Below, piece by piece: positions 1 through 45,577 of a stretch of 45,577 nucleotides of DNA. Positions within the stretch are counted from its first letter, which is position 1. Every line of letters begins with the position of its first letter. Source of the DNA: a virus. The position numbers and the translations under genes were made by a program. Under the pieces are notes generated by a model, which was given only the letters and a program-made list of their open reading frames with translations, did no database searches and was not told where the DNA came from. The stretch covers positions 1 through 45,577 of IMG/VR virus record IMGVR_UViG_3300029309_000061. One strand, written 5' to 3'.

Positions 1-825
1 GCAAGTGAAATTAAAGTAGATACAATCGTCAATGCAGGGGGAGATAATGACTCAGGTATTGACCTAGCGACTAATGATACTATTAAGCTAAACATAGCAG
101 GTGCTGAGAAAGCTAGAATGGATTCAAGTGGTAACGTATTAATTGGTCACACGAGTTTAAATAGTCCAGTGGCAGATGGTGGTTCTGGTATGACCTTGAA
201 AGCAAGTGGTGAGATTCAGGCAGGTCTTGCAGGAACTGTGCTAAAATTAAATCGTGAAACAAGTGATGGAACAATGATAGACTTGCGTAAAGACGGCAGT
301 ACTATCGGAACTATCGGTGTTAATGGAGAATTTTTCATAGCACACACTTCCACTGGAATAAAATTTGTTGGTAACAATGTCGTTCCTACAAATAGTGCAG
401 GTGCTACAGCAGACAATGATAAAGACATAGGAAGTGAAAGTGTAAGATTTGTTGACATACACGCAACTAATGGGACAATTCAAACATCAGACCAAAATGA
501 AAAACAAGACACAGCAAGTTTGACATCTAAAGAACTAAACGTAGCTAAAAAGTTATCTGCATTGTTTAAGACATTTAGATGGAAAGATAGGGTTGCAGAA
601 AAAGGTGACAAGGCTAGAACGCACACAGGTATTATTGCACAAGAAGTACAATCAGCTTTTAGTGCAGAGGGACTAGATGTTTCTAAGTATGGGTTGTTTA
701 CATCAGGCACGTATAAAGACGAGGATGGTAAAGAGCAGACAAGACTAAGTGTGCGATATGCAGAGTTATTCTCTTTTATCTTCTCCTCTATAGAAGCACG
801 ATTGACAGCATTGGAGTCTAAATAA
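1..825 (+). CDS. Tail fibre C-terminus with peptidase S74 (intramolecular chaperone) domain, 5'-partial
   Basis: The frame is open from the first base, so the N terminus lies outside the window; 274 residues are visible. The upstream half is a beta-rich, Gly/Ser/Thr-rich fibre repeat (for example SSGNVLIGHTS). The last 110 or so residues carry the S74 signature: SDQNEKQD with the Ser-Asp self-cleavage pair, a helical segment, then GIIAQEVQ and a C-terminal helix ending in LESK. In this family the domain trimerises the fibre, then cleaves itself off. The protein is therefore likely a receptor-binding tail fibre. Its stop overlaps the next start (TAATG). Confidence 0.88.
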   Translation, partial: ASEIKVDTIVNAGGDNDSGIDLATNDTIKLNIAGAEKARMDSSGNVLIGHTSLNSPVADGGSGMTLKASGEIQAGLAGTVLKLNRETSDGTMIDLRKDGSTIGTIGVNGEFFIAHTSTGIKFVGNNVVPTNSAGATADNDKDIGSESVRFVDIHATNGTIQTSDQNEKQDTASLTSKELNVAKKLSALFKTFRWKDRVAEKGDKARTHTGIIAQEVQSAFSAEGLDVSKYGLFTSGTYKDEDGKEQTRLSVRYAELFSFIFSSIEARLTALESK

Positions 826-1232
826 TGGCATCAACACTTAAAATAAATACACTAACAGGTGTCACCACAGCAGGGTCAATCGCTGTGACAGGCGAAGGGA
901 ATAGCACCACGACTAATCTACAACAGGGGTTGTGTAAGGCTTGGTGTCACTATGCAACAGCTAGTTCGTTTACAAACAAAGATAATTTTAACATAACAAG
1001 CCTAACAGATAACGGAGCAGGTGATTGTACTCTTACTATAACAAATGCGTTTAGTAATTCTGACTACGCTGATACCTGTAGCTCTAATGGTGTAGGAACA
1101 GCCATAGACAACAGCACAAAATCTACAACACTGTGTAGGATACAATCTTTTGGTAACGATTCATCAGGTTCTTCACTGCCATTAGGAGATGCAAGTAGAA
1201 CAAGTATGCACTGTATGGGAGATTTAGCATGA
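825..1232 (+). CDS. Small tail-fibre-associated structural protein (hypothetical)
   Basis: 135 aa. It begins MASTLKINTLTGVTTAGSIA, a Thr/Ser/Ala-rich opening typical of marine phage fibre and adsorption proteins. The remainder is beta-rich with six cysteines and no membrane segment. It overlaps both neighbours by 1-4 bases, so it is translationally coupled inside the tail-fibre operon. A virion role is inferred from position and composition only; I recognise no catalytic motif. Confidence 0.6.
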   Translation: MASTLKINTLTGVTTAGSIAVTGEGNSTTTNLQQGLCKAWCHYATASSFTNKDNFNITSLTDNGAGDCTLTITNAFSNSDYADTCSSNGVGTAIDNSTKSTTLCRIQSFGNDSSGSSLPLGDASRTSMHCMGDLA

Positions 1233-2362
1233 GCAAAGCAGCAGAATTAGCAAACCTAATAGGCAACATCAATGCAGGTGGTGGTGGAGTAAACAGAAAT
1301 ATCATCATCAATGGTGCAATGAATGTGGCACAGAGAGGAACGTCAAGCACAGGAGTTGGTGCATCTAGTGGGTTCTTTACCTGTGATAGATGGAGAATCG
1401 CATCAAGTACAAGTGGAAGAGCAACAATGACGCAAGACAGTTCTGCACCAGAGGGTTTTTCAAACTCTGTAAAATTAGCTTGTACAACTGCTGACACCTC
1501 AATAGCTTCTGATGAGCTATTTATATTTCAACATAGAATAGAGGGTCAAAATCTTCAAACATTACAAAAGGGAACATCTAGTGCTGTTCCAGTAACGGTG
1601 AGTTTTTATGTAAAAGGAAATGCGTCAGCAACATACACTGTTGAATTAGAGGACGTTGACAACACACGATATAACTCACAAGAGTTTCCTGTTACAACGG
1701 ATTGGGTAAGAGTATCAAGAACATTTGTTGCAGATACTACAGGAACATTTGACGATGATAATGCAAATAGTTTAAGATTAAATTTTTGGTTACATGGTGG
1801 CTCTGGCAATTCTGGGGGAACTCATACAGATAATGTATGGCACACCACTAATAATCAAAGAATAGGAGATGGTGCATCCTCATTTTTTGACAGCACATCA
1901 AGAACCTTCTTCATCACAGGTGTTCAGTTAGAAGTAGGACAGAACCCAACAGAGTTTGAGCATGAGCCTTTTGAGAGGACGTTGGCTAAGTGTAAGAGAT
2001 ACTTTGAACATTGTTTCGACCACGGAACATTTCCAGTTGAGGGAAATAATTATGGACTTGGGATGACCCTCTATAATGGTGTTACTTGGATTAACGACAA
2101 TATAAGAGCGCAGATTCATTTTTTAGTTCGCAAAAGGTCAGACCCAACTATGACTGCTTTTAATGTTACTGGTTTAGGAAGTGGGACATCCGATAATAGA
2201 TGGAGATGGTGGAATGGGTCTGCTTGGGAAGAAACAAGTGGAGCTACAGATTTAGGCGAACTTAATAATACTGGTTGTTTTATAAATGTCGTAGAAGGAG
2301 ATGCTTCTGCACCCAACGCTTACATGGTTGGTGGTGGTTGGTCAGCAGACGCAGAATTATAA
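1229..2362 (+). CDS. Tail protein with carbohydrate-binding-like fold, probable adsorption protein
   Basis: 377 aa. After a short helix comes IIINGAMNVAQRGTSSTG and then a TCDRWRIASS segment, a pattern common in phage tail proteins that carry a jelly-roll, carbohydrate-binding-like module. The mid part (residues ~95-250) is beta-rich (VTVSFYVKGNASATYTVEL; FFITGVQLEVGQNPTEFEHE). Known relatives sit beside fibres and probably bind surface glycans. It overlaps the previous gene by 4 bases. Binding specificity cannot be read from the sequence. Confidence 0.62.
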   Translation: MSKAAELANLIGNINAGGGGVNRNIIINGAMNVAQRGTSSTGVGASSGFFTCDRWRIASSTSGRATMTQDSSAPEGFSNSVKLACTTADTSIASDELFIFQHRIEGQNLQTLQKGTSSAVPVTVSFYVKGNASATYTVELEDVDNTRYNSQEFPVTTDWVRVSRTFVADTTGTFDDDNANSLRLNFWLHGGSGNSGGTHTDNVWHTTNNQRIGDGASSFFDSTSRTFFITGVQLEVGQNPTEFEHEPFERTLAKCKRYFEHCFDHGTFPVEGNNYGLGMTLYNGVTWINDNIRAQIHFLVRKRSDPTMTAFNVTGLGSGTSDNRWRWWNGSAWEETSGATDLGELNNTGCFINVVEGDASAPNAYMVGGGWSADAEL

Positions 2363-2371
2363 AGGAATAAC

Positions 2372-2536
2372 ATGAATATATCAGAAGCACAGTACACAAC
2401 AGAAGATAAAAAAGTAATAAGGGTAGTTGAAGATTCTGTTACTAGATTTGTACCACTAGACCCTGCCAACAGACACTACGCAGAAATACTAAGACAAGTA
2501 AAGGAAGGCACATTAACTATTAAGGAAGCAGAATGA
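2372..2536 (+). CDS. 54-aa tail-region protein, hypothetical
   Basis: A small ORF that starts MNISEAQYTTEDKKVIRV and contains VPLDPANRHYAEILRQ, then ends TIKEAE. The PLDPANRHY segment is a recurrent feature of short phage proteins encoded next to tail fibres. Its stop overlaps the following ATG (ATGA). An AGGAA sequence lies 5 bases before the start. Function unknown. Confidence 0.62.
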   Translation: MNISEAQYTTEDKKVIRVVEDSVTRFVPLDPANRHYAEILRQVKEGTLTIKEAE

Positions 2537-2781
2537 CGGATAATGTAATACAAATAAATGGTAAAGACTATAAAACAGATAACTTTAACAAGGAGCAGAA
2601 CTACATCATCTCTCAGATAAAGAGTTTGCAGTCTAAGAGTAACACACACAAGTTTGAACTTGACCAGATGAGTGCTGCCTTGACACATTTCACAAATATA
2701 CTCATCGAGTCCATAAATAAATCTGAGCAACAATCAAAGGAAATTTTAGAAAAAGCTGCTAAAACTGCAGTAGTGGGGTAA
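2533..2781 (+). CDS. 82-aa helical phage protein (DUF6447-like), unknown function
   Basis: MTDNVIQINGKDYKTDNF followed by two amphipathic helices (residues ~20-75) that look coiled-coil forming. It resembles the short proteins starting with INGxxY found after tail-fibre genes in many marine phages; the family name is from memory and was not searched. It overlaps the previous gene by 4 bases and is one base from the next. Confidence 0.55.
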   Translation: MTDNVIQINGKDYKTDNFNKEQNYIISQIKSLQSKSNTHKFELDQMSAALTHFTNILIESINKSEQQSKEILEKAAKTAVVG

Positions 2782-2782
2782 C

Positions 2783-3277
2783 ATGTTTGACCCCATCACC
2801 ATCTCTGCTGCTGTTGCTACAGCAAGCACAGCCTTCAACGGAATCAAGAGGGCATTTGCAGCAGGACGAGACTTGGAAGCAATGTCACAAGACTTGTCAC
2901 GGTGGATGGGAGCAGTCAGTGACGTAGACAACGCACACAAGTCAGCCAAGAATCCATCAATGCTACGTAAAGTTTTTGGTGGTGGTAGCATAGAACAGGA
3001 AGCCATAGAAGCGTTTACTGCCAAAAAGAAGTTAGAAGAACAGAGGTACGAGCTAAAACAGTTTCTAATGTTCACGTTTGGTTCTAAGTCGTGGGACGAT
3101 TTACTAGCGATGGAAGGACAGATACGCAAGAGAAGACAGAAAGAAGTATATGATAAACAAAAGTTTAGAGAAAAAGTTGTAACGTATGTCGCTTTGGCAG
3201 TGGTTCTTACTTTTGGTCTTGGTGCTTTGGTGCTGTTTGTTCTTGCCCTTATGGGGGTCGACAGAGGATGGTGGTAA
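2783..3277 (+). CDS. 164-aa membrane protein with C-terminal transmembrane segment
   Basis: Residues 1-130 are soluble, helical and charged, starting MFDPITISAAVATASTAFNG. Residues ~134-158 form one strong hydrophobic segment (VALAVVLTFGLGALVLFVLA), followed by the short tail DRGWW. Similar proteins occur downstream of tail fibres in cyanophages and pelagiphages. The last 92 bases also encode the hydrophobic N terminus of the next gene in another frame. Role unknown; lysis or membrane attachment is possible. Confidence 0.6.
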   Translation: MFDPITISAAVATASTAFNGIKRAFAAGRDLEAMSQDLSRWMGAVSDVDNAHKSAKNPSMLRKVFGGGSIEQEAIEAFTAKKKLEEQRYELKQFLMFTFGSKSWDDLLAMEGQIRKRRQKEVYDKQKFREKVVTYVALAVVLTFGLGALVLFVLALMGVDRGWW

Positions 3278-3653
3278 CTGCGTAAGAAAAGATGGTGGAC
3301 AGTACACATTTGAGTGGCTTTGTGCAGACAATTATGGTACAATAACTTTAGCACAATCCGACAACATCAAGAACTGTTACACCTGCTTCCTCAAGAAGTT
3401 CAGCGATTGGACATGGGAGCAAGAGAAGAGACTAGGCAAACGTGAAGACCCAAAGTATATCACCTGCCGTAGATACAAAAGAGTGCAAGCAAAGAACGGA
3501 CAGCAGGTTTGTTTGTACAAGGGAGCAAACGATACATATACGCTAGTGGTGGAAGGACAATGCCCAACAGAGTACCGTTGCAGATATGACCCAAATGGTC
3601 AGCCACCTAACATAGACAGTGTTTTAGATTCAATGAATAAGAGTTTTAAGTAA
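3186..3653 (+). CDS. 155-aa cysteine-rich protein with signal/anchor sequence
   Basis: Begins inside the preceding gene (92-base overlap). Residues 4-23 are strongly hydrophobic (WQWFLLLVLVLWCCLFLPLW), which reads as a signal anchor or signal peptide. The rest has about ten cysteines (for example YTCFLKKF, YITCRRY, YRCRYDP), suggesting a disulphide-bonded exported domain. I see no in-frame ATG after the overlap, which favours the overlapping start. It could be an exported host-interaction or lysis accessory protein; no family recognised. Confidence 0.58.
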   Translation: MSLWQWFLLLVLVLWCCLFLPLWGSTEDGGNCVRKDGGQYTFEWLCADNYGTITLAQSDNIKNCYTCFLKKFSDWTWEQEKRLGKREDPKYITCRRYKRVQAKNGQQVCLYKGANDTYTLVVEGQCPTEYRCRYDPNGQPPNIDSVLDSMNKSFK

Positions 3654-3654
3654 C

Positions 3655-3885
3655 ATGGAAATAGACCCAGTAATGTTTTGGAATTTAATCTTGACGCTTG
3701 TTATAGCACCTGCGTTGTGGACATTTCGTAACATGATGCTAGAAGTAAAGAGACTAGACATACTTCTAAATAAAACAAGAGAAGAGTACGCATCAAGGTC
3801 TGAGGTAAAACAAGAGATGCACGGAGTAATGGAAGCACTACACAGACTAGAAGATAAGCTAGACAGAGTATTAAGTAAGGACTAA
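3655..3885 (+). CDS. 76-aa membrane-anchored coiled-coil protein
   Basis: Starts one base after the previous stop. One hydrophobic helix (MFWNLILTLVIAPALWTF, residues ~7-24) is followed by a charged coiled coil to the C terminus (VKQEMHGVMEALHRLEDKLD). Topology resembles small phage lysis accessory or i-spanin-like proteins, but the class cannot be fixed from sequence. It is the third consecutive gene with a hydrophobic helix. Confidence 0.6.
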   Translation: MEIDPVMFWNLILTLVIAPALWTFRNMMLEVKRLDILLNKTREEYASRSEVKQEMHGVMEALHRLEDKLDRVLSKD

Positions 3886-3889
3886 CTAA

Positions 3890-5797
3890 ATGGCAATGAC
3901 AGTACAAGAAGCTTATGATATTTTAACTAAGCTACACGGATATACAGGACCTGAAACTAAGAGGTCAATATCTAACTTTATAAATGCACGAGACATACCC
4001 ATCGCTGTGAAGAACAGAGGGGGTCTTATAGGTATGCAAGAGGGTGGTGCTATTGAGCCTGAGTATGGACAGCCACCACAAGGACCTATCTCAGATGATT
4101 TAAAAAAATTTTTAGAAAAAAATAATATTCCTACACCACCAGAAAAAGATAAAGAATACACAGCAGAAGATATTCAAGAAGGTCAAAGAAAGTTAATTGG
4201 TGATGCCACTGTTGACCCATCAAAAACTTTAAAAGAAACAGAAGTAGATAAGATAGACCCTGATACAACAGGTACAAATATAGATGAAGGTGCAGGTCAG
4301 GTAACACCTGATGCAGAAAAAGCTCCTATAGGTCAGGTAGATACAACTGCTCAAGCAAAAGACCCTGACCCTATAGATGTAACAAAGGCTGATACATTTA
4401 CTTCTGCAGAACAAATGAAGAAGTTGATGGAAGATGTTGACCCTCAAACTAGTGATGTTACTAAAGAAGTTGTAGGTCAAACTAAAGAAGATACGGCTGT
4501 CTCTGACATTGATGCAGCACAAATAGACGAAGCAAGAAAAGTAGCTGATGCTCCTACTCGTAAAGCAGAAGTAGGAGAGATGCTTAGTGAAACTCCTGTT
4601 GTAGACCAGACAAGAGTAGCAGGAGTAGATGCACAGGCTGTATCCGTTCAAGATGAACTGTCTACTCTTATGGCTCAGTTTGATGACGGTAAGACCCCTG
4701 CATGGGCAGCAGGAAGTATGCGTAAAGCTATGGCAACTCTAGCAGCAAGAGGACTCGGTGCATCGTCACTTGCAGGACAGGCAGTCATACAGGCTGCAAT
4801 GGAGTCTGCCTTACCTATTGCACAGATTGATGCGTCAAACAAACAACAGGTAGCACTAGCTAATGCACAGCAAAGAGCTAAGTTTTTGCAGATAGAGTTT
4901 GACCAAGCTTTTCAGACAAAGGTAATGAACGCTGCAAAGGTTAGTGAGATAGCTAACATGAACTTTACAGCACAGCAACAAGTAGCTCTTGAGAATGCTA
5001 GAATGGCACAGACTGTAGACTTAAATAATTTAAGTAACAGACAGGCTATTGTAATGGCTGAAGCTGCTCAACTTTCTCAGTTAGAGATGGCAGGATTGAG
5101 CAACCTACAACAGGCTCAAATTGCAAATGCACAAAACTTTTTGCAGATGGATTTGGCTAATCTTAACAATGAACAACAGACAGAGTTATTTAAGGCACAA
5201 CAGAATGCTCAAACACTGCTAACAGATACAGCATCTCAGAATGCTACAGAACAGTTTAACGCATCAAGTGCTAATCAGTCTGCACAGTTTGATGCTAACC
5301 TTGCAAGTCAGGTAAGTCAGTTTAATACTGCACAGTACAATGCTATGAGCCAGTTTAATGTTAATGAAGAGAATGCACTAAACAAGTTTAACGCTGAGAT
5401 ACAGAATCAAAGAGACTTCTTTAATGCTAACAACTCTTTAGTTGTTGCACAGGCTAATGCTAAGTGGAGACAGGATACCACTACAGTTAATACTGCCACG
5501 CAGAATCAGGCTAACTTTGAGTTTGCTAAACAAATAAACGGACTGTCAAATAAGGCTATAGACCAAATATGGCAGAGAGAAAGAGACTTAATGCAGTTTG
5601 CTGTAGCACAGTCTGAGAGTGCATTAGAAAGGTCTACTAGATTACTACTTGCTGATAAGAAACTGGACAGTGTACGAATGCAGTTAGATACAGCAGAAGC
5701 TGCAGCTAGAACAAGTTTCTTTGGTAGGATGTTGTTTGGTAGTGCAGGTTTATCATTGTTTGGTGGAACAGGTTTAATTGGTTCATTTTTTAAGTAA
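3890..5797 (+). CDS. 635-aa internal virion/ejection-type structural protein with hendecad coiled coil
   Basis: Residues 1-60 include the GG-type motifs NRGGLIG and QEGGAIEP. Residues ~65-260 are acidic, Asp/Thr/Pro-rich and probably disordered. Residues ~265-560 are Ala/Gln/Asn-rich helix, including at least six successive 11-residue repeats (residues 455-520) that each start with F and N/D at positions 2-3. The end (RMLFGSAGLSLFGGTGLIGS) is hydrophobic. Related Q/N/A-rich proteins in marine podoviruses are virion components, probably internal or ejected. No lytic motif seen. ATG at 3890 chosen; a second in-frame ATG lies two codons on. Confidence 0.65.
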   Translation: MAMTVQEAYDILTKLHGYTGPETKRSISNFINARDIPIAVKNRGGLIGMQEGGAIEPEYGQPPQGPISDDLKKFLEKNNIPTPPEKDKEYTAEDIQEGQRKLIGDATVDPSKTLKETEVDKIDPDTTGTNIDEGAGQVTPDAEKAPIGQVDTTAQAKDPDPIDVTKADTFTSAEQMKKLMEDVDPQTSDVTKEVVGQTKEDTAVSDIDAAQIDEARKVADAPTRKAEVGEMLSETPVVDQTRVAGVDAQAVSVQDELSTLMAQFDDGKTPAWAAGSMRKAMATLAARGLGASSLAGQAVIQAAMESALPIAQIDASNKQQVALANAQQRAKFLQIEFDQAFQTKVMNAAKVSEIANMNFTAQQQVALENARMAQTVDLNNLSNRQAIVMAEAAQLSQLEMAGLSNLQQAQIANAQNFLQMDLANLNNEQQTELFKAQQNAQTLLTDTASQNATEQFNASSANQSAQFDANLASQVSQFNTAQYNAMSQFNVNEENALNKFNAEIQNQRDFFNANNSLVVAQANAKWRQDTTTVNTATQNQANFEFAKQINGLSNKAIDQIWQRERDLMQFAVAQSESALERSTRLLLADKKLDSVRMQLDTAEAAARTSFFGRMLFGSAGLSLFGGTGLIGSFFK

Positions 5798-5812
5798 TGT
5801 AGGAGATAGTTA

Positions 5813-6034
5813 ATGTCATTAGACTATGAAAAAAGATTAAGAGAACTCCGTAGATTAGACTATATGGAGGACTACAAAGACAAACCTAAACTAGAAGACA
5901 AGGGTTTTATGCGAAAAAGAGTTGTAGAAGAACAGCCTACCGATGATAAGAATCCACTTCAAAAGTTTCAAGAAGTTGCTTTTATGCAGATAATGTTTTT
6001 AAATAGTGAACTAAAGGAGAAAGTACGTGGCTAG
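5813..6034 (+). CDS. 73-aa charged hypothetical protein
   Basis: Preceded by an AGGAG site. Highly charged and helical (YEKRLRELRRLDYMEDYKDK at the N terminus), no hydrophobic segment. Ends 8 bases inside the next gene, so it is co-translated with the internal virion cluster. Possibly a small virion or assembly factor; unrecognised. Confidence 0.55.
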   Translation: MSLDYEKRLRELRRLDYMEDYKDKPKLEDKGFMRKRVVEEQPTDDKNPLQKFQEVAFMQIMFLNSELKEKVRG

Positions 6035-6545
6035 ATTTGATTACCCTGTTCCCGGACAGTCGTTAACAACTCCTCCTAGAAATGCATCCTATGAGAGACC
6101 ACCACAAACTGTTGACCCTAAAGAAGCTTTGCAAATTCATATAAGTAATCTAAACTCTAAAGAATCTATGGAAGACATAGCATACTTTACTGAAATGGGT
6201 TTAGATATAAAGTCTCAGACTGAAGCCTTACTACGTAGTGCTGTTGCTGAGGGTATACATTCTATTGATGTAAGCCTAACTATAGCTCCCCTACTCCACC
6301 AGTTTATTGTTGGCAGACTAGAAGCTATGGGATTAGAATACGATGAGGGCATAAATAACGTGGCTGAAAAAGAAAGTATTCGCTATCAAAGAAATATTAG
6401 TAAAGCAATGAAGATGTTGTCTGGAGTAAAGCCCACTGATAATGTAGATGAGATGGATTTAGAACAGACAGAGGTAGAAGAGACTGCTCCTGTTGAAGAG
6501 CAGACCGTTGAAGAACCAGTAAAAGGATTAATGGCAAGGACTTAA
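6027..6545 (+). CDS. 172-aa structural-module protein, hypothetical (GTG start)
   Basis: GTG start at 6027 with AAAGGAGA seven bases upstream, which decides this start. N terminus MARFDYPVPGQSL, helical middle (residues ~35-135), and an acidic Glu/Val/Pro-rich tail (EETAPVEEQTVEEP). Lies between two large virion proteins; likely a virion or assembly component. No family recognised. Confidence 0.58.
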   Translation: MARFDYPVPGQSLTTPPRNASYERPPQTVDPKEALQIHISNLNSKESMEDIAYFTEMGLDIKSQTEALLRSAVAEGIHSIDVSLTIAPLLHQFIVGRLEAMGLEYDEGINNVAEKESIRYQRNISKAMKMLSGVKPTDNVDEMDLEQTEVEETAPVEEQTVEEPVKGLMART

Positions 6546-6547
6546 TT

Positions 6548-7699
6548 ATGGCATTTTTTAGTTTTTTAGGTGCGAATAAATATCTCAAAGAAGTAGAAGA
6601 ACAGGAGAGATATGAAGAAGCATTTAATTTAAAGAAACAAACACTAGGAATTTCTAAAGAAAATTTAGAATTACAAAAAGAAACTCTTGAGTTAAAAAAG
6701 ATTTTACAAGAACAAAATTTACTTACAAGTCTTTTACCTCTTGTATCTGGCAGTGGTTTGCCAACAGGAAGTAAAAAGACTAGCTTAGGTGCTACCGTAA
6801 GTGGAGGAGGTAAATCTCCAGTGGGTCAGGATAACGAATTTTATGCAGGTGTAATTAAAGAGCAATTTCCTTATGTTACAAATACTGCATTGGGCAGTAT
6901 TATGGCTAACACTAATAATGCTAATGGAACTCTAAAAACAGTTTATGATTTTTTAAACTCAACAAAAAAACAATTTAATGATAAGAATAGATTAACACCA
7001 GAGGGTCGAATACCAGATGAAACTTTAGAATATATATTTAGTAATACATTTTCTAAAACTACAAAACCTTACGAAAATATAAAAAACTTAGAAAAACAAT
7101 TTGGTTTTAAATTAAGTGAAAGTTCAAAGGGTATGTTAGATATATTAACTAACTATTCCATAACTAATGTTCAATTACCAACAGTTACTGACCCACTGGG
7201 TTTACCAGAGTCAAAAGATATAGAATTTTTAAAGGACGAATCCTATGATGTAGCAGAAAATTTCTATAAACAAGAAGTAAATGCAGTAAATAGGGCTATA
7301 TCTTTTTATCAGAAAAAATTTAATAATAGGACTCTAAACTCTGAGGAACAAGAACTCTATAGTTGGTTAACAAAAAGAAGTGGTAAACTTGCAGAGATAG
7401 AGGGATTTTCAAAAAGTAATCCTACCCAGTTAATAAATTTATATGGAACTCGTGACTCATATAACTATATGAGAACTAACTCAACTATGGCAAAACAATT
7501 CTTTTTACCTGAACAACCACCTAGTTTGAGTTTAAATATAGAAGCTCCCCCTGTTGTAGTTTTTAATCACAAACATATGATTACACTAAGAAATTTAGGT
7601 GTATTGCGTCCCGGTCAAAAAGTAAAATTTATGAATATTGGAGATGCAGATGGTACTCCTAAAGAAGAAGGCATAGTTCCTCCTAAAGGACAAGATTAA
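6548..7699 (+). CDS. 383-aa probable internal virion protein
   Basis: Residues 12-65 form a long charged coiled coil (KKQTLGISKENLELQKETLE), followed by a Gly/Ser linker (TVSGGGKSPVG). Residues ~85-330 are helical, with an all-helix lysozyme-like length but no clear catalytic Glu motif. The coiled-coil start suggests assembly with the proteins either side. Stop overlaps the next ATG by one base. Assigned to the ejection-protein cluster by position. Confidence 0.55.
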   Translation: MAFFSFLGANKYLKEVEEQERYEEAFNLKKQTLGISKENLELQKETLELKKILQEQNLLTSLLPLVSGSGLPTGSKKTSLGATVSGGGKSPVGQDNEFYAGVIKEQFPYVTNTALGSIMANTNNANGTLKTVYDFLNSTKKQFNDKNRLTPEGRIPDETLEYIFSNTFSKTTKPYENIKNLEKQFGFKLSESSKGMLDILTNYSITNVQLPTVTDPLGLPESKDIEFLKDESYDVAENFYKQEVNAVNRAISFYQKKFNNRTLNSEEQELYSWLTKRSGKLAEIEGFSKSNPTQLINLYGTRDSYNYMRTNSTMAKQFFLPEQPPSLSLNIEAPPVVVFNHKHMITLRNLGVLRPGQKVKFMNIGDADGTPKEEGIVPPKGQD

Positions 7700-10600
7700 T
7701 GTCAGAACTAACTCCGTTCTTAGATTCTGATGAGACAATAGATACAGATATATTTACACCAAATGTAACTATACCAACAAAGAGTACACAAACACAGTAC
7801 AATGGTTTAGCATTTGATGACGAAGAAGAGGAAGAAGATAGTTCTTCAGTTCCTTTCGCAGACTCTCCAGAAACAATAGATACAGATATATTTAGGCAGA
7901 GGGATAACGAATCTAATATCCCTTTTTCCGACTCCAATGAGTCAGTCTCTGCAGAGGACTATACTGTTATAGGGGAATATGGCGAGACTATAATAAATGT
8001 CCCTGATTATATAGCAGACCGTCAGAGAAGCAAAAAGTTTTTAACAGGTGGAATGTTTGGAGAAGCAGGTACGTCAGGAGACCTGTCTGAGTTTTATTTC
8101 ACAAGAGACTTAACAAAAGAAGATATTGTAAATGACCCTGTTTTAATGGAGGTTATTCGTTCTTCATTGGAAGCTAGATACTCTGACACTATGTCAAGTA
8201 AAATGTACAGCACATTCACTGGAGCTATGGGTGCAACAACAGGTGGTCTTCTGTCTAGAGATTATAGAAAAATGCCAGATGAAAAGGTGTTTGAGATATA
8301 TCAGAACTGGATGCGTCTGTTTACATCAGGTAATTCTATCACGGTAGCCAATGAGTTAGCTGCAGCAGGTCTGTTTGCTAATGATGATGAGAGAGCAAAG
8401 ATAGGTGCAGGGTATCACCTGTTTGAGAGAATGGATAATGCTTTTGTTGGTAGAGGTACATACTCTGAGATGGGAGATGCTATATTTGACTATACACGTT
8501 CTGCTGTTTATGACCCTACAGTTTTTTTAAGTTTTGGATTAGGTAAATTAATATATGCTCCTGTTGCAAAAGCACAGTCAGAGGGAGTGAAAAGACTTAT
8601 GATGTCTTTCTACAAAACTCAAATGTCTAAGGGCGTAACAAGAGAACAGGCTAGAAAAAAAGTTGCCAGTGCAATTAGTAAAAGACAGGTTGCATTAGCA
8701 ACAACTAGTTTTGCCATACCTGATTTATTTTTTAATGTCGGTATAGATTTACTTCAGCAGACTCAGTTAATAAATGTAGGCAATCAAGAAGAAATTGACA
8801 AATCAAGAACAACTATAACATCTCTTATGAGTATGGGAGTTCCTGCAATATTTGGAACTACAAGCTATCTAACCACACAGCTTAGGCAGTCTGATTTTTT
8901 AAAAAATTCATACTTAGGTTACTTTGACATAGAGGAATCATTAAGAAAAAGTAATAAGAACATAGAAAATATTATTGACGAAAGAGTTGAGCCAAATATT
9001 CCTGAGATGATTGATACTATGGATAGTAACTTTGGTAATATAAAGGGAGACCCATCTAAACTAGAAGCATGGAAAATAGCTAAAGAAGAATCTTTTAATC
9101 AATTAAAAAAGAATAAATCTAAAGACCAATTTGTGTATGACTTAGAACACACTCAACAATTTTTTAGAGATTTTTTCTTTGACACCGTTGATGATAAAGG
9201 AGTAGTTATTACTAGGGGATACATATCTGCATTAAAGGAAGCAGGTTTTGTGTTTCACGAAGACATGATAAACAAGTCAAAGATATCAGGTGTACTAGGA
9301 CAATCAATAAAGTATTTACCTGACAATGTTGTTAAAGCGTACATGAAATCTTTTGAGAAGGCATCAGGTAAACCTTTAAATTTAGCTTACACTGCAGACG
9401 CTCTAGCTGCTAGATTTATTAATACATCATCTGATGTAGGTCGATTTGCAAACATATCTTCTGTTGCGATACAGGGTATAAATAGAGAAGTAAATGATAT
9501 TCAAGTTGCTATAAAGCTTGCTGCAAATGAGGGTGAATTAAACTTAACACCTAAAACTGGGCAGTGGTTATTGAGTACATACAAAAGATTACTAACGTCC
9601 CACCCTGCAACAACAGGTGCGAACTTACAAGGTTTTCAAGCGTTGGCATTTTTAGATTCTGCAGCAGAGATGGCTTCTTCTGTAATACATCTCGCTCAGT
9701 CTGGATGGCACAAGACACTAGGTCTTAATCAAGACAAAGCTACACTACATGCTAATCAAGCCTATGCTAATTTCTTTGGAGCTACAAGAAGAGGTTTATC
9801 CATGGTTAGTCCACAAATGGAAGTTGGATATGCAAGAAAGATATTAGATTTAAACCCAGAAGTACAGGCAAAATTATTTAGAGATGTAGCAGGAGATGGT
9901 GGTGCTAATGATGGTTTAGCTATGTTTAATCTAGATGCCAAAGGTAGGATAGGTGATGATTTTGCTTTGCTTCCCGGGCCTCAGTTGTTTATAAAAGGAA
10001 CAGAAGCTGTTACAAAAGGTTTACAAACAATAGCACTTGTAAGAATGCAGGATGAGTATACTAAACTGTGGGCATTTGGAAATAACGTAAACAAATTTAT
10101 CATAGCAGAGTACGGTGTATCGCCCACTAAATTTTTTCAGAGAGAAGATATAGGTGCTGAAATAATAACACCTAGATTCAAAGAGAATGTTTTAGAGAAA
10201 GCTAAGTTTCAAACACTTAGACAAACAGCGTCTGTTAATTGGACGCAGTTAAAGAAATTATACGGTAATAATTTTTTTAGAAGGATAGCTAGGGGATATG
10301 AAACATTTACAAATAAAACTCCCGGAGGTTTTGTAATTCCATTTGGAAGTTTTAATAATACTGTTGTAGCTACGTTTGCTGATTTTACTGGTTTAAATTT
10401 TTTAAGAAATACTGTTCAATTAGCAAGAGGTAAAAAGCTAGACCCTGAGTCTCAAGATATGGTTGAGTCAATAGCTAAAGCAGCAGTGGGATATACTTAT
10501 GTTTTTTATAGAGTCTTTGAGGGAGAAAATTCAGGACTAAAAAAAGTTGAAGAGGGCAGAGCCTATAACGAAAACAGGACTCCTGAAGGGGATTTAGCTG

Positions 10601-11649
10601 ACAGACAGTACGATTGGCCTAACAATCAGGCTGATATGGTAGCACAAATCATTGCCCATGGTTTGAGTGGGGAGGGGAGAGATGTTCTAAAAGATATAGA
10701 AGGTAAGAATATTGCAGATATAACAGAGTATCTAGTAAACAATTTTAATCCTAAAAATGTACCAGTGGAATTAATTGAAAAACTTTCACTGTCTGTGGGT
10801 GCTTCTGCAATAAGAGATATAGATAGAGTGCTTACATATGTTCATAAAGATTTAGGTGAACTATGGAATAATACAGAGGGAAAAGAATTTTTATTTGAAA
10901 TTATGGGTACTGTAGCGTCAAGAATAGCTCAGGGTGCAACAAGACCTTTTGAACCTGCTAACATGGTTGCAAACATATTAAGGTTTGATGGAAAAGTTCC
11001 AGATTTAAAACAGGGTAATATTGCTTATAATAACGCAACTAGATATATAAATAGTTTATTACCTATGGAAATTTCTCCAATGAATCTAGAGCCAAAAGCC
11101 ACTGTTACAGAAGGTACAGATATTAGGCCAGACGTTAGTAAGATGATGTTTGGTGCAAGACGTACTCAGAAACAGAGTATAGGAAAGTTAATGTTAAACT
11201 CTGCAGGTATAAACAACTGGGATTTTGCTAAGTGGGGAGGAGATGCCAAGATAAAAAATGCTATGGATGCTTTAGCTGCTCCAATATTTGAACAGATTGC
11301 TAGAGATAAATTAGAAGAATATCCTAACTTTTTTAAAGGGGATTTAGAAGCAAAGAGAGCAATCATACAAGAGATACAAACAGAACTAAGAAAAAGAACT
11401 GAGCAACAACTAGAAGATTTAGCTCCTAAAAGTTTATCTCTTCTGAGAAAACTAACAAAGACGGCAAATAAAGACAACCTTCAAACAGTTATAAACTCTC
11501 TAATTCAGGGGGGTCAACTAGAAGAAGGCACAACAATTTCTGATATATTAGAGAGAGATGACGCTGTAGAAATAGTATACCAGTTAAAGTTTTTGTTAGA
11601 TAACTACAAAAGTATATATGTGTCACCTCAACTAGAACAGATGCGTTAA
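7699..11649 (+). CDS. 1316-aa giant internal virion (ejection) protein
   Basis: The largest gene here and the last of the plus-strand late operon, matching the place and size of the T7 gp16-type internal protein. Residues 1-90 hold three acidic repeats of type PF-x-DS-x-E-[TS]-[IV] (at 6, 52 and 75), separated by a run of acidic residues. The rest is mainly helical with amphipathic stretches (for example VYDPTVFLSFGLGKLIYAPV). I see no clear transglycosylase ExxS or peptidase motif. Probably enters the cell with DNA, as known for the class; that is inference. Its stop overlaps the stop of the opposing gene in a TTAA. Confidence 0.65.
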   Translation: MSELTPFLDSDETIDTDIFTPNVTIPTKSTQTQYNGLAFDDEEEEEDSSSVPFADSPETIDTDIFRQRDNESNIPFSDSNESVSAEDYTVIGEYGETIINVPDYIADRQRSKKFLTGGMFGEAGTSGDLSEFYFTRDLTKEDIVNDPVLMEVIRSSLEARYSDTMSSKMYSTFTGAMGATTGGLLSRDYRKMPDEKVFEIYQNWMRLFTSGNSITVANELAAAGLFANDDERAKIGAGYHLFERMDNAFVGRGTYSEMGDAIFDYTRSAVYDPTVFLSFGLGKLIYAPVAKAQSEGVKRLMMSFYKTQMSKGVTREQARKKVASAISKRQVALATTSFAIPDLFFNVGIDLLQQTQLINVGNQEEIDKSRTTITSLMSMGVPAIFGTTSYLTTQLRQSDFLKNSYLGYFDIEESLRKSNKNIENIIDERVEPNIPEMIDTMDSNFGNIKGDPSKLEAWKIAKEESFNQLKKNKSKDQFVYDLEHTQQFFRDFFFDTVDDKGVVITRGYISALKEAGFVFHEDMINKSKISGVLGQSIKYLPDNVVKAYMKSFEKASGKPLNLAYTADALAARFINTSSDVGRFANISSVAIQGINREVNDIQVAIKLAANEGELNLTPKTGQWLLSTYKRLLTSHPATTGANLQGFQALAFLDSAAEMASSVIHLAQSGWHKTLGLNQDKATLHANQAYANFFGATRRGLSMVSPQMEVGYARKILDLNPEVQAKLFRDVAGDGGANDGLAMFNLDAKGRIGDDFALLPGPQLFIKGTEAVTKGLQTIALVRMQDEYTKLWAFGNNVNKFIIAEYGVSPTKFFQREDIGAEIITPRFKENVLEKAKFQTLRQTASVNWTQLKKLYGNNFFRRIARGYETFTNKTPGGFVIPFGSFNNTVVATFADFTGLNFLRNTVQLARGKKLDPESQDMVESIAKAAVGYTYVFYRVFEGENSGLKKVEEGRAYNENRTPEGDLADRQYDWPNNQADMVAQIIAHGLSGEGRDVLKDIEGKNIADITEYLVNNFNPKNVPVELIEKLSLSVGASAIRDIDRVLTYVHKDLGELWNNTEGKEFLFEIMGTVASRIAQGATRPFEPANMVANILRFDGKVPDLKQGNIAYNNATRYINSLLPMEISPMNLEPKATVTEGTDIRPDVSKMMFGARRTQKQSIGKLMLNSAGINNWDFAKWGGDAKIKNAMDALAAPIFEQIARDKLEEYPNFFKGDLEAKRAIIQEIQTELRKRTEQQLEDLAPKSLSLLRKLTKTANKDNLQTVINSLIQGGQLEEGTTISDILERDDAVEIVYQLKFLLDNYKSIYVSPQLEQMR

Positions 11650-11855
11650 TCGTCCTCTAACATAAAGTCTGCCCACTCGTAGGCTTCTCTCCGTAACACT
11701 TCCCTATTAACATAGCCACTACTTCTAGCTAACAACCCTGTCAGAGCCTGACCTGCCATGTAGCGTCTGCTCGTCAATGGCTTCAAGCTCTTAGCCGTAA
11801 CCTTCCTCTTCTTAAAATCTTTTGCTTCCATTTCTATGTTCGCCCACTTAGCCAT
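11646..11855 (-). CDS. 69-aa basic hypothetical protein
   Basis: Last gene of the minus-strand operon, just after the ribonucleotide reductase. AGGAG seven bases before ATG. The protein is basic in its first half (FKKRKVTAKSLKPLTSRRYM) and ends acidic (EWADFMLEDD). Its TAA stop shares the tetranucleotide TTAA with the stop of the opposing 1316-aa gene. Function unknown. Confidence 0.55.
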   Translation of the reverse strand: MAKWANIEMEAKDFKKRKVTAKSLKPLTSRRYMAGQALTGLLARSSGYVNREVLRREAYEWADFMLEDD

Positions 11856-11856
11856 A

Positions 11857-13749
11857 CTACGCTCCTATGTCTACTATCTCACAACTATCTCCAGAACAGG
11901 CAAAGGTTTGACTGCCTGAAGTTGTATCAACCTTCTCATAATCTCTAAACTTATTCCAATCAATATGTCCGAACTTACTGCTAAAATCATTGTATACAGT
12001 TTCTGTACACTCCTGATATGGTGCTTGCTGATAAGTATGGTCGGAGTGTGGTAAAAAAGACACACCTGACATCTCGTCAAAGTGTTTAAATACAAACGCT
12101 CCTACTTCCATCCACTCATCATCTCGTACAGAAATGGTCACTGACGGCTTGTGTTCACACCAGTACCTCTGATACGTGAGCCATGTCTCTAGCTGTTGTA
12201 TGGCTGTCATATCGTCCCTCTTGACAGATTTCTTTGGAGACTTCATAGGAAAGCTAAATACTGTCTGTGTATCAGGCTTCATAAAGTCTGCTTCAGCAGG
12301 TATCCCACTGTCAATTAAAAATTGGGTGAGAGGGTCTTTATTATCACCACGAACAGTCCTAATATAATAGCTACTGTGACGAGGGTGGATACCAGAACTT
12401 GAGTCCACGAGTTGTGAGACTGTTCCACTTGGTTTGACACAGGTGATGGCTGTGCTTTGTGGGACTCCGAGTACTTCTGCCCATTCTTTATTTGTTTCGA
12501 CTGCAACTTCTCTGAGTGCTGTGAGGGTTTTTTCAAGCCCATGCTTTCTCCCATTCGTTAATTCATTATCCATTATTCCTGTGAGACTTACACCAAGTAG
12601 TCTCTCTTCTTCTGTGTTCTTATTCCAAATCTTTCTGAGGTATGGAAACTTGGTGAGAGTAGACTGCACTGTGCCTAATATTGTGGCAAGCATAACCTTC
12701 TTCTTCAAGTCATCAAACTTATCCTTCTCTCGTATCACAACCTCTGTCAGGTTACAGAACTGGTAGGGACGTAGGATAATCTCACTACAAGGATTCGTGC
12801 CAAACTCATGCTCCGGGTCTCGTCTGCCGTATTTAGCAGCCTGCTCCTTTGCTGATGTTCTATTAAATATACCACGCTCTCCTGACTTAGACTCTACAAG
12901 AGATGCCCACTCTCGTAAGAATGTCTCACCGTCAGGCTTGTCGGTGTAGCACACAGAGTTGTTAGCCAATGCCATCTGTGGTGCTGTCTCCCACCATTTA
13001 CCAGACTTGGCATGTCGCATACGTCCATCAGACAAGTTAGACAGGCTAATCATAGCAGACCGTCTTACTCCACCTGACACTACAACTTCCCCCACTTTAC
13101 ACATTAGATTATGGCAGTCGTAGCTAGACAGCTTGCGTCCTTCATTCTGTCTGAACAGAGCCACTGTGAAGTTAAACAAATCAACTAGAGGTGCAGGACC
13201 TGATGCCCTACCACCGAATACCTTTAGCCTAGAACCTGCAGGTCTAACCTTACCCATGTCCCACATAGGAACTTCCCCCATGTACAAGTGTCCTATCAGC
13301 TTACGTAAGGCTCTTGCCCAACCTTCTTTACTGTCTTGCACCTCTATGACAGTGTTAACATCTTCTAGCTTCTTTGGAATCTCTGGTAGTTGATTGACAT
13401 ACTGTCTCTCTACAGAGAACCCAACTCCTGTACCACAGAGGAGTATATACATAGCTTCATCAAAAGACTTTGGGTCATCGACAGGCATGTAGCTACAGTT
13501 GTATCCTGCAGTGTTGTCTCTTTCAAGGGCAGAACCTGCAGTCATTAAGGCTCTCATAGAAGGCATGACTTCAAGTTTGTAGATAGCATCAAAGATTTGT
13601 TTCTTAGGTAGATGTCCTTTGACTTTCTCTGCCATGTAGTCAACATAGCGTTGCACAGTTTCTTCCCATGTTTCTCTGCGTCCTTCTTCTTCCATCCATC
13701 GTGCATATCTGGATACGGCTATAAAGTTTTGGTAGTCTGTCGGTATCAT
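11857..13749 (-). CDS. nrdJ: Adenosylcobalamin-dependent (class II) ribonucleotide reductase, monomeric type
   Basis: 630 aa. Reduces ribonucleotides to deoxyribonucleotides using a B12-generated thiyl radical, feeding phage DNA synthesis. Key residues are all present: C85 (YNCSY) and C332 as the redox pair, NPCSEI at 319-324 with radical C321 and E323, and the C-terminal shuttle pair C618/C623 (ACSGDSC). The C321-C332 spacing of 11 equals that of the Lactobacillus leichmannii enzyme (C408-C419). No N-terminal ATP cone is obvious. GAGGAGA precedes ATG. Belongs to the class used by many marine phages. Activity depends on host cobalamin. Confidence 0.95.
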   Translation of the reverse strand: MIPTDYQNFIAVSRYARWMEEEGRRETWEETVQRYVDYMAEKVKGHLPKKQIFDAIYKLEVMPSMRALMTAGSALERDNTAGYNCSYMPVDDPKSFDEAMYILLCGTGVGFSVERQYVNQLPEIPKKLEDVNTVIEVQDSKEGWARALRKLIGHLYMGEVPMWDMGKVRPAGSRLKVFGGRASGPAPLVDLFNFTVALFRQNEGRKLSSYDCHNLMCKVGEVVVSGGVRRSAMISLSNLSDGRMRHAKSGKWWETAPQMALANNSVCYTDKPDGETFLREWASLVESKSGERGIFNRTSAKEQAAKYGRRDPEHEFGTNPCSEIILRPYQFCNLTEVVIREKDKFDDLKKKVMLATILGTVQSTLTKFPYLRKIWNKNTEEERLLGVSLTGIMDNELTNGRKHGLEKTLTALREVAVETNKEWAEVLGVPQSTAITCVKPSGTVSQLVDSSSGIHPRHSSYYIRTVRGDNKDPLTQFLIDSGIPAEADFMKPDTQTVFSFPMKSPKKSVKRDDMTAIQQLETWLTYQRYWCEHKPSVTISVRDDEWMEVGAFVFKHFDEMSGVSFLPHSDHTYQQAPYQECTETVYNDFSSKFGHIDWNKFRDYEKVDTTSGSQTFACSGDSCEIVDIGA

Positions 13750-13925
13750 TCTTTTCTCCTCGAAATATCTATTTGTCTAATCTCAACATCGTCAATGTCA
13801 TAAATGGCTTCGCATATTCTTTGTTTAATACAGGAAGCGTCTGTGTGTTTATCCCCTACCTCAAGAAAGTTGGCAGTAGGGTCAACGCTAATAGTAATGT
13901 TTACTTCATATTTATTTTTACTCAT
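13746..13925 (-). CDS. 59-aa hypothetical protein
   Basis: Starts MSKNKYEVNITISVDPTANF; ATG at 13925 is preferred to an upstream TTG at 13931. A beta strand followed by a helix (SCIKQRICEAIYDIDDVEIR) suggests a small alpha/beta fold. Overlaps the upstream gene end (ATGAGTAA) and the reductase start by 4 bases, so all three are coupled. Unrecognised. Confidence 0.55.
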   Translation of the reverse strand: MSKNKYEVNITISVDPTANFLEVGDKHTDASCIKQRICEAIYDIDDVEIRQIDISRRKE

Positions 13926-14202
13926 CCTCAAACTCTATTCCAAAATCAAGTGGTTCTTCTAACTCTGGTGCATATATTATAGTGGCTTCCATCTTGGAGT
14001 CAATATGTGATTTAAATTTATGTGCATCTTCTTCGTTTTCAAACCAAAATTCTTTATCTATAAGTTTCTTTCTTTTCTCTACTTTACAAACTACCAAATG
14101 ATTACAGTCAGGTGGTATATCATAAGGATAGTTTATTGTTAAAGTCTCAAGATTGTAAGGACCTTGCGTTACTGCCCACACTTTTATTTTTTTTGTTTTC
14201 AT
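13918..14202 (-). CDS. 94-aa hypothetical protein
   Basis: Starts MKTKKIKVWAVTQGPYNLET; ends in a very acidic tail (LEEPLDFGIEFEDE). No motif recognised. Its first 56 bases lie inside the upstream nuclease-like gene in another frame. Sits between nuclease and ribonucleotide reductase, so a role in nucleotide or DNA metabolism is possible but unsupported. Confidence 0.5.
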   Translation of the reverse strand: MKTKKIKVWAVTQGPYNLETLTINYPYDIPPDCNHLVVCKVEKRKKLIDKEFWFENEEDAHKFKSHIDSKMEATIIYAPELEEPLDFGIEFEDE

Positions 14203-14542
14203 CAGCCCATACCTTTAATAAATTCATGTAGTGTTCCATCCCAATCATAACAACCCAAGGCTTCCTGTCTGAACGGTAGAATACAACAGGCTCTCCTTTT
14301 GCGTGACTTGAAGCCTGTTCCATGTAGTCATACACAGTCTTCAAATTATTCTTTCTCCTCTTCACTTCGATGGTGAGAGGAATTATCTTTCTTGCAGCAG
14401 GTGACAACTGTATGTCCTCACCTGAGTCTCCCATGATAGTAGACTTAATATCATCAGGCTCTAGGTCAGGAAATGTTTCAAGTAGTTTGTCTCGCACTTC
14501 CTGCTGACCAAGCCTACCCTTAGCCTTAGCGTTCCTAGTCAT
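14147..14542 (-). CDS. Putative PD-(D/E)XK endonuclease (Holliday-junction-resolvase-like)
   Basis: 131 aa from ATG 14542 (an upstream TTG at 14575 is less likely). The core reads GRLGQQEVRDKLLE, then SGEDIQLSPAARK, then PLTIEVKRRKN: an N-terminal Glu, an Asp after GE, and E-x-K, the usual order of a PD-(D/E)XK active site in small resolvase and VRR-type nucleases. Likely resolves or trims branched phage DNA. Sits directly downstream of the exonuclease. Assignment rests on motif order alone. Confidence 0.62.
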   Translation of the reverse strand: MTRNAKAKGRLGQQEVRDKLLETFPDLEPDDIKSTIMGDSGEDIQLSPAARKIIPLTIEVKRRKNNLKTVYDYMEQASSHAKGEPVVFYRSDRKPWVVMIGMEHYMNLLKVWADENKKNKSVGSNARSLQS

Positions 14543-15389
14543 GGAATATCTCTGGAACTTTAGGTTCTGTCTCAACGTGTGTTAAATATTCAGGACCATA
14601 AGAGTAGATGAAAGTCCTAAGGTTGTCCCAACACAGGTACTTAAAATCACAGTAGCTACACTGCATACTTAACTTCTTGTTACTGCTAGTCTTTGACTGT
14701 GGTATAGGGTCAATCTTTTCTTTAGGTATATCTCCCTCGACAACACTCTTAACTTCCTTTATCTCTTCTCCTTTTGTTTCTAACTCCTTAGTGAAATCAT
14801 AAACATCCAGACAAACATTTCCATTCTGTTTATCAACTGCAAGAAAAGCTCCATGTGTTTTATTTGTAACAAGAGGGTCATCTTTTCCTGCGTATACATA
14901 CGAACTGAGTTGAGAGATATATCCAAATGGGTCATCATCTTTTAACTTTCCTTCCTTGAACTTCTTATAGGCATAGCTGCTGCAAGACTTTACGTCAACT
15001 GTCATACCATCAATGACTGCATCTCTGTGTCCCTTGACACCAAATACATTTAACTTAGACTGTTCGCCCTCTACAGTATGACCACTAGCCTTAGCTAATG
15101 ACAGTATCAACTCTTCTATCATATCACCGTAGAAGAACTTTAGTAATGTGTTAGGACGTAGGGACTCACCTTCCTTCGGTTTGTTTACTTTGTACCACAG
15201 CTTTCTCTTACAGGGTGTACCCACAGATGAAAGAGAAAGATACCCTCGTGGTTCTTGAGGAGAGGAGAACCTTTGACTTGCGACAGAGGACAAGTTACTA
15301 CCAAAGGCTGAACCAACGACACTATCCCAACTGCCTTTACCTTCTACAGTTTTATAAATGTCTCTAACAAGGGTATCAATCTTTTTCAT
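14535..15389 (-). CDS. Cas4/RecB-family exonuclease with Fe-S-type cysteines
   Basis: 284 aa. A PD-(D/E)XK nuclease with D123 (GHRDAVIDG), D132-V-K134 (TVDVKS) and a Q motif around Q160 (YISQLSSYVYA). Cysteines C60 (TPCKRKLWY) and C244, C247, C253 (QCSYCDFKYLC) match the one-plus-three arrangement that holds a 4Fe-4S cluster in Cas4 and AddB-like enzymes. In T7-like podoviruses such a gene replaces the gp6 exonuclease in recombination and host DNA breakdown. Not linked to any CRISPR locus here. Confidence 0.82.
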   Translation of the reverse strand: MKKIDTLVRDIYKTVEGKGSWDSVVGSAFGSNLSSVASQRFSSPQEPRGYLSLSSVGTPCKRKLWYKVNKPKEGESLRPNTLLKFFYGDMIEELILSLAKASGHTVEGEQSKLNVFGVKGHRDAVIDGMTVDVKSCSSYAYKKFKEGKLKDDDPFGYISQLSSYVYAGKDDPLVTNKTHGAFLAVDKQNGNVCLDVYDFTKELETKGEEIKEVKSVVEGDIPKEKIDPIPQSKTSSNKKLSMQCSYCDFKYLCWDNLRTFIYSYGPEYLTHVETEPKVPEIFHD

Positions 15390-15483
15390 CTGCTGTTCCT
15401 AACTTATGTTTCCGTTTTCTAAATTTGTTTTTAGTTTTATCCGGGACAACCTTCAGGCTGTACTTAGGAGTACGTAACTCCAT
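15376..15483 (-). CDS. 35-aa basic peptide whose start lies inside a hairpin
   Basis: Reads MELRTPKYSLKVVPDKTK and then a Lys/Arg-rich stretch (FRKRKHKLG), ending 14 bases inside the exonuclease gene, so it probably couples to exonuclease translation. The ATG and the codons after it lie in the loop of a 12-bp perfect inverted repeat (15448-15459 / 15484-15495). Only a weak ribosome site (CAGG) is seen. It fills the gap between SSB and exonuclease. Confidence 0.5.
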   Translation of the reverse strand: MELRTPKYSLKVVPDKTKNKFRKRKHKLGTADEKD

Positions 15484-15495
15484 AGCCTGAAGGTT
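15448..15495 (-). promoter_or_regulatory. Hairpin enclosing a start codon (12-bp inverted repeat)
   Basis: AACCTTCAGGCT (15448-15459) and AGCCTGAAGGTT (15484-15495) are exact inverted repeats around a 24-base loop. The loop holds a second stem, GGAGT/ACTCC, whose base touches the ATG at 15483-15481. No U-run follows on the minus strand, so it is not a simple intrinsic terminator. Likely a translational control or RNA-processing element, or a protein-binding site. Confidence 0.6.
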
Positions 15496-15511
15496 TCTTG
15501 GTTTAGGAACT

Positions 15512-16027
15512 TTAGAATGGGACTTCCTCTTCACCTTGCACCACCTTTAACTTTTGTGGTGGTGGCATAGCTGCCACTTCATCCTCGTCATCTGATGGTG
15601 GCTTGATATGCTCCAACACTTTTACTCTGTCCAGTCGTGTTCCCACGATTGACTTACGGCTTGTGTCATAAACAGATAGAGTAACCGTGACGGTAGAGCC
15701 GTTACCAATGAGACCATCTACATCCATGTCCCACTTAGTACCGTCAGACTTTAAGACAACAGGAGACCCACTGTCCCAATCTCTACCAGTATTGAACTTA
15801 CGTACAAACCGTACTCGTGTACCTCTACCCTCAGCATCTGCAGAGCCTTTCTTCATAGACCTAGATGCAGACAGTCTGTCCATGTTCTCCTTGTCGAGAA
15901 TCATGTCAATAGTGCAAGCACCATCAAACTCTTCGTATGCACCCTCAAAACCCTTGAGGTCTCGATTGTCTTCAAACACTTTTGCCCATTCAGCAATGCC
16001 TGTTAAAATAACTTTTCGTGTAGCCAT
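15512..16027 (-). CDS. Single-stranded DNA-binding protein (T7 gp2.5-like)
   Basis: 171 aa. Beta-rich body (residues ~5-140, with VILTGIAEWAKVFEDN and TVTVTLSVYDT) and a disordered acidic C-terminal tail ending GEEEVPF. An acidic tail closed by Phe is the hallmark of phage SSBs such as gp2.5, where it binds polymerase and helicase. Encoded next to DNA polymerase behind its own promoter. Begins MATRKVILTG after AGGAG. Sequence identity to T7 is not obvious; assigned by tail and context. Confidence 0.72.
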   Translation of the reverse strand: MATRKVILTGIAEWAKVFEDNRDLKGFEGAYEEFDGACTIDMILDKENMDRLSASRSMKKGSADAEGRGTRVRFVRKFNTGRDWDSGSPVVLKSDGTKWDMDVDGLIGNGSTVTVTLSVYDTSRKSIVGTRLDRVKVLEHIKPPSDDEDEVAAMPPPQKLKVVQGEEEVPF

Positions 16028-16053
16028 TTATTTTCTCCTATTTAATTTGACTT

Positions 16054-16081
16054 ATTATACCAGATAAAATTTATATTGCAA
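16054..16081 (-). promoter_or_regulatory. Sigma70-type promoter for the SSB operon
   Basis: On the minus strand: TTGCAA (16081-16076), a 16-base spacer, TATAAT (16059-16054), in the 57-base gap upstream of SSB. The -10 lies 26 bases before the ATG, followed by AGGAG. It would drive SSB, the 35-aa peptide, exonuclease, nuclease and ribonucleotide reductase. Confidence 0.65.
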
Positions 16082-16084
16082 CCC

Positions 16085-17935
16085 CTAATGTACATCGGCA
16101 TATGTTTTTCCATACTGAACGTCAATACCTAAGTCGACATTAAGTTTAAGTTGCTCGTTTAACTTATTGATTGCCCACGTTAAAACACTTGTGTGTTCAT
16201 TCTGTTCTCCCTCTTTTATTACGTTTATACTTTCATCATGGAACTGACCAACTATGTTTGGTCTTCTCATTCTATAGTATGCTACCCACTTATCAAAGCA
16301 GTATGAACCTGTACTCTGATTGATAGTGGAGAAGGCATCTTTCTCGTAGCGTAGTGAATGCCAGAACTTACTTACTGGATTCTGTATCCACATCTCTTCT
16401 CCTATCCTTCGTATCTTCTGTGCGTCTGAGAATGCTCTGACGGACCAGTTACGTTTCCAATAAGCATCAAGTAGAGCCTGTGCTTTCTTTACAGACATGC
16501 CTGTTTCTCGTGAAAGTTTAGCAGCACCCACTCCGTAAGTGGCTGAGTAGTTGACTACCTTAAAATCTTTTCTCAAAGCTTTCAAGTCTACCTCACCTCT
16601 CTGATGCTTATCTATGTCGGACTGTGTGATGACCTTTGCGTGTTTAGCTAAGTCGAGGTGAGGGTCAAAGCCTTTACGTGACATCTCCTCTACATACTTA
16701 GGGTCATACGGTTTCATATAGTGTCTCTTAGTCGTATCCTCTAGTGAGGTCATGTCTGCTCCACAGAGAAGAGAACCTTGAGGTGCTGTAAGACAACTGC
16801 GTATCTCTTTTCCCCAAGGCTTCTCTACTGATGGGAGATTGACAAGAGGTTTCTTATGCTTGAAACGTAGGGTATTTGTAAGTCCGTCTATCTCTGCTCG
16901 TAGGTATCCGTCACGTTCACACTCAACGAATCCGTTCAGTATGCCTAATCTGTGTTGTAAAACTGTTAGACCGTCTAAGACCTGCACAGAAGGATTGTCC
17001 TTTGCTAGTAGCTTGACAGACTCTGTTAGTTCACCGTTGAGTCTAACCTGCTCTACCTTCTTCTCTTCGCCTGTCTCCTTGTTCTTGTTGTACTTATATG
17101 TACAAGGTTGCCAACCCAAAGAATACAACCACTCTTTCACTTGGTCAGTGGAGTTTGGATTGGCTTCCTCTGCACCTTTAACAACCGTGACATCTTTGTC
17201 ATATGTATCTGGAAGACCATGTTCTTCTAACAAATCAAACCATCTTCTGCCATGAGAGGAGAGAGTACCATCTTTCTTGAAGCATACTTTTGGTTTACTC
17301 TGCACTCTGTATAACTTTCTCATTGGCATAACATCTATAAGTTCTGTGACTTTTTTATTCTGTAACTCTGTCAACTCGTCAACACACTTCTTGGCTAAGT
17401 CAACATTAACTCTCCAACCTGAACGCTCTGCCTGTCTAGCACAGTCCATTTTAAACTCTAAGTATTTAAAAAACTTATCTAGTTCTCTCTTATCTTTGTA
17501 CAGCACCATAAATCTTTTAAGGAGATTGTTCCAGAGTGCTTGTGTAATCTTAACATCTTCTTCACATCTATGTGAATAATCCTCTATGGACAAGTTGTTC
17601 CAATCATCTATCTTTGGTTTCTCTATGCCAAAGTCAGGAAAGAAACTGTCTAGTCCATGCTTGCTTCGTGTAGGGTTTACAACCCAAGACATAGGTAATG
17701 TATCGTATAGTCTTGCGTCTATCTTAATATCTAATATCTTCTCTAGTAATGGTATGTCATACCGTATAATGTTGTGACCAACAAAGTGTTTCTTTACAGA
17801 AAACAACAATCTCATATCGTCATAGTCGTACAGTGTAATAATATCTTTCTCTCTATCAGTATCAATATACGACAGACAGTGTATCTTTGTTGCATCATCA
17901 AGAAGTCCGTTTGATTCCACATCAAATATTATCAT
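16085..17935 (-). CDS. Family A DNA polymerase with 3'-5' exonuclease (T7-like)
   Basis: 616 aa, replicative polymerase. Exonuclease: D5/E7 (FDVESNG), N55-Y59-D60 (GHNIIRYD) and D127 (RCEEDVKI; the usual Tyr of ExoIII is Arg123). Polymerase: motif A D394 with E399 (GADMTSLE), motif B R455-K459-Y463-Y467-G (KVVNYSATYG), motif C H566-D567-E568 (QFHDES). Position 463 is equivalent to E. coli F762 and is Tyr, as in T7. At 616 residues it is shorter than T7 gp5 (704), probably lacking the thioredoxin-binding loop. Overlaps the helicase gene by 4 bases. Confidence 0.96.
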   Translation of the reverse strand: MIIFDVESNGLLDDATKIHCLSYIDTDREKDIITLYDYDDMRLLFSVKKHFVGHNIIRYDIPLLEKILDIKIDARLYDTLPMSWVVNPTRSKHGLDSFFPDFGIEKPKIDDWNNLSIEDYSHRCEEDVKITQALWNNLLKRFMVLYKDKRELDKFFKYLEFKMDCARQAERSGWRVNVDLAKKCVDELTELQNKKVTELIDVMPMRKLYRVQSKPKVCFKKDGTLSSHGRRWFDLLEEHGLPDTYDKDVTVVKGAEEANPNSTDQVKEWLYSLGWQPCTYKYNKNKETGEEKKVEQVRLNGELTESVKLLAKDNPSVQVLDGLTVLQHRLGILNGFVECERDGYLRAEIDGLTNTLRFKHKKPLVNLPSVEKPWGKEIRSCLTAPQGSLLCGADMTSLEDTTKRHYMKPYDPKYVEEMSRKGFDPHLDLAKHAKVITQSDIDKHQRGEVDLKALRKDFKVVNYSATYGVGAAKLSRETGMSVKKAQALLDAYWKRNWSVRAFSDAQKIRRIGEEMWIQNPVSKFWHSLRYEKDAFSTINQSTGSYCFDKWVAYYRMRRPNIVGQFHDESINVIKEGEQNEHTSVLTWAINKLNEQLKLNVDLGIDVQYGKTYADVH

Positions 17936-19530
17936 GCTGCGTTCCTATCCTTTTCCCTTGTATCCTCTGTGAGGAGTGTTGTCTCAGGGTCATAGTATAC
18001 ACTACCTGCTCTACCAAGTCTAGCAAAAGGTCTGTTCTTATCCACAATAAAATCTGTGGTGTTCTGAACTGTAGTGTCCTCGTTCTCTACGTCTCTCTCT
18101 ATCTTGATACAGATGATAGCTTCTTCTTCCAGAGAGGACGCATACTTAGTACGTCCATCATCATTGACCTGTGATATAAATACAACACCTATGTTTAACT
18201 CTTTAGAAAGCTGTGCCATTCTTGCACCAAGAGATGTAAGAACAGAGGTAGCACCGTCAACACCTGTCTGACTTAGGTAAGCAAGTCTCTGTACGTGGTC
18301 AACAAATATATACTCTGCACCGTAGACGGTGGACGCAAGCCGTGTATACTCCAGTAGTTTGAGAGGGTCATCATGTGAACGCATCTCAAATACTATGGTA
18401 CGTTCTCCCTGTGTCGCTTCAAGGGCAGCCTTAATCACATCATCTTCAGAGACACCGTTCTCTTGTGCATCGTCCTTTGTCCTGACGTTCACACCAAGAT
18501 GGTAGGTAGCCATAGCACGATACGTTGTACTTCGCATTTCTTCCATGTGCAGGAGAGCAATCCTAGTGTCTGGATTCTTCAGCAGTCCTGTCTCAAAGTA
18601 CCGTATCACCTCAGTCTTACCTGTACCTCTTGGTGCTTTTAGGAACGTCAAGCCACCCTTAACTATACCACGAATTTTGTCATCAAGACCTGTGTGTCCT
18701 GTCGGAGTATAGTCGTAGGGATTCTCTGTGCGTATCGCCTGTGCCACTTCTTCATCGGAACAGAAGAAGTTGTCAGGTGAATACCTCTGTGGTTTCAAAG
18801 CAGTCCACTTCAACTCTTCTCCGTCACCTGCCATGAGAAACTCATTAGCATCTTTGTACTTAGACATGGGTACATAGTAAAGCTTACTTGGGAAAGATTC
18901 GTACAATCTCTCTGCACTCCTGCGTCCTGCATCATCTAACTCACCTGCATAGATAATCTCCTTGAAGGAGTTGAGATAGTTGTAGTTCTGCTTGATGAAC
19001 TTCTCACCGATAGACGCAGAGGGGAGTGACTTAACAAAAAACTTCTGACCTAATATCTGGTAGAGACTTGCTGCATCAAACTCCCCTTCGGTCACGTAGA
19101 GTTTATTAGAGGAGTTAGAATTAAACTCAGGACCAAACAAGTGATTCATACCAACACCCTTGTCCTTTATCCAAGTCTTAGACTTATCATCAAAGGCTCT
19201 GTACTTGACCGTGTGTGGATACTTGTAAGCATATCGGACAGGCTTACCGTCTGCGTCTGTCTGTATCTGTATGCCATACAGCTTACAAACCTCAGGGTCT
19301 ATTCCCCTGATGTCATCGTAGGTGACACCCTTAACTTCTTTCATCATAACATTCTCTCTCCTCTTTAATGGATAACTTTGCTTTGCCCAATCAAACACAG
19401 GTAGTCTATGCTTGTTCGGATAGGACTCACCACAACTGTGACAGAAGCCGTAGCCATCGTCATTCCAGTTGAATGCGTCTGAAGAACCACAGTCCTCAAA
19501 GGGACAGGCTTGGTGTGGATTATCTGCCAT
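17932..19530 (-). CDS. Bifunctional primase-helicase (T7 gp4-like)
   Basis: 532 aa. N-terminal zinc-binding module with C9, C14, C30, C33. TOPRIM primase fold with E148 (VTEGEFDA) and D199-D200 (ELDDAG). C-terminal DnaB-like helicase with Walker A 299-306 (APRGTGKT), E330 (HMEE), Walker B D411 (YIFVDH), Q454 (FISQ) and an arginine region KNRPFARLG near 499-507. It unwinds DNA and lays primers for the adjacent polymerase. Full-length relative to the family. The Walker A form with PRG before TGKT is somewhat unusual. Confidence 0.95.
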   Translation of the reverse strand: MADNPHQACPFEDCGSSDAFNWNDDGYGFCHSCGESYPNKHRLPVFDWAKQSYPLKRRENVMMKEVKGVTYDDIRGIDPEVCKLYGIQIQTDADGKPVRYAYKYPHTVKYRAFDDKSKTWIKDKGVGMNHLFGPEFNSNSSNKLYVTEGEFDAASLYQILGQKFFVKSLPSASIGEKFIKQNYNYLNSFKEIIYAGELDDAGRRSAERLYESFPSKLYYVPMSKYKDANEFLMAGDGEELKWTALKPQRYSPDNFFCSDEEVAQAIRTENPYDYTPTGHTGLDDKIRGIVKGGLTFLKAPRGTGKTEVIRYFETGLLKNPDTRIALLHMEEMRSTTYRAMATYHLGVNVRTKDDAQENGVSEDDVIKAALEATQGERTIVFEMRSHDDPLKLLEYTRLASTVYGAEYIFVDHVQRLAYLSQTGVDGATSVLTSLGARMAQLSKELNIGVVFISQVNDDGRTKYASSLEEEAIICIKIERDVENEDTTVQNTTDFIVDKNRPFARLGRAGSVYYDPETTLLTEDTREKDRNAA

Positions 19531-19959
19531 CTACTTCTCCCATCTATAAAATATGTGTCTGTCTATTCGTGTGGTCTTAGTCTTCGTCTTCGCCCATGCA
19601 GGTCTTACATAAGTAGCATGGTAGTGTGTTGCTCCCTCTGTAAAATCTAAAGTTATTGTACCATACAACACCATTCTTGCATAGCGTTTTGCATTGTACC
19701 ACTCGTCACTTTTTAAATCAGGTGTGTCATTTTTACCATCGCAGTACCAAGAGAACTGGCATTTGTGTATAACTGGTTTGTCTGTACCTTTATATGTGAC
19801 AGCCTGTGTTACCACATCACATACATTGTTAGGAAACCTACTGTCTTCTACTCTGTTCATAACTACTTGACCCACAGCTAATTGTCCAAGCATAGATTGA
19901 AACTTTGATTCATGGTAGATGTTTGCTGCCATACACATTAATGCTGTTTCTAATATCAT
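19531..19959 (-). CDS. SleB-type cell wall hydrolase (Hydrolase_2 family)
   Basis: 142 aa. AANIYHESKFQSMLGQLAVG carries the catalytic Glu (E17) of the SleB/CwlJ family. It is followed by GQVVMNRV, the cysteine-bearing CQFSWYCDG segment, GATHYHATYVRPAW and IDRHIFYR, all typical of the family. Predicted to cut peptidoglycan glycan strands. No signal peptide, so it needs a holin or similar to pass the membrane; two tiny membrane proteins lie directly upstream. It sits in the minus-strand replication operon, apart from the late lysis genes. Confidence 0.88.
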   Translation of the reverse strand: MILETALMCMAANIYHESKFQSMLGQLAVGQVVMNRVEDSRFPNNVCDVVTQAVTYKGTDKPVIHKCQFSWYCDGKNDTPDLKSDEWYNAKRYARMVLYGTITLDFTEGATHYHATYVRPAWAKTKTKTTRIDRHIFYRWEK

Positions 19960-20048
19960 CCTATAAATCCTTGCACTACTACATTTAATGCTAGTGTCAT
20001 TACTACTGCTAACATCATTAACAAAAATAATACGTGTCCCTCATCCAT
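19956..20048 (-). CDS. 30-aa single-helix membrane peptide
   Basis: Starts MDEGHVLFLLMMLAVVMTLA and ends VVVQGFIG; almost wholly hydrophobic. ATG at 20048 overlaps the stop of the 77-aa gene, and its TGA overlaps the hydrolase ATG (ATGA). A longer frame back to 20180 runs through the 77-aa gene in a different frame and is less likely. Position suggests a pinholin-like or holin-accessory peptide. Confidence 0.55.
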   Translation of the reverse strand: MDEGHVLFLLMMLAVVMTLALNVVVQGFIG

Positions 20049-20274
20049 CACAAAAGTTCCTCCAAAATTTACAGTTGTTATCTCCGTTACATACACGTTC
20101 ATGCTTGGCATTTTCCCAACACTCTGATTGCCACGGTGAGAAATACTTTGTAGCAAATCTGTCTGCCCAGTCCTGTCCATCTACTATCCATAATGCAAAT
20201 ATAGGGAGTGGTACAAGCAGTAGGAACACATAGAAGAAGGCAGTTCCAAAGCCTTTGTTGTGGTATGGTTTCAT
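20041..20274 (-). CDS. 77-aa membrane protein, possible holin-type lysis protein
   Basis: One hydrophobic segment (FFYVFLLLVPLPIFALWIV, residues ~13-31) then a short, Trp/Cys-rich domain (CWENAKHERVCNGDNNCKFW) that would face the periplasm. ATGA overlap with the integrase stop. With the 30-aa peptide and SleB hydrolase it makes a compact three-gene cassette. A holin role is inferred from context. Confidence 0.6.
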   Translation of the reverse strand: MKPYHNKGFGTAFFYVFLLLVPLPIFALWIVDGQDWADRFATKYFSPWQSECWENAKHERVCNGDNNCKFWRNFCDG

Positions 20275-21356
20275 TTTCTCCTCATTTCTAGTGCAGACTT
20301 GGCTGTATTAAAGTTATGTTTGTTGTAAGGGTTAAGGCTCTGCACGTTCCTATGCCCTGTCACAGACATGATTGCCAGTTGGTCAACACCACTGTTGATT
20401 AACTCTGTTATTGCTGTCTTTCTGAGGTCTCCCATCTGTAACTCTCTAGGAAGGTCACAGAGAGCCTTTACTTCATTTGCAAGGGTTGACACCTGAGAAT
20501 GCTCGATGGGAGCATACGAACCATCTGAGGGTCTCTGGTGAGGTATTACATATTCTTGGAATCCCCAATCCTCTTTCTGCTGCAACAATAAATTCTCTAA
20601 CTTACTGTCAAGAGGTAGTTGTACAGTTGCACCACGCTTAGTCTGTACTATAGTCACCATTTTGTTATCAAAGTCTACAGATTCCCAGTTAAGTAGTCGG
20701 ATATCTATTGGTCTCTGTCCCCATTCGTAGCACATCAAGGCTAGTAGGCCTATGTTTCTGTACTTGAATTGAGAGAAGGCTGTCCCAATAAACAATTCAA
20801 CCTGCTCTCGTGTCCACACGACAGAACGTGGTTTGTGTGACCTCTTCTTTACAACAGACATTGGATTCCTATCTATTAAACCAAGAGATATACAAAAGTT
20901 TAACACAACAGAGAACATTCTAGAGAGTTGATTAGCATTATCAACACTAGCACTACGCACCCAAGTCTCATAGAGTTCAGTGCAGTGAGTGGGAGTGAGG
21001 TATTTAAGGGTAATGTCTCCCAACTCTCTGCCGAACATCTTTGTAGAACATATTTTATTAAGACCGTAGGTGTAAGTCTTCTGTGTTCTAAAAGATAATG
21101 AGTTAAACTGTCCTGTACTGTAGTAGTAGGCCAGTATCTGCCTTAGGTTACTGTTTATATCAACATTACCTGCCAGAATCTTACCTCTTCTGAAGTCCTC
21201 TACAATCTTAACAAGTTTAGGTATCTCATACCTAGCTGCACGTCCATCTTTGAATGTCATATTCTTAACAACACCAGATAGCCTAGCGTCCTTCGGTGGA
21301 ATAAAACGATAGACAGTAGAACCGTCTTTAAGTTTTGCTTTTGTTGTGTATTTCAT
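20271..21356 (-). CDS. int: Tyrosine-family integrase
   Basis: 361 aa. N-terminal arm and SAM-like core-binding region (residues ~75-165), then the catalytic domain: R215 (WGQRPIDI), K240 (QTKRGA), R312 (MGDLRKTA), H335 (VTGHRN) and Tyr344 (NPYNKHNF). The usual His of HxxR is Gly309. Predicted to integrate the phage at a host site, so the phage may be temperate. No attP or tRNA fragment was found beside it. Starts inside the DUF3310 gene; transcribed from the promoter at 21.75 kb with the replication genes. Confidence 0.93.
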   Translation of the reverse strand: MKYTTKAKLKDGSTVYRFIPPKDARLSGVVKNMTFKDGRAARYEIPKLVKIVEDFRRGKILAGNVDINSNLRQILAYYYSTGQFNSLSFRTQKTYTYGLNKICSTKMFGRELGDITLKYLTPTHCTELYETWVRSASVDNANQLSRMFSVVLNFCISLGLIDRNPMSVVKKRSHKPRSVVWTREQVELFIGTAFSQFKYRNIGLLALMCYEWGQRPIDIRLLNWESVDFDNKMVTIVQTKRGATVQLPLDSKLENLLLQQKEDWGFQEYVIPHQRPSDGSYAPIEHSQVSTLANEVKALCDLPRELQMGDLRKTAITELINSGVDQLAIMSVTGHRNVQSLNPYNKHNFNTAKSALEMRRK

Positions 21357-21669
21357 CTTCTTCTTTCAGTTTTTCAATCATCTTATTTATGTACCACCTA
21401 GCTTTCTCTAGGTCTTGAATAGGCTTGCCTTTGTAGTGCCATCTCCACAAGTATTTGAATGATGCAAGCCAACAATACGACACAAAGGCAGACACTACAG
21501 CACCATGCACCATAGACTTCATAGCATCTATACACTCTATACCACCCTTAGTGTAGTGGGAAGGGTGATTAACCATGTCTTCCATCTGCTCATTTTCCAT
21601 CTGACATTCGAAACAAACACCATTGTCATCTACTAAGTTACCACAATGTTTACAATAATCTTTATCCAT
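21328..21669 (-). CDS. DUF3310 protein with N-terminal zinc ribbon
   Basis: 113 aa from ATG 21669 (AAGAGGTG seven bases upstream; a GTG at 21675 is the alternative). Residues 1-25 have two CxxC pairs (CKHCG, CFECQ). Residues ~30-105 match DUF3310: VNHPSHYTKGGIECIDAM, FKYLWRWHYKGKPIQDLEKA and WYINKMIEKL. This domain is widespread in phage early regions, often labelled nucleotide kinase-like, with no proven role. First gene after the 21.75-kb promoter. Confidence 0.82.
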   Translation of the reverse strand: MDKDYCKHCGNLVDDNGVCFECQMENEQMEDMVNHPSHYTKGGIECIDAMKSMVHGAVVSAFVSYCWLASFKYLWRWHYKGKPIQDLEKARWYINKMIEKLKEEDEIHNKSKT

Positions 21670-21675
21670 CTTCAC

Positions 21676-21739
21676 CTCTTAAATAATTAACTTAAAGTAG
21701 AAGGAGTTAAGGTTAACTTTAAGTATTACATAAAGTAAT
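21676..21739 (-). promoter_or_regulatory. Leader with CTTTAAG-type dyads, copy 1
   Basis: Between the -10 and the DUF3310 start. On the minus strand CTTAAAGT and ACTTTAAG form an 8-bp perfect inverted repeat around 17 bases, and CTTAAAGTTAACCTTAA is shared base for base with the leader at 27.7 kb. Probably an operator or 5'-UTR control element. Confidence 0.6.
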
Positions 21740-21767
21740 ATTATACAGTAATAAAAAATGCTGTCAA
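21740..21767 (-). promoter_or_regulatory. Consensus sigma70 promoter for the integrase/replication operon
   Basis: Minus strand: TTGACA (21767-21762), 16-base spacer, TATAAT (21745-21740), both perfect matches. Drives DUF3310, integrase, lysis cassette, primase-helicase and polymerase. Its -35 lies over the end of the upstream gene. Confidence 0.82.
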
Positions 21768-22222
21768 TCCCCTTTCTCAAATTTATTTTCCTGTGACTCT
21801 TCTGCAACACCCTTGTATGCCTTGATAACATCACTGGAGAATAATTTCTTAATGTTTACAAGGTACATCTTGGATGCGTTATGGTCTCCACCACTCACCG
21901 TCTTGACGAAATCAAGAGAGTCAACTATTTTACGCAGTGTCTCTGTTTTAAATACAAGTGTGGCATATATGTCACCATTGATACACAGATTATGAAACCA
22001 GAAGTCGGACTCAGTAGCATTAATACCTGATGGTTTCCCCCATGACTCATACTCCACGGCTATATTTCCAGTACGCTGCCACATACCTTTCTCTGACTTC
22101 ACCTCTATCTTCTTGCCTTTAAACATGTCTATGACTTCATCTTCCATGCCTAGACCAAAGTTTAGGTCTCCTGCAAAGTCGATGTCATACTTCTTCCTGT
22201 CTGCTTTAGTGGGTCTTGTCAT
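21764..22222 (-). CDS. 152-aa putative PD-(D/E)XK nuclease-like protein
   Basis: ATG at 22222, with AGAGGAGA seven bases upstream, is preferred to longer forms. Core: FAGDLNFGLGMEDEVIDMF, KKIEVKSEKG and TGNIAVEYESWGKPSG. A Glu in the first helix, E-V-K and a following Glu fit a PD-(D/E)XK fold, seen in phage endonuclease-like proteins that also keep the WGKPSGI segment. Function is inferred from these motifs. Confidence 0.58.
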   Translation of the reverse strand: MTRPTKADRKKYDIDFAGDLNFGLGMEDEVIDMFKGKKIEVKSEKGMWQRTGNIAVEYESWGKPSGINATESDFWFHNLCINGDIYATLVFKTETLRKIVDSLDFVKTVSGGDHNASKMYLVNIKKLFSSDVIKAYKGVAEESQENKFEKGD

Positions 22223-22469
22223 TCGATTTCTCCTCTGGTAAATCTTCCTTGAGTTGATAGTCTGTGTACCAACCACCCTCTCTCCCCTTTGGTTGTTCAA
22301 AATCTAGTATGAATGATAGCTTGTGCATGAGAGACTCCAACTCACAAACATGTTCATAGTAGATAGGTATTTTTTCTGATGTATTACAGTTTAATTCTCT
22401 CAGCATGTTAACGTATCTGAGTAACTCTATTCTATCCTTAGGGTCTATACTAATTTGTTTCATATCCAT
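22206..22469 (-). CDS. 87-aa early hypothetical protein
   Basis: Starts MDMKQISIDPKDRIELLRYV; helical through residue ~60, then a polar tail (KEDLPEEKSNDKTH). Overlaps both neighbours by about 17-20 bases. No family recognised. Confidence 0.52.
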   Translation of the reverse strand: MDMKQISIDPKDRIELLRYVNMLRELNCNTSEKIPIYYEHVCELESLMHKLSFILDFEQPKGREGGWYTDYQLKEDLPEEKSNDKTH

Positions 22470-22647
22470 ACTCCACTACTATTCCTGTGTTCCACTTCTT
22501 CATCTCTACCTTTGCCTGTTCTTTGGTGTCAAAGGTTTTGATAGGACTTTTATCATCCCACATAGCACCGCAGCCCTCTTTGACGTACTCTAATCCTTCT
22601 GTCTCAAAGGGTTCAAACATTACTGCATACTTCTTTACCAATGCCAT
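22450..22647 (-). CDS. 65-aa early hypothetical protein
   Basis: Starts MALVKKYAVMFEPFETEGLE, with TFDTKEQAKVEMKKW in the second half: a strand plus helix pattern of a small alpha/beta protein. Overlaps both neighbours. Function unknown. Confidence 0.55.
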   Translation of the reverse strand: MALVKKYAVMFEPFETEGLEYVKEGCGAMWDDKSPIKTFDTKEQAKVEMKKWNTGIVVEYGYETN

Positions 22648-22961
22648 ACAACTCTCCTCTGTATATCTTTTAGTGATAGGTCAGGCTCTACACTGTCCCC
22701 AACAATATTCGTACCTAACACAAGTCCTTTATTGACGAGGTTAAACAGATGGTTCTTGTGAAGAATACCCTTGAAAGACCACAGATGTTTCTTCTCTGCG
22801 TACAATCCCTCGTCATCTATGTATATGCCATCACCCTCAGGAGTGATACCCACCACATCAAACGTAGAACATTCTATCAGTTTATATATGTCCTTGTAGT
22901 CACCAGAGTAGTCTACCTCTGTCACCTCTTTCCTATCAGGGTCTATTAGATATGCTTTCAT
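22635..22961 (-). CDS. DUF3846-like early protein
   Basis: 108 aa. MKAYLIDPDRKEVTEVDYSG, YKDIYKLIEC, GIYIDDEGLY and KGLVLGTN follow the layout of DUF3846 proteins common in phages and plasmids. Biochemical role unproven. Lies in the leftward early operon with overlaps on both sides. Confidence 0.68.
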   Translation of the reverse strand: MKAYLIDPDRKEVTEVDYSGDYKDIYKLIECSTFDVVGITPEGDGIYIDDEGLYAEKKHLWSFKGILHKNHLFNLVNKGLVLGTNIVGDSVEPDLSLKDIQRRVVWHW

Positions 22962-23335
22962 TTTTCCAATCCAAAATATTGTTGAGCTTGTGCCGTTGTA
23001 AATATATACTCCTTATTGTTGTGTAAGTTCTGCACTATGTAAGGTCTTGTCTTTGCTTTTACTCTATAACCAATCAGGGAATACTTCTCTCCTCTCATCT
23101 CTCCTATCTTGGCTGTGTCTATTTTGTCCATCTCTGCGTATGTTTTAAGGTCTCGCTGCTCCCTAGTCTCTGCACCCTTCACCCTAAGGTTTAACTTGAA
23201 CGTCACCTCTGAGTCATCAAAGGACGCATTGCCTACATTTATATCGAATCCATCTACTTCAATAGAGTCTTGTAAAGCCTGTCTTATCTGCTTTACCCAA
23301 TCTCTTGTCAGTTTACTTTCCCACTGTAGTGTCAT
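22958..23335 (-). CDS. 125-aa early hypothetical protein
   Basis: MTLQWESKLTRDWVKQIRQA, then beta-rich segments (EVTFKLNLRVKG) and a C-terminal NKEYIFTTAQAQQYFGLEK. Overlaps the DUF3846-like gene by 4 bases. No catalytic motif recognised; probably an early host-takeover or nucleic-acid-binding protein, but this is only position. Confidence 0.52.
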   Translation of the reverse strand: MTLQWESKLTRDWVKQIRQALQDSIEVDGFDINVGNASFDDSEVTFKLNLRVKGAETREQRDLKTYAEMDKIDTAKIGEMRGEKYSLIGYRVKAKTRPYIVQNLHNNKEYIFTTAQAQQYFGLEK

Positions 23336-23344
23336 ATCTTTCTC

Positions 23345-23722
23345 CTATTTATATGAAAATATTTGTGGTGGACTGTTATCACTCTTTGCAAGTAATGCCC
23401 ACTCACTTTTGTGTATAGGTTTCTCACTGTCCTTGTACACAAAACTCTTAAACTTATGTGGATTGTAAGTAACTCTGTCACCTACTATCGATAAGTTGTA
23501 TGTAATAAAGTCGTGATGCATGTTGTTATGGTCTAACATATCACCTCTAACAAAGGCATGCACATTTTTACGGCCTTCCTGCAGCACCCTCTGTCTACCA
23601 CTCTGGCGAACAACATACTCAGGATTTTCTATCGCCACAACATTTGTGTGTGCAATGACTCTGCCTTTATGTCTCACGGAGAAGACATGCTTGTGCAGAT
23701 TGTAGTATACTTCTACTCTCAT
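23345..23722 (-). CDS. 125-aa conserved phage protein of unknown function
   Basis: MRVEVYYNLHKHVFSVRHKG, then RVLQEGRKNVHAFVRGD: a pattern I recall from many marine and enteric phages without an assigned role. Rich in His, Arg and Tyr. Overlaps the next upstream small gene by 4 bases. Confidence 0.62.
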   Translation of the reverse strand: MRVEVYYNLHKHVFSVRHKGRVIAHTNVVAIENPEYVVRQSGRQRVLQEGRKNVHAFVRGDMLDHNNMHHDFITYNLSIVGDRVTYNPHKFKSFVYKDSEKPIHKSEWALLAKSDNSPPQIFSYK

Positions 23723-23892
23723 AGTCCTAACTCCCTTAGTTGTTCAGGTGTAATTATACTCTTATTGTTCAAATTGTCCACACATTCCTGTGCTTCTTCC
23801 CTTGAATAAAAATATGAATAGGATGTTTCACCATCAGTCACTTGATACTCTACTACATCCTCACTTATTCGTGCTTCTCTAACTGTGTACAT
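23719..23892 (-). CDS. 57-aa early hypothetical protein
   Basis: Starts MYTVREARISEDVVEYQVTD and ends ITPEQLRELGL. GAGGAGA lies seven bases before ATG 23892. Acidic, with a central SYSYFYSREEA segment. Overlaps the next gene by 4 bases. Confidence 0.6.
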   Translation of the reverse strand: MYTVREARISEDVVEYQVTDGETSYSYFYSREEAQECVDNLNNKSIITPEQLRELGL

Positions 23893-23904
23893 TAATTTAT
23901 CTCC

Positions 23905-23985
23905 TCAAAATAAATATTTAAAAGTTACGTCTAGTATATAGCAGAGTGTTACCAATGCAATAAATATTTTTAACTCTCTACTCAT
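23905..23985 (-). CDS. 26-aa membrane peptide with a strong ribosome site
   Basis: MSRELKIFIALVTLCYILDV then TFKYLF; one short hydrophobic helix. TAGGAGGG lies seven bases upstream of the ATG, the best Shine-Dalgarno in the early region, and the peptide fits exactly between two genes. Its size puts it below usual gene-calling limits. Confidence 0.5.
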   Translation of the reverse strand: MSRELKIFIALVTLCYILDVTFKYLF

Positions 23986-23989
23986 TTAA

Positions 23990-24982
23990 TTACCCTCCTA
24001 AAATATTGGCCACAGTATCCACACAGAATCCATTGCCTAGCATCTTGTATCTCTGACTATTTGAGATTGGTTTAACTTCCCCAAGATAGCCATGTTTGTG
24101 GTCAAACTCTCCGTACTGTGTGTATAGGTCTGGTACTGTCTGCAATCGCTCGCACTCTAAAGGAGTCAATGCCCTCCAATGCAGAGTGCCTACATCTACC
24201 TTAGGCATTCGCCACCCACCTTGCATGGTCGTGAGTGTGGGACTCTTGCCTTGCCTACTGTATACTCTCTTGATTATGTCATAGCCTTTTAGGTCTGCTT
24301 CTCCTACCTGTTTACACTTGTCCCAATCTGGGTGGCCTTTGTCATCGAATACTATCTGTCTCTTACTTCTCTTGTAGTAGTGTGAGAGATTGCCACCTTT
24401 AAAGTAGTTGGCATCTAGACAGTAGGACTTGTCCCTGTCTGCCATAGCACCATCTTCTAGTATGTCATTGAGTACAATACCCTTATCTTCTGACCTCGTA
24501 AACTTAATATTAGTCCAATATAATCTTCTACGTTGTTGGGCAGAATCAATCTTACTATTCTCCTCATAACATTCTATGTCTGGGAATATCTCTTTGAATG
24601 TCTGCGTAAAGTAATCTCGCCACTCACTAGGCATTGAAGCAACATTCTCTATCAATACTTTGTCAATGGCGAGACCTCGCAAGGCATCCAATAAAACCTT
24701 AGACATATCTCGTGGGTCTGACTGAAACTTTCTGAGTCCAGAAATTGAATAACTCTGACAGGGAAAACCTGCCACCAGTAAATCAATCTTCTTACCCTTT
24801 AGCTTAGTCCAATTTCTTGCATCACCATGTCGAATGATATCTGGATATCTATACCTACTAACTGCCGTGGCATACTTATCTATCTCAAAAGCATGGTACT
24901 CCCTTGGGTGGCTGCGGATTCTATCTAGGGCTATCCTAGCACCTGACATGCCATCAAAGAAGCTAACTACTGTGTCATACAT
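23990..24982 (-). CDS. DNA (cytosine-5) methyltransferase
   Basis: 330 aa. Motif I FFDGMSGA (8-15), motif IV GFPCQSYS with catalytic C75, motif VI IENV (E112), motif VIII QQRRRLYW (149-156), target-recognition region about 160-270, then LTPLECERLQ and motif X RYKMLGNGF with N317. All catalytic motifs are intact. Makes 5-methylcytosine, probably to protect phage DNA. No paired restriction enzyme is visible, so it is an orphan. Target sequence cannot be read from the protein. GAGAGGTT precedes the start. Confidence 0.95.
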   Translation of the reverse strand: MYDTVVSFFDGMSGARIALDRIRSHPREYHAFEIDKYATAVSRYRYPDIIRHGDARNWTKLKGKKIDLLVAGFPCQSYSISGLRKFQSDPRDMSKVLLDALRGLAIDKVLIENVASMPSEWRDYFTQTFKEIFPDIECYEENSKIDSAQQRRRLYWTNIKFTRSEDKGIVLNDILEDGAMADRDKSYCLDANYFKGGNLSHYYKRSKRQIVFDDKGHPDWDKCKQVGEADLKGYDIIKRVYSRQGKSPTLTTMQGGWRMPKVDVGTLHWRALTPLECERLQTVPDLYTQYGEFDHKHGYLGEVKPISNSQRYKMLGNGFCVDTVANILGG

Positions 24983-24995
24983 ACACTAACCTCTC

Positions 24996-25121
24996 TTATC
25001 CTGTTTGTAATAATTTTCCACAGATACCACACTCATAGCCATGATATCTATGGTTGTCCTCAGTAAACTCATAGTATACTGCATTCTCCTCGCAATCGTG
25101 TTCTTCTACCTCTTCATCCAT
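24996..25121 (-). CDS. 41-aa zinc-ribbon-like peptide
   Basis: Starts MDEEVEEHDCEENAVYYEFT and ends with ECGICGKLLQTG. A C-terminal CxxC plus upstream His and Cys could form a small zinc site. GAGG six to seven bases before ATG 25121. Lies between the methyltransferase and a larger hypothetical gene. Confidence 0.52.
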   Translation of the reverse strand: MDEEVEEHDCEENAVYYEFTEDNHRYHGYECGICGKLLQTG

Positions 25122-25130
25122 ATTTATACC

Positions 25131-25772
25131 TCATTTAATATTATGTATTCTTCTCCATGCTACCCATGTTATCGCTTGTATCTGATAGGGTAGGTAGCTT
25201 GTCCCTTCAGATTGATTTATCTCCCTAGTGGCATCTATATATGCCTGAGAGATAACCCTATACTGTTTGTTGGTTACGTTACTGCTATTGCTACTCAGAG
25301 CAAACTTCTCTCCCATGTAGATAGCTTTAGCATGTCCATCAATACAAACTGTATTACTGCTAGTCTCCTTTAAATCATATCCATAGATACAATCAAAGAA
25401 TGCTTTTACTTTATTCCCATTTAGTATATCTCTAATATCCAGATAGACATTAGAACTACCACTATCAAGCAAACCAAGTATTTTTATTGCTTTCTCTTTA
25501 TTAGCATTATACGTGCATACTTTTACCTCAGACAATGGTATTCCTGTCTTATATGCCACACACATATTTTCTGCATCAATAACATTCCTCTCCCATTTAT
25601 TATTGGGGGACAATGCTGCCAATACTCCCACAACTATAGCTGAGTGCATAGTAGTCTTTTTAGCTATGTCTCTACAGCTTTTGTTGGCTATCTTATACCA
25701 ATTCTCTCCATGCTTTTTCTCATAAGCCTTGGAGAGATAGTACACTCCCTTTATATTCTCAATCATATCCAC
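25131..25772 (-). CDS. 213-aa conserved phage protein, helix-hairpin-helix glycosylase-like
   Basis: Has the segments AALSPNNKWERNVIDAENM, NKEKAIKILGLL, VCIDGHAKAIYMGEKF and PYQIQAITWVAWRR. These are shared by a phage/plasmid family of unknown function (DUF7178-like, from memory) that resembles the all-helical fold of HhH base-excision glycosylases. The invariant Asp in CIDGHA could be functional. Any DNA repair role is inference. Confidence 0.62.
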   Translation of the reverse strand: MDMIENIKGVYYLSKAYEKKHGENWYKIANKSCRDIAKKTTMHSAIVVGVLAALSPNNKWERNVIDAENMCVAYKTGIPLSEVKVCTYNANKEKAIKILGLLDSGSSNVYLDIRDILNGNKVKAFFDCIYGYDLKETSSNTVCIDGHAKAIYMGEKFALSSNSSNVTNKQYRVISQAYIDATREINQSEGTSYLPYQIQAITWVAWRRIHNIK

Positions 25773-26056
25773 TCCTGTCTTAATTTAATACCTAATACTC
25801 TTGATAGGTGGTCGACTATAGCGAATCCCATATCCATACCACAACCACCAATACGAACACCATTATTTCTTATTTTATATCCTAATGCTTTTGATACATA
25901 ATAATTATAATTTAATGGCATATTTTCTTTTATACTAATTATTTTTATGTCCCTTGTCATACCAGATTGGCTGACATGTTGAACATTAGTGTATATCGTG
26001 TCTCCATCTTTTAATGAAGACTTTAGATATTCTATTGCTTCTCTTTTTACCATCAT
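25763..26056 (-). CDS. 97-aa conserved early protein of unknown function
   Basis: Contains TNVQHVSQSGMTRDIKIISI, then GVRIGGCGMDMGFAIVDHL. The HVSxSGMTR and GGCGMDMGFA pairs recur in small phage and plasmid proteins of several phyla. GAGAGGAGA precedes the start, just after the long hairpin at 26071-26116. Confidence 0.65.
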   Translation of the reverse strand: MMVKREAIEYLKSSLKDGDTIYTNVQHVSQSGMTRDIKIISIKENMPLNYNYYVSKALGYKIRNNGVRIGGCGMDMGFAIVDHLSRVLGIKLRQEWI

Positions 26057-26070
26057 TTTTTTCTCCTCTC

Positions 26071-26116
26071 AATAATGGTCATAGGACACTCAAGAGAATG
26101 CCCTATAATCATTATT
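26071..26116 (-). promoter_or_regulatory. 18-bp RNA hairpin between two early genes
   Basis: As minus-strand RNA: a 7-bp stem (AAUAAUG/CAUUAUU), a 3x3 internal loop, an 11-bp stem (AUAGGGCAUUC/GAGUGUCCUAU) and a UCUU tetraloop. Two of the 11 pairs are G-U, so the upper stem is complete only as minus-strand RNA. No U-run follows, arguing against a terminator. Possible RNase III site or mRNA stabiliser. Confidence 0.65.
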
Positions 26117-26372
26117 CTGCTTGGTCTAATTCTAACTCTATCATAGTCAAGATAGCTTGTAAACATGTAAGTGTCCCATCATAAGGATATTCCTTATCAA
26201 GGGTAGGACAACAGATATAATAGTCTGTGTCATACTCATTCTTTTCCATGCCTACACAAGTATGAACTTTTATTTGCTTGCCATAATGGGCAAAGCTACC
26301 ATTCATTCCCAACATGTAATAGTCTTTTATACCTTTAGCATTTAGACCTTTTCTTAAAGTTCTTTCAGTCAT
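26112..26372 (-). CDS. 86-aa early hypothetical protein
   Basis: Starts MTERTLRKGLNAKGIKDYYM and continues with LGMNGSFAHYGKQIKVHTCV; ends LTMIELELDQAE. Its stop is within the base of the long hairpin. TAGAGGAG precedes the ATG. No family recognised. Confidence 0.58.
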   Translation of the reverse strand: MTERTLRKGLNAKGIKDYYMLGMNGSFAHYGKQIKVHTCVGMEKNEYDTDYYICCPTLDKEYPYDGTLTCLQAILTMIELELDQAE

Positions 26373-26430
26373 CGTATTTACTCCTCTAGTTTATACGATA
26401 GGTAGCACCTCTAAAGATTGTTGTCAATAA

Positions 26431-26655
26431 CTACTTAGCGTAGCCTTTTTGTCCGAATACTTTTTTCTTGCTATACTGTGCAATATAGCCACTAAGCCAA
26501 GGTCTGACCTTGCCATTTTTCGTATAGAAATACTCATTACTTTTGTCACTATTATAAGGCAATATCATATTTTCTATGATATTTTTTGCGATATCTCTTG
26601 ATATCATCTTCTGTGATTTTCTATAACCTTTAATGTTGAATATATTGTTTTTCAT
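26431..26655 (-). CDS. 74-aa first gene of the leftward early operon
   Basis: Starts MKNNIFNIKGYRKSQKMISR; basic overall and helical at the N terminus, with KVRPWLSGYIAQYSKKK near the end. GCGAGG eight bases before ATG. As the first gene leaving the control region it may act very early, but I do not recognise it. Confidence 0.58.
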   Translation of the reverse strand: MKNNIFNIKGYRKSQKMISRDIAKNIIENMILPYNSDKSNEYFYTKNGKVRPWLSGYIAQYSKKKVFGQKGYAK

Positions 26656-26713
26656 AATTAATACCTCGCATAAATAATGAGGTACTACCTATGGTATAAA
26701 CTATCTGCAAATA

Positions 26714-26767
26714 AGGGTAGTCCCATGCATTGCTGCAAGGGTAGGTTGGCCTACCTTAGACTACCCT
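26714..26767. repeat. Three-way-junction inverted repeat
   Basis: A 9-bp perfect stem (AGGGTAGTC 26714-26722 / GACTACCCT 26759-26767) encloses two hairpins: TGCA-TTGC-TGCA (26726-26737) and GGTAGG-TTGG-CCTACC (26740-26755). Could be a structured leader or small RNA, or a DNA cruciform. It does not fit a tRNA. Confidence 0.6.
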
Positions 26768-26900
26768 ACATTCGCAAGGTATTTTATTTTGCCGTGGTGC
26801 ATTGCATCTCAGCCGTACTGCTCCCACCATCCAAACGATACACGCTTCACCTACGCTAATCGAAATTGACCCTAGCATGTGGCATTTTATTTCCCTACAG

Positions 26901-26954
26901 CCAACACTATCGTAATGTTGGAGGTCTCCCACGCACTCTGAAAACTACCAGAGT
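26901..26954. repeat. Two hairpins in the leader of the leftward early operon
   Basis: CCAACA (26901-26906) pairs with TGTTGG (26916-26921) over a 9-base loop; ACTCTG (26935-26940) pairs with CAGAGT (26949-26954) over 8 bases. Both are perfect. If the early transcript starts near 27.0 kb they lie in its 5' leader. Confidence 0.45.
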
Positions 26955-27253
26955 TCAATCTATGTAATACTCTAAAACTTGTTACTCTTAAACCGTATTT
27001 TACTTTTCGTTTTTCGTCAAGTTCTTTTTTAGTCTTTTAGTCTATTCGAATCTACATCAAGTCTAGAGTGTCAATTTACGTTTTTAATCTGCCTAAGCAT
27101 TTTACTCTAAGTGTTCGTTTCGATTCGAACTGAGAAGACTATGAACTAAAAAACAAACAATGTGAAGCTTTTTTTTGCATGGCAATGCATTTTTCTTCTA
27201 AACCATTGAAAAACAACGATTTTTTCTTATGAATTGATAGTCAATAATGTATT

Positions 27254-27280
27254 ATTATATAAAAAACATAATAAAAACAA
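27254..27280 (-). promoter_or_regulatory. Candidate leftward early promoter
   Basis: Minus strand TTGTTT (27280-27275), 15-base spacer, TATAAT (27259-27254) in very AT-rich DNA. An alternative is TTGACG (27020-27015) with a weak -10 (TACGGT). A leftward promoter must exist in this region, but neither candidate is secure. Confidence 0.3.
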
Positions 27281-27444
27281 TGCGTTAGCAATAAGTGTTG
27301 TAAAAAAGTGTGGCCAACACGCAACATGCGTGACAAAAATATTACTGCATGCATGTGCCACCCCGGGCTGCGTGGATAGTATGTATGTACTCTGCCAGAG
27401 ATGGGAATTTTAGGTTGTTAAGTACATGTACAGCAGCGTATATT

Positions 27445-27564
27445 TTAGGCAGCAGCTGTAATTATGCCTAAATATTAGGCATTTGTACAGTTTTTACACA
27501 AAGCTTTGTTAATTATTACTCTAGAGGTGGAGGAGAACTGGGGTGCAACGAAAGTATTGCCTAA
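27445..27564. repeat. TGCCTAA heptamer cluster with a 17-bp palindrome
   Basis: TGCCTAA or its complement at 27445-27451, 27465-27471, 27475-27481 and 27558-27564, plus one at 27090-27096. Two copies form TGCCTAAATATTAGGCA (27465-27481), a perfect 7-3-7 palindrome. Fits a dimeric regulator's operator or iteron-like origin sites. Confidence 0.6.
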
Positions 27565-27581
27565 TTTTTGTACATTTTGTG

Positions 27582-27609
27582 TTGACAAGGGGGTGCATTA
27601 TGTGATACT
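27582..27609 (+). promoter_or_regulatory. Rightward promoter overlapped by an operator palindrome
   Basis: TTGACA (27582-27587), 16-base spacer, GATACT (27604-27609, 4 of 6 matches). The -10 is the left arm of GATACTATTGTAGTATC (27604-27620), a perfect 7-3-7 palindrome, so a bound protein would block the promoter. Confidence 0.6.
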
Positions 27610-27694
27610 ATTGTAGTATCAGGTAGCCTAATGTGTATTGTTAAGTATTTTGGCAACAGTCTAGCATTATTTTCTTAGAAGATGAAGATTTATG

Positions 27695-27722
27695 TTGACA
27701 TACATAACGTATACATTATAAT
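27695..27722 (+). promoter_or_regulatory. Consensus rightward promoter of arm D
   Basis: TTGACA (27695-27700), 16-base spacer, TATAAT (27717-27722), both perfect. Drives the plus-strand genes from 27.84 kb on. Its layout and downstream leader match the leftward promoter at 21.75 kb. Confidence 0.82.
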
Positions 27723-27812
27723 ATACTTAAAGTATCTTAAAGTTAACCTTAATCTCCTACTCCTTTAGTTAATATTTAAAGTTACTTTAAGAATACTTTA
27801 AGTATACTGGTA
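27723..27812 (+). promoter_or_regulatory. Leader with CTTTAAG-type dyads, copy 2
   Basis: Has five or so copies of CTTAAAG/CTTTAAG and the 17-mer CTTAAAGTTAACCTTAA also found in the 21.7-kb leader, in the same order after the -10. Candidate shared operator or RNA element. Confidence 0.6.
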
Positions 27813-27838
27813 ACAGAAAATTTAAATTAGAGGGGAAG

Positions 27839-28153
27839 GTGTATTTTCTGTCGTTTGTTCTTGACAAGGGACACGGAGAAAGTATAACTAGGGTCATGCC
27901 AAAGACAAAAACGTATGTTAGCGATAATGTCTTGCACGAATTTTATAAAGCTTTAGCTGATGGTGACGAATCAAGACTACGAAGATGTCATATCCCAAGG
28001 TCAGATGTTTTCTACGTCCGTGAAAAGATATTTCAGGATACTGGAGTACGCTACACACTAGACCACGTAGAGAGGGCAATGTACCTAGAGGGAATGCTTG
28101 AAGCAAAAGATGTTTATCAGCCACACGTAAAGAGAAAAAACTATGGCACATGA
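27839..28153 (+). CDS. 104-aa hypothetical protein at the start of arm D
   Basis: GTG start at 27839 with GAGG five bases before it; an ATG at 27896 would give an 85-aa form starting MPKTKTYVSDNV. Body: LHEFYKALADGDESRLRRCH, PRSDVFYVREKIFQDTG and YTLDHVERAMYLEGML, a helical pattern I recall from marine phages. It could be a DNA-binding regulator given its first position, but no clear HTH is proven. A TTGACA-N16-TATAAC element lies inside its 5' end. Confidence 0.62.
   Translation: MYFLSFVLDKGHGESITRVMPKTKTYVSDNVLHEFYKALADGDESRLRRCHIPRSDVFYVREKIFQDTGVRYTLDHVERAMYLEGMLEAKDVYQPHVKRKNYGT
27861..27888 (+). promoter_or_regulatory. Promoter-like element inside the first arm D gene
   Basis: TTGACA (27861-27866), 16-base spacer, TATAAC (27883-27888). 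A start seven bases on would fall at the ATG at 27896, giving a leaderless mRNA for the shorter protein form. May be chance, but the geometry equals the other promoters. Confidence 0.4.
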
Positions 28154-28436
28154 AAAAAGAAGAGCAGCACTCCTCAAGAAGCACAATCTAAAAGGGGTAA
28201 ATAAACCCAAGAGAACACCAGACCATAAAACAAAGTCTCACATGGTTCTGGCACAGCAAGGTCACGAGCTAAAGTTAATACGTTTTGGACAGCAGGGAGT
28301 TAGGGGAGCAGGTAAAAACCCTAAGAGTGCCAAAGATAAAGCACGAAAGAAATCATATTATGCACGACATGATGCACAAGACTCAAAGCCAAGTAAAATG
28401 TCAGCACGATACTGGTCACACAAAGTAAAATGGTAG
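28143..28436 (+). CDS. 97-aa basic marine-phage protein (DUF6321-like)
   Basis: Contains LIRFGQQGVRGAGKNPKSAK, KARKKSYYARH and MSARYWSHKVKW, the typical segments of a small Lys/Arg-rich family common in marine phages (family name from memory). Predicted nucleic-acid binding by charge. First of several very basic small proteins. Confidence 0.7.
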   Translation: MAHEKRRAALLKKHNLKGVNKPKRTPDHKTKSHMVLAQQGHELKLIRFGQQGVRGAGKNPKSAKDKARKKSYYARHDAQDSKPSKMSARYWSHKVKW

Positions 28437-28445
28437 GAGAACATT

Positions 28446-28871
28446 ATGGCTGAGAAAAAAGAATCCTTTGTAGATAAACTAGAAAAACTTCCATCTAAGT
28501 TATTAAACTTTATTCTAGAACCAATCAGAGAGTCACAAAGAAAAATGATGGAGGAAGCAGGAGACCCTTATACTGACGAGCAGTTAAAGGAGATGAAGGC
28601 TATAGATAAAGAACTCTATAATGATTACATGAGAGACCCAATAGGATTTAGAATAAGAGCCAAGAGGAGTGGTGTTCGAAAGGGGGGACTGATGAAGAAG
28701 AAGAAAAAGAATGAGATGAATGTGGGTGGACTAACACAGTCTGCCATGCAGAATGGCTTGAGTAGAAAAGTAAACCCTACTACTGGACTAACCATGAAGA
28801 AGGGCGGCATGATAGACTACCGTAAGAAAGGAATGTTCTACGGTGGGGGAATGGCGAGAAGAGGTAGATAG
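28446..28871 (+). CDS. 141-aa Lys/Gly-rich hypothetical protein
   Basis: Residues 1-75 are helical and charged (FVDKLEKLPSKLLNFILEPI). Residues 75-141 are Lys/Gly/Met-rich with GG motifs (RKGGLMKKKKKNE, NVGGLTQS, KKGGMIDYRKKGMFYGGGMA). Preceded by AGGAG. Role unknown; the tail resembles that of the 113-aa protein downstream. Confidence 0.6.
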   Translation: MAEKKESFVDKLEKLPSKLLNFILEPIRESQRKMMEEAGDPYTDEQLKEMKAIDKELYNDYMRDPIGFRIRAKRSGVRKGGLMKKKKKNEMNVGGLTQSAMQNGLSRKVNPTTGLTMKKGGMIDYRKKGMFYGGGMARRGR

Positions 28872-29221
28872 TGGCAAATGTCCTCAGCACCTCTCGGCTG
28901 AAGAATGTAAAGACGGACTTAACGACTACAAATGCTACTACCGTCTACACCTGTCCTGCCCTCACAGTCTCTGTGATACAGTCTATGCTTGTGTCAGAGG
29001 ACAGTGCTAATGCTGATACAATAACGGTTACGATTACAAATGGTAGTGATGTGTTTAGTGTATATAAGGATAAGGCTGTAGGGTCTAAGGGGACAGTAGA
29101 ATTATTTACCAGAGACTTAATACTAACCTCTGGGGATATTATTAAAGTTACAGCAGGTACAGCAAATAGGTTGCATGTTATTACATCTATTATAGAAATA
29201 CCAAAAACAACTGCAGCTTAA
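28871..29221 (+). CDS. 116-aa beta-sandwich virion protein (decoration or fibre-like)
   Basis: GTG start overlapping the previous TAG. TTVYTCPALTVSVIQSMLVS, ADTITVTITNGSDVFSVYKD and GDIIKVTAGTANRLHVITSI read as alternating beta strands of a small phage structural family widespread in marine viruses. Likely a capsid decoration or tail attachment protein. Confidence 0.6.
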   Translation: MANVLSTSRLKNVKTDLTTTNATTVYTCPALTVSVIQSMLVSEDSANADTITVTITNGSDVFSVYKDKAVGSKGTVELFTRDLILTSGDIIKVTAGTANRLHVITSIIEIPKTTAA

Positions 29222-29224
29222 TAC

Positions 29225-29253
29225 TTGCTTTTACTTTGTAAGTGTGATACAAT
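29225..29253 (+). promoter_or_regulatory. Candidate promoter in a 57-base gap
   Basis: TTGCTT (29225-29230), 17-base spacer, TACAAT (29248-29253), before the 225-aa gene. Weak -35; spacer differs from the N16 set. Confidence 0.35.
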
Positions 29254-29278
29254 TAATTTTTAACAAAATGGTTGGCAC

Positions 29279-29956
29279 ATGGCATATTTACAAAGTAACA
29301 TCCCATACTTTAAGGCATGGGTAAGAAGAGAATATACGTGTAACTTTCAACGATACGAAGGGGAGTTTTTACACGCAATGGTTATAGCCGTAACGAGTAT
29401 GCCGAATAGGTCACTCAGTTTTCAGGTCATCTTTACTGGCTGCGAGTCAGATGATACAGATGAACCGAATGTACACGGTGGAGCAATGTGGGCGAGAATG
29501 CCCATCACAGCATTGGTTGGTGACACACCATATGACGAATGGCCGCAAGAGTTACCACCATACGTAGCACAGCCTTGGGATTGTATGTCGCATGACCACT
29601 CAGTCTACGTTTTGAATAGAGCGACTCCTGCTCCTTGGATAGCCAAGATAGAGGGAGAGTTCTACCCTGCGAAATACTATTTTACTGTAGACTATACAGA
29701 CAGTGAGATAGCAGATGACCCGGCTCAACATAAACAAAGTCATGTGTTAGAGTTGATGGATGCAGGAGAGTATACTGGTAACATCGTTGCGTTACCAAAC
29801 AACAGAGTACGAGTAACACACCCTGCATGGTTTGAGACAGGGGAAGGACCACCTGACTTTATGCCGAACCAGAGGGTGTTCCATTCAAAACAAGAGACTG
29901 AGTACGTTTGGGATACTCAGAGAGTCTTTAATAACTTATATGCTAAAGAGGAGTAA
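29279..29956 (+). CDS. 225-aa conserved marine-phage protein, unknown function
   Basis: Starts MAYLQSNIPYFKAWVRREYT. Includes FQVIFTGCESDD, GGAMWARMPITALVGD and YPAKYYFTVDYTDSEIADDP, with many Trp, Tyr and Asp. I recall close relatives in cyanophages and pelagiphages, always unassigned. Stands apart in composition from its basic neighbours. No catalytic motif recognised. Confidence 0.62.
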   Translation: MAYLQSNIPYFKAWVRREYTCNFQRYEGEFLHAMVIAVTSMPNRSLSFQVIFTGCESDDTDEPNVHGGAMWARMPITALVGDTPYDEWPQELPPYVAQPWDCMSHDHSVYVLNRATPAPWIAKIEGEFYPAKYYFTVDYTDSEIADDPAQHKQSHVLELMDAGEYTGNIVALPNNRVRVTHPAWFETGEGPPDFMPNQRVFHSKQETEYVWDTQRVFNNLYAKEE

Positions 29957-29961
29957 CAATC

Positions 29962-30303
29962 ATGGCAATAAAAAAGAAACCAATGAAGAAAAAAGGTATG
30001 GCTCGTGGTGGAGCTGCGATGAAGAAAAAAGGAATGGCTAAAGGTGGAGTTAAAATGCCTATGGTCAAAAAGGGTGGGAAGATGATTCCTGCTTTTGCTG
30101 CAGACGGTAAAGGCAAAATGAATAAAGGTGGCATGACCAAAAAGAAAAAGGGCATGGCTAAAGGTGGTGCAGCAATGAAGAAGAAGGGTATGGCTAAGGG
30201 TGGAGCTACTATGAAGAAGAAGGGTTACGCAGCAGGGGGTATGTCTGTTGGTCAACTTAGAGCTGCAGCTAAAGCCAAAGGCTACAAAATAATGAAGGGC
30301 TAG
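29962..30303 (+). CDS. 113-aa Lys/Gly/Met repeat protein
   Basis: About 30% lysine, built from repeats of MKKKGMAKGG type (six or more degenerate copies) followed by a C-terminal SVGQLRAAAKAKGYKIMKG helix. Resembles histone H1-like or KKG-repeat proteins in charge. Probably binds DNA or a polyanion; phage relatives are uncharacterised. The DNA repeats make it prone to copy-number change. Confidence 0.68.
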   Translation: MAIKKKPMKKKGMARGGAAMKKKGMAKGGVKMPMVKKGGKMIPAFAADGKGKMNKGGMTKKKKGMAKGGAAMKKKGMAKGGATMKKKGYAAGGMSVGQLRAAAKAKGYKIMKG

Positions 30304-30305
30304 TT

Positions 30306-30593
30306 ATGGCTACTGCACAAAACAAAGCTAAAGTCAAAAAGGTAATTAAGGGTTTGAAGAAGGCTTCTAAGTTACACGCAGGACAAGCAAAGTCTTTGTC
30401 CTCACTTTCTGGCTTTAGCAAAGGTGGAAGTACAGTCAACAAAGCAGGTAACTATACCAAACCTACTATGCGAAAGAATTTGTTTGGTAGGATTAAAGCA
30501 GGTTCTAAAGGGGGTAAGCCCGGACAGTGGAGTGCTAGGAAAGCTCAGATGTTAGCCAAACAGTACAAAGCTAAGGGTGGTGGTTATCGCTAA
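30306..30593 (+). CDS. 95-aa basic conserved phage protein
   Basis: VNKAGNYTKPTMRKNLFGRI then AGSKGGKPGQWSARKAQMLA and YKAKGGGYR: a strongly conserved small family in marine phages, no known role. N-terminal Lys-rich helix. Next gene starts within its last codons. Confidence 0.7.
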   Translation: MATAQNKAKVKKVIKGLKKASKLHAGQAKSLSSLSGFSKGGSTVNKAGNYTKPTMRKNLFGRIKAGSKGGKPGQWSARKAQMLAKQYKAKGGGYR

Positions 30594-30891
30594 AGACCCT
30601 AAAGTTGGTACAGGCAAGAAGCCTAAAAATACAGGCAGAAGGCTCTACACGGATGAAAATCCTAAAGATACGGTGAGTATTAAGTATGCAACCATCCAAG
30701 ATGCGAAAGACACTATTGCTAAAGTTAAAAGAATTAGCAAACCATACGCAAGGAAAATACAAATCCTCACCGTTCTGGAGCAACGTGCAGCCGTTCAAGG
30801 GAAAACTACACAATCCAGACTCGCCAAGCAAGCAAAAGTTTCGTTAAAGAGAAAACATAATGCCACTAAAGAAAAGTCAAAGAAGTCTTAA
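30577..30891 (+). CDS. 104-aa basic conserved phage protein (GTG start)
   Basis: GTG at 30577 (or 30580). DPKVGTGKKPKNTGRRLYTD, NPKDTVSIKYATIQDAKDTI and RISKPYARKIQILTVLEQRA mark a well-conserved marine phage family of unknown function. Overlaps both neighbours. Highly basic. Confidence 0.7.
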   Translation: MVVIAKDPKVGTGKKPKNTGRRLYTDENPKDTVSIKYATIQDAKDTIAKVKRISKPYARKIQILTVLEQRAAVQGKTTQSRLAKQAKVSLKRKHNATKEKSKKS

Positions 30892-31108
30892 ATCATGGTC
30901 AAAACAAAAGTGGAGAACCAAGAGTGGTAAACCCAGTAGCAAAACTGGAGAGAGGTATCTTCCAACAGCTGCAATCAAGGCTCTATCACCCCAAGAGTAC
31001 GCAGCGACAACTAGAGCTAAAAGAAAAGGCACAAAGGCAGGCAAGCAATTCGTTAAGCAACCTAAAGGCATCGCTAAGAAAACGAGAAGTTATAGAAAAG
31101 TTACATAA
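30860..31108 (+). CDS. DUF5872-like 82-aa basic protein
   Basis: MPLKKSQRSLKSWSKQKWRT, then GERYLPTAAIKALSPQEYAA and KRKGTKAGKQFVKQPKGIAK. This matches DUF5872, seen in marine phages and some algal viruses. Function unknown. Overlaps the preceding gene by 32 bases. Confidence 0.75.
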   Translation: MPLKKSQRSLKSWSKQKWRTKSGKPSSKTGERYLPTAAIKALSPQEYAATTRAKRKGTKAGKQFVKQPKGIAKKTRSYRKVT

Positions 31109-31125
31109 TATAGGATATTTTGAAA

Positions 31126-31389
31126 ATGATAGTTGAAGCATGGTTTGCTGTAGCTGTAATGCTAGGAGTATACGAGAATGGTATGCAGGATATATTAGTC
31201 TTTAAACAACCAAAACACGGACACTTTCACAGTGTAGATGAGTGTAAAGATTTTGTAAAGAATAACCCTGAACCTCTTGTAAAAACTGTATGGAAGTTCT
31301 ATGGGCAGAGACCTGTAGAAAGAGTTATTTGTGTAAACGAAGATGTGCTTAATACATTTGTAGCACAGAATAATAGCGTAGACAGTTGA
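31126..31389 (+). CDS. 87-aa putative exported protein
   Basis: ATG at 31126 preferred to TTG at 31120. N terminus MIVEAWFAVAVMLGVYENG resembles a short signal or anchor. Contains VDECKDFVKNN and a second Cys (ERVICVNED) that could pair. Stop overlaps the next ATG. Confidence 0.55.
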   Translation: MIVEAWFAVAVMLGVYENGMQDILVFKQPKHGHFHSVDECKDFVKNNPEPLVKTVWKFYGQRPVERVICVNEDVLNTFVAQNNSVDS

Positions 31390-31529
31390 TGCTGTACGAG
31401 CCTACATGTGAAGTGTGTGGGCATCACATTGAAGATGATAAGTGTGAGTATTGTGAACACACAGGTCACAACGGTGATTGGGTAGAAGAAGTTATAAAGA
31501 AGGAAGAAAATGACTCCAGAGACACTTGA
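31389..31529 (+). CDS. 46-aa zinc-ribbon peptide
   Basis: MLYEPTCEVCGHHIEDDKCE then YCEHTGHNG: two CxxC pairs (C7/C10 and C19/C22), a textbook zinc ribbon. Overlaps the upstream stop (TGATG) and 20 bases of the next gene. Probably nucleic-acid or protein binding. Confidence 0.6.
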   Translation: MLYEPTCEVCGHHIEDDKCEYCEHTGHNGDWVEEVIKKEENDSRDT

Positions 31530-31737
31530 TAGATGGCGAATACTTCCAAGACTTATGATGCTAGTGATGACAGGAGTTTACATTCGTTGTATAGAATGGG
31601 CTTTGAGTCAGCCAGAGTTGACCACACAACAGGCAGGACTAATATCCGTGATTACAGGAGCAATGACAGGGAGCTTTGCAATCTGGATGGGAGCAGAGAA
31701 ATCAGAACCAAAAAGAATGGAGAGGGAGGAAAGATGA
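31510..31737 (+). CDS. 75-aa two-helix membrane protein, holin candidate
   Basis: Two hydrophobic segments: LPRLMMLVMTGVYIRCIEWA and AGLISVITGAMTGSFAIWMG, separated by a short polar turn, with a charged C terminus (EKSEPKRMEREER). Topology fits a class II holin. Relatives in marine phages are usually unassigned. It lies just before the 3TM-family holin and endolysin. Confidence 0.62.
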   Translation: MTPETLDRWRILPRLMMLVMTGVYIRCIEWALSQPELTTQQAGLISVITGAMTGSFAIWMGAEKSEPKRMEREER

Positions 31738-31808
31738 GAAAGTATTTAAAAAGATTATGGTGTGCATTGTTAAATAAAAAATGCCATGAAGATTGTGACT
31801 GCGTATAA
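31734..31808 (+). CDS. 24-aa Cys-rich membrane-proximal peptide
   Basis: MRKYLKRLWCALLNKKCHED then CDCV, with GGGAGGAAAG just before ATG 31734. Amphipathic basic helix followed by three cysteines. ATGA and TAATG overlaps tie it to the lysis genes. Similar tiny peptides occur in this position in other phages. Confidence 0.5.
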   Translation: MRKYLKRLWCALLNKKCHEDCDCV

Positions 31809-32170
31809 TGCTAGGTACACTACTAAGTTCTGTATCTAGTTTAGCATCTTCTTACCTAGATGGTAAGGTTGCTGTTCAGAAGGCTGAAGCAACCATTCGC
31901 ATGAAAGAAGCCACAGGTGAGATAGATTGGGACTTAGCTGCTATGAGGGCATCACAGTCCTCGTGGAAAGATGAATGGCTGACTCTACTGTTCAGCATTC
32001 CTCTAGTACTGAGCTTCTGTGGTGAATGGGGTAGGGCAATAGTGGCAGACGGATTTACGGCTTTGGCAGGTATGCCACAGTGGTATCAGATTGCTTTAGG
32101 AGCTATCGTAAGTGCAAGCTTTGCCACACGGTCTGCAGGTAAATTTTTTAATGGAATAAAAAAGAAATGA
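31808..32170 (+). CDS. Holin of the 3TM gene-transfer-agent family
   Basis: 120 aa. TGEIDWDLAAMRASQSSWKD and EWLTLLFSIPLVLSFCGEWG then PQWYQIALGAIVSASFATRS match the GTA_holin_3TM family. Hydrophobic segments at ~57-75 and ~92-110, plus a weaker N-terminal one. Makes membrane lesions that let the endolysin two genes on reach the wall. Confidence 0.8.
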   Translation: MLGTLLSSVSSLASSYLDGKVAVQKAEATIRMKEATGEIDWDLAAMRASQSSWKDEWLTLLFSIPLVLSFCGEWGRAIVADGFTALAGMPQWYQIALGAIVSASFATRSAGKFFNGIKKK

Positions 32171-32409
32171 TACCTAAAATAAATAATGGTAAAAAAGTAA
32201 CTCGTTTAACAAATGGTATGGGATTTAAAGAGTTACAAAAAACTGCACAGTTAAATCCACAAACACAAGCTCTTATAAATGAAGGTGCTGTTTCAGTTGC
32301 AAGAGATAAATTAGCAAAAGAACTCAGATTTTGGAGAACTATACCAAAGTTTATACAACCCCCAAAACCAAAACTTGCTGATTTTTTACCAAAAGGAGTA
32401 AAGCCGTGA
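32167..32409 (+). CDS. 80-aa basic hypothetical protein in the lysis module
   Basis: Starts MIPKINNGKKVTRLTNGMGF; ends PPKPKLADFLPKGVKP. No membrane segment. Overlaps holin and endolysin genes by 4 bases each. Unrecognised; possibly a lysis regulator. Confidence 0.55.
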   Translation: MIPKINNGKKVTRLTNGMGFKELQKTAQLNPQTQALINEGAVSVARDKLAKELRFWRTIPKFIQPPKPKLADFLPKGVKP

Positions 32410-32873
32410 CATTTAAACTATCAAGTAGAAGTCTAGGTAAACTAGAAGGTGTAAATGAGTTATTAGTAGACACAGTAAAACGTGCCATTGAAGTGAGCAA
32501 GGTAGACTTTGGAGTTATCTATGGTGTCCGTTCTTTAGCAGAACAAGAAAAGCTGTACAAGGCAGGACGCTCACAGACTATGCGTAGCAAACACCTTATT
32601 CAAGAAGATGGAACATCACACGCTGTCGATTTAATGGCTTATGATGGCAGTGACCCAAGTTGGGACATCGTGATGTATGATGATATAGCAGACGCAATGA
32701 AAGCTGCAGCTAAAGAGACTGGAGCTAATATACGTTGGGGAGCAGCATGGAATATCGACAGCATAACAGATTGGGAAAGACCAATGGAAGATGCTATGAA
32801 TAATTATATAGATATAAGAAGGAGTCAAGGTAGAAGACCATTTATTGATGGTCCACATTTTGAACTAAACTAA
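32406..32873 (+). CDS. Endolysin: M15-type L-alanyl-D-glutamate peptidase
   Basis: 155 aa, GTG start in a GTGA overlap. GVRSLAEQEKLYKAGRSQ, SHAVDLMAYDG (zinc ligands H72, D75) and DGPHFELN (D148, H151) match the VanY/M15_4 peptidase fold used as phage endolysins. Cuts the peptide stem of peptidoglycan. No signal peptide, so it depends on the holin. Confidence 0.9.
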   Translation: MTFKLSSRSLGKLEGVNELLVDTVKRAIEVSKVDFGVIYGVRSLAEQEKLYKAGRSQTMRSKHLIQEDGTSHAVDLMAYDGSDPSWDIVMYDDIADAMKAAAKETGANIRWGAAWNIDSITDWERPMEDAMNNYIDIRRSQGRRPFIDGPHFELN

Positions 32874-33235
32874 TGGCACTTACAGAAAAACAACAGAAGT
32901 TCTTAGATGTACTCTTTGAAGAAGCACGAGGTAATCCTGTGGAAGCAAAGAAGCTTGCAGGATACAGCGAGAATGTTGCTACGTCTTCTATTATAAATTC
33001 TTTGAAAGAAGAGATAGCTGACCTCACCAAAAAATTTATTTCTTCTTCTGCTACTAAAGCAGCATATTCTATGTTTGAAGTTATGCACAGTCCTACAGAC
33101 TTGGGTAATAAAGAAAAGATGGTGGCTGCTAAAGACATACTAGACCGTAGTGGATTTGTTAAAACAGATAAGGTGGAGGTAACGGCAGCTAGTCCTCTGT
33201 TTATCCTACCACCGAAGAATGATGAGAACGACTAA
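32873..33235 (+). CDS. terS: Terminase small subunit
   Basis: 120 aa. MALTEKQQKFLDVLFEEARG then VEAKKLAGYSENVATSSIIN: the N-terminal HTH typical of terminase small subunits, followed by a helical oligomer region (AKDILDRSGF). It recognises the packaging site. One base overlap with the endolysin; two genes before the large subunit. Confidence 0.85.
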   Translation: MALTEKQQKFLDVLFEEARGNPVEAKKLAGYSENVATSSIINSLKEEIADLTKKFISSSATKAAYSMFEVMHSPTDLGNKEKMVAAKDILDRSGFVKTDKVEVTAASPLFILPPKNDEND

Positions 33236-33638
33236 GGATTGGAAACTTCCTGTACCAGAGGAAACAGATGATGGGTTTGATTGGCAACCTGTAGTACGAG
33301 TAGGACGAGTTATACCTTTTGGTTACGAGCAAGACCCAAAAGATAAAGATATTCTTTTACCAATAGTAGAACAATTAAATTTATTAGAAAAAGCAAAAAA
33401 ATATCTCAAACAGTATAGCTACAGGGATGTAGCAAATTGGTTGAGTGAACAATCAGGACGATACATATCCTACGTAGGACTTAGACACAGGGTTAAACTT
33501 GAACAAAAGCGTAAGAGAGAAGCTTCAAATAAACGCTATCTTGCCGAAAGGTACAAAGAAGCCCTTGAGAAAGCAGAAAAGCTTGAAGCCACAAGATTCG
33601 GTGCAAGAGACCAAAGTACACGCACAACCGAAGCCTGA
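33219..33638 (+). CDS. 139-aa HTH protein between terminase subunits
   Basis: N-terminal polar part, then YLKQYSYRDVANWLSEQSGR with YISYVGLRHRVK, a helix-turn-helix of resolvase/recombinase type, then a basic coiled coil (KRKREASNKRYLAERYKEAL). Shares 140 bases with the terminase large gene if that starts at 33499. May assist packaging or regulate transcription; known in many marine phages at this place. Confidence 0.65.
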   Translation: MMRTTKDWKLPVPEETDDGFDWQPVVRVGRVIPFGYEQDPKDKDILLPIVEQLNLLEKAKKYLKQYSYRDVANWLSEQSGRYISYVGLRHRVKLEQKRKREASNKRYLAERYKEALEKAEKLEATRFGARDQSTRTTEA

Positions 33639-35055
33639 GCCAATAGAAACGGAAGAAGCACAAAAAGTTATCTTCCAACCAAACAAAGGACCACAGACAG
33701 AGTTTCTGTCTGCAACAGAACGAGAAGTTTTATACGGTGGTTCAGCAGGAGGTGGCAAGTCTTATGCAATGTTAGCCGACCCTGTGCGATACTTTAATAA
33801 TCCACACTTCAGAGGGTTGTTAATAAGACGGACAACAGAGGAACTAAGAGAACTTATCTCTGCTTCTAAACAACTATATCCAGAAGCAATACCAAACATA
33901 AAGTTTATGGAAAGAGATAAGACTTGGGTAGCACCGTCAGGAGCAACACTGTGGTTGTCTTACTTGGATAGAGATGATGATGTTACACGGTATCAGGGAC
34001 AGGCATTTAGTTGGATAGGGTTTGACGAGTTAACGCAGTGGGCAAGTCCGTATCCATTTGACTACATGAGGTCAAGACTACGTGCAGCAAGAGGAAGTGG
34101 ACTAGACCTGTATCAACGAGCTACAACAAACCCCGGAGGAGCAGGGCATCAGTGGGTCAAGAAGATGTTTATAGACCCTGCACCACACGGCACAGCATTT
34201 TGGGCAACAAACATAGAAACAGGTGATGTACTACAGATGCCTAAAGGTCACAGTAAAGAAGGTGAACCACTGTTTAAAAGACGTTTTATTCCTGCAACAC
34301 TGTTTGACAATCCATATCTAGCTGATGATGGTATGTACGAAGCAAACCTTTTGTCCTTACCAGAGCATCAACGTAAACAACTGTTAGAGGGTAATTGGGA
34401 TGTTAATGAGGGAGCAGCATTTCCAGAGTTTAGTCGTAGGGTACATGTTGTTGAGCCTTATGATGTACCTCAAAGTTGGACTAAGTTTCGTGCTTGTGAC
34501 TATGGCTATGGTAGCTATACAGGTGTAGTCTGGATAGCTGTAACACCTTCAGAGCAGTTGGTTGTCTATAGAGAGCTATATGCGTCAAAAGTTTTAGCAA
34601 CGGACTTGGCTGACATGGTACTTGAAGCTGAAGTAAATGATGGTAAGATACGTTATGGTGTGTTAGACAGTTCACTGTGGCATAAAAGAGGAGATACAGG
34701 ACCTTCATTGGCTGAACAAATGATAATAAAAGGTTGTCGATGGAGACCCTCTGATAGAAGCAAAGGAAGTCGTATTGCAGGAAAGAACGAAATACACAGA
34801 CGATTACAAGTTGACGAGTTTACTGAAGAACCTCGACTTGTCTTCTTTAACACTTGTACAAATATTATATCTCAACTTCCTTCTATCCCACTCGACAAGA
34901 ATAACTCGGAAGATGTAGATACAAAGTCTGAAGACCATTTATATGATGCACTGCGTTATGGTGTTATGACACGACCAAGAAGTAGTTTATTTGACTACAA
35001 CCCAGATATGCAGCGAACTGGTTTTCAGATAGCTGACTCAACTTTTGGATACTGA
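33499..35055 (+). CDS. terL: Terminase large subunit
   Basis: 518 aa with the TTG start shown. Walker A GGSAGGGKS (80-88), Walker B SWIGFDELTQ (D176/E177), coupling motif TTNPGG (209-214). Nuclease domain with D334 (ACDYGYG), D390 (VLDSS) and the KSEDHLYDALRYG end (D479, D483). Drives DNA into the prohead. The start is uncertain: TTG 33499 has AGGG six bases upstream, and GTG 33601 is the next candidate; both are inside the upstream gene. Confidence 0.95.
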   Translation: MNKSVREKLQINAILPKGTKKPLRKQKSLKPQDSVQETKVHAQPKPEPIETEEAQKVIFQPNKGPQTEFLSATEREVLYGGSAGGGKSYAMLADPVRYFNNPHFRGLLIRRTTEELRELISASKQLYPEAIPNIKFMERDKTWVAPSGATLWLSYLDRDDDVTRYQGQAFSWIGFDELTQWASPYPFDYMRSRLRAARGSGLDLYQRATTNPGGAGHQWVKKMFIDPAPHGTAFWATNIETGDVLQMPKGHSKEGEPLFKRRFIPATLFDNPYLADDGMYEANLLSLPEHQRKQLLEGNWDVNEGAAFPEFSRRVHVVEPYDVPQSWTKFRACDYGYGSYTGVVWIAVTPSEQLVVYRELYASKVLATDLADMVLEAEVNDGKIRYGVLDSSLWHKRGDTGPSLAEQMIIKGCRWRPSDRSKGSRIAGKNEIHRRLQVDEFTEEPRLVFFNTCTNIISQLPSIPLDKNNSEDVDTKSEDHLYDALRYGVMTRPRSSLFDYNPDMQRTGFQIADSTFGY

Positions 35056-35063
35056 GGTAAAAT

Positions 35064-37175
35064 ATGAAAGAAAATGAAATAACTCCTGATTCAGTAGAAT
35101 CGTCAGCAATTGATGATATACAACAGGACGCACTTGTAGACACACCTGCAGGAGATATAGTTAGTTTTGTAAAAGGTAAGTTTACCAAAGCAGAAACAAA
35201 TAGACGAGGTGATGAGGAAAGATGGATACAGGCTTATAGAAACTATCGTGGTTTGTACGGTCCTGAAGTACAGTTTACTTCTACGGAAAAATCAAAAGTA
35301 TTTGTTAAAGTAACTAAAACAAAAGTTCTTGCTGCTTACGGACAGCTTGTAGAAGTATTGTTTGGTGGTAATAAGTTTCCACTGAGCATAGACCCAACAA
35401 TATTACCTGATGGTGTAGAAGATACAGTTAGTCTAGAAACAAATCCACAGCTAACAGAAGCTAAAGAACAAACAGGTACAACTCCTAGAGAGTTACCTGA
35501 ATTGTTAGCAGGAGAAACACTTCCAGAGTTTAATGAAAGAGTAGGACCTCTAACCGATGACCTAGACCCTGTTCAAGATAAAATAGATTTTAAATCGACA
35601 GGTAGTCCTACCTCTGTTAACTTTCATCCTGCAATGGTTGCAGCAAAAAAGATGGAAAAGAAAATACACGACCAATTAGAAGAGTCAAATGCTAAGAAAC
35701 AATTAAGGTCTGCTGCTTTTGAATCAGCACTATTTGGCACAGGTATAATGAAAGGACCTTTTGCCGTAGATAAAGAATATCCTAATTGGGACGAGGAAGG
35801 GATGTATAGTCCACTCTTTAAGACTGTGCCACAAACTTCTCATGTATCTATATGGAATTTTTATCCAGACCCTGATGCAAACAACATGGATGAAGCTGAG
35901 TTTATTATAGAGAGACACAAGATGTCTCGTTCTCAGTTACGTGCATTAAAAAAGAGACCATTCTTTAGACAAAATGCTATCGACAAATCTCTTAATGAAG
36001 GAGAGATGTATAATAAAGAATGGTGGGAACATGTCATGGAAGACAACAACCAAGAGGACAGAGCCGAAAGGTTTGAGGTTCTAGAGTTTTGGGGATTTGT
36101 AGATAGAGAAATAATAGAAGCCTATGATGTAGACATACCTGAAGAGTTAGGTGATGTAGAACAGGTGAGTGTAAACATCTGGATATGTAACAACAATGTC
36201 CTTAGACTTGTTATGAATCCGTTTACTCCTGCCTATCTGCCTTACTATGCAACACCATATGAGATGAACCCATACAGTATATTTGGTGTGGGTATTGCAG
36301 AAAATATGGACGATACACAGACTTTGATGAATGGTTTCATGCGTATGTCTGTAGATAATGCTGCGTTGTCAGGCAATCTTATTATAGAGGTGGATGAAAC
36401 AAACCTAGTACCGGGTCAGGATTTATCTGTATATCCGGGAAAAATATTTAGAAGACAGGGTGGCGCACCGGGTCAGGCTATATTTGGCACAAAGTTCCCT
36501 AATGTGTCGAATGAAAACATGCAGATGTTTGACAAGGCACGACAGTTAGCAGACGAGAGTACAGGCTTTCCGTCCTTTGCCCACGGTCAAACAGGTATAA
36601 CAGGTGTGGGACGTACAGCATCAGGTATTAGTATGCTAATGAATGCTGCTAACAACTCAATACGTAGTGTAATTAAAAATGTAGATGACTATCTACTAGG
36701 CCCTCTTGGTAAAGCATTCTTTAGTTTCAATATGCAGTTTGACTTTGACCCTGAGATAAAGGGTGACTTAGAAGTTAAGGCACAGGGTACAGAAAGTCTT
36801 ATGGCTAATGAAGTACGTAGTCAGAGACTAATGCAGTTCATGCAGACCGTATCTAATCCTGCTCTTGCTCCGTTTGCACGAATGGACTACATAGTTAGAG
36901 AGATAGCAAAGTCTATGGACTTAGACCCTGACAAAGTGGCTAACTCTATGGGTCAGGCTGCAGTACAGGCTGAGATACTTAAAAAGTTTCAAGAGCAGAA
37001 TCCACCACCACCTCCTCCACCTAACGAGGGTAAGCCACCACAAGAGACAGAAGAAGTTCCTGCAGGTAGTCAGGTACAAGACACACAGGGGTCAGGTGGA
37101 GCTAACATAGGAACAGGCTCAGTGCCAACACCTGATGAGCCGGGATTTACTGGTAATCAGGGTACAATACAATGA
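35064..37175 (+). CDS. Portal (head-tail connector) protein, podovirus type
   Basis: 703 aa. Long helical protein with GDEERWIQAYRNYRGLYGPE at the N terminus, KVFVKVTKTKVLAAYGQLVE, a WNFYPDPDANNMDEAEFIIE segment, PYEMNPYSIFGVGIAENMDD and TGVGRTASGISMLMNAANNS. These are usual in large podoviral portal proteins. Pro-rich disordered C terminus (PPPPPPNEGKPPQ). Directly after terminase, as expected. Confidence 0.88.
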   Translation: MKENEITPDSVESSAIDDIQQDALVDTPAGDIVSFVKGKFTKAETNRRGDEERWIQAYRNYRGLYGPEVQFTSTEKSKVFVKVTKTKVLAAYGQLVEVLFGGNKFPLSIDPTILPDGVEDTVSLETNPQLTEAKEQTGTTPRELPELLAGETLPEFNERVGPLTDDLDPVQDKIDFKSTGSPTSVNFHPAMVAAKKMEKKIHDQLEESNAKKQLRSAAFESALFGTGIMKGPFAVDKEYPNWDEEGMYSPLFKTVPQTSHVSIWNFYPDPDANNMDEAEFIIERHKMSRSQLRALKKRPFFRQNAIDKSLNEGEMYNKEWWEHVMEDNNQEDRAERFEVLEFWGFVDREIIEAYDVDIPEELGDVEQVSVNIWICNNNVLRLVMNPFTPAYLPYYATPYEMNPYSIFGVGIAENMDDTQTLMNGFMRMSVDNAALSGNLIIEVDETNLVPGQDLSVYPGKIFRRQGGAPGQAIFGTKFPNVSNENMQMFDKARQLADESTGFPSFAHGQTGITGVGRTASGISMLMNAANNSIRSVIKNVDDYLLGPLGKAFFSFNMQFDFDPEIKGDLEVKAQGTESLMANEVRSQRLMQFMQTVSNPALAPFARMDYIVREIAKSMDLDPDKVANSMGQAAVQAEILKKFQEQNPPPPPPPNEGKPPQETEEVPAGSQVQDTQGSGGANIGTGSVPTPDEPGFTGNQGTIQ

Positions 37176-37369
37176 ACCTAAAAAAGTTAGTAAATGATAA
37201 AGCATTGTGGGATAACTTTTTAGAATACATTGATGATGCTATTCAGAAGAATCACGTAGCCTTAGAGCAGTCTGATAATCATGTGGTTATTCACAGACTA
37301 CAGGGTGCGATAGGTGCATTACGCAGACTTAAATATCTTAGAGAAGAGATGAATGGACACAACAGCTAA
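37172..37369 (+). CDS. 65-aa helical protein after portal
   Basis: MNLKKLVNDKALWDNFLEYI then HRLQGAIGALRRLKYLREEM; wholly helical. A short helical protein in this place is common in podoviruses and may assist portal assembly. ATGA overlap with portal; overlaps the next gene by 17 bases. Confidence 0.62.
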   Translation: MNLKKLVNDKALWDNFLEYIDDAIQKNHVALEQSDNHVVIHRLQGAIGALRRLKYLREEMNGHNS

Positions 37370-40300
37370 ACAAACAGAAGCTGCATTTGGATTTCTTAAA
37401 AAGGGTTTACGACCTACAGAAGTTCTATACGAAAATCAATTAGAAAAAAATACTAAGAACGCAATAGAGTTTTTTGAAAAAGAAGAAAATTGGTTACGCA
37501 GAGAACAGGCTGAAGCAGTTAGGGACTATCATTTAAATCAAGGGTCAGACTACGATTCAGCTGCTAGAGCAGGATATAATTCTGTGGTAACAGCAGAAAA
37601 TTTACCCATAAATGCTGAAGCATTGTTAAGTGTAGATATACAGAATGCTGCATCAAAAGAAGACAAGGATTTTTTAGATTATGCCAAGATAGGTGGATTA
37701 AGTTTACTTCTTGGCATATCAGCTTTAGATTTATTACCCAGTAAACCAGTAAGTAAGACTATTAGAAAGTCTGGAGAGTTGATGAGTAAGGGTGCTAGGA
37801 AACTAGTAGATAAATTTAAGAATACTAAATTTGTAAACAATATGCCTGTCGATGAAGATACTGTTGAAGTATTTGGTAAAAAAATTAAACTAGATAGTAA
37901 TGTAGGATTACCATACAAACAGGAGTCCTATGACACTCAGAGAGCATATAATATGAATGTTCTTAGTGGGGACACTCCAATGAATTTGTCATTCTCAGGT
38001 ATTAATACATACAGTCCCACACTAGATGCGTTGAGAAGTGTAAACACTGATGTTAATCAGGTTATAAAACCGTCAGATATTATGACATATTTAAGAACTA
38101 TACCTGAAGACAATGAAGCAATTTTAAATTCTACTAGAGCTGAGTTGTTAGCAAATATTTCTTTTATAAAATTTTATGAAAATTTGGGGGTACTACCAAA
38201 AAATTGGGATGACCAGTTTAGGGCTGCTGATGGAAAAATACTTGCTGCTAAAAACGACAACCGTATACAAGCAGCAGAGCTTATGGTGGAGCGTCATTTT
38301 GATGTTGCATTTGACCCTAATACTTTAGGAAAAAGTGCAGCAGAGATTTTACCAGAAAGAAAAAAATATTTTATTAATTTAAACAATAAATTTATAAATG
38401 GATTAAATAGAAGACTAACTCTTCCTATGACTAATACTGACTCTGCAGAATTTCTTGTTGATGTATATGATAGTCGTAATTCATTTAAATCAGGTATTGG
38501 TAAAAGTCAGGCAATAGAATATGCAATATCAAAAAGAAATCTTCCTAAACTGGTAGAGAGTGATTTATATAATCAATACGGCACTGCTCCTTCTACTGAT
38601 AAAGTTACTAAACTAGCAAAAGATAAAGAAGTAATGACAACTGCAGAATTGGGAAGAGAGTATGACCCTTCTAAAGTTAACTTTGATGGCTATCCTTTTA
38701 ATCAACAAAGACAAGAAAGTGTTGGTCTTTTAAATTTAGATAATCTTCCTCAAGAAGATATTGTTATAGTTTTAAGAAATCCCGGAAAATTACAAAGCGA
38801 AAAAGCAGGGTCAGGCCGTCTTACTAGACAAACAATAAAAAATCCAGAGAGATTAGAAGGAATAGCATTTGGTTTAAATGATGCTAATAATCTTGCTAAG
38901 TTTAAATATGGCAAACAACCTAGTTTAGAAGAATCAATTAATTTTATTACAAAACCTTTGACTAAAGATGGTTTATCTCCATTTGATGCAAGTGTTACTT
39001 CTGTAATAGATGACTTGTATGTAAAGGTAGGAATAGAACAAGCAAGAAAAGAAGGTGGAGAAAAATTAGTTAAAGAATTTATGAAGTTAATATTTGAAGC
39101 AAAACCTGAAACTTTAAATAAACTTTCCAGACAGTTTGTTGATAACTATGTGAATAAAATTACATATAATCATCCTAATTTAATGAAGCCAAGAATAGGA
39201 GAATTTGAATTTCCCCTACCTACATATGACACTCCTACTAGAACAAGAAATATCAACCTTAATGATACAACACAGGATTTAACAAATTATTTACAGTCTC
39301 CTGACTTTGATGCAATGGAGTTTGGTGGCAGACAGGGCAGTGCTAAAACTATAACTGAAGCATTTAGAAATAGTAATATAGTTAAACCAACAGATAAAGA
39401 TTCTTTAGATAACTTTTTTAACTACTATAGAAAAACATCGACTATTGCAAACGCTCCTAATCTTTTAGGTAGAGAAGTGGCTACCAGAGGGCCAATAAGT
39501 ACTCATGGTTTTGGAGTGGATACTATAGCTCATATAAGAACAACAAAGCAAGGAGATTCAATATTTATAAACGAAATACAGAGTGACTTATTTCAGAAAA
39601 AATATAATGCTACGTTTAGAGCTAATTTTAATGAAGCTCTTAATGTTCAAATTGGTGGACTAACTGATAAGATTAAATCACCTAATTCATTTACAGATTT
39701 TTATTTTGATAATATAAAAGAAGGATTTGCTCCTGTTGAACTTCTTAGTGAAGCCGAGTTAACGAAAGTTGCAAAAGATTATGGTATAAATTTAAGAGGG
39801 AGTTTAGGGAGAGATATACAAACTACAACAGACCAACTTAATGCAGTTGATAAATTATTATATATGGGTGTTCCTATTAATAAAGCTGTTAAAAATATAT
39901 ATAATGAAAGTTATAAAGATATATTTGGTAAATCAAGAAGTAAAATATTAAAAGAAGTAACAGCTAAAACTAAACAAGATTTAAAATTAAACCCTAAGTT
40001 ACCTATTAATTCTACAGAAGAAATTATAGAAAAGTTATTATTGTCTACTATACTAGATGCTAAGAAAAGAGGAGCTAAGTATATTGTACTACCTAATGTA
40101 AACAAAATAGGAGAGGCTAGAAATTTTAGTAATCAACGACCTGATATAAATACAGGAGAGACTGCAGGTTATAATTTTCTTTTTTCAAAAGGGAATCTAG
40201 GTTATAGATATTCTTCATTAAATAATAATAAATTTCCTGAAACGGCTGAAGAATTTTTAAATGCTACATCTAGAAAAGATGGTAAACCATTTCAAAGTAT

Positions 40301-40700
40301 TTTTTATGACATGGAAGATGGTGAAATGTATGGAGCAATACCTAAAGTTTTTAATGATATTTATGAAGTTGCTTTTGATAAGGCTGTTGCTAACATAGTA
40401 AAGAAGTCAAACGGTAAAGTAAAAGCCAGAGTAGGAACTCAGGATTATAGTCCAAGAACAAGTCGGTTTACAGAGGATGATATAAAGTCTATCTATAATA
40501 CACATCATAAAATAAAAATAGGAAAAGAAGATAAAGTTTCTAGTGAAAACTTAGATTTGTATATTGAATTTATGGAGTTTTATAACTCCGATACTATCAA
40601 AGAACCAGTAAAAATAATTGACATTACTAATATTCTTAATGATATGAAAGACTTAACATTTACCAGAGTTGGTCTGGCAGAGGGAGGTCTAGTAGCCTAA
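37353..40700 (+). CDS. 1115-aa polyvalent-type protein of unknown function
   Basis: Region 1-180 is helical with a hydrophobic stretch (IGGLSLLLGISALDLLPSK). Region ~700-950 contains FGVDTIAHIRTTKQG, then FINEIQSDLFQKKYN and later DAKKRGAKYIVLPNV. This is like the H-x-R ... EIQSDWHQ module of large polyvalent phage proteins. Ends AEGGLVA. Placed between portal and scaffold, so probably packaged or needed for head assembly. Low GC within the gene. Function unproven. Confidence 0.6.
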   Translation: MDTTAKQTEAAFGFLKKGLRPTEVLYENQLEKNTKNAIEFFEKEENWLRREQAEAVRDYHLNQGSDYDSAARAGYNSVVTAENLPINAEALLSVDIQNAASKEDKDFLDYAKIGGLSLLLGISALDLLPSKPVSKTIRKSGELMSKGARKLVDKFKNTKFVNNMPVDEDTVEVFGKKIKLDSNVGLPYKQESYDTQRAYNMNVLSGDTPMNLSFSGINTYSPTLDALRSVNTDVNQVIKPSDIMTYLRTIPEDNEAILNSTRAELLANISFIKFYENLGVLPKNWDDQFRAADGKILAAKNDNRIQAAELMVERHFDVAFDPNTLGKSAAEILPERKKYFINLNNKFINGLNRRLTLPMTNTDSAEFLVDVYDSRNSFKSGIGKSQAIEYAISKRNLPKLVESDLYNQYGTAPSTDKVTKLAKDKEVMTTAELGREYDPSKVNFDGYPFNQQRQESVGLLNLDNLPQEDIVIVLRNPGKLQSEKAGSGRLTRQTIKNPERLEGIAFGLNDANNLAKFKYGKQPSLEESINFITKPLTKDGLSPFDASVTSVIDDLYVKVGIEQARKEGGEKLVKEFMKLIFEAKPETLNKLSRQFVDNYVNKITYNHPNLMKPRIGEFEFPLPTYDTPTRTRNINLNDTTQDLTNYLQSPDFDAMEFGGRQGSAKTITEAFRNSNIVKPTDKDSLDNFFNYYRKTSTIANAPNLLGREVATRGPISTHGFGVDTIAHIRTTKQGDSIFINEIQSDLFQKKYNATFRANFNEALNVQIGGLTDKIKSPNSFTDFYFDNIKEGFAPVELLSEAELTKVAKDYGINLRGSLGRDIQTTTDQLNAVDKLLYMGVPINKAVKNIYNESYKDIFGKSRSKILKEVTAKTKQDLKLNPKLPINSTEEIIEKLLLSTILDAKKRGAKYIVLPNVNKIGEARNFSNQRPDINTGETAGYNFLFSKGNLGYRYSSLNNNKFPETAEEFLNATSRKDGKPFQSIFYDMEDGEMYGAIPKVFNDIYEVAFDKAVANIVKKSNGKVKARVGTQDYSPRTSRFTEDDIKSIYNTHHKIKIGKEDKVSSENLDLYIEFMEFYNSDTIKEPVKIIDITNILNDMKDLTFTRVGLAEGGLVA

Positions 40701-43405
40701 TGGAGGAAAAGGACTTAGAAAAAGGTTATGCTGAAGAAGCAAAAAGACTTGCTGTTAAAACTCCTCAAATAAGTCTTAAAGATGCAACCAAGGCTGTAGC
40801 TGAAATGACACCGATAGTTGGTGATGCTATGGCTGCAAAAGAAATATATGATGAGTTGAAAAAAGAAGAGCCTAACTATTTAGTCGTAGGTATTCTTAGT
40901 GGCACTACGCTAATAGGTTTGATTCCCGGTGTAGGTGATGTTGCTGCTAACCTAATAAAAAAAGGTGCAGAACTAGCAAGAAGAATAGATGTAGACGTAA
41001 ATGCTCTAGGTTCGACAGGGGGTAACATAACCTTTAGAAAACCAGAAGAGTTTGTTGACTTACCTATTGAACAACGAAATGTTGAGTTTAAAAATACCGA
41101 CCTGTCTATTGAAGACTTTGACAATCTAAAGATATTTAATAGAGAAGAAGGTTTTGGTAGCACTGGTACACAGAGTGAAAAAAGGAGAAGAATAAAAACT
41201 GTAATACTTCCGATTGATGAAGCACTCAAATTATTTCCAGATAGAGGATATACTTACATGGATGATGTGGGTAAAGCTTATATGGACTCTATGGAAAGTA
41301 GTATAAAAAAAGCAACGCAAGGTGCTAAATCAGAAGAATTTACAGGGTTTAAACCTTATGAAAGACTTAGGGGGACTAAGTATGGTAAGGACATGACTGA
41401 AGAAGACTTTCAATTTGAAACAATAGCAAGGGGTGTGGGAATACCATTTGTATCTGTAGGGTACAATAAAAAGGGAAACACACTGTTATCAACAAACCAT
41501 GAAGGCGCACACAGATTACTTATACTAAAAAAGTTAGGACATAGGTTTGCTCCACTTGATGTTCTCTTTAATAGAGAACTAGACATGAAAAATACAAATT
41601 TAAATCGTGTAATGAAAGAAGCACGTAATTTAGTTGGTAAACAAGAATTTTCTTTAGACAGAAAAAAAAGACAAGGTGGAAAAGCAAATGTTGTTAAGGA
41701 TTTTGATACTGCTATCAAACCTGAAGACTACGATATAAATTTTAATAAAGGTGGTGTTGCTATGGAAAAACAAATGGAACTATTTGGTGAACAGGGTGGT
41801 TTAACGGATGATGGTATGAACAAAGACCCTATTAGTGGTAATGAAGTTCCATCTGGTTCACTAGCAGAAGAAGTTAGAGATGATATACCTGCACAGCTTA
41901 GTGAGGGGGAGTATGTCGTACCTGCAGACGTTGTAAGATTTTTTGGTGTGAAGTTTTTTGAAGACTTGCGTATGCAAGCCAAACAAGGCCTTGCTCAAAT
42001 GGAGAAGGATGGGCGTATAGGAGGTGAACCTATTGCAGTTGCTACACTAGAGGTACAGGCTGATTCTGAGCAACTAGACCCTGAAGACGAAAAGAAACTA
42101 CGAGAAATGATAGGAGTAAATAAGGGGGGTGTAATACACGCAGCTGAGGGTGTTCTTACCGAGTCCGATATAACAGCCGATACTATAGCTAAATCTACTA
42201 ATCCACTTGGAGACTATGGATTTGTTGGGGGTAGCCTAGGTTTTCCATCAAGAGCCATACCAACACAAAAAACATTCTATCATCCAGATGGTAGAACATA
42301 TGTAGTGCGTTATAATGCTGATGGGTCTCTTTCCAATCCTAATGATGCAGTCTACACAGAATCACCGTGGTCTGATACACCTCCTAGCATTGAGCAGGTA
42401 GCAACAGGCACAGGAGGAGGTGCAAGTCCTTTTGAAAGTGAGCAAGAGTCCTCTAATAGAGAAAGAGATTCATCATTATCTCAGACTACCTTAGCATTTA
42501 GTAATATGGAAGAGTCAAGAAGACAAGCTGAAAATGCCTTAAAGGTATCTTATGGTAGATTAGCAGGAGACCCTGCTACTGGAAAGAAAGGTATTTCTGG
42601 ATTTAATTTAACTATGGAACAATATAGAGACTTACCACTATCTGCAAAGATTGGACTGATACCTGCAGAACTTGGTATTGATATGAAGAGAGAAGATGTT
42701 CAAGCAATTATAGATAATGCAAAGAATCCTACAGGACTTGGTAAACTAATATCTGCTCTAGGTGGTGGAGTAGTTGGTGCAGTAGCTAATGCAGCTAAAA
42801 ATATTTTTACAGGAATTGGTAAAGCATTAAACTTTGAAAGTCGTGATAAAACAGTTCAGGAGATAGCTAATGCACCCATAAGTGGAGTAATGGATAAATT
42901 AGACAGAGCTTTATTAGGCATCAGAAGAATAGATAATAAAGACTATGTATTTAGTGGTGGAGAAGATGTTGACGTTAACACCAGTGAAGGAAAAGCTGCA
43001 CTAGAACGCATAGAGAATAATAGGCAAAGAGTTAGAGAAAAAGCTTTGGAGAATCATTTAAGAGAAGTAGAGAATCTACAAGTAGACCTACAACAAGCAG
43101 AGGAGTCAGCAGGTCAAGGTGACTTAGATACCGTAGCACAGAATACGGCATTTGACCAACAGATGCAGGAAGCCCAAGCCATAGCAAGAGGACCATCTAG
43201 AAGTAGTGGTGGTAATACTGGTGGAAGTAATAGTAGTAGCAGTGGTGTTTTTGGTGACGGTACATTTTATGGTGTAGGAAACAAGGGTGGATTATTTACA
43301 AAAGAGTCTGTTGCTAAAAAAAGTGGACTAGCATCTAAACCCAAGGCTAAAGCAAAACGAAAAAAGAATACTAAAGGATTAGGCACTAAACCTAAGGCTA
43401 CTTGA
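40700..43405 (+). CDS. 901-aa multi-segment protein with toxin-linker-like and ParB-like segments
   Basis: Residues ~28-90: TPIVGDAMAAKEIYDEL and TTLIGLIPGVGDVAANLIKK, similar to the PGVGD linker that precedes polymorphic toxin domains. Residues ~255-285: NHEGAHRLLILKKLG, like the H-E-G-x-H-R motif of ParB-type folds. Residues ~355-460 hold SGNEVPSGSLAEEVRDDIPA and LSEGEYVVPADVVRFFGVKF, a module I recall from many marine phages. C terminus is Gly/Ser then Lys-rich. Several KGG motifs. No function can be assigned. Confidence 0.58.
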   Translation: MEEKDLEKGYAEEAKRLAVKTPQISLKDATKAVAEMTPIVGDAMAAKEIYDELKKEEPNYLVVGILSGTTLIGLIPGVGDVAANLIKKGAELARRIDVDVNALGSTGGNITFRKPEEFVDLPIEQRNVEFKNTDLSIEDFDNLKIFNREEGFGSTGTQSEKRRRIKTVILPIDEALKLFPDRGYTYMDDVGKAYMDSMESSIKKATQGAKSEEFTGFKPYERLRGTKYGKDMTEEDFQFETIARGVGIPFVSVGYNKKGNTLLSTNHEGAHRLLILKKLGHRFAPLDVLFNRELDMKNTNLNRVMKEARNLVGKQEFSLDRKKRQGGKANVVKDFDTAIKPEDYDINFNKGGVAMEKQMELFGEQGGLTDDGMNKDPISGNEVPSGSLAEEVRDDIPAQLSEGEYVVPADVVRFFGVKFFEDLRMQAKQGLAQMEKDGRIGGEPIAVATLEVQADSEQLDPEDEKKLREMIGVNKGGVIHAAEGVLTESDITADTIAKSTNPLGDYGFVGGSLGFPSRAIPTQKTFYHPDGRTYVVRYNADGSLSNPNDAVYTESPWSDTPPSIEQVATGTGGGASPFESEQESSNRERDSSLSQTTLAFSNMEESRRQAENALKVSYGRLAGDPATGKKGISGFNLTMEQYRDLPLSAKIGLIPAELGIDMKREDVQAIIDNAKNPTGLGKLISALGGGVVGAVANAAKNIFTGIGKALNFESRDKTVQEIANAPISGVMDKLDRALLGIRRIDNKDYVFSGGEDVDVNTSEGKAALERIENNRQRVREKALENHLREVENLQVDLQQAEESAGQGDLDTVAQNTAFDQQMQEAQAIARGPSRSSGGNTGGSNSSSSGVFGDGTFYGVGNKGGLFTKESVAKKSGLASKPKAKAKRKKNTKGLGTKPKAT

Positions 43406-43417
43406 CAATCATGTCAA
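43402..43417 (+). repeat. Short inverted repeat after the 901-aa gene
   Basis: TTGACAATCATGTCAA: a perfect 6-bp stem with a 4-base loop overlapping the TGA stop, just before the scaffold gene. Could be a weak transcript stabiliser. Its TTGACA has no good -10 at 16 or 17 bases. Confidence 0.4.
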
Positions 43418-43438
43418 CCCCAATAACAGGAGAAAAAT

Positions 43439-44341
43439 ATGCCAGAATTAGAAACAGTAGAACCACAAAAGACTGCAGGATTTTTAAGTCGGTCTCGTTC
43501 AAAGTACAAGGACAAGATTGCTAAGGACGAGCAAGAACTCAAAGAACTCCTTGCACAGAGTCAAGGAGAAGGGGTTCAGGAAAACCCTGAGGAGAGCCAA
43601 GATGTATCTCCTCCTGAAGAGGAAAAGGAAGCAGAGGTATCTGACGAGACTCTTAGCAAGGAGGAAAAATCTTTCAAGACGAGATATGGGGATGTTCGAA
43701 GACATCTTGCGACAAAGGAGAAGGAATACAATGCTAGGATAAAAGAGTTAGAAGATAAACTATCTGACACTAAAAAGCTTGTACCACCTAAGTCCGATGA
43801 GGATATTGCGTCTTGGGCAGAGAAATATCCTGATGTTGCAGGTATTGTGGAAACAATAGCCGAGAAAAAAGCTAAACAAATGTTTGATAAGGCTAATATT
43901 CAGATAGAGGAACTTAGCAAAGCTCGGCAGGAAACAACTCGTAGGACAGCCGAGAATGAAATCAAAGAGGTTCATAAAGACTTTGACAAGTTGCGTGACT
44001 CAGATGAGTTCCATGAGTGGGTAGAGGAGCAACCTAAATGGGTACAGAATGCTCTCTATGAGAATACAGATGATGCCAAGTCTGTTATCCGTGTTATTGA
44101 TTTATATAAAGTAGACAAAGGGTTAACAGCAGGTGACAAAAAGAATAAGAGAAAAGCTGCGGCTTCTCTTGTAAACAAAACGTCTAAGACGGAAGTAGAT
44201 GCTGAGGAATTAGCAGATACTATAAAGGAATCTGATGTAGAGAAAATGAGTGATACCGACTATGCTAGGAATGCTGATAAAATAAACACAGCAATCCGTT
44301 CTGGTAAATTTATTTACGATGTATCAGGAAATAGAAGATAA
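43439..44341 (+). CDS. Capsid scaffold protein
   Basis: 300 aa, acidic and helical. Disordered Glu/Pro-rich N-terminal third (NPEESQDVSPPEEEKEAEVS), central coiled coil (ATKEKEYNARIKELEDKLSD), basic patch KKNKRKAAA near residue 240, and a compact C-terminal end. Size, charge and place directly before the major capsid gene are those of a scaffold. AGGAGAAAAAT precedes the ATG. Confidence 0.82.
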   Translation: MPELETVEPQKTAGFLSRSRSKYKDKIAKDEQELKELLAQSQGEGVQENPEESQDVSPPEEEKEAEVSDETLSKEEKSFKTRYGDVRRHLATKEKEYNARIKELEDKLSDTKKLVPPKSDEDIASWAEKYPDVAGIVETIAEKKAKQMFDKANIQIEELSKARQETTRRTAENEIKEVHKDFDKLRDSDEFHEWVEEQPKWVQNALYENTDDAKSVIRVIDLYKVDKGLTAGDKKNKRKAAASLVNKTSKTEVDAEELADTIKESDVEKMSDTDYARNADKINTAIRSGKFIYDVSGNRR

Positions 44342-44345
44342 AGTG

Positions 44346-44373
44346 TTGACAAACAATATTTTATTAATATAAC
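44346..44373 (+). promoter_or_regulatory. Promoter of the major capsid gene
   Basis: TTGACA (44346-44351), 16-base spacer, TATAAC (44368-44373). It lies five bases after the scaffold stop and gives the capsid gene its own transcript with a leader of about 200 bases. Confidence 0.72.
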
Positions 44374-44576
44374 TACGACCAAGACATAAAGCCTCTTTTT
44401 GACTACCTTTATGTTTTAGTAAACCATAAAGTTTAAACGAGTACAGACTACTTATATAATTATAGACCCATAGGTTACAAAGTTAGCTACAGAGTAACCA
44501 TATGCACTCTAGAACGTATAACCTCTTCCTACGGTGTTTAGCTTTTCATTAAGCCAAATTTATAGGAGGATTTACT
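44374..44576 (+). promoter_or_regulatory. Long structured leader of the capsid gene
   Basis: Non-coding. Has ACATAAAG/CTTTATGT (8-bp inverted repeat near 44385-44415), GGTTAC/GTAACC further on, and the strong ribosome site AGGAGGA at 44565-44571 six bases before ATG. Probably raises or times capsid expression. Confidence 0.5.
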
Positions 44577-45577
44577 ATGGCTTTTCAAACAACGTCAGGT
44601 TATGGCAATTTACCTAACGGTAATTTTTCGCCAATAATCTACTCGAAACAAGTACAACTTGCGTTTCGAAAATCGACTGTTGTGGGCGATATTACTAATT
44701 CTGACTACTTTGGGGAAATTGCTAACCAAGGTGATACAGTTCGAATTATTAAAGAGCCTGAAATTTCAGTCAAGGAGTACGCAAGGGGTACACACGTAAC
44801 TGCACAGGATTTAGATGACGAGGACTTCCAACTTGTCGTTGATAAAGCAAACTACTATGCTTTTAAAATGGACGATATTGAGGAAGCTCACAGTCATGTG
44901 AATTTTATGCAACTCGCAACTGATAGGGCAGCGTACAGGCTTGCTGACAACTATGACCAAGAAGTTCTTGGTTACATGTCAGGGTACAAGCAGTCTGCAT
45001 TAAGTGCTGTGGCAAGTGCTGAAAACGACCAAGTTAACGGTACAAAAGCAGTAAGCACTGCAGGGTCTGATGAACTTCTTTCTTCAATGAAGTTAATCAA
45101 AAGCTCCTTTGGAAGTATCACTACTTCTTCTGCAGGAGACCACTCTATCCCTATTCAAACTCAAGCTCCGGGAGCTACTGCAGTTTCCACAGCAGCCATC
45201 ACACCAATGGTTCTTATCAACAGAATGAGCAGACTGTTAAACCAACAGCAAGTTGATTCTCAGGATAGATGGTTGGTTGTTGACCCTGTATTCATGGAGT
45301 TATTGGGCGATGAAAACTCTAAGTTGGTAAACGCTGACTTCAACGCAGCCGAACTTAAAAACGGTCTTGCACTAACTAACTTGTCAGGTTTTAGACTCTA
45401 CGTGTCTAGCAACCTACCTGCTGTTGGTACAGGTCCTGCTACAACTGGAACAGCTAACCAAAACTCAAACTTTGGTGTTCTTGTTGCAGGTCATGGTTCT
45501 GCTGTTGCGACTGCTGAACAACTTAGCAAAACTGAAACCTACCGTGACCCTGACAGCTTTGCTGACATTGTTCGTGG
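44577..45577 (+). CDS. Major capsid protein, 3'-partial
   Basis: 333 residues visible, running off the window. Starts MAFQTTSGYGNLPNGNFSPI. Contains QVQLAFRKSTVVGDITNSDY, GDTVRIIKEPEISVKEY, YYAFKMDDIEEAHSH, RWLVVDPVFMELLGDENSKL and GFRLYVSSNLPA, the usual order of a P22/HK97-fold capsid protein of marine podoviruses. It follows the scaffold with its own promoter, matching the need for high expression. Confidence 0.9.
   Translation, partial: MAFQTTSGYGNLPNGNFSPIIYSKQVQLAFRKSTVVGDITNSDYFGEIANQGDTVRIIKEPEISVKEYARGTHVTAQDLDDEDFQLVVDKANYYAFKMDDIEEAHSHVNFMQLATDRAAYRLADNYDQEVLGYMSGYKQSALSAVASAENDQVNGTKAVSTAGSDELLSSMKLIKSSFGSITTSSAGDHSIPIQTQAPGATAVSTAAITPMVLINRMSRLLNQQQVDSQDRWLVVDPVFMELLGDENSKLVNADFNAAELKNGLALTNLSGFRLYVSSNLPAVGTGPATTGTANQNSNFGVLVAGHGSAVATAEQLSKTETYRDPDSFADIVR

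Follow-up and report, generated by a model that had tools for sequence, protein, structure and literature searches.

Twin promoter-leader modules in HMO-2011-type marine phages suggest shared control of the integrase/replication and right-arm units

INTRODUCTION

The lambda operators OL and OR consist of three 17-bp dyads lying over promoters, and MetJ, omega and ParR are systems in which arrays of short sites are read by ribbon-helix-helix proteins. In the phage 186 Apl and P2 Cox systems, similar sites form arrays both by an early promoter and next to integrase/att, as direct repeats with a 10-11 bp spacing (PMC7498355). At HK022 putL/putR, two stem-loops act as RNA on RNA polymerase (PMC9378689).

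HMO-2011-type phages are reported to form a dominant and widespread marine viral group, whose diversity has been described in a paper that contains no promoter analysis (PMC9038755). The phage studied here belongs to this type: Its integrase and right-arm ORF1 match HMO-2011 and the CRP phages, and the window (the whole stretch of DNA analyzed, 45,577 nt, or 45.6 kb of a 52.6-kb record) contains the HMO-2011-type gene set (polymerase, integrase, and right-arm ORF1) in a divergent two-arm layout, with a GC skew that changes sign at ~27 kb. As at OL/OR, what appears to be the same operator is found at two early promoters.

RESULTS

Two copies of one promoter-leader module

A first-pass annotation had pointed to a leftward and a rightward promoter that continue into a common leader. 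These promoters proved to be the sole two perfect TTGACA-N16-TATAAT matches in the window (2 found vs 0.03 expected), each continuing into the same leader, and the two leaders constitute a 46-nt arm pair, 74% complementary, at a distance of 6 kb. The features of the left unit are:

21740-21767, minus strand: leftward promoter of the DUF3310/integrase/replication unit, TTGACA-N16-TATAAT, perfect consensus, kept in relatives L003-L028
21678-21739, minus strand: left leader array, with equivalents 5' of the integrase in relatives
21736-21728, 21724-21716, and 21698-21690, minus strand: left-leader dyads ACTTTATGT, ACTTAAAGT, and ACTTTAAGT
21723-21707, minus strand: 17-mer CTTAAAGTTAACCTTAA, followed by CTCCT at 21706-21702
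21328-21669, minus strand: DUF3310 protein, first gene of the unit (PF11753, 2.2e-15)
20271-21356, minus strand: tyrosine integrase (PF00589, 1.4e-18; phrog_1)
11857-19959, minus strand: later genes, with PHROGs for endolysin-like, primase-helicase, DNA polymerase A, Cas4-type exonuclease, RusA-like resolvase, and ribonucleotide reductase proteins

Those of the right unit are:

27695-27722, plus strand: rightward promoter P1, TTGACA-N16-TATAAT, perfect consensus, with no more than one mismatch to it in almost every relative
27723-27806, plus strand: right leader array, conserved in relatives
27725-27733 and 27736-27743, plus strand: first block of dyads, ACTTAAAGT and CTTAAAGT
27775-27782, 27784-27792, and 27795-27803, plus strand: later dyads, TTTAAAGT, ACTTTAAGA, and ACTTTAAGT
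27722-27752 and 27776-27806, plus strand: inverted-repeat arms, the 17-mer CTTAAAGTTAACCTTAA at 27736-27752
27753-27778, plus strand: pyrimidine-rich center TCTCCTACTCCTTTAGTTAATATTTA, 5' arm of a predicted RNA duplex, S2
27817-27842, plus strand: purine-rich 3' arm of S2, AAAATTTAAATTAGAGGGGAAGGTGT
27861-27888, plus strand: second promoter P2, TTGACA-N16-TATAAC then TAGGG, directly 5' of ORF1
27896-28153, plus strand: ORF1, first gene of the unit, 85 aa, with a conserved HIPxSDVFYVR core

The 17-mer is exact in both leaders and occurs nowhere else in the 52.6-kb record; CTCCT, TTAAT, and TTTAA follow it in both, as claimed, and both contain dyads of the CTTWAAG type. Of the record's five ACTTWAAGT sites, four sit inside the two leaders. 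Counts of single dyads in the window carry no information (CTTAAAG, 13 found vs 12.9 expected), their clustering alone being informative.

The DUF3310 gene likely starts at ATG 21669, a position taken from relatives, with the Shine-Dalgarno sequence AAGAGGTG. For the reading frame listed as 27839-28153, the most likely start is instead ATG 27896, because stops close the upstream frame in some relatives and the protein alignment begins there. P2 was found in 76 of 76 relatives searched. The product of this frame, ORF1, had been suggested as a candidate regulator. We found no Pfam, PHROG, or PDB sequence match and no recognized fold for it; its model was helical and of low confidence (pLDDT 65; 65.4 with a deeper alignment, i.e., no gain), which renders a Foldseek result meaningless. 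We accordingly do not assign it to a known regulator family, and it is a candidate by position only.

The module is conserved and its two copies co-vary

The rightward module, a consensus promoter followed by AT-rich palindromes ~12 bp apart in two blocks, was retained in ~75 relatives. A second array lies just 5' of the integrase, frequently with a tRNA-Arg gene next to it, in most relatives whose integrase is at least ~50% identical, and this tRNA gene sits between array and integrase at 11 of the 17 loci tested. Among 36 representatives, dyads were enriched in the right leaders (mean z 1.6), and 25 of the 36 had a dyad centered 3-8 nt past the -10, as compared to 3.5 (max 8) in shuffles. 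This first dyad straddles the expected start point (taken from the -10), so that it is partly untranscribed. The spacings of dyad centers peaked at 6 and 12 (46 observed vs 2.8 at 12), with two dyad zones, and across 2.1 Mb of relatives, clusters of at least three dyads occurred mostly at the right leader or shortly 5' of the integrase. The dyad sequence varies by subgroup (CACTTAAGTG, ACAGTTAAACTGT, TTAAACATTAATGTTAA) with the layout retained, and dyad length is matched between the two sites: Some contigs carry 10-bp dyads (TACTTAAGTA) at either site, and others 11-bp dyads at either site.

The proposed check on joint control was to align the leaders across relatives and look for co-variation, with loss of one copy or independent divergence speaking against it. 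In the 20 contigs carrying both arrays, likeness was 0.245 within one genome vs 0.165 between genomes, a difference that 0 of 20,000 permutations equaled, while control sequence 5' of the right promoter was not significant (p 0.07-0.11). Both copies are thus kept in this clade and co-vary, and the proposal therefore survived the attempt at refutation. These sequence comparisons suggest that one regulator reads both copies, which change in step in relatives. Not every phage of this type has the left copy: In HMO-2011, CRP-2, CRP-207, and CRP-603, an integrase is present but no array lies 5' of it. The suggested switch between states finds no support here: Two promoters of consensus strength with one and the same array speak for co-regulation rather than opposite regulation.

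A proposed promoter-operator model

We propose, as a reading with about an even chance of being right, that each copy is a promoter-operator module and that one trans-acting DNA-binding regulator serves the right and integrase/replication units, a logic akin to that of lambda OL/OR or 186 Apl. Two copies, their conservation, placement, spacing, and co-variation, and the subgroup change of the dyads are the observations behind this model. A consensus sigma-70 promoter would lead into a start point and first ~80-90 transcribed bases that hold an array of short palindromes, AT-rich and of the TACTTAAAGTA type with ~12-bp spacing, divided into two blocks by a dyad-poor center. One DNA-binding protein, probably encoded by the phage, would bind both arrays cooperatively; the simplest effect of its occupying the start point would be to repress or delay the two units. 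A second, RNA layer probably lies on top, as hairpins and, in this clade, as a center-to-purine duplex of the right leader. Among the genes scanned, no repressor-like or helix-turn-helix protein was found.

The folding data speak to the choice between DNA and RNA. In right leaders, 5':5' and 3':3' arm pairings (-20.4 and -22.0) equaled or exceeded the 5':3' pairing (-19.4). Each small unit is thus itself a palindrome, a property not required of a cis RNA hairpin. Sense and antisense strands of the main array folded equally well, and in the window, the strong long hairpin (z -4.9) required bases 5' of the likely start; without them, it fell to z -1.4 and was no longer dominant. The self-palindromic units, the lack of strand preference, and the need for untranscribed bases together weaken a simple RNA hairpin as the sole explanation. 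A terminator or attenuator was discarded, as neither leader has a GC-rich stem or T run. An AT-rich element where the two arms diverge might also suggest a replication origin.

Alternative readings

Some data sit less well with the operator model. Integrase leaders form hairpins beyond the dyads (inner stems with mean z -1.9 at hand-set boundaries), in which own arms pair best and one two-sided compensated pair and several G.U changes occur, and relative L036 retains its hairpin with few dyads; moreover, the left array is missing from the four phages named above, and start points are assumed from the -10. The leaders may instead work as RNA, as a structured 5' element from both early promoters, in the style of HK022 putL/putR or lambda nutL/nutR, whose role would be to modify RNA polymerase, stabilize mRNA, or gate translation, with the CTCCT center pairing with a Shine-Dalgarno-like purine stretch; this is a possible reading, which we lean against. 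The predicted S2 duplex (27753-27778 with 27817-27842) has 19 pairs at -16.6 kcal/mol in the window, and such a duplex, of 15-27 pairs, occurs in most of those right leaders of this clade that contain a purine stretch. Own duplex partners were better than foreign ones (p 0.014, eight representatives), and the duplex uses G.U pairs, as seen from -22.2 kcal/mol in sense vs -15.3 in antisense. The halves of the leaders also differ, the 5' ones favoring CTTAAAG and the 3' ones CTTTAAG (p 0.009 right, 0.006 left), and CRP-207 and CRP-603 have hairpin leaders. However, only some members of this clade have the duplex, the folding of the window's left transcript does not exceed that of shuffles (z 0.07), the leaders contain no lambda nut boxA (GCTCTTWA form) and no match to a known RNA family in Rfam, and the best-placed feature, the first dyad, lies half 5' of the start point. 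The earlier question of regulator or RNA feature has a partial answer: The dyads act as DNA sites would, but the right leader's CTCCT element supplies one side of an RNA-like duplex. A composite element used twice would join the two, with the AT-rich inverted-repeat array as a DNA operator over the start, then a structured leader RNA (hairpin or center-purine duplex), and subgroup dyad codes serving as immunity types across HMO-2011-type phages; as a whole, we judge this unlikely.

A dual regulator and directionality factor of the Apl/Cox type, with ORF1 as its candidate, would explain why arrays occur at the early promoter and next to the integrase, why a tRNA-Arg gene adjoins the array in 11 relatives, and why the 85-aa ORF1 is the first gene. 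We nonetheless think it distinctly unlikely: ORF1 has no winged-helix match and occurs also where the integrase array is absent (HMO-2011, CRP-2), the sites are palindromes rather than direct repeats 10-11 bp apart, and the window clade has DUF3310 in place of the tRNA gene. The window contains no tRNA genes, a search in it for attP by tRNA 3'-end match found none, and a search of GTDB genomes with the integrase found no prophages. Last, the left copy could be a duplicate of the right promoter-leader, in which case no common regulator would exist and the likeness would be maintained by recombination between the copies or by sequence preferences shared at start sites. Promoter and leader are indeed common to both sites as one block, and copying between sites would likewise yield likeness within a genome and concerted change. 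Yet the copies are recolored in dyad type while the remainder differs, the dyads remain palindromic through the change, and beyond the closest clade the copies share no long identical tracts, which makes this explanation highly improbable.

DISCUSSION

Our comparisons suggest a conserved operator-like module in HMO-2011-type phages. Such a co-varying module is a concrete place to start: It predicts which two units are regulated, its array can serve as bait DNA in a search for the regulator, and the subgroup-specific dyads suggest immunity types that can be tested with cultured CRP phages.

The module shares with HK022 putL/putR a similar transcribed leader of ~70-120 nt at two early promoters, but in place of a two-stem RNA, it has one inverted repeat without strand preference, whose first dyad is partly untranscribed. 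It may resemble 186 Apl and P2 Cox in its arrays of similar sites, which lie at an early promoter and 5' of the integrase, and, as for Apl, a regulator gene could stand first in the early operon, ORF1 being only a positional candidate; unlike there, the sites are palindromes that lie ~12 bp apart in leaders of strong promoters, and the scanned genes yielded no Cox/Apl-like protein. The arrays of MetJ, omega, and ParR likewise overlie a promoter and consist of short near-palindromic units repeated in tandem at intervals of about one helical turn, whereas here the units are AT-rich and lie at two phage promoters, and no such protein was found among the genes scanned. In contrast to lambda, there are many 9-11-bp dyads from the start point downstream, no CI/Cro-like gene among the genes scanned, and promoters 6 kb apart, one of which is the integrase/replication promoter. 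As in lambda, however, the same operator family would serve two separate early promoters, and its sequence differs between relatives, like that of the lambda immunity groups.

Paired promoter-leader cassettes

From its sequence, the phage in the 52.6-kb IMG/VR virus record containing the window is assigned to the HMO-2011-type podophages, because both its integrase and its right-arm ORF1 have matches in HMO-2011 and Roseobacter CRP phages. Its genes diverge at ~27 kb, where the GC skew flips:

21675-11857 (-): leftward unit, with DUF3310, integrase, endolysin-like, primase-helicase, polymerase, exonuclease and ribonucleotide reductase genes
from 27896 (+): rightward arm, with small ORFs, terminase and portal genes

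At this switch, ~1 kb (26656-27694) is apparently non-coding and is a candidate origin or packaging site. A 25-nt inverted repeat (92%; 26387-26411 and 26679-26703) flanks the first leftward ORF (26431-26655).

Perfect TTGACA-N16-TATAAT promoters occur only twice in the whole window (0.03 expected), at 21767-21740 (-) and 27695-27722 (+). Downstream of each lie an exact 17-mer, CTCCT, TTAAT, TTTAA, and ACTTWAAGT dyads, i.e., short AT-rich palindromes, and four of the five such dyads in the 52.6-kb record fall in these two leaders. These shared elements bear out the first-pass annotation, which had read both sites as the same promoter-leader cassette.

Conservation and co-variation of the arrays

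Relatives were retrieved by integrase (L003-L082) and by right ORF1 (L093-L172; L174-L333). Of the 77 right ORF1 loci examined, nearly all had a promoter at or close to consensus, with an array of AT-rich dyads after it. In 36 non-redundant right leaders, using assumed transcription start points and mechanical dyad definitions picked after the data had been inspected, dyads exceeded dinucleotide shuffles (mean z 1.6), with a dyad centre 3-8 nt past the -10 in 25 leaders (shuffles: mean 3.5, maximum 8). Dyads occupied two zones, at about 3-30 and 66-92, and their centre-to-centre spacing peaked at 6 and 12. HMO-2011-type right promoters upstream of ORF1 (L174-L251) carry an extra -10-like TATAACTA, mostly 4-6 nt after TATAAT, the position expected for a sigma-dependent pause element.

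The left copy lies upstream of DUF3310 or integrase in the group with integrases 65% identical and closer, and the same dyads cluster upstream of the integrase in more distant relatives (50-58%). With a permissive extraction pattern, 66 of the 77 loci examined yielded left arrays; several remaining loci were incomplete contigs or had weak dyads only, and a copy missing from an IMG/VR contig, which is a fragment, is weak evidence. The left array is absent from HMO-2011, CRP-2, CRP-207 and CRP-603, and is therefore a feature of the window's clade rather than of all these phages. Eleven loci of the 50-58% relatives (L039, L050, L053, L054, L055, L058, L065, L070, L072, L081, L082) contain a complete tRNA-Arg(TCT) gene between left array and integrase, likely an attachment site or cargo tRNA.

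Dyad sequences are subgroup-specific, and contigs carrying 10-bp dyads (L074, L078) have them at both sites, as do those with 11-bp dyads. In the 13 non-redundant genomes that carry both arrays, k-mer similarity of left to right array was 0.245 within vs 0.165 between genomes, a likeness matched by 0 of 20,000 permutations with phylogeny and composition incompletely corrected; the sequence upstream of the right promoter, as control, gave p 0.07-0.11. Within this clade, the expectation that relatives would keep both copies with a shared core thus held. A shared trans-acting factor would produce such co-variation, and copying between sites could produce it too.

DNA operator or RNA element

Several features count for action as DNA. 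The dyad units are self-palindromic, 5':5' and 3':3' pairings being as strong as 5':3'; sense and antisense strands fold alike; and part of the first dyad precedes the expected start. In the window's right leader the long hairpin needs these preceding bases (z -4.9 with, -1.4 without); once they are removed, the fold changes to S2, a predicted RNA duplex. The window's left transcript has a folding z of 0.07.

Other features count for RNA. In integrase leaders the inner stems averaged z -1.9 (n = 19; boundaries set by hand), and own arms paired best there, with splits chosen in favour of the own pair. CTTAAAG/CTTTAAG is unevenly distributed between array halves, and alignment A3 holds one compensated pair and several G.U changes. 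Within the window's clade, the CTCCT centre forms up to 27 predicted pairs with purine-rich sequence some 50-60 nt further downstream; own partners beat foreign ones (p 0.014), and the pairing energy is -22.2 kcal/mol for sense vs -15.3 for antisense:

27753-27778 with 27817-27842 (+): predicted centre-purine duplex S2

Both layers are probably present, and the feature common to the two copies is the DNA array.

Proposed regulation and second promoter class

Beyond the established duplication, conservation, layout and co-variation of the arrays and their subgroup-specific dyads, we infer that one DNA-binding protein would bind both arrays cooperatively and jointly control the rightward and integrase/replication promoters, repression or delay being the simplest mode. 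ORF1 (27896-28153, +; 85 aa) is a candidate regulator solely by its position as the right operon's first gene. Its family, with an invariant HIPxSDVFYVR core, spans hundreds of marine contigs; ORF1 gave no Pfam, PHROG or PDB match and no recognised fold. A second promoter class accompanies it:

27861-27888 (+): P2, TTGACA-N16/17-TATAAC then TAGGG, immediately upstream of ORF1 in 76 of 76 relatives
44346-44373 (+): P2-like TTGACA-N16-TATAACTA (TATAACTA at 44368), directly after gene 43439-44341

Similar TTGACA-N17-TATAACTAGGGG sites lie upstream of a left-arm gene in relatives. A conserved TTGTCGTTT element directly precedes the P2 -35 (region 27720-27890), and in L105, L113 and L117 a strong Shine-Dalgarno and ATG start an 8-12-codon reading frame ending at that -35.

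Comparison with known systems

Others have demonstrated tRNA-Met integration by CRP-3, a member of the same phage group (PMC6918029), and integrase regulation is therefore biologically relevant in the HMO-2011-type group; the paper on the diversity of this group contains no promoter analysis. HK022 put (PMC9378689) is the closest RNA precedent; the main array here does not show its defining features. No protein of the lambda OL/OR-binding or Apl/Cox kind was found among the phage genes scanned. The two arrays follow a logic similar to that of lambda OL/OR and, because one of them adjoins the integrase, to that of the 186 Apl / P2 Cox arrays (PMC7498355). Their unit type and spacing are different from those of both.
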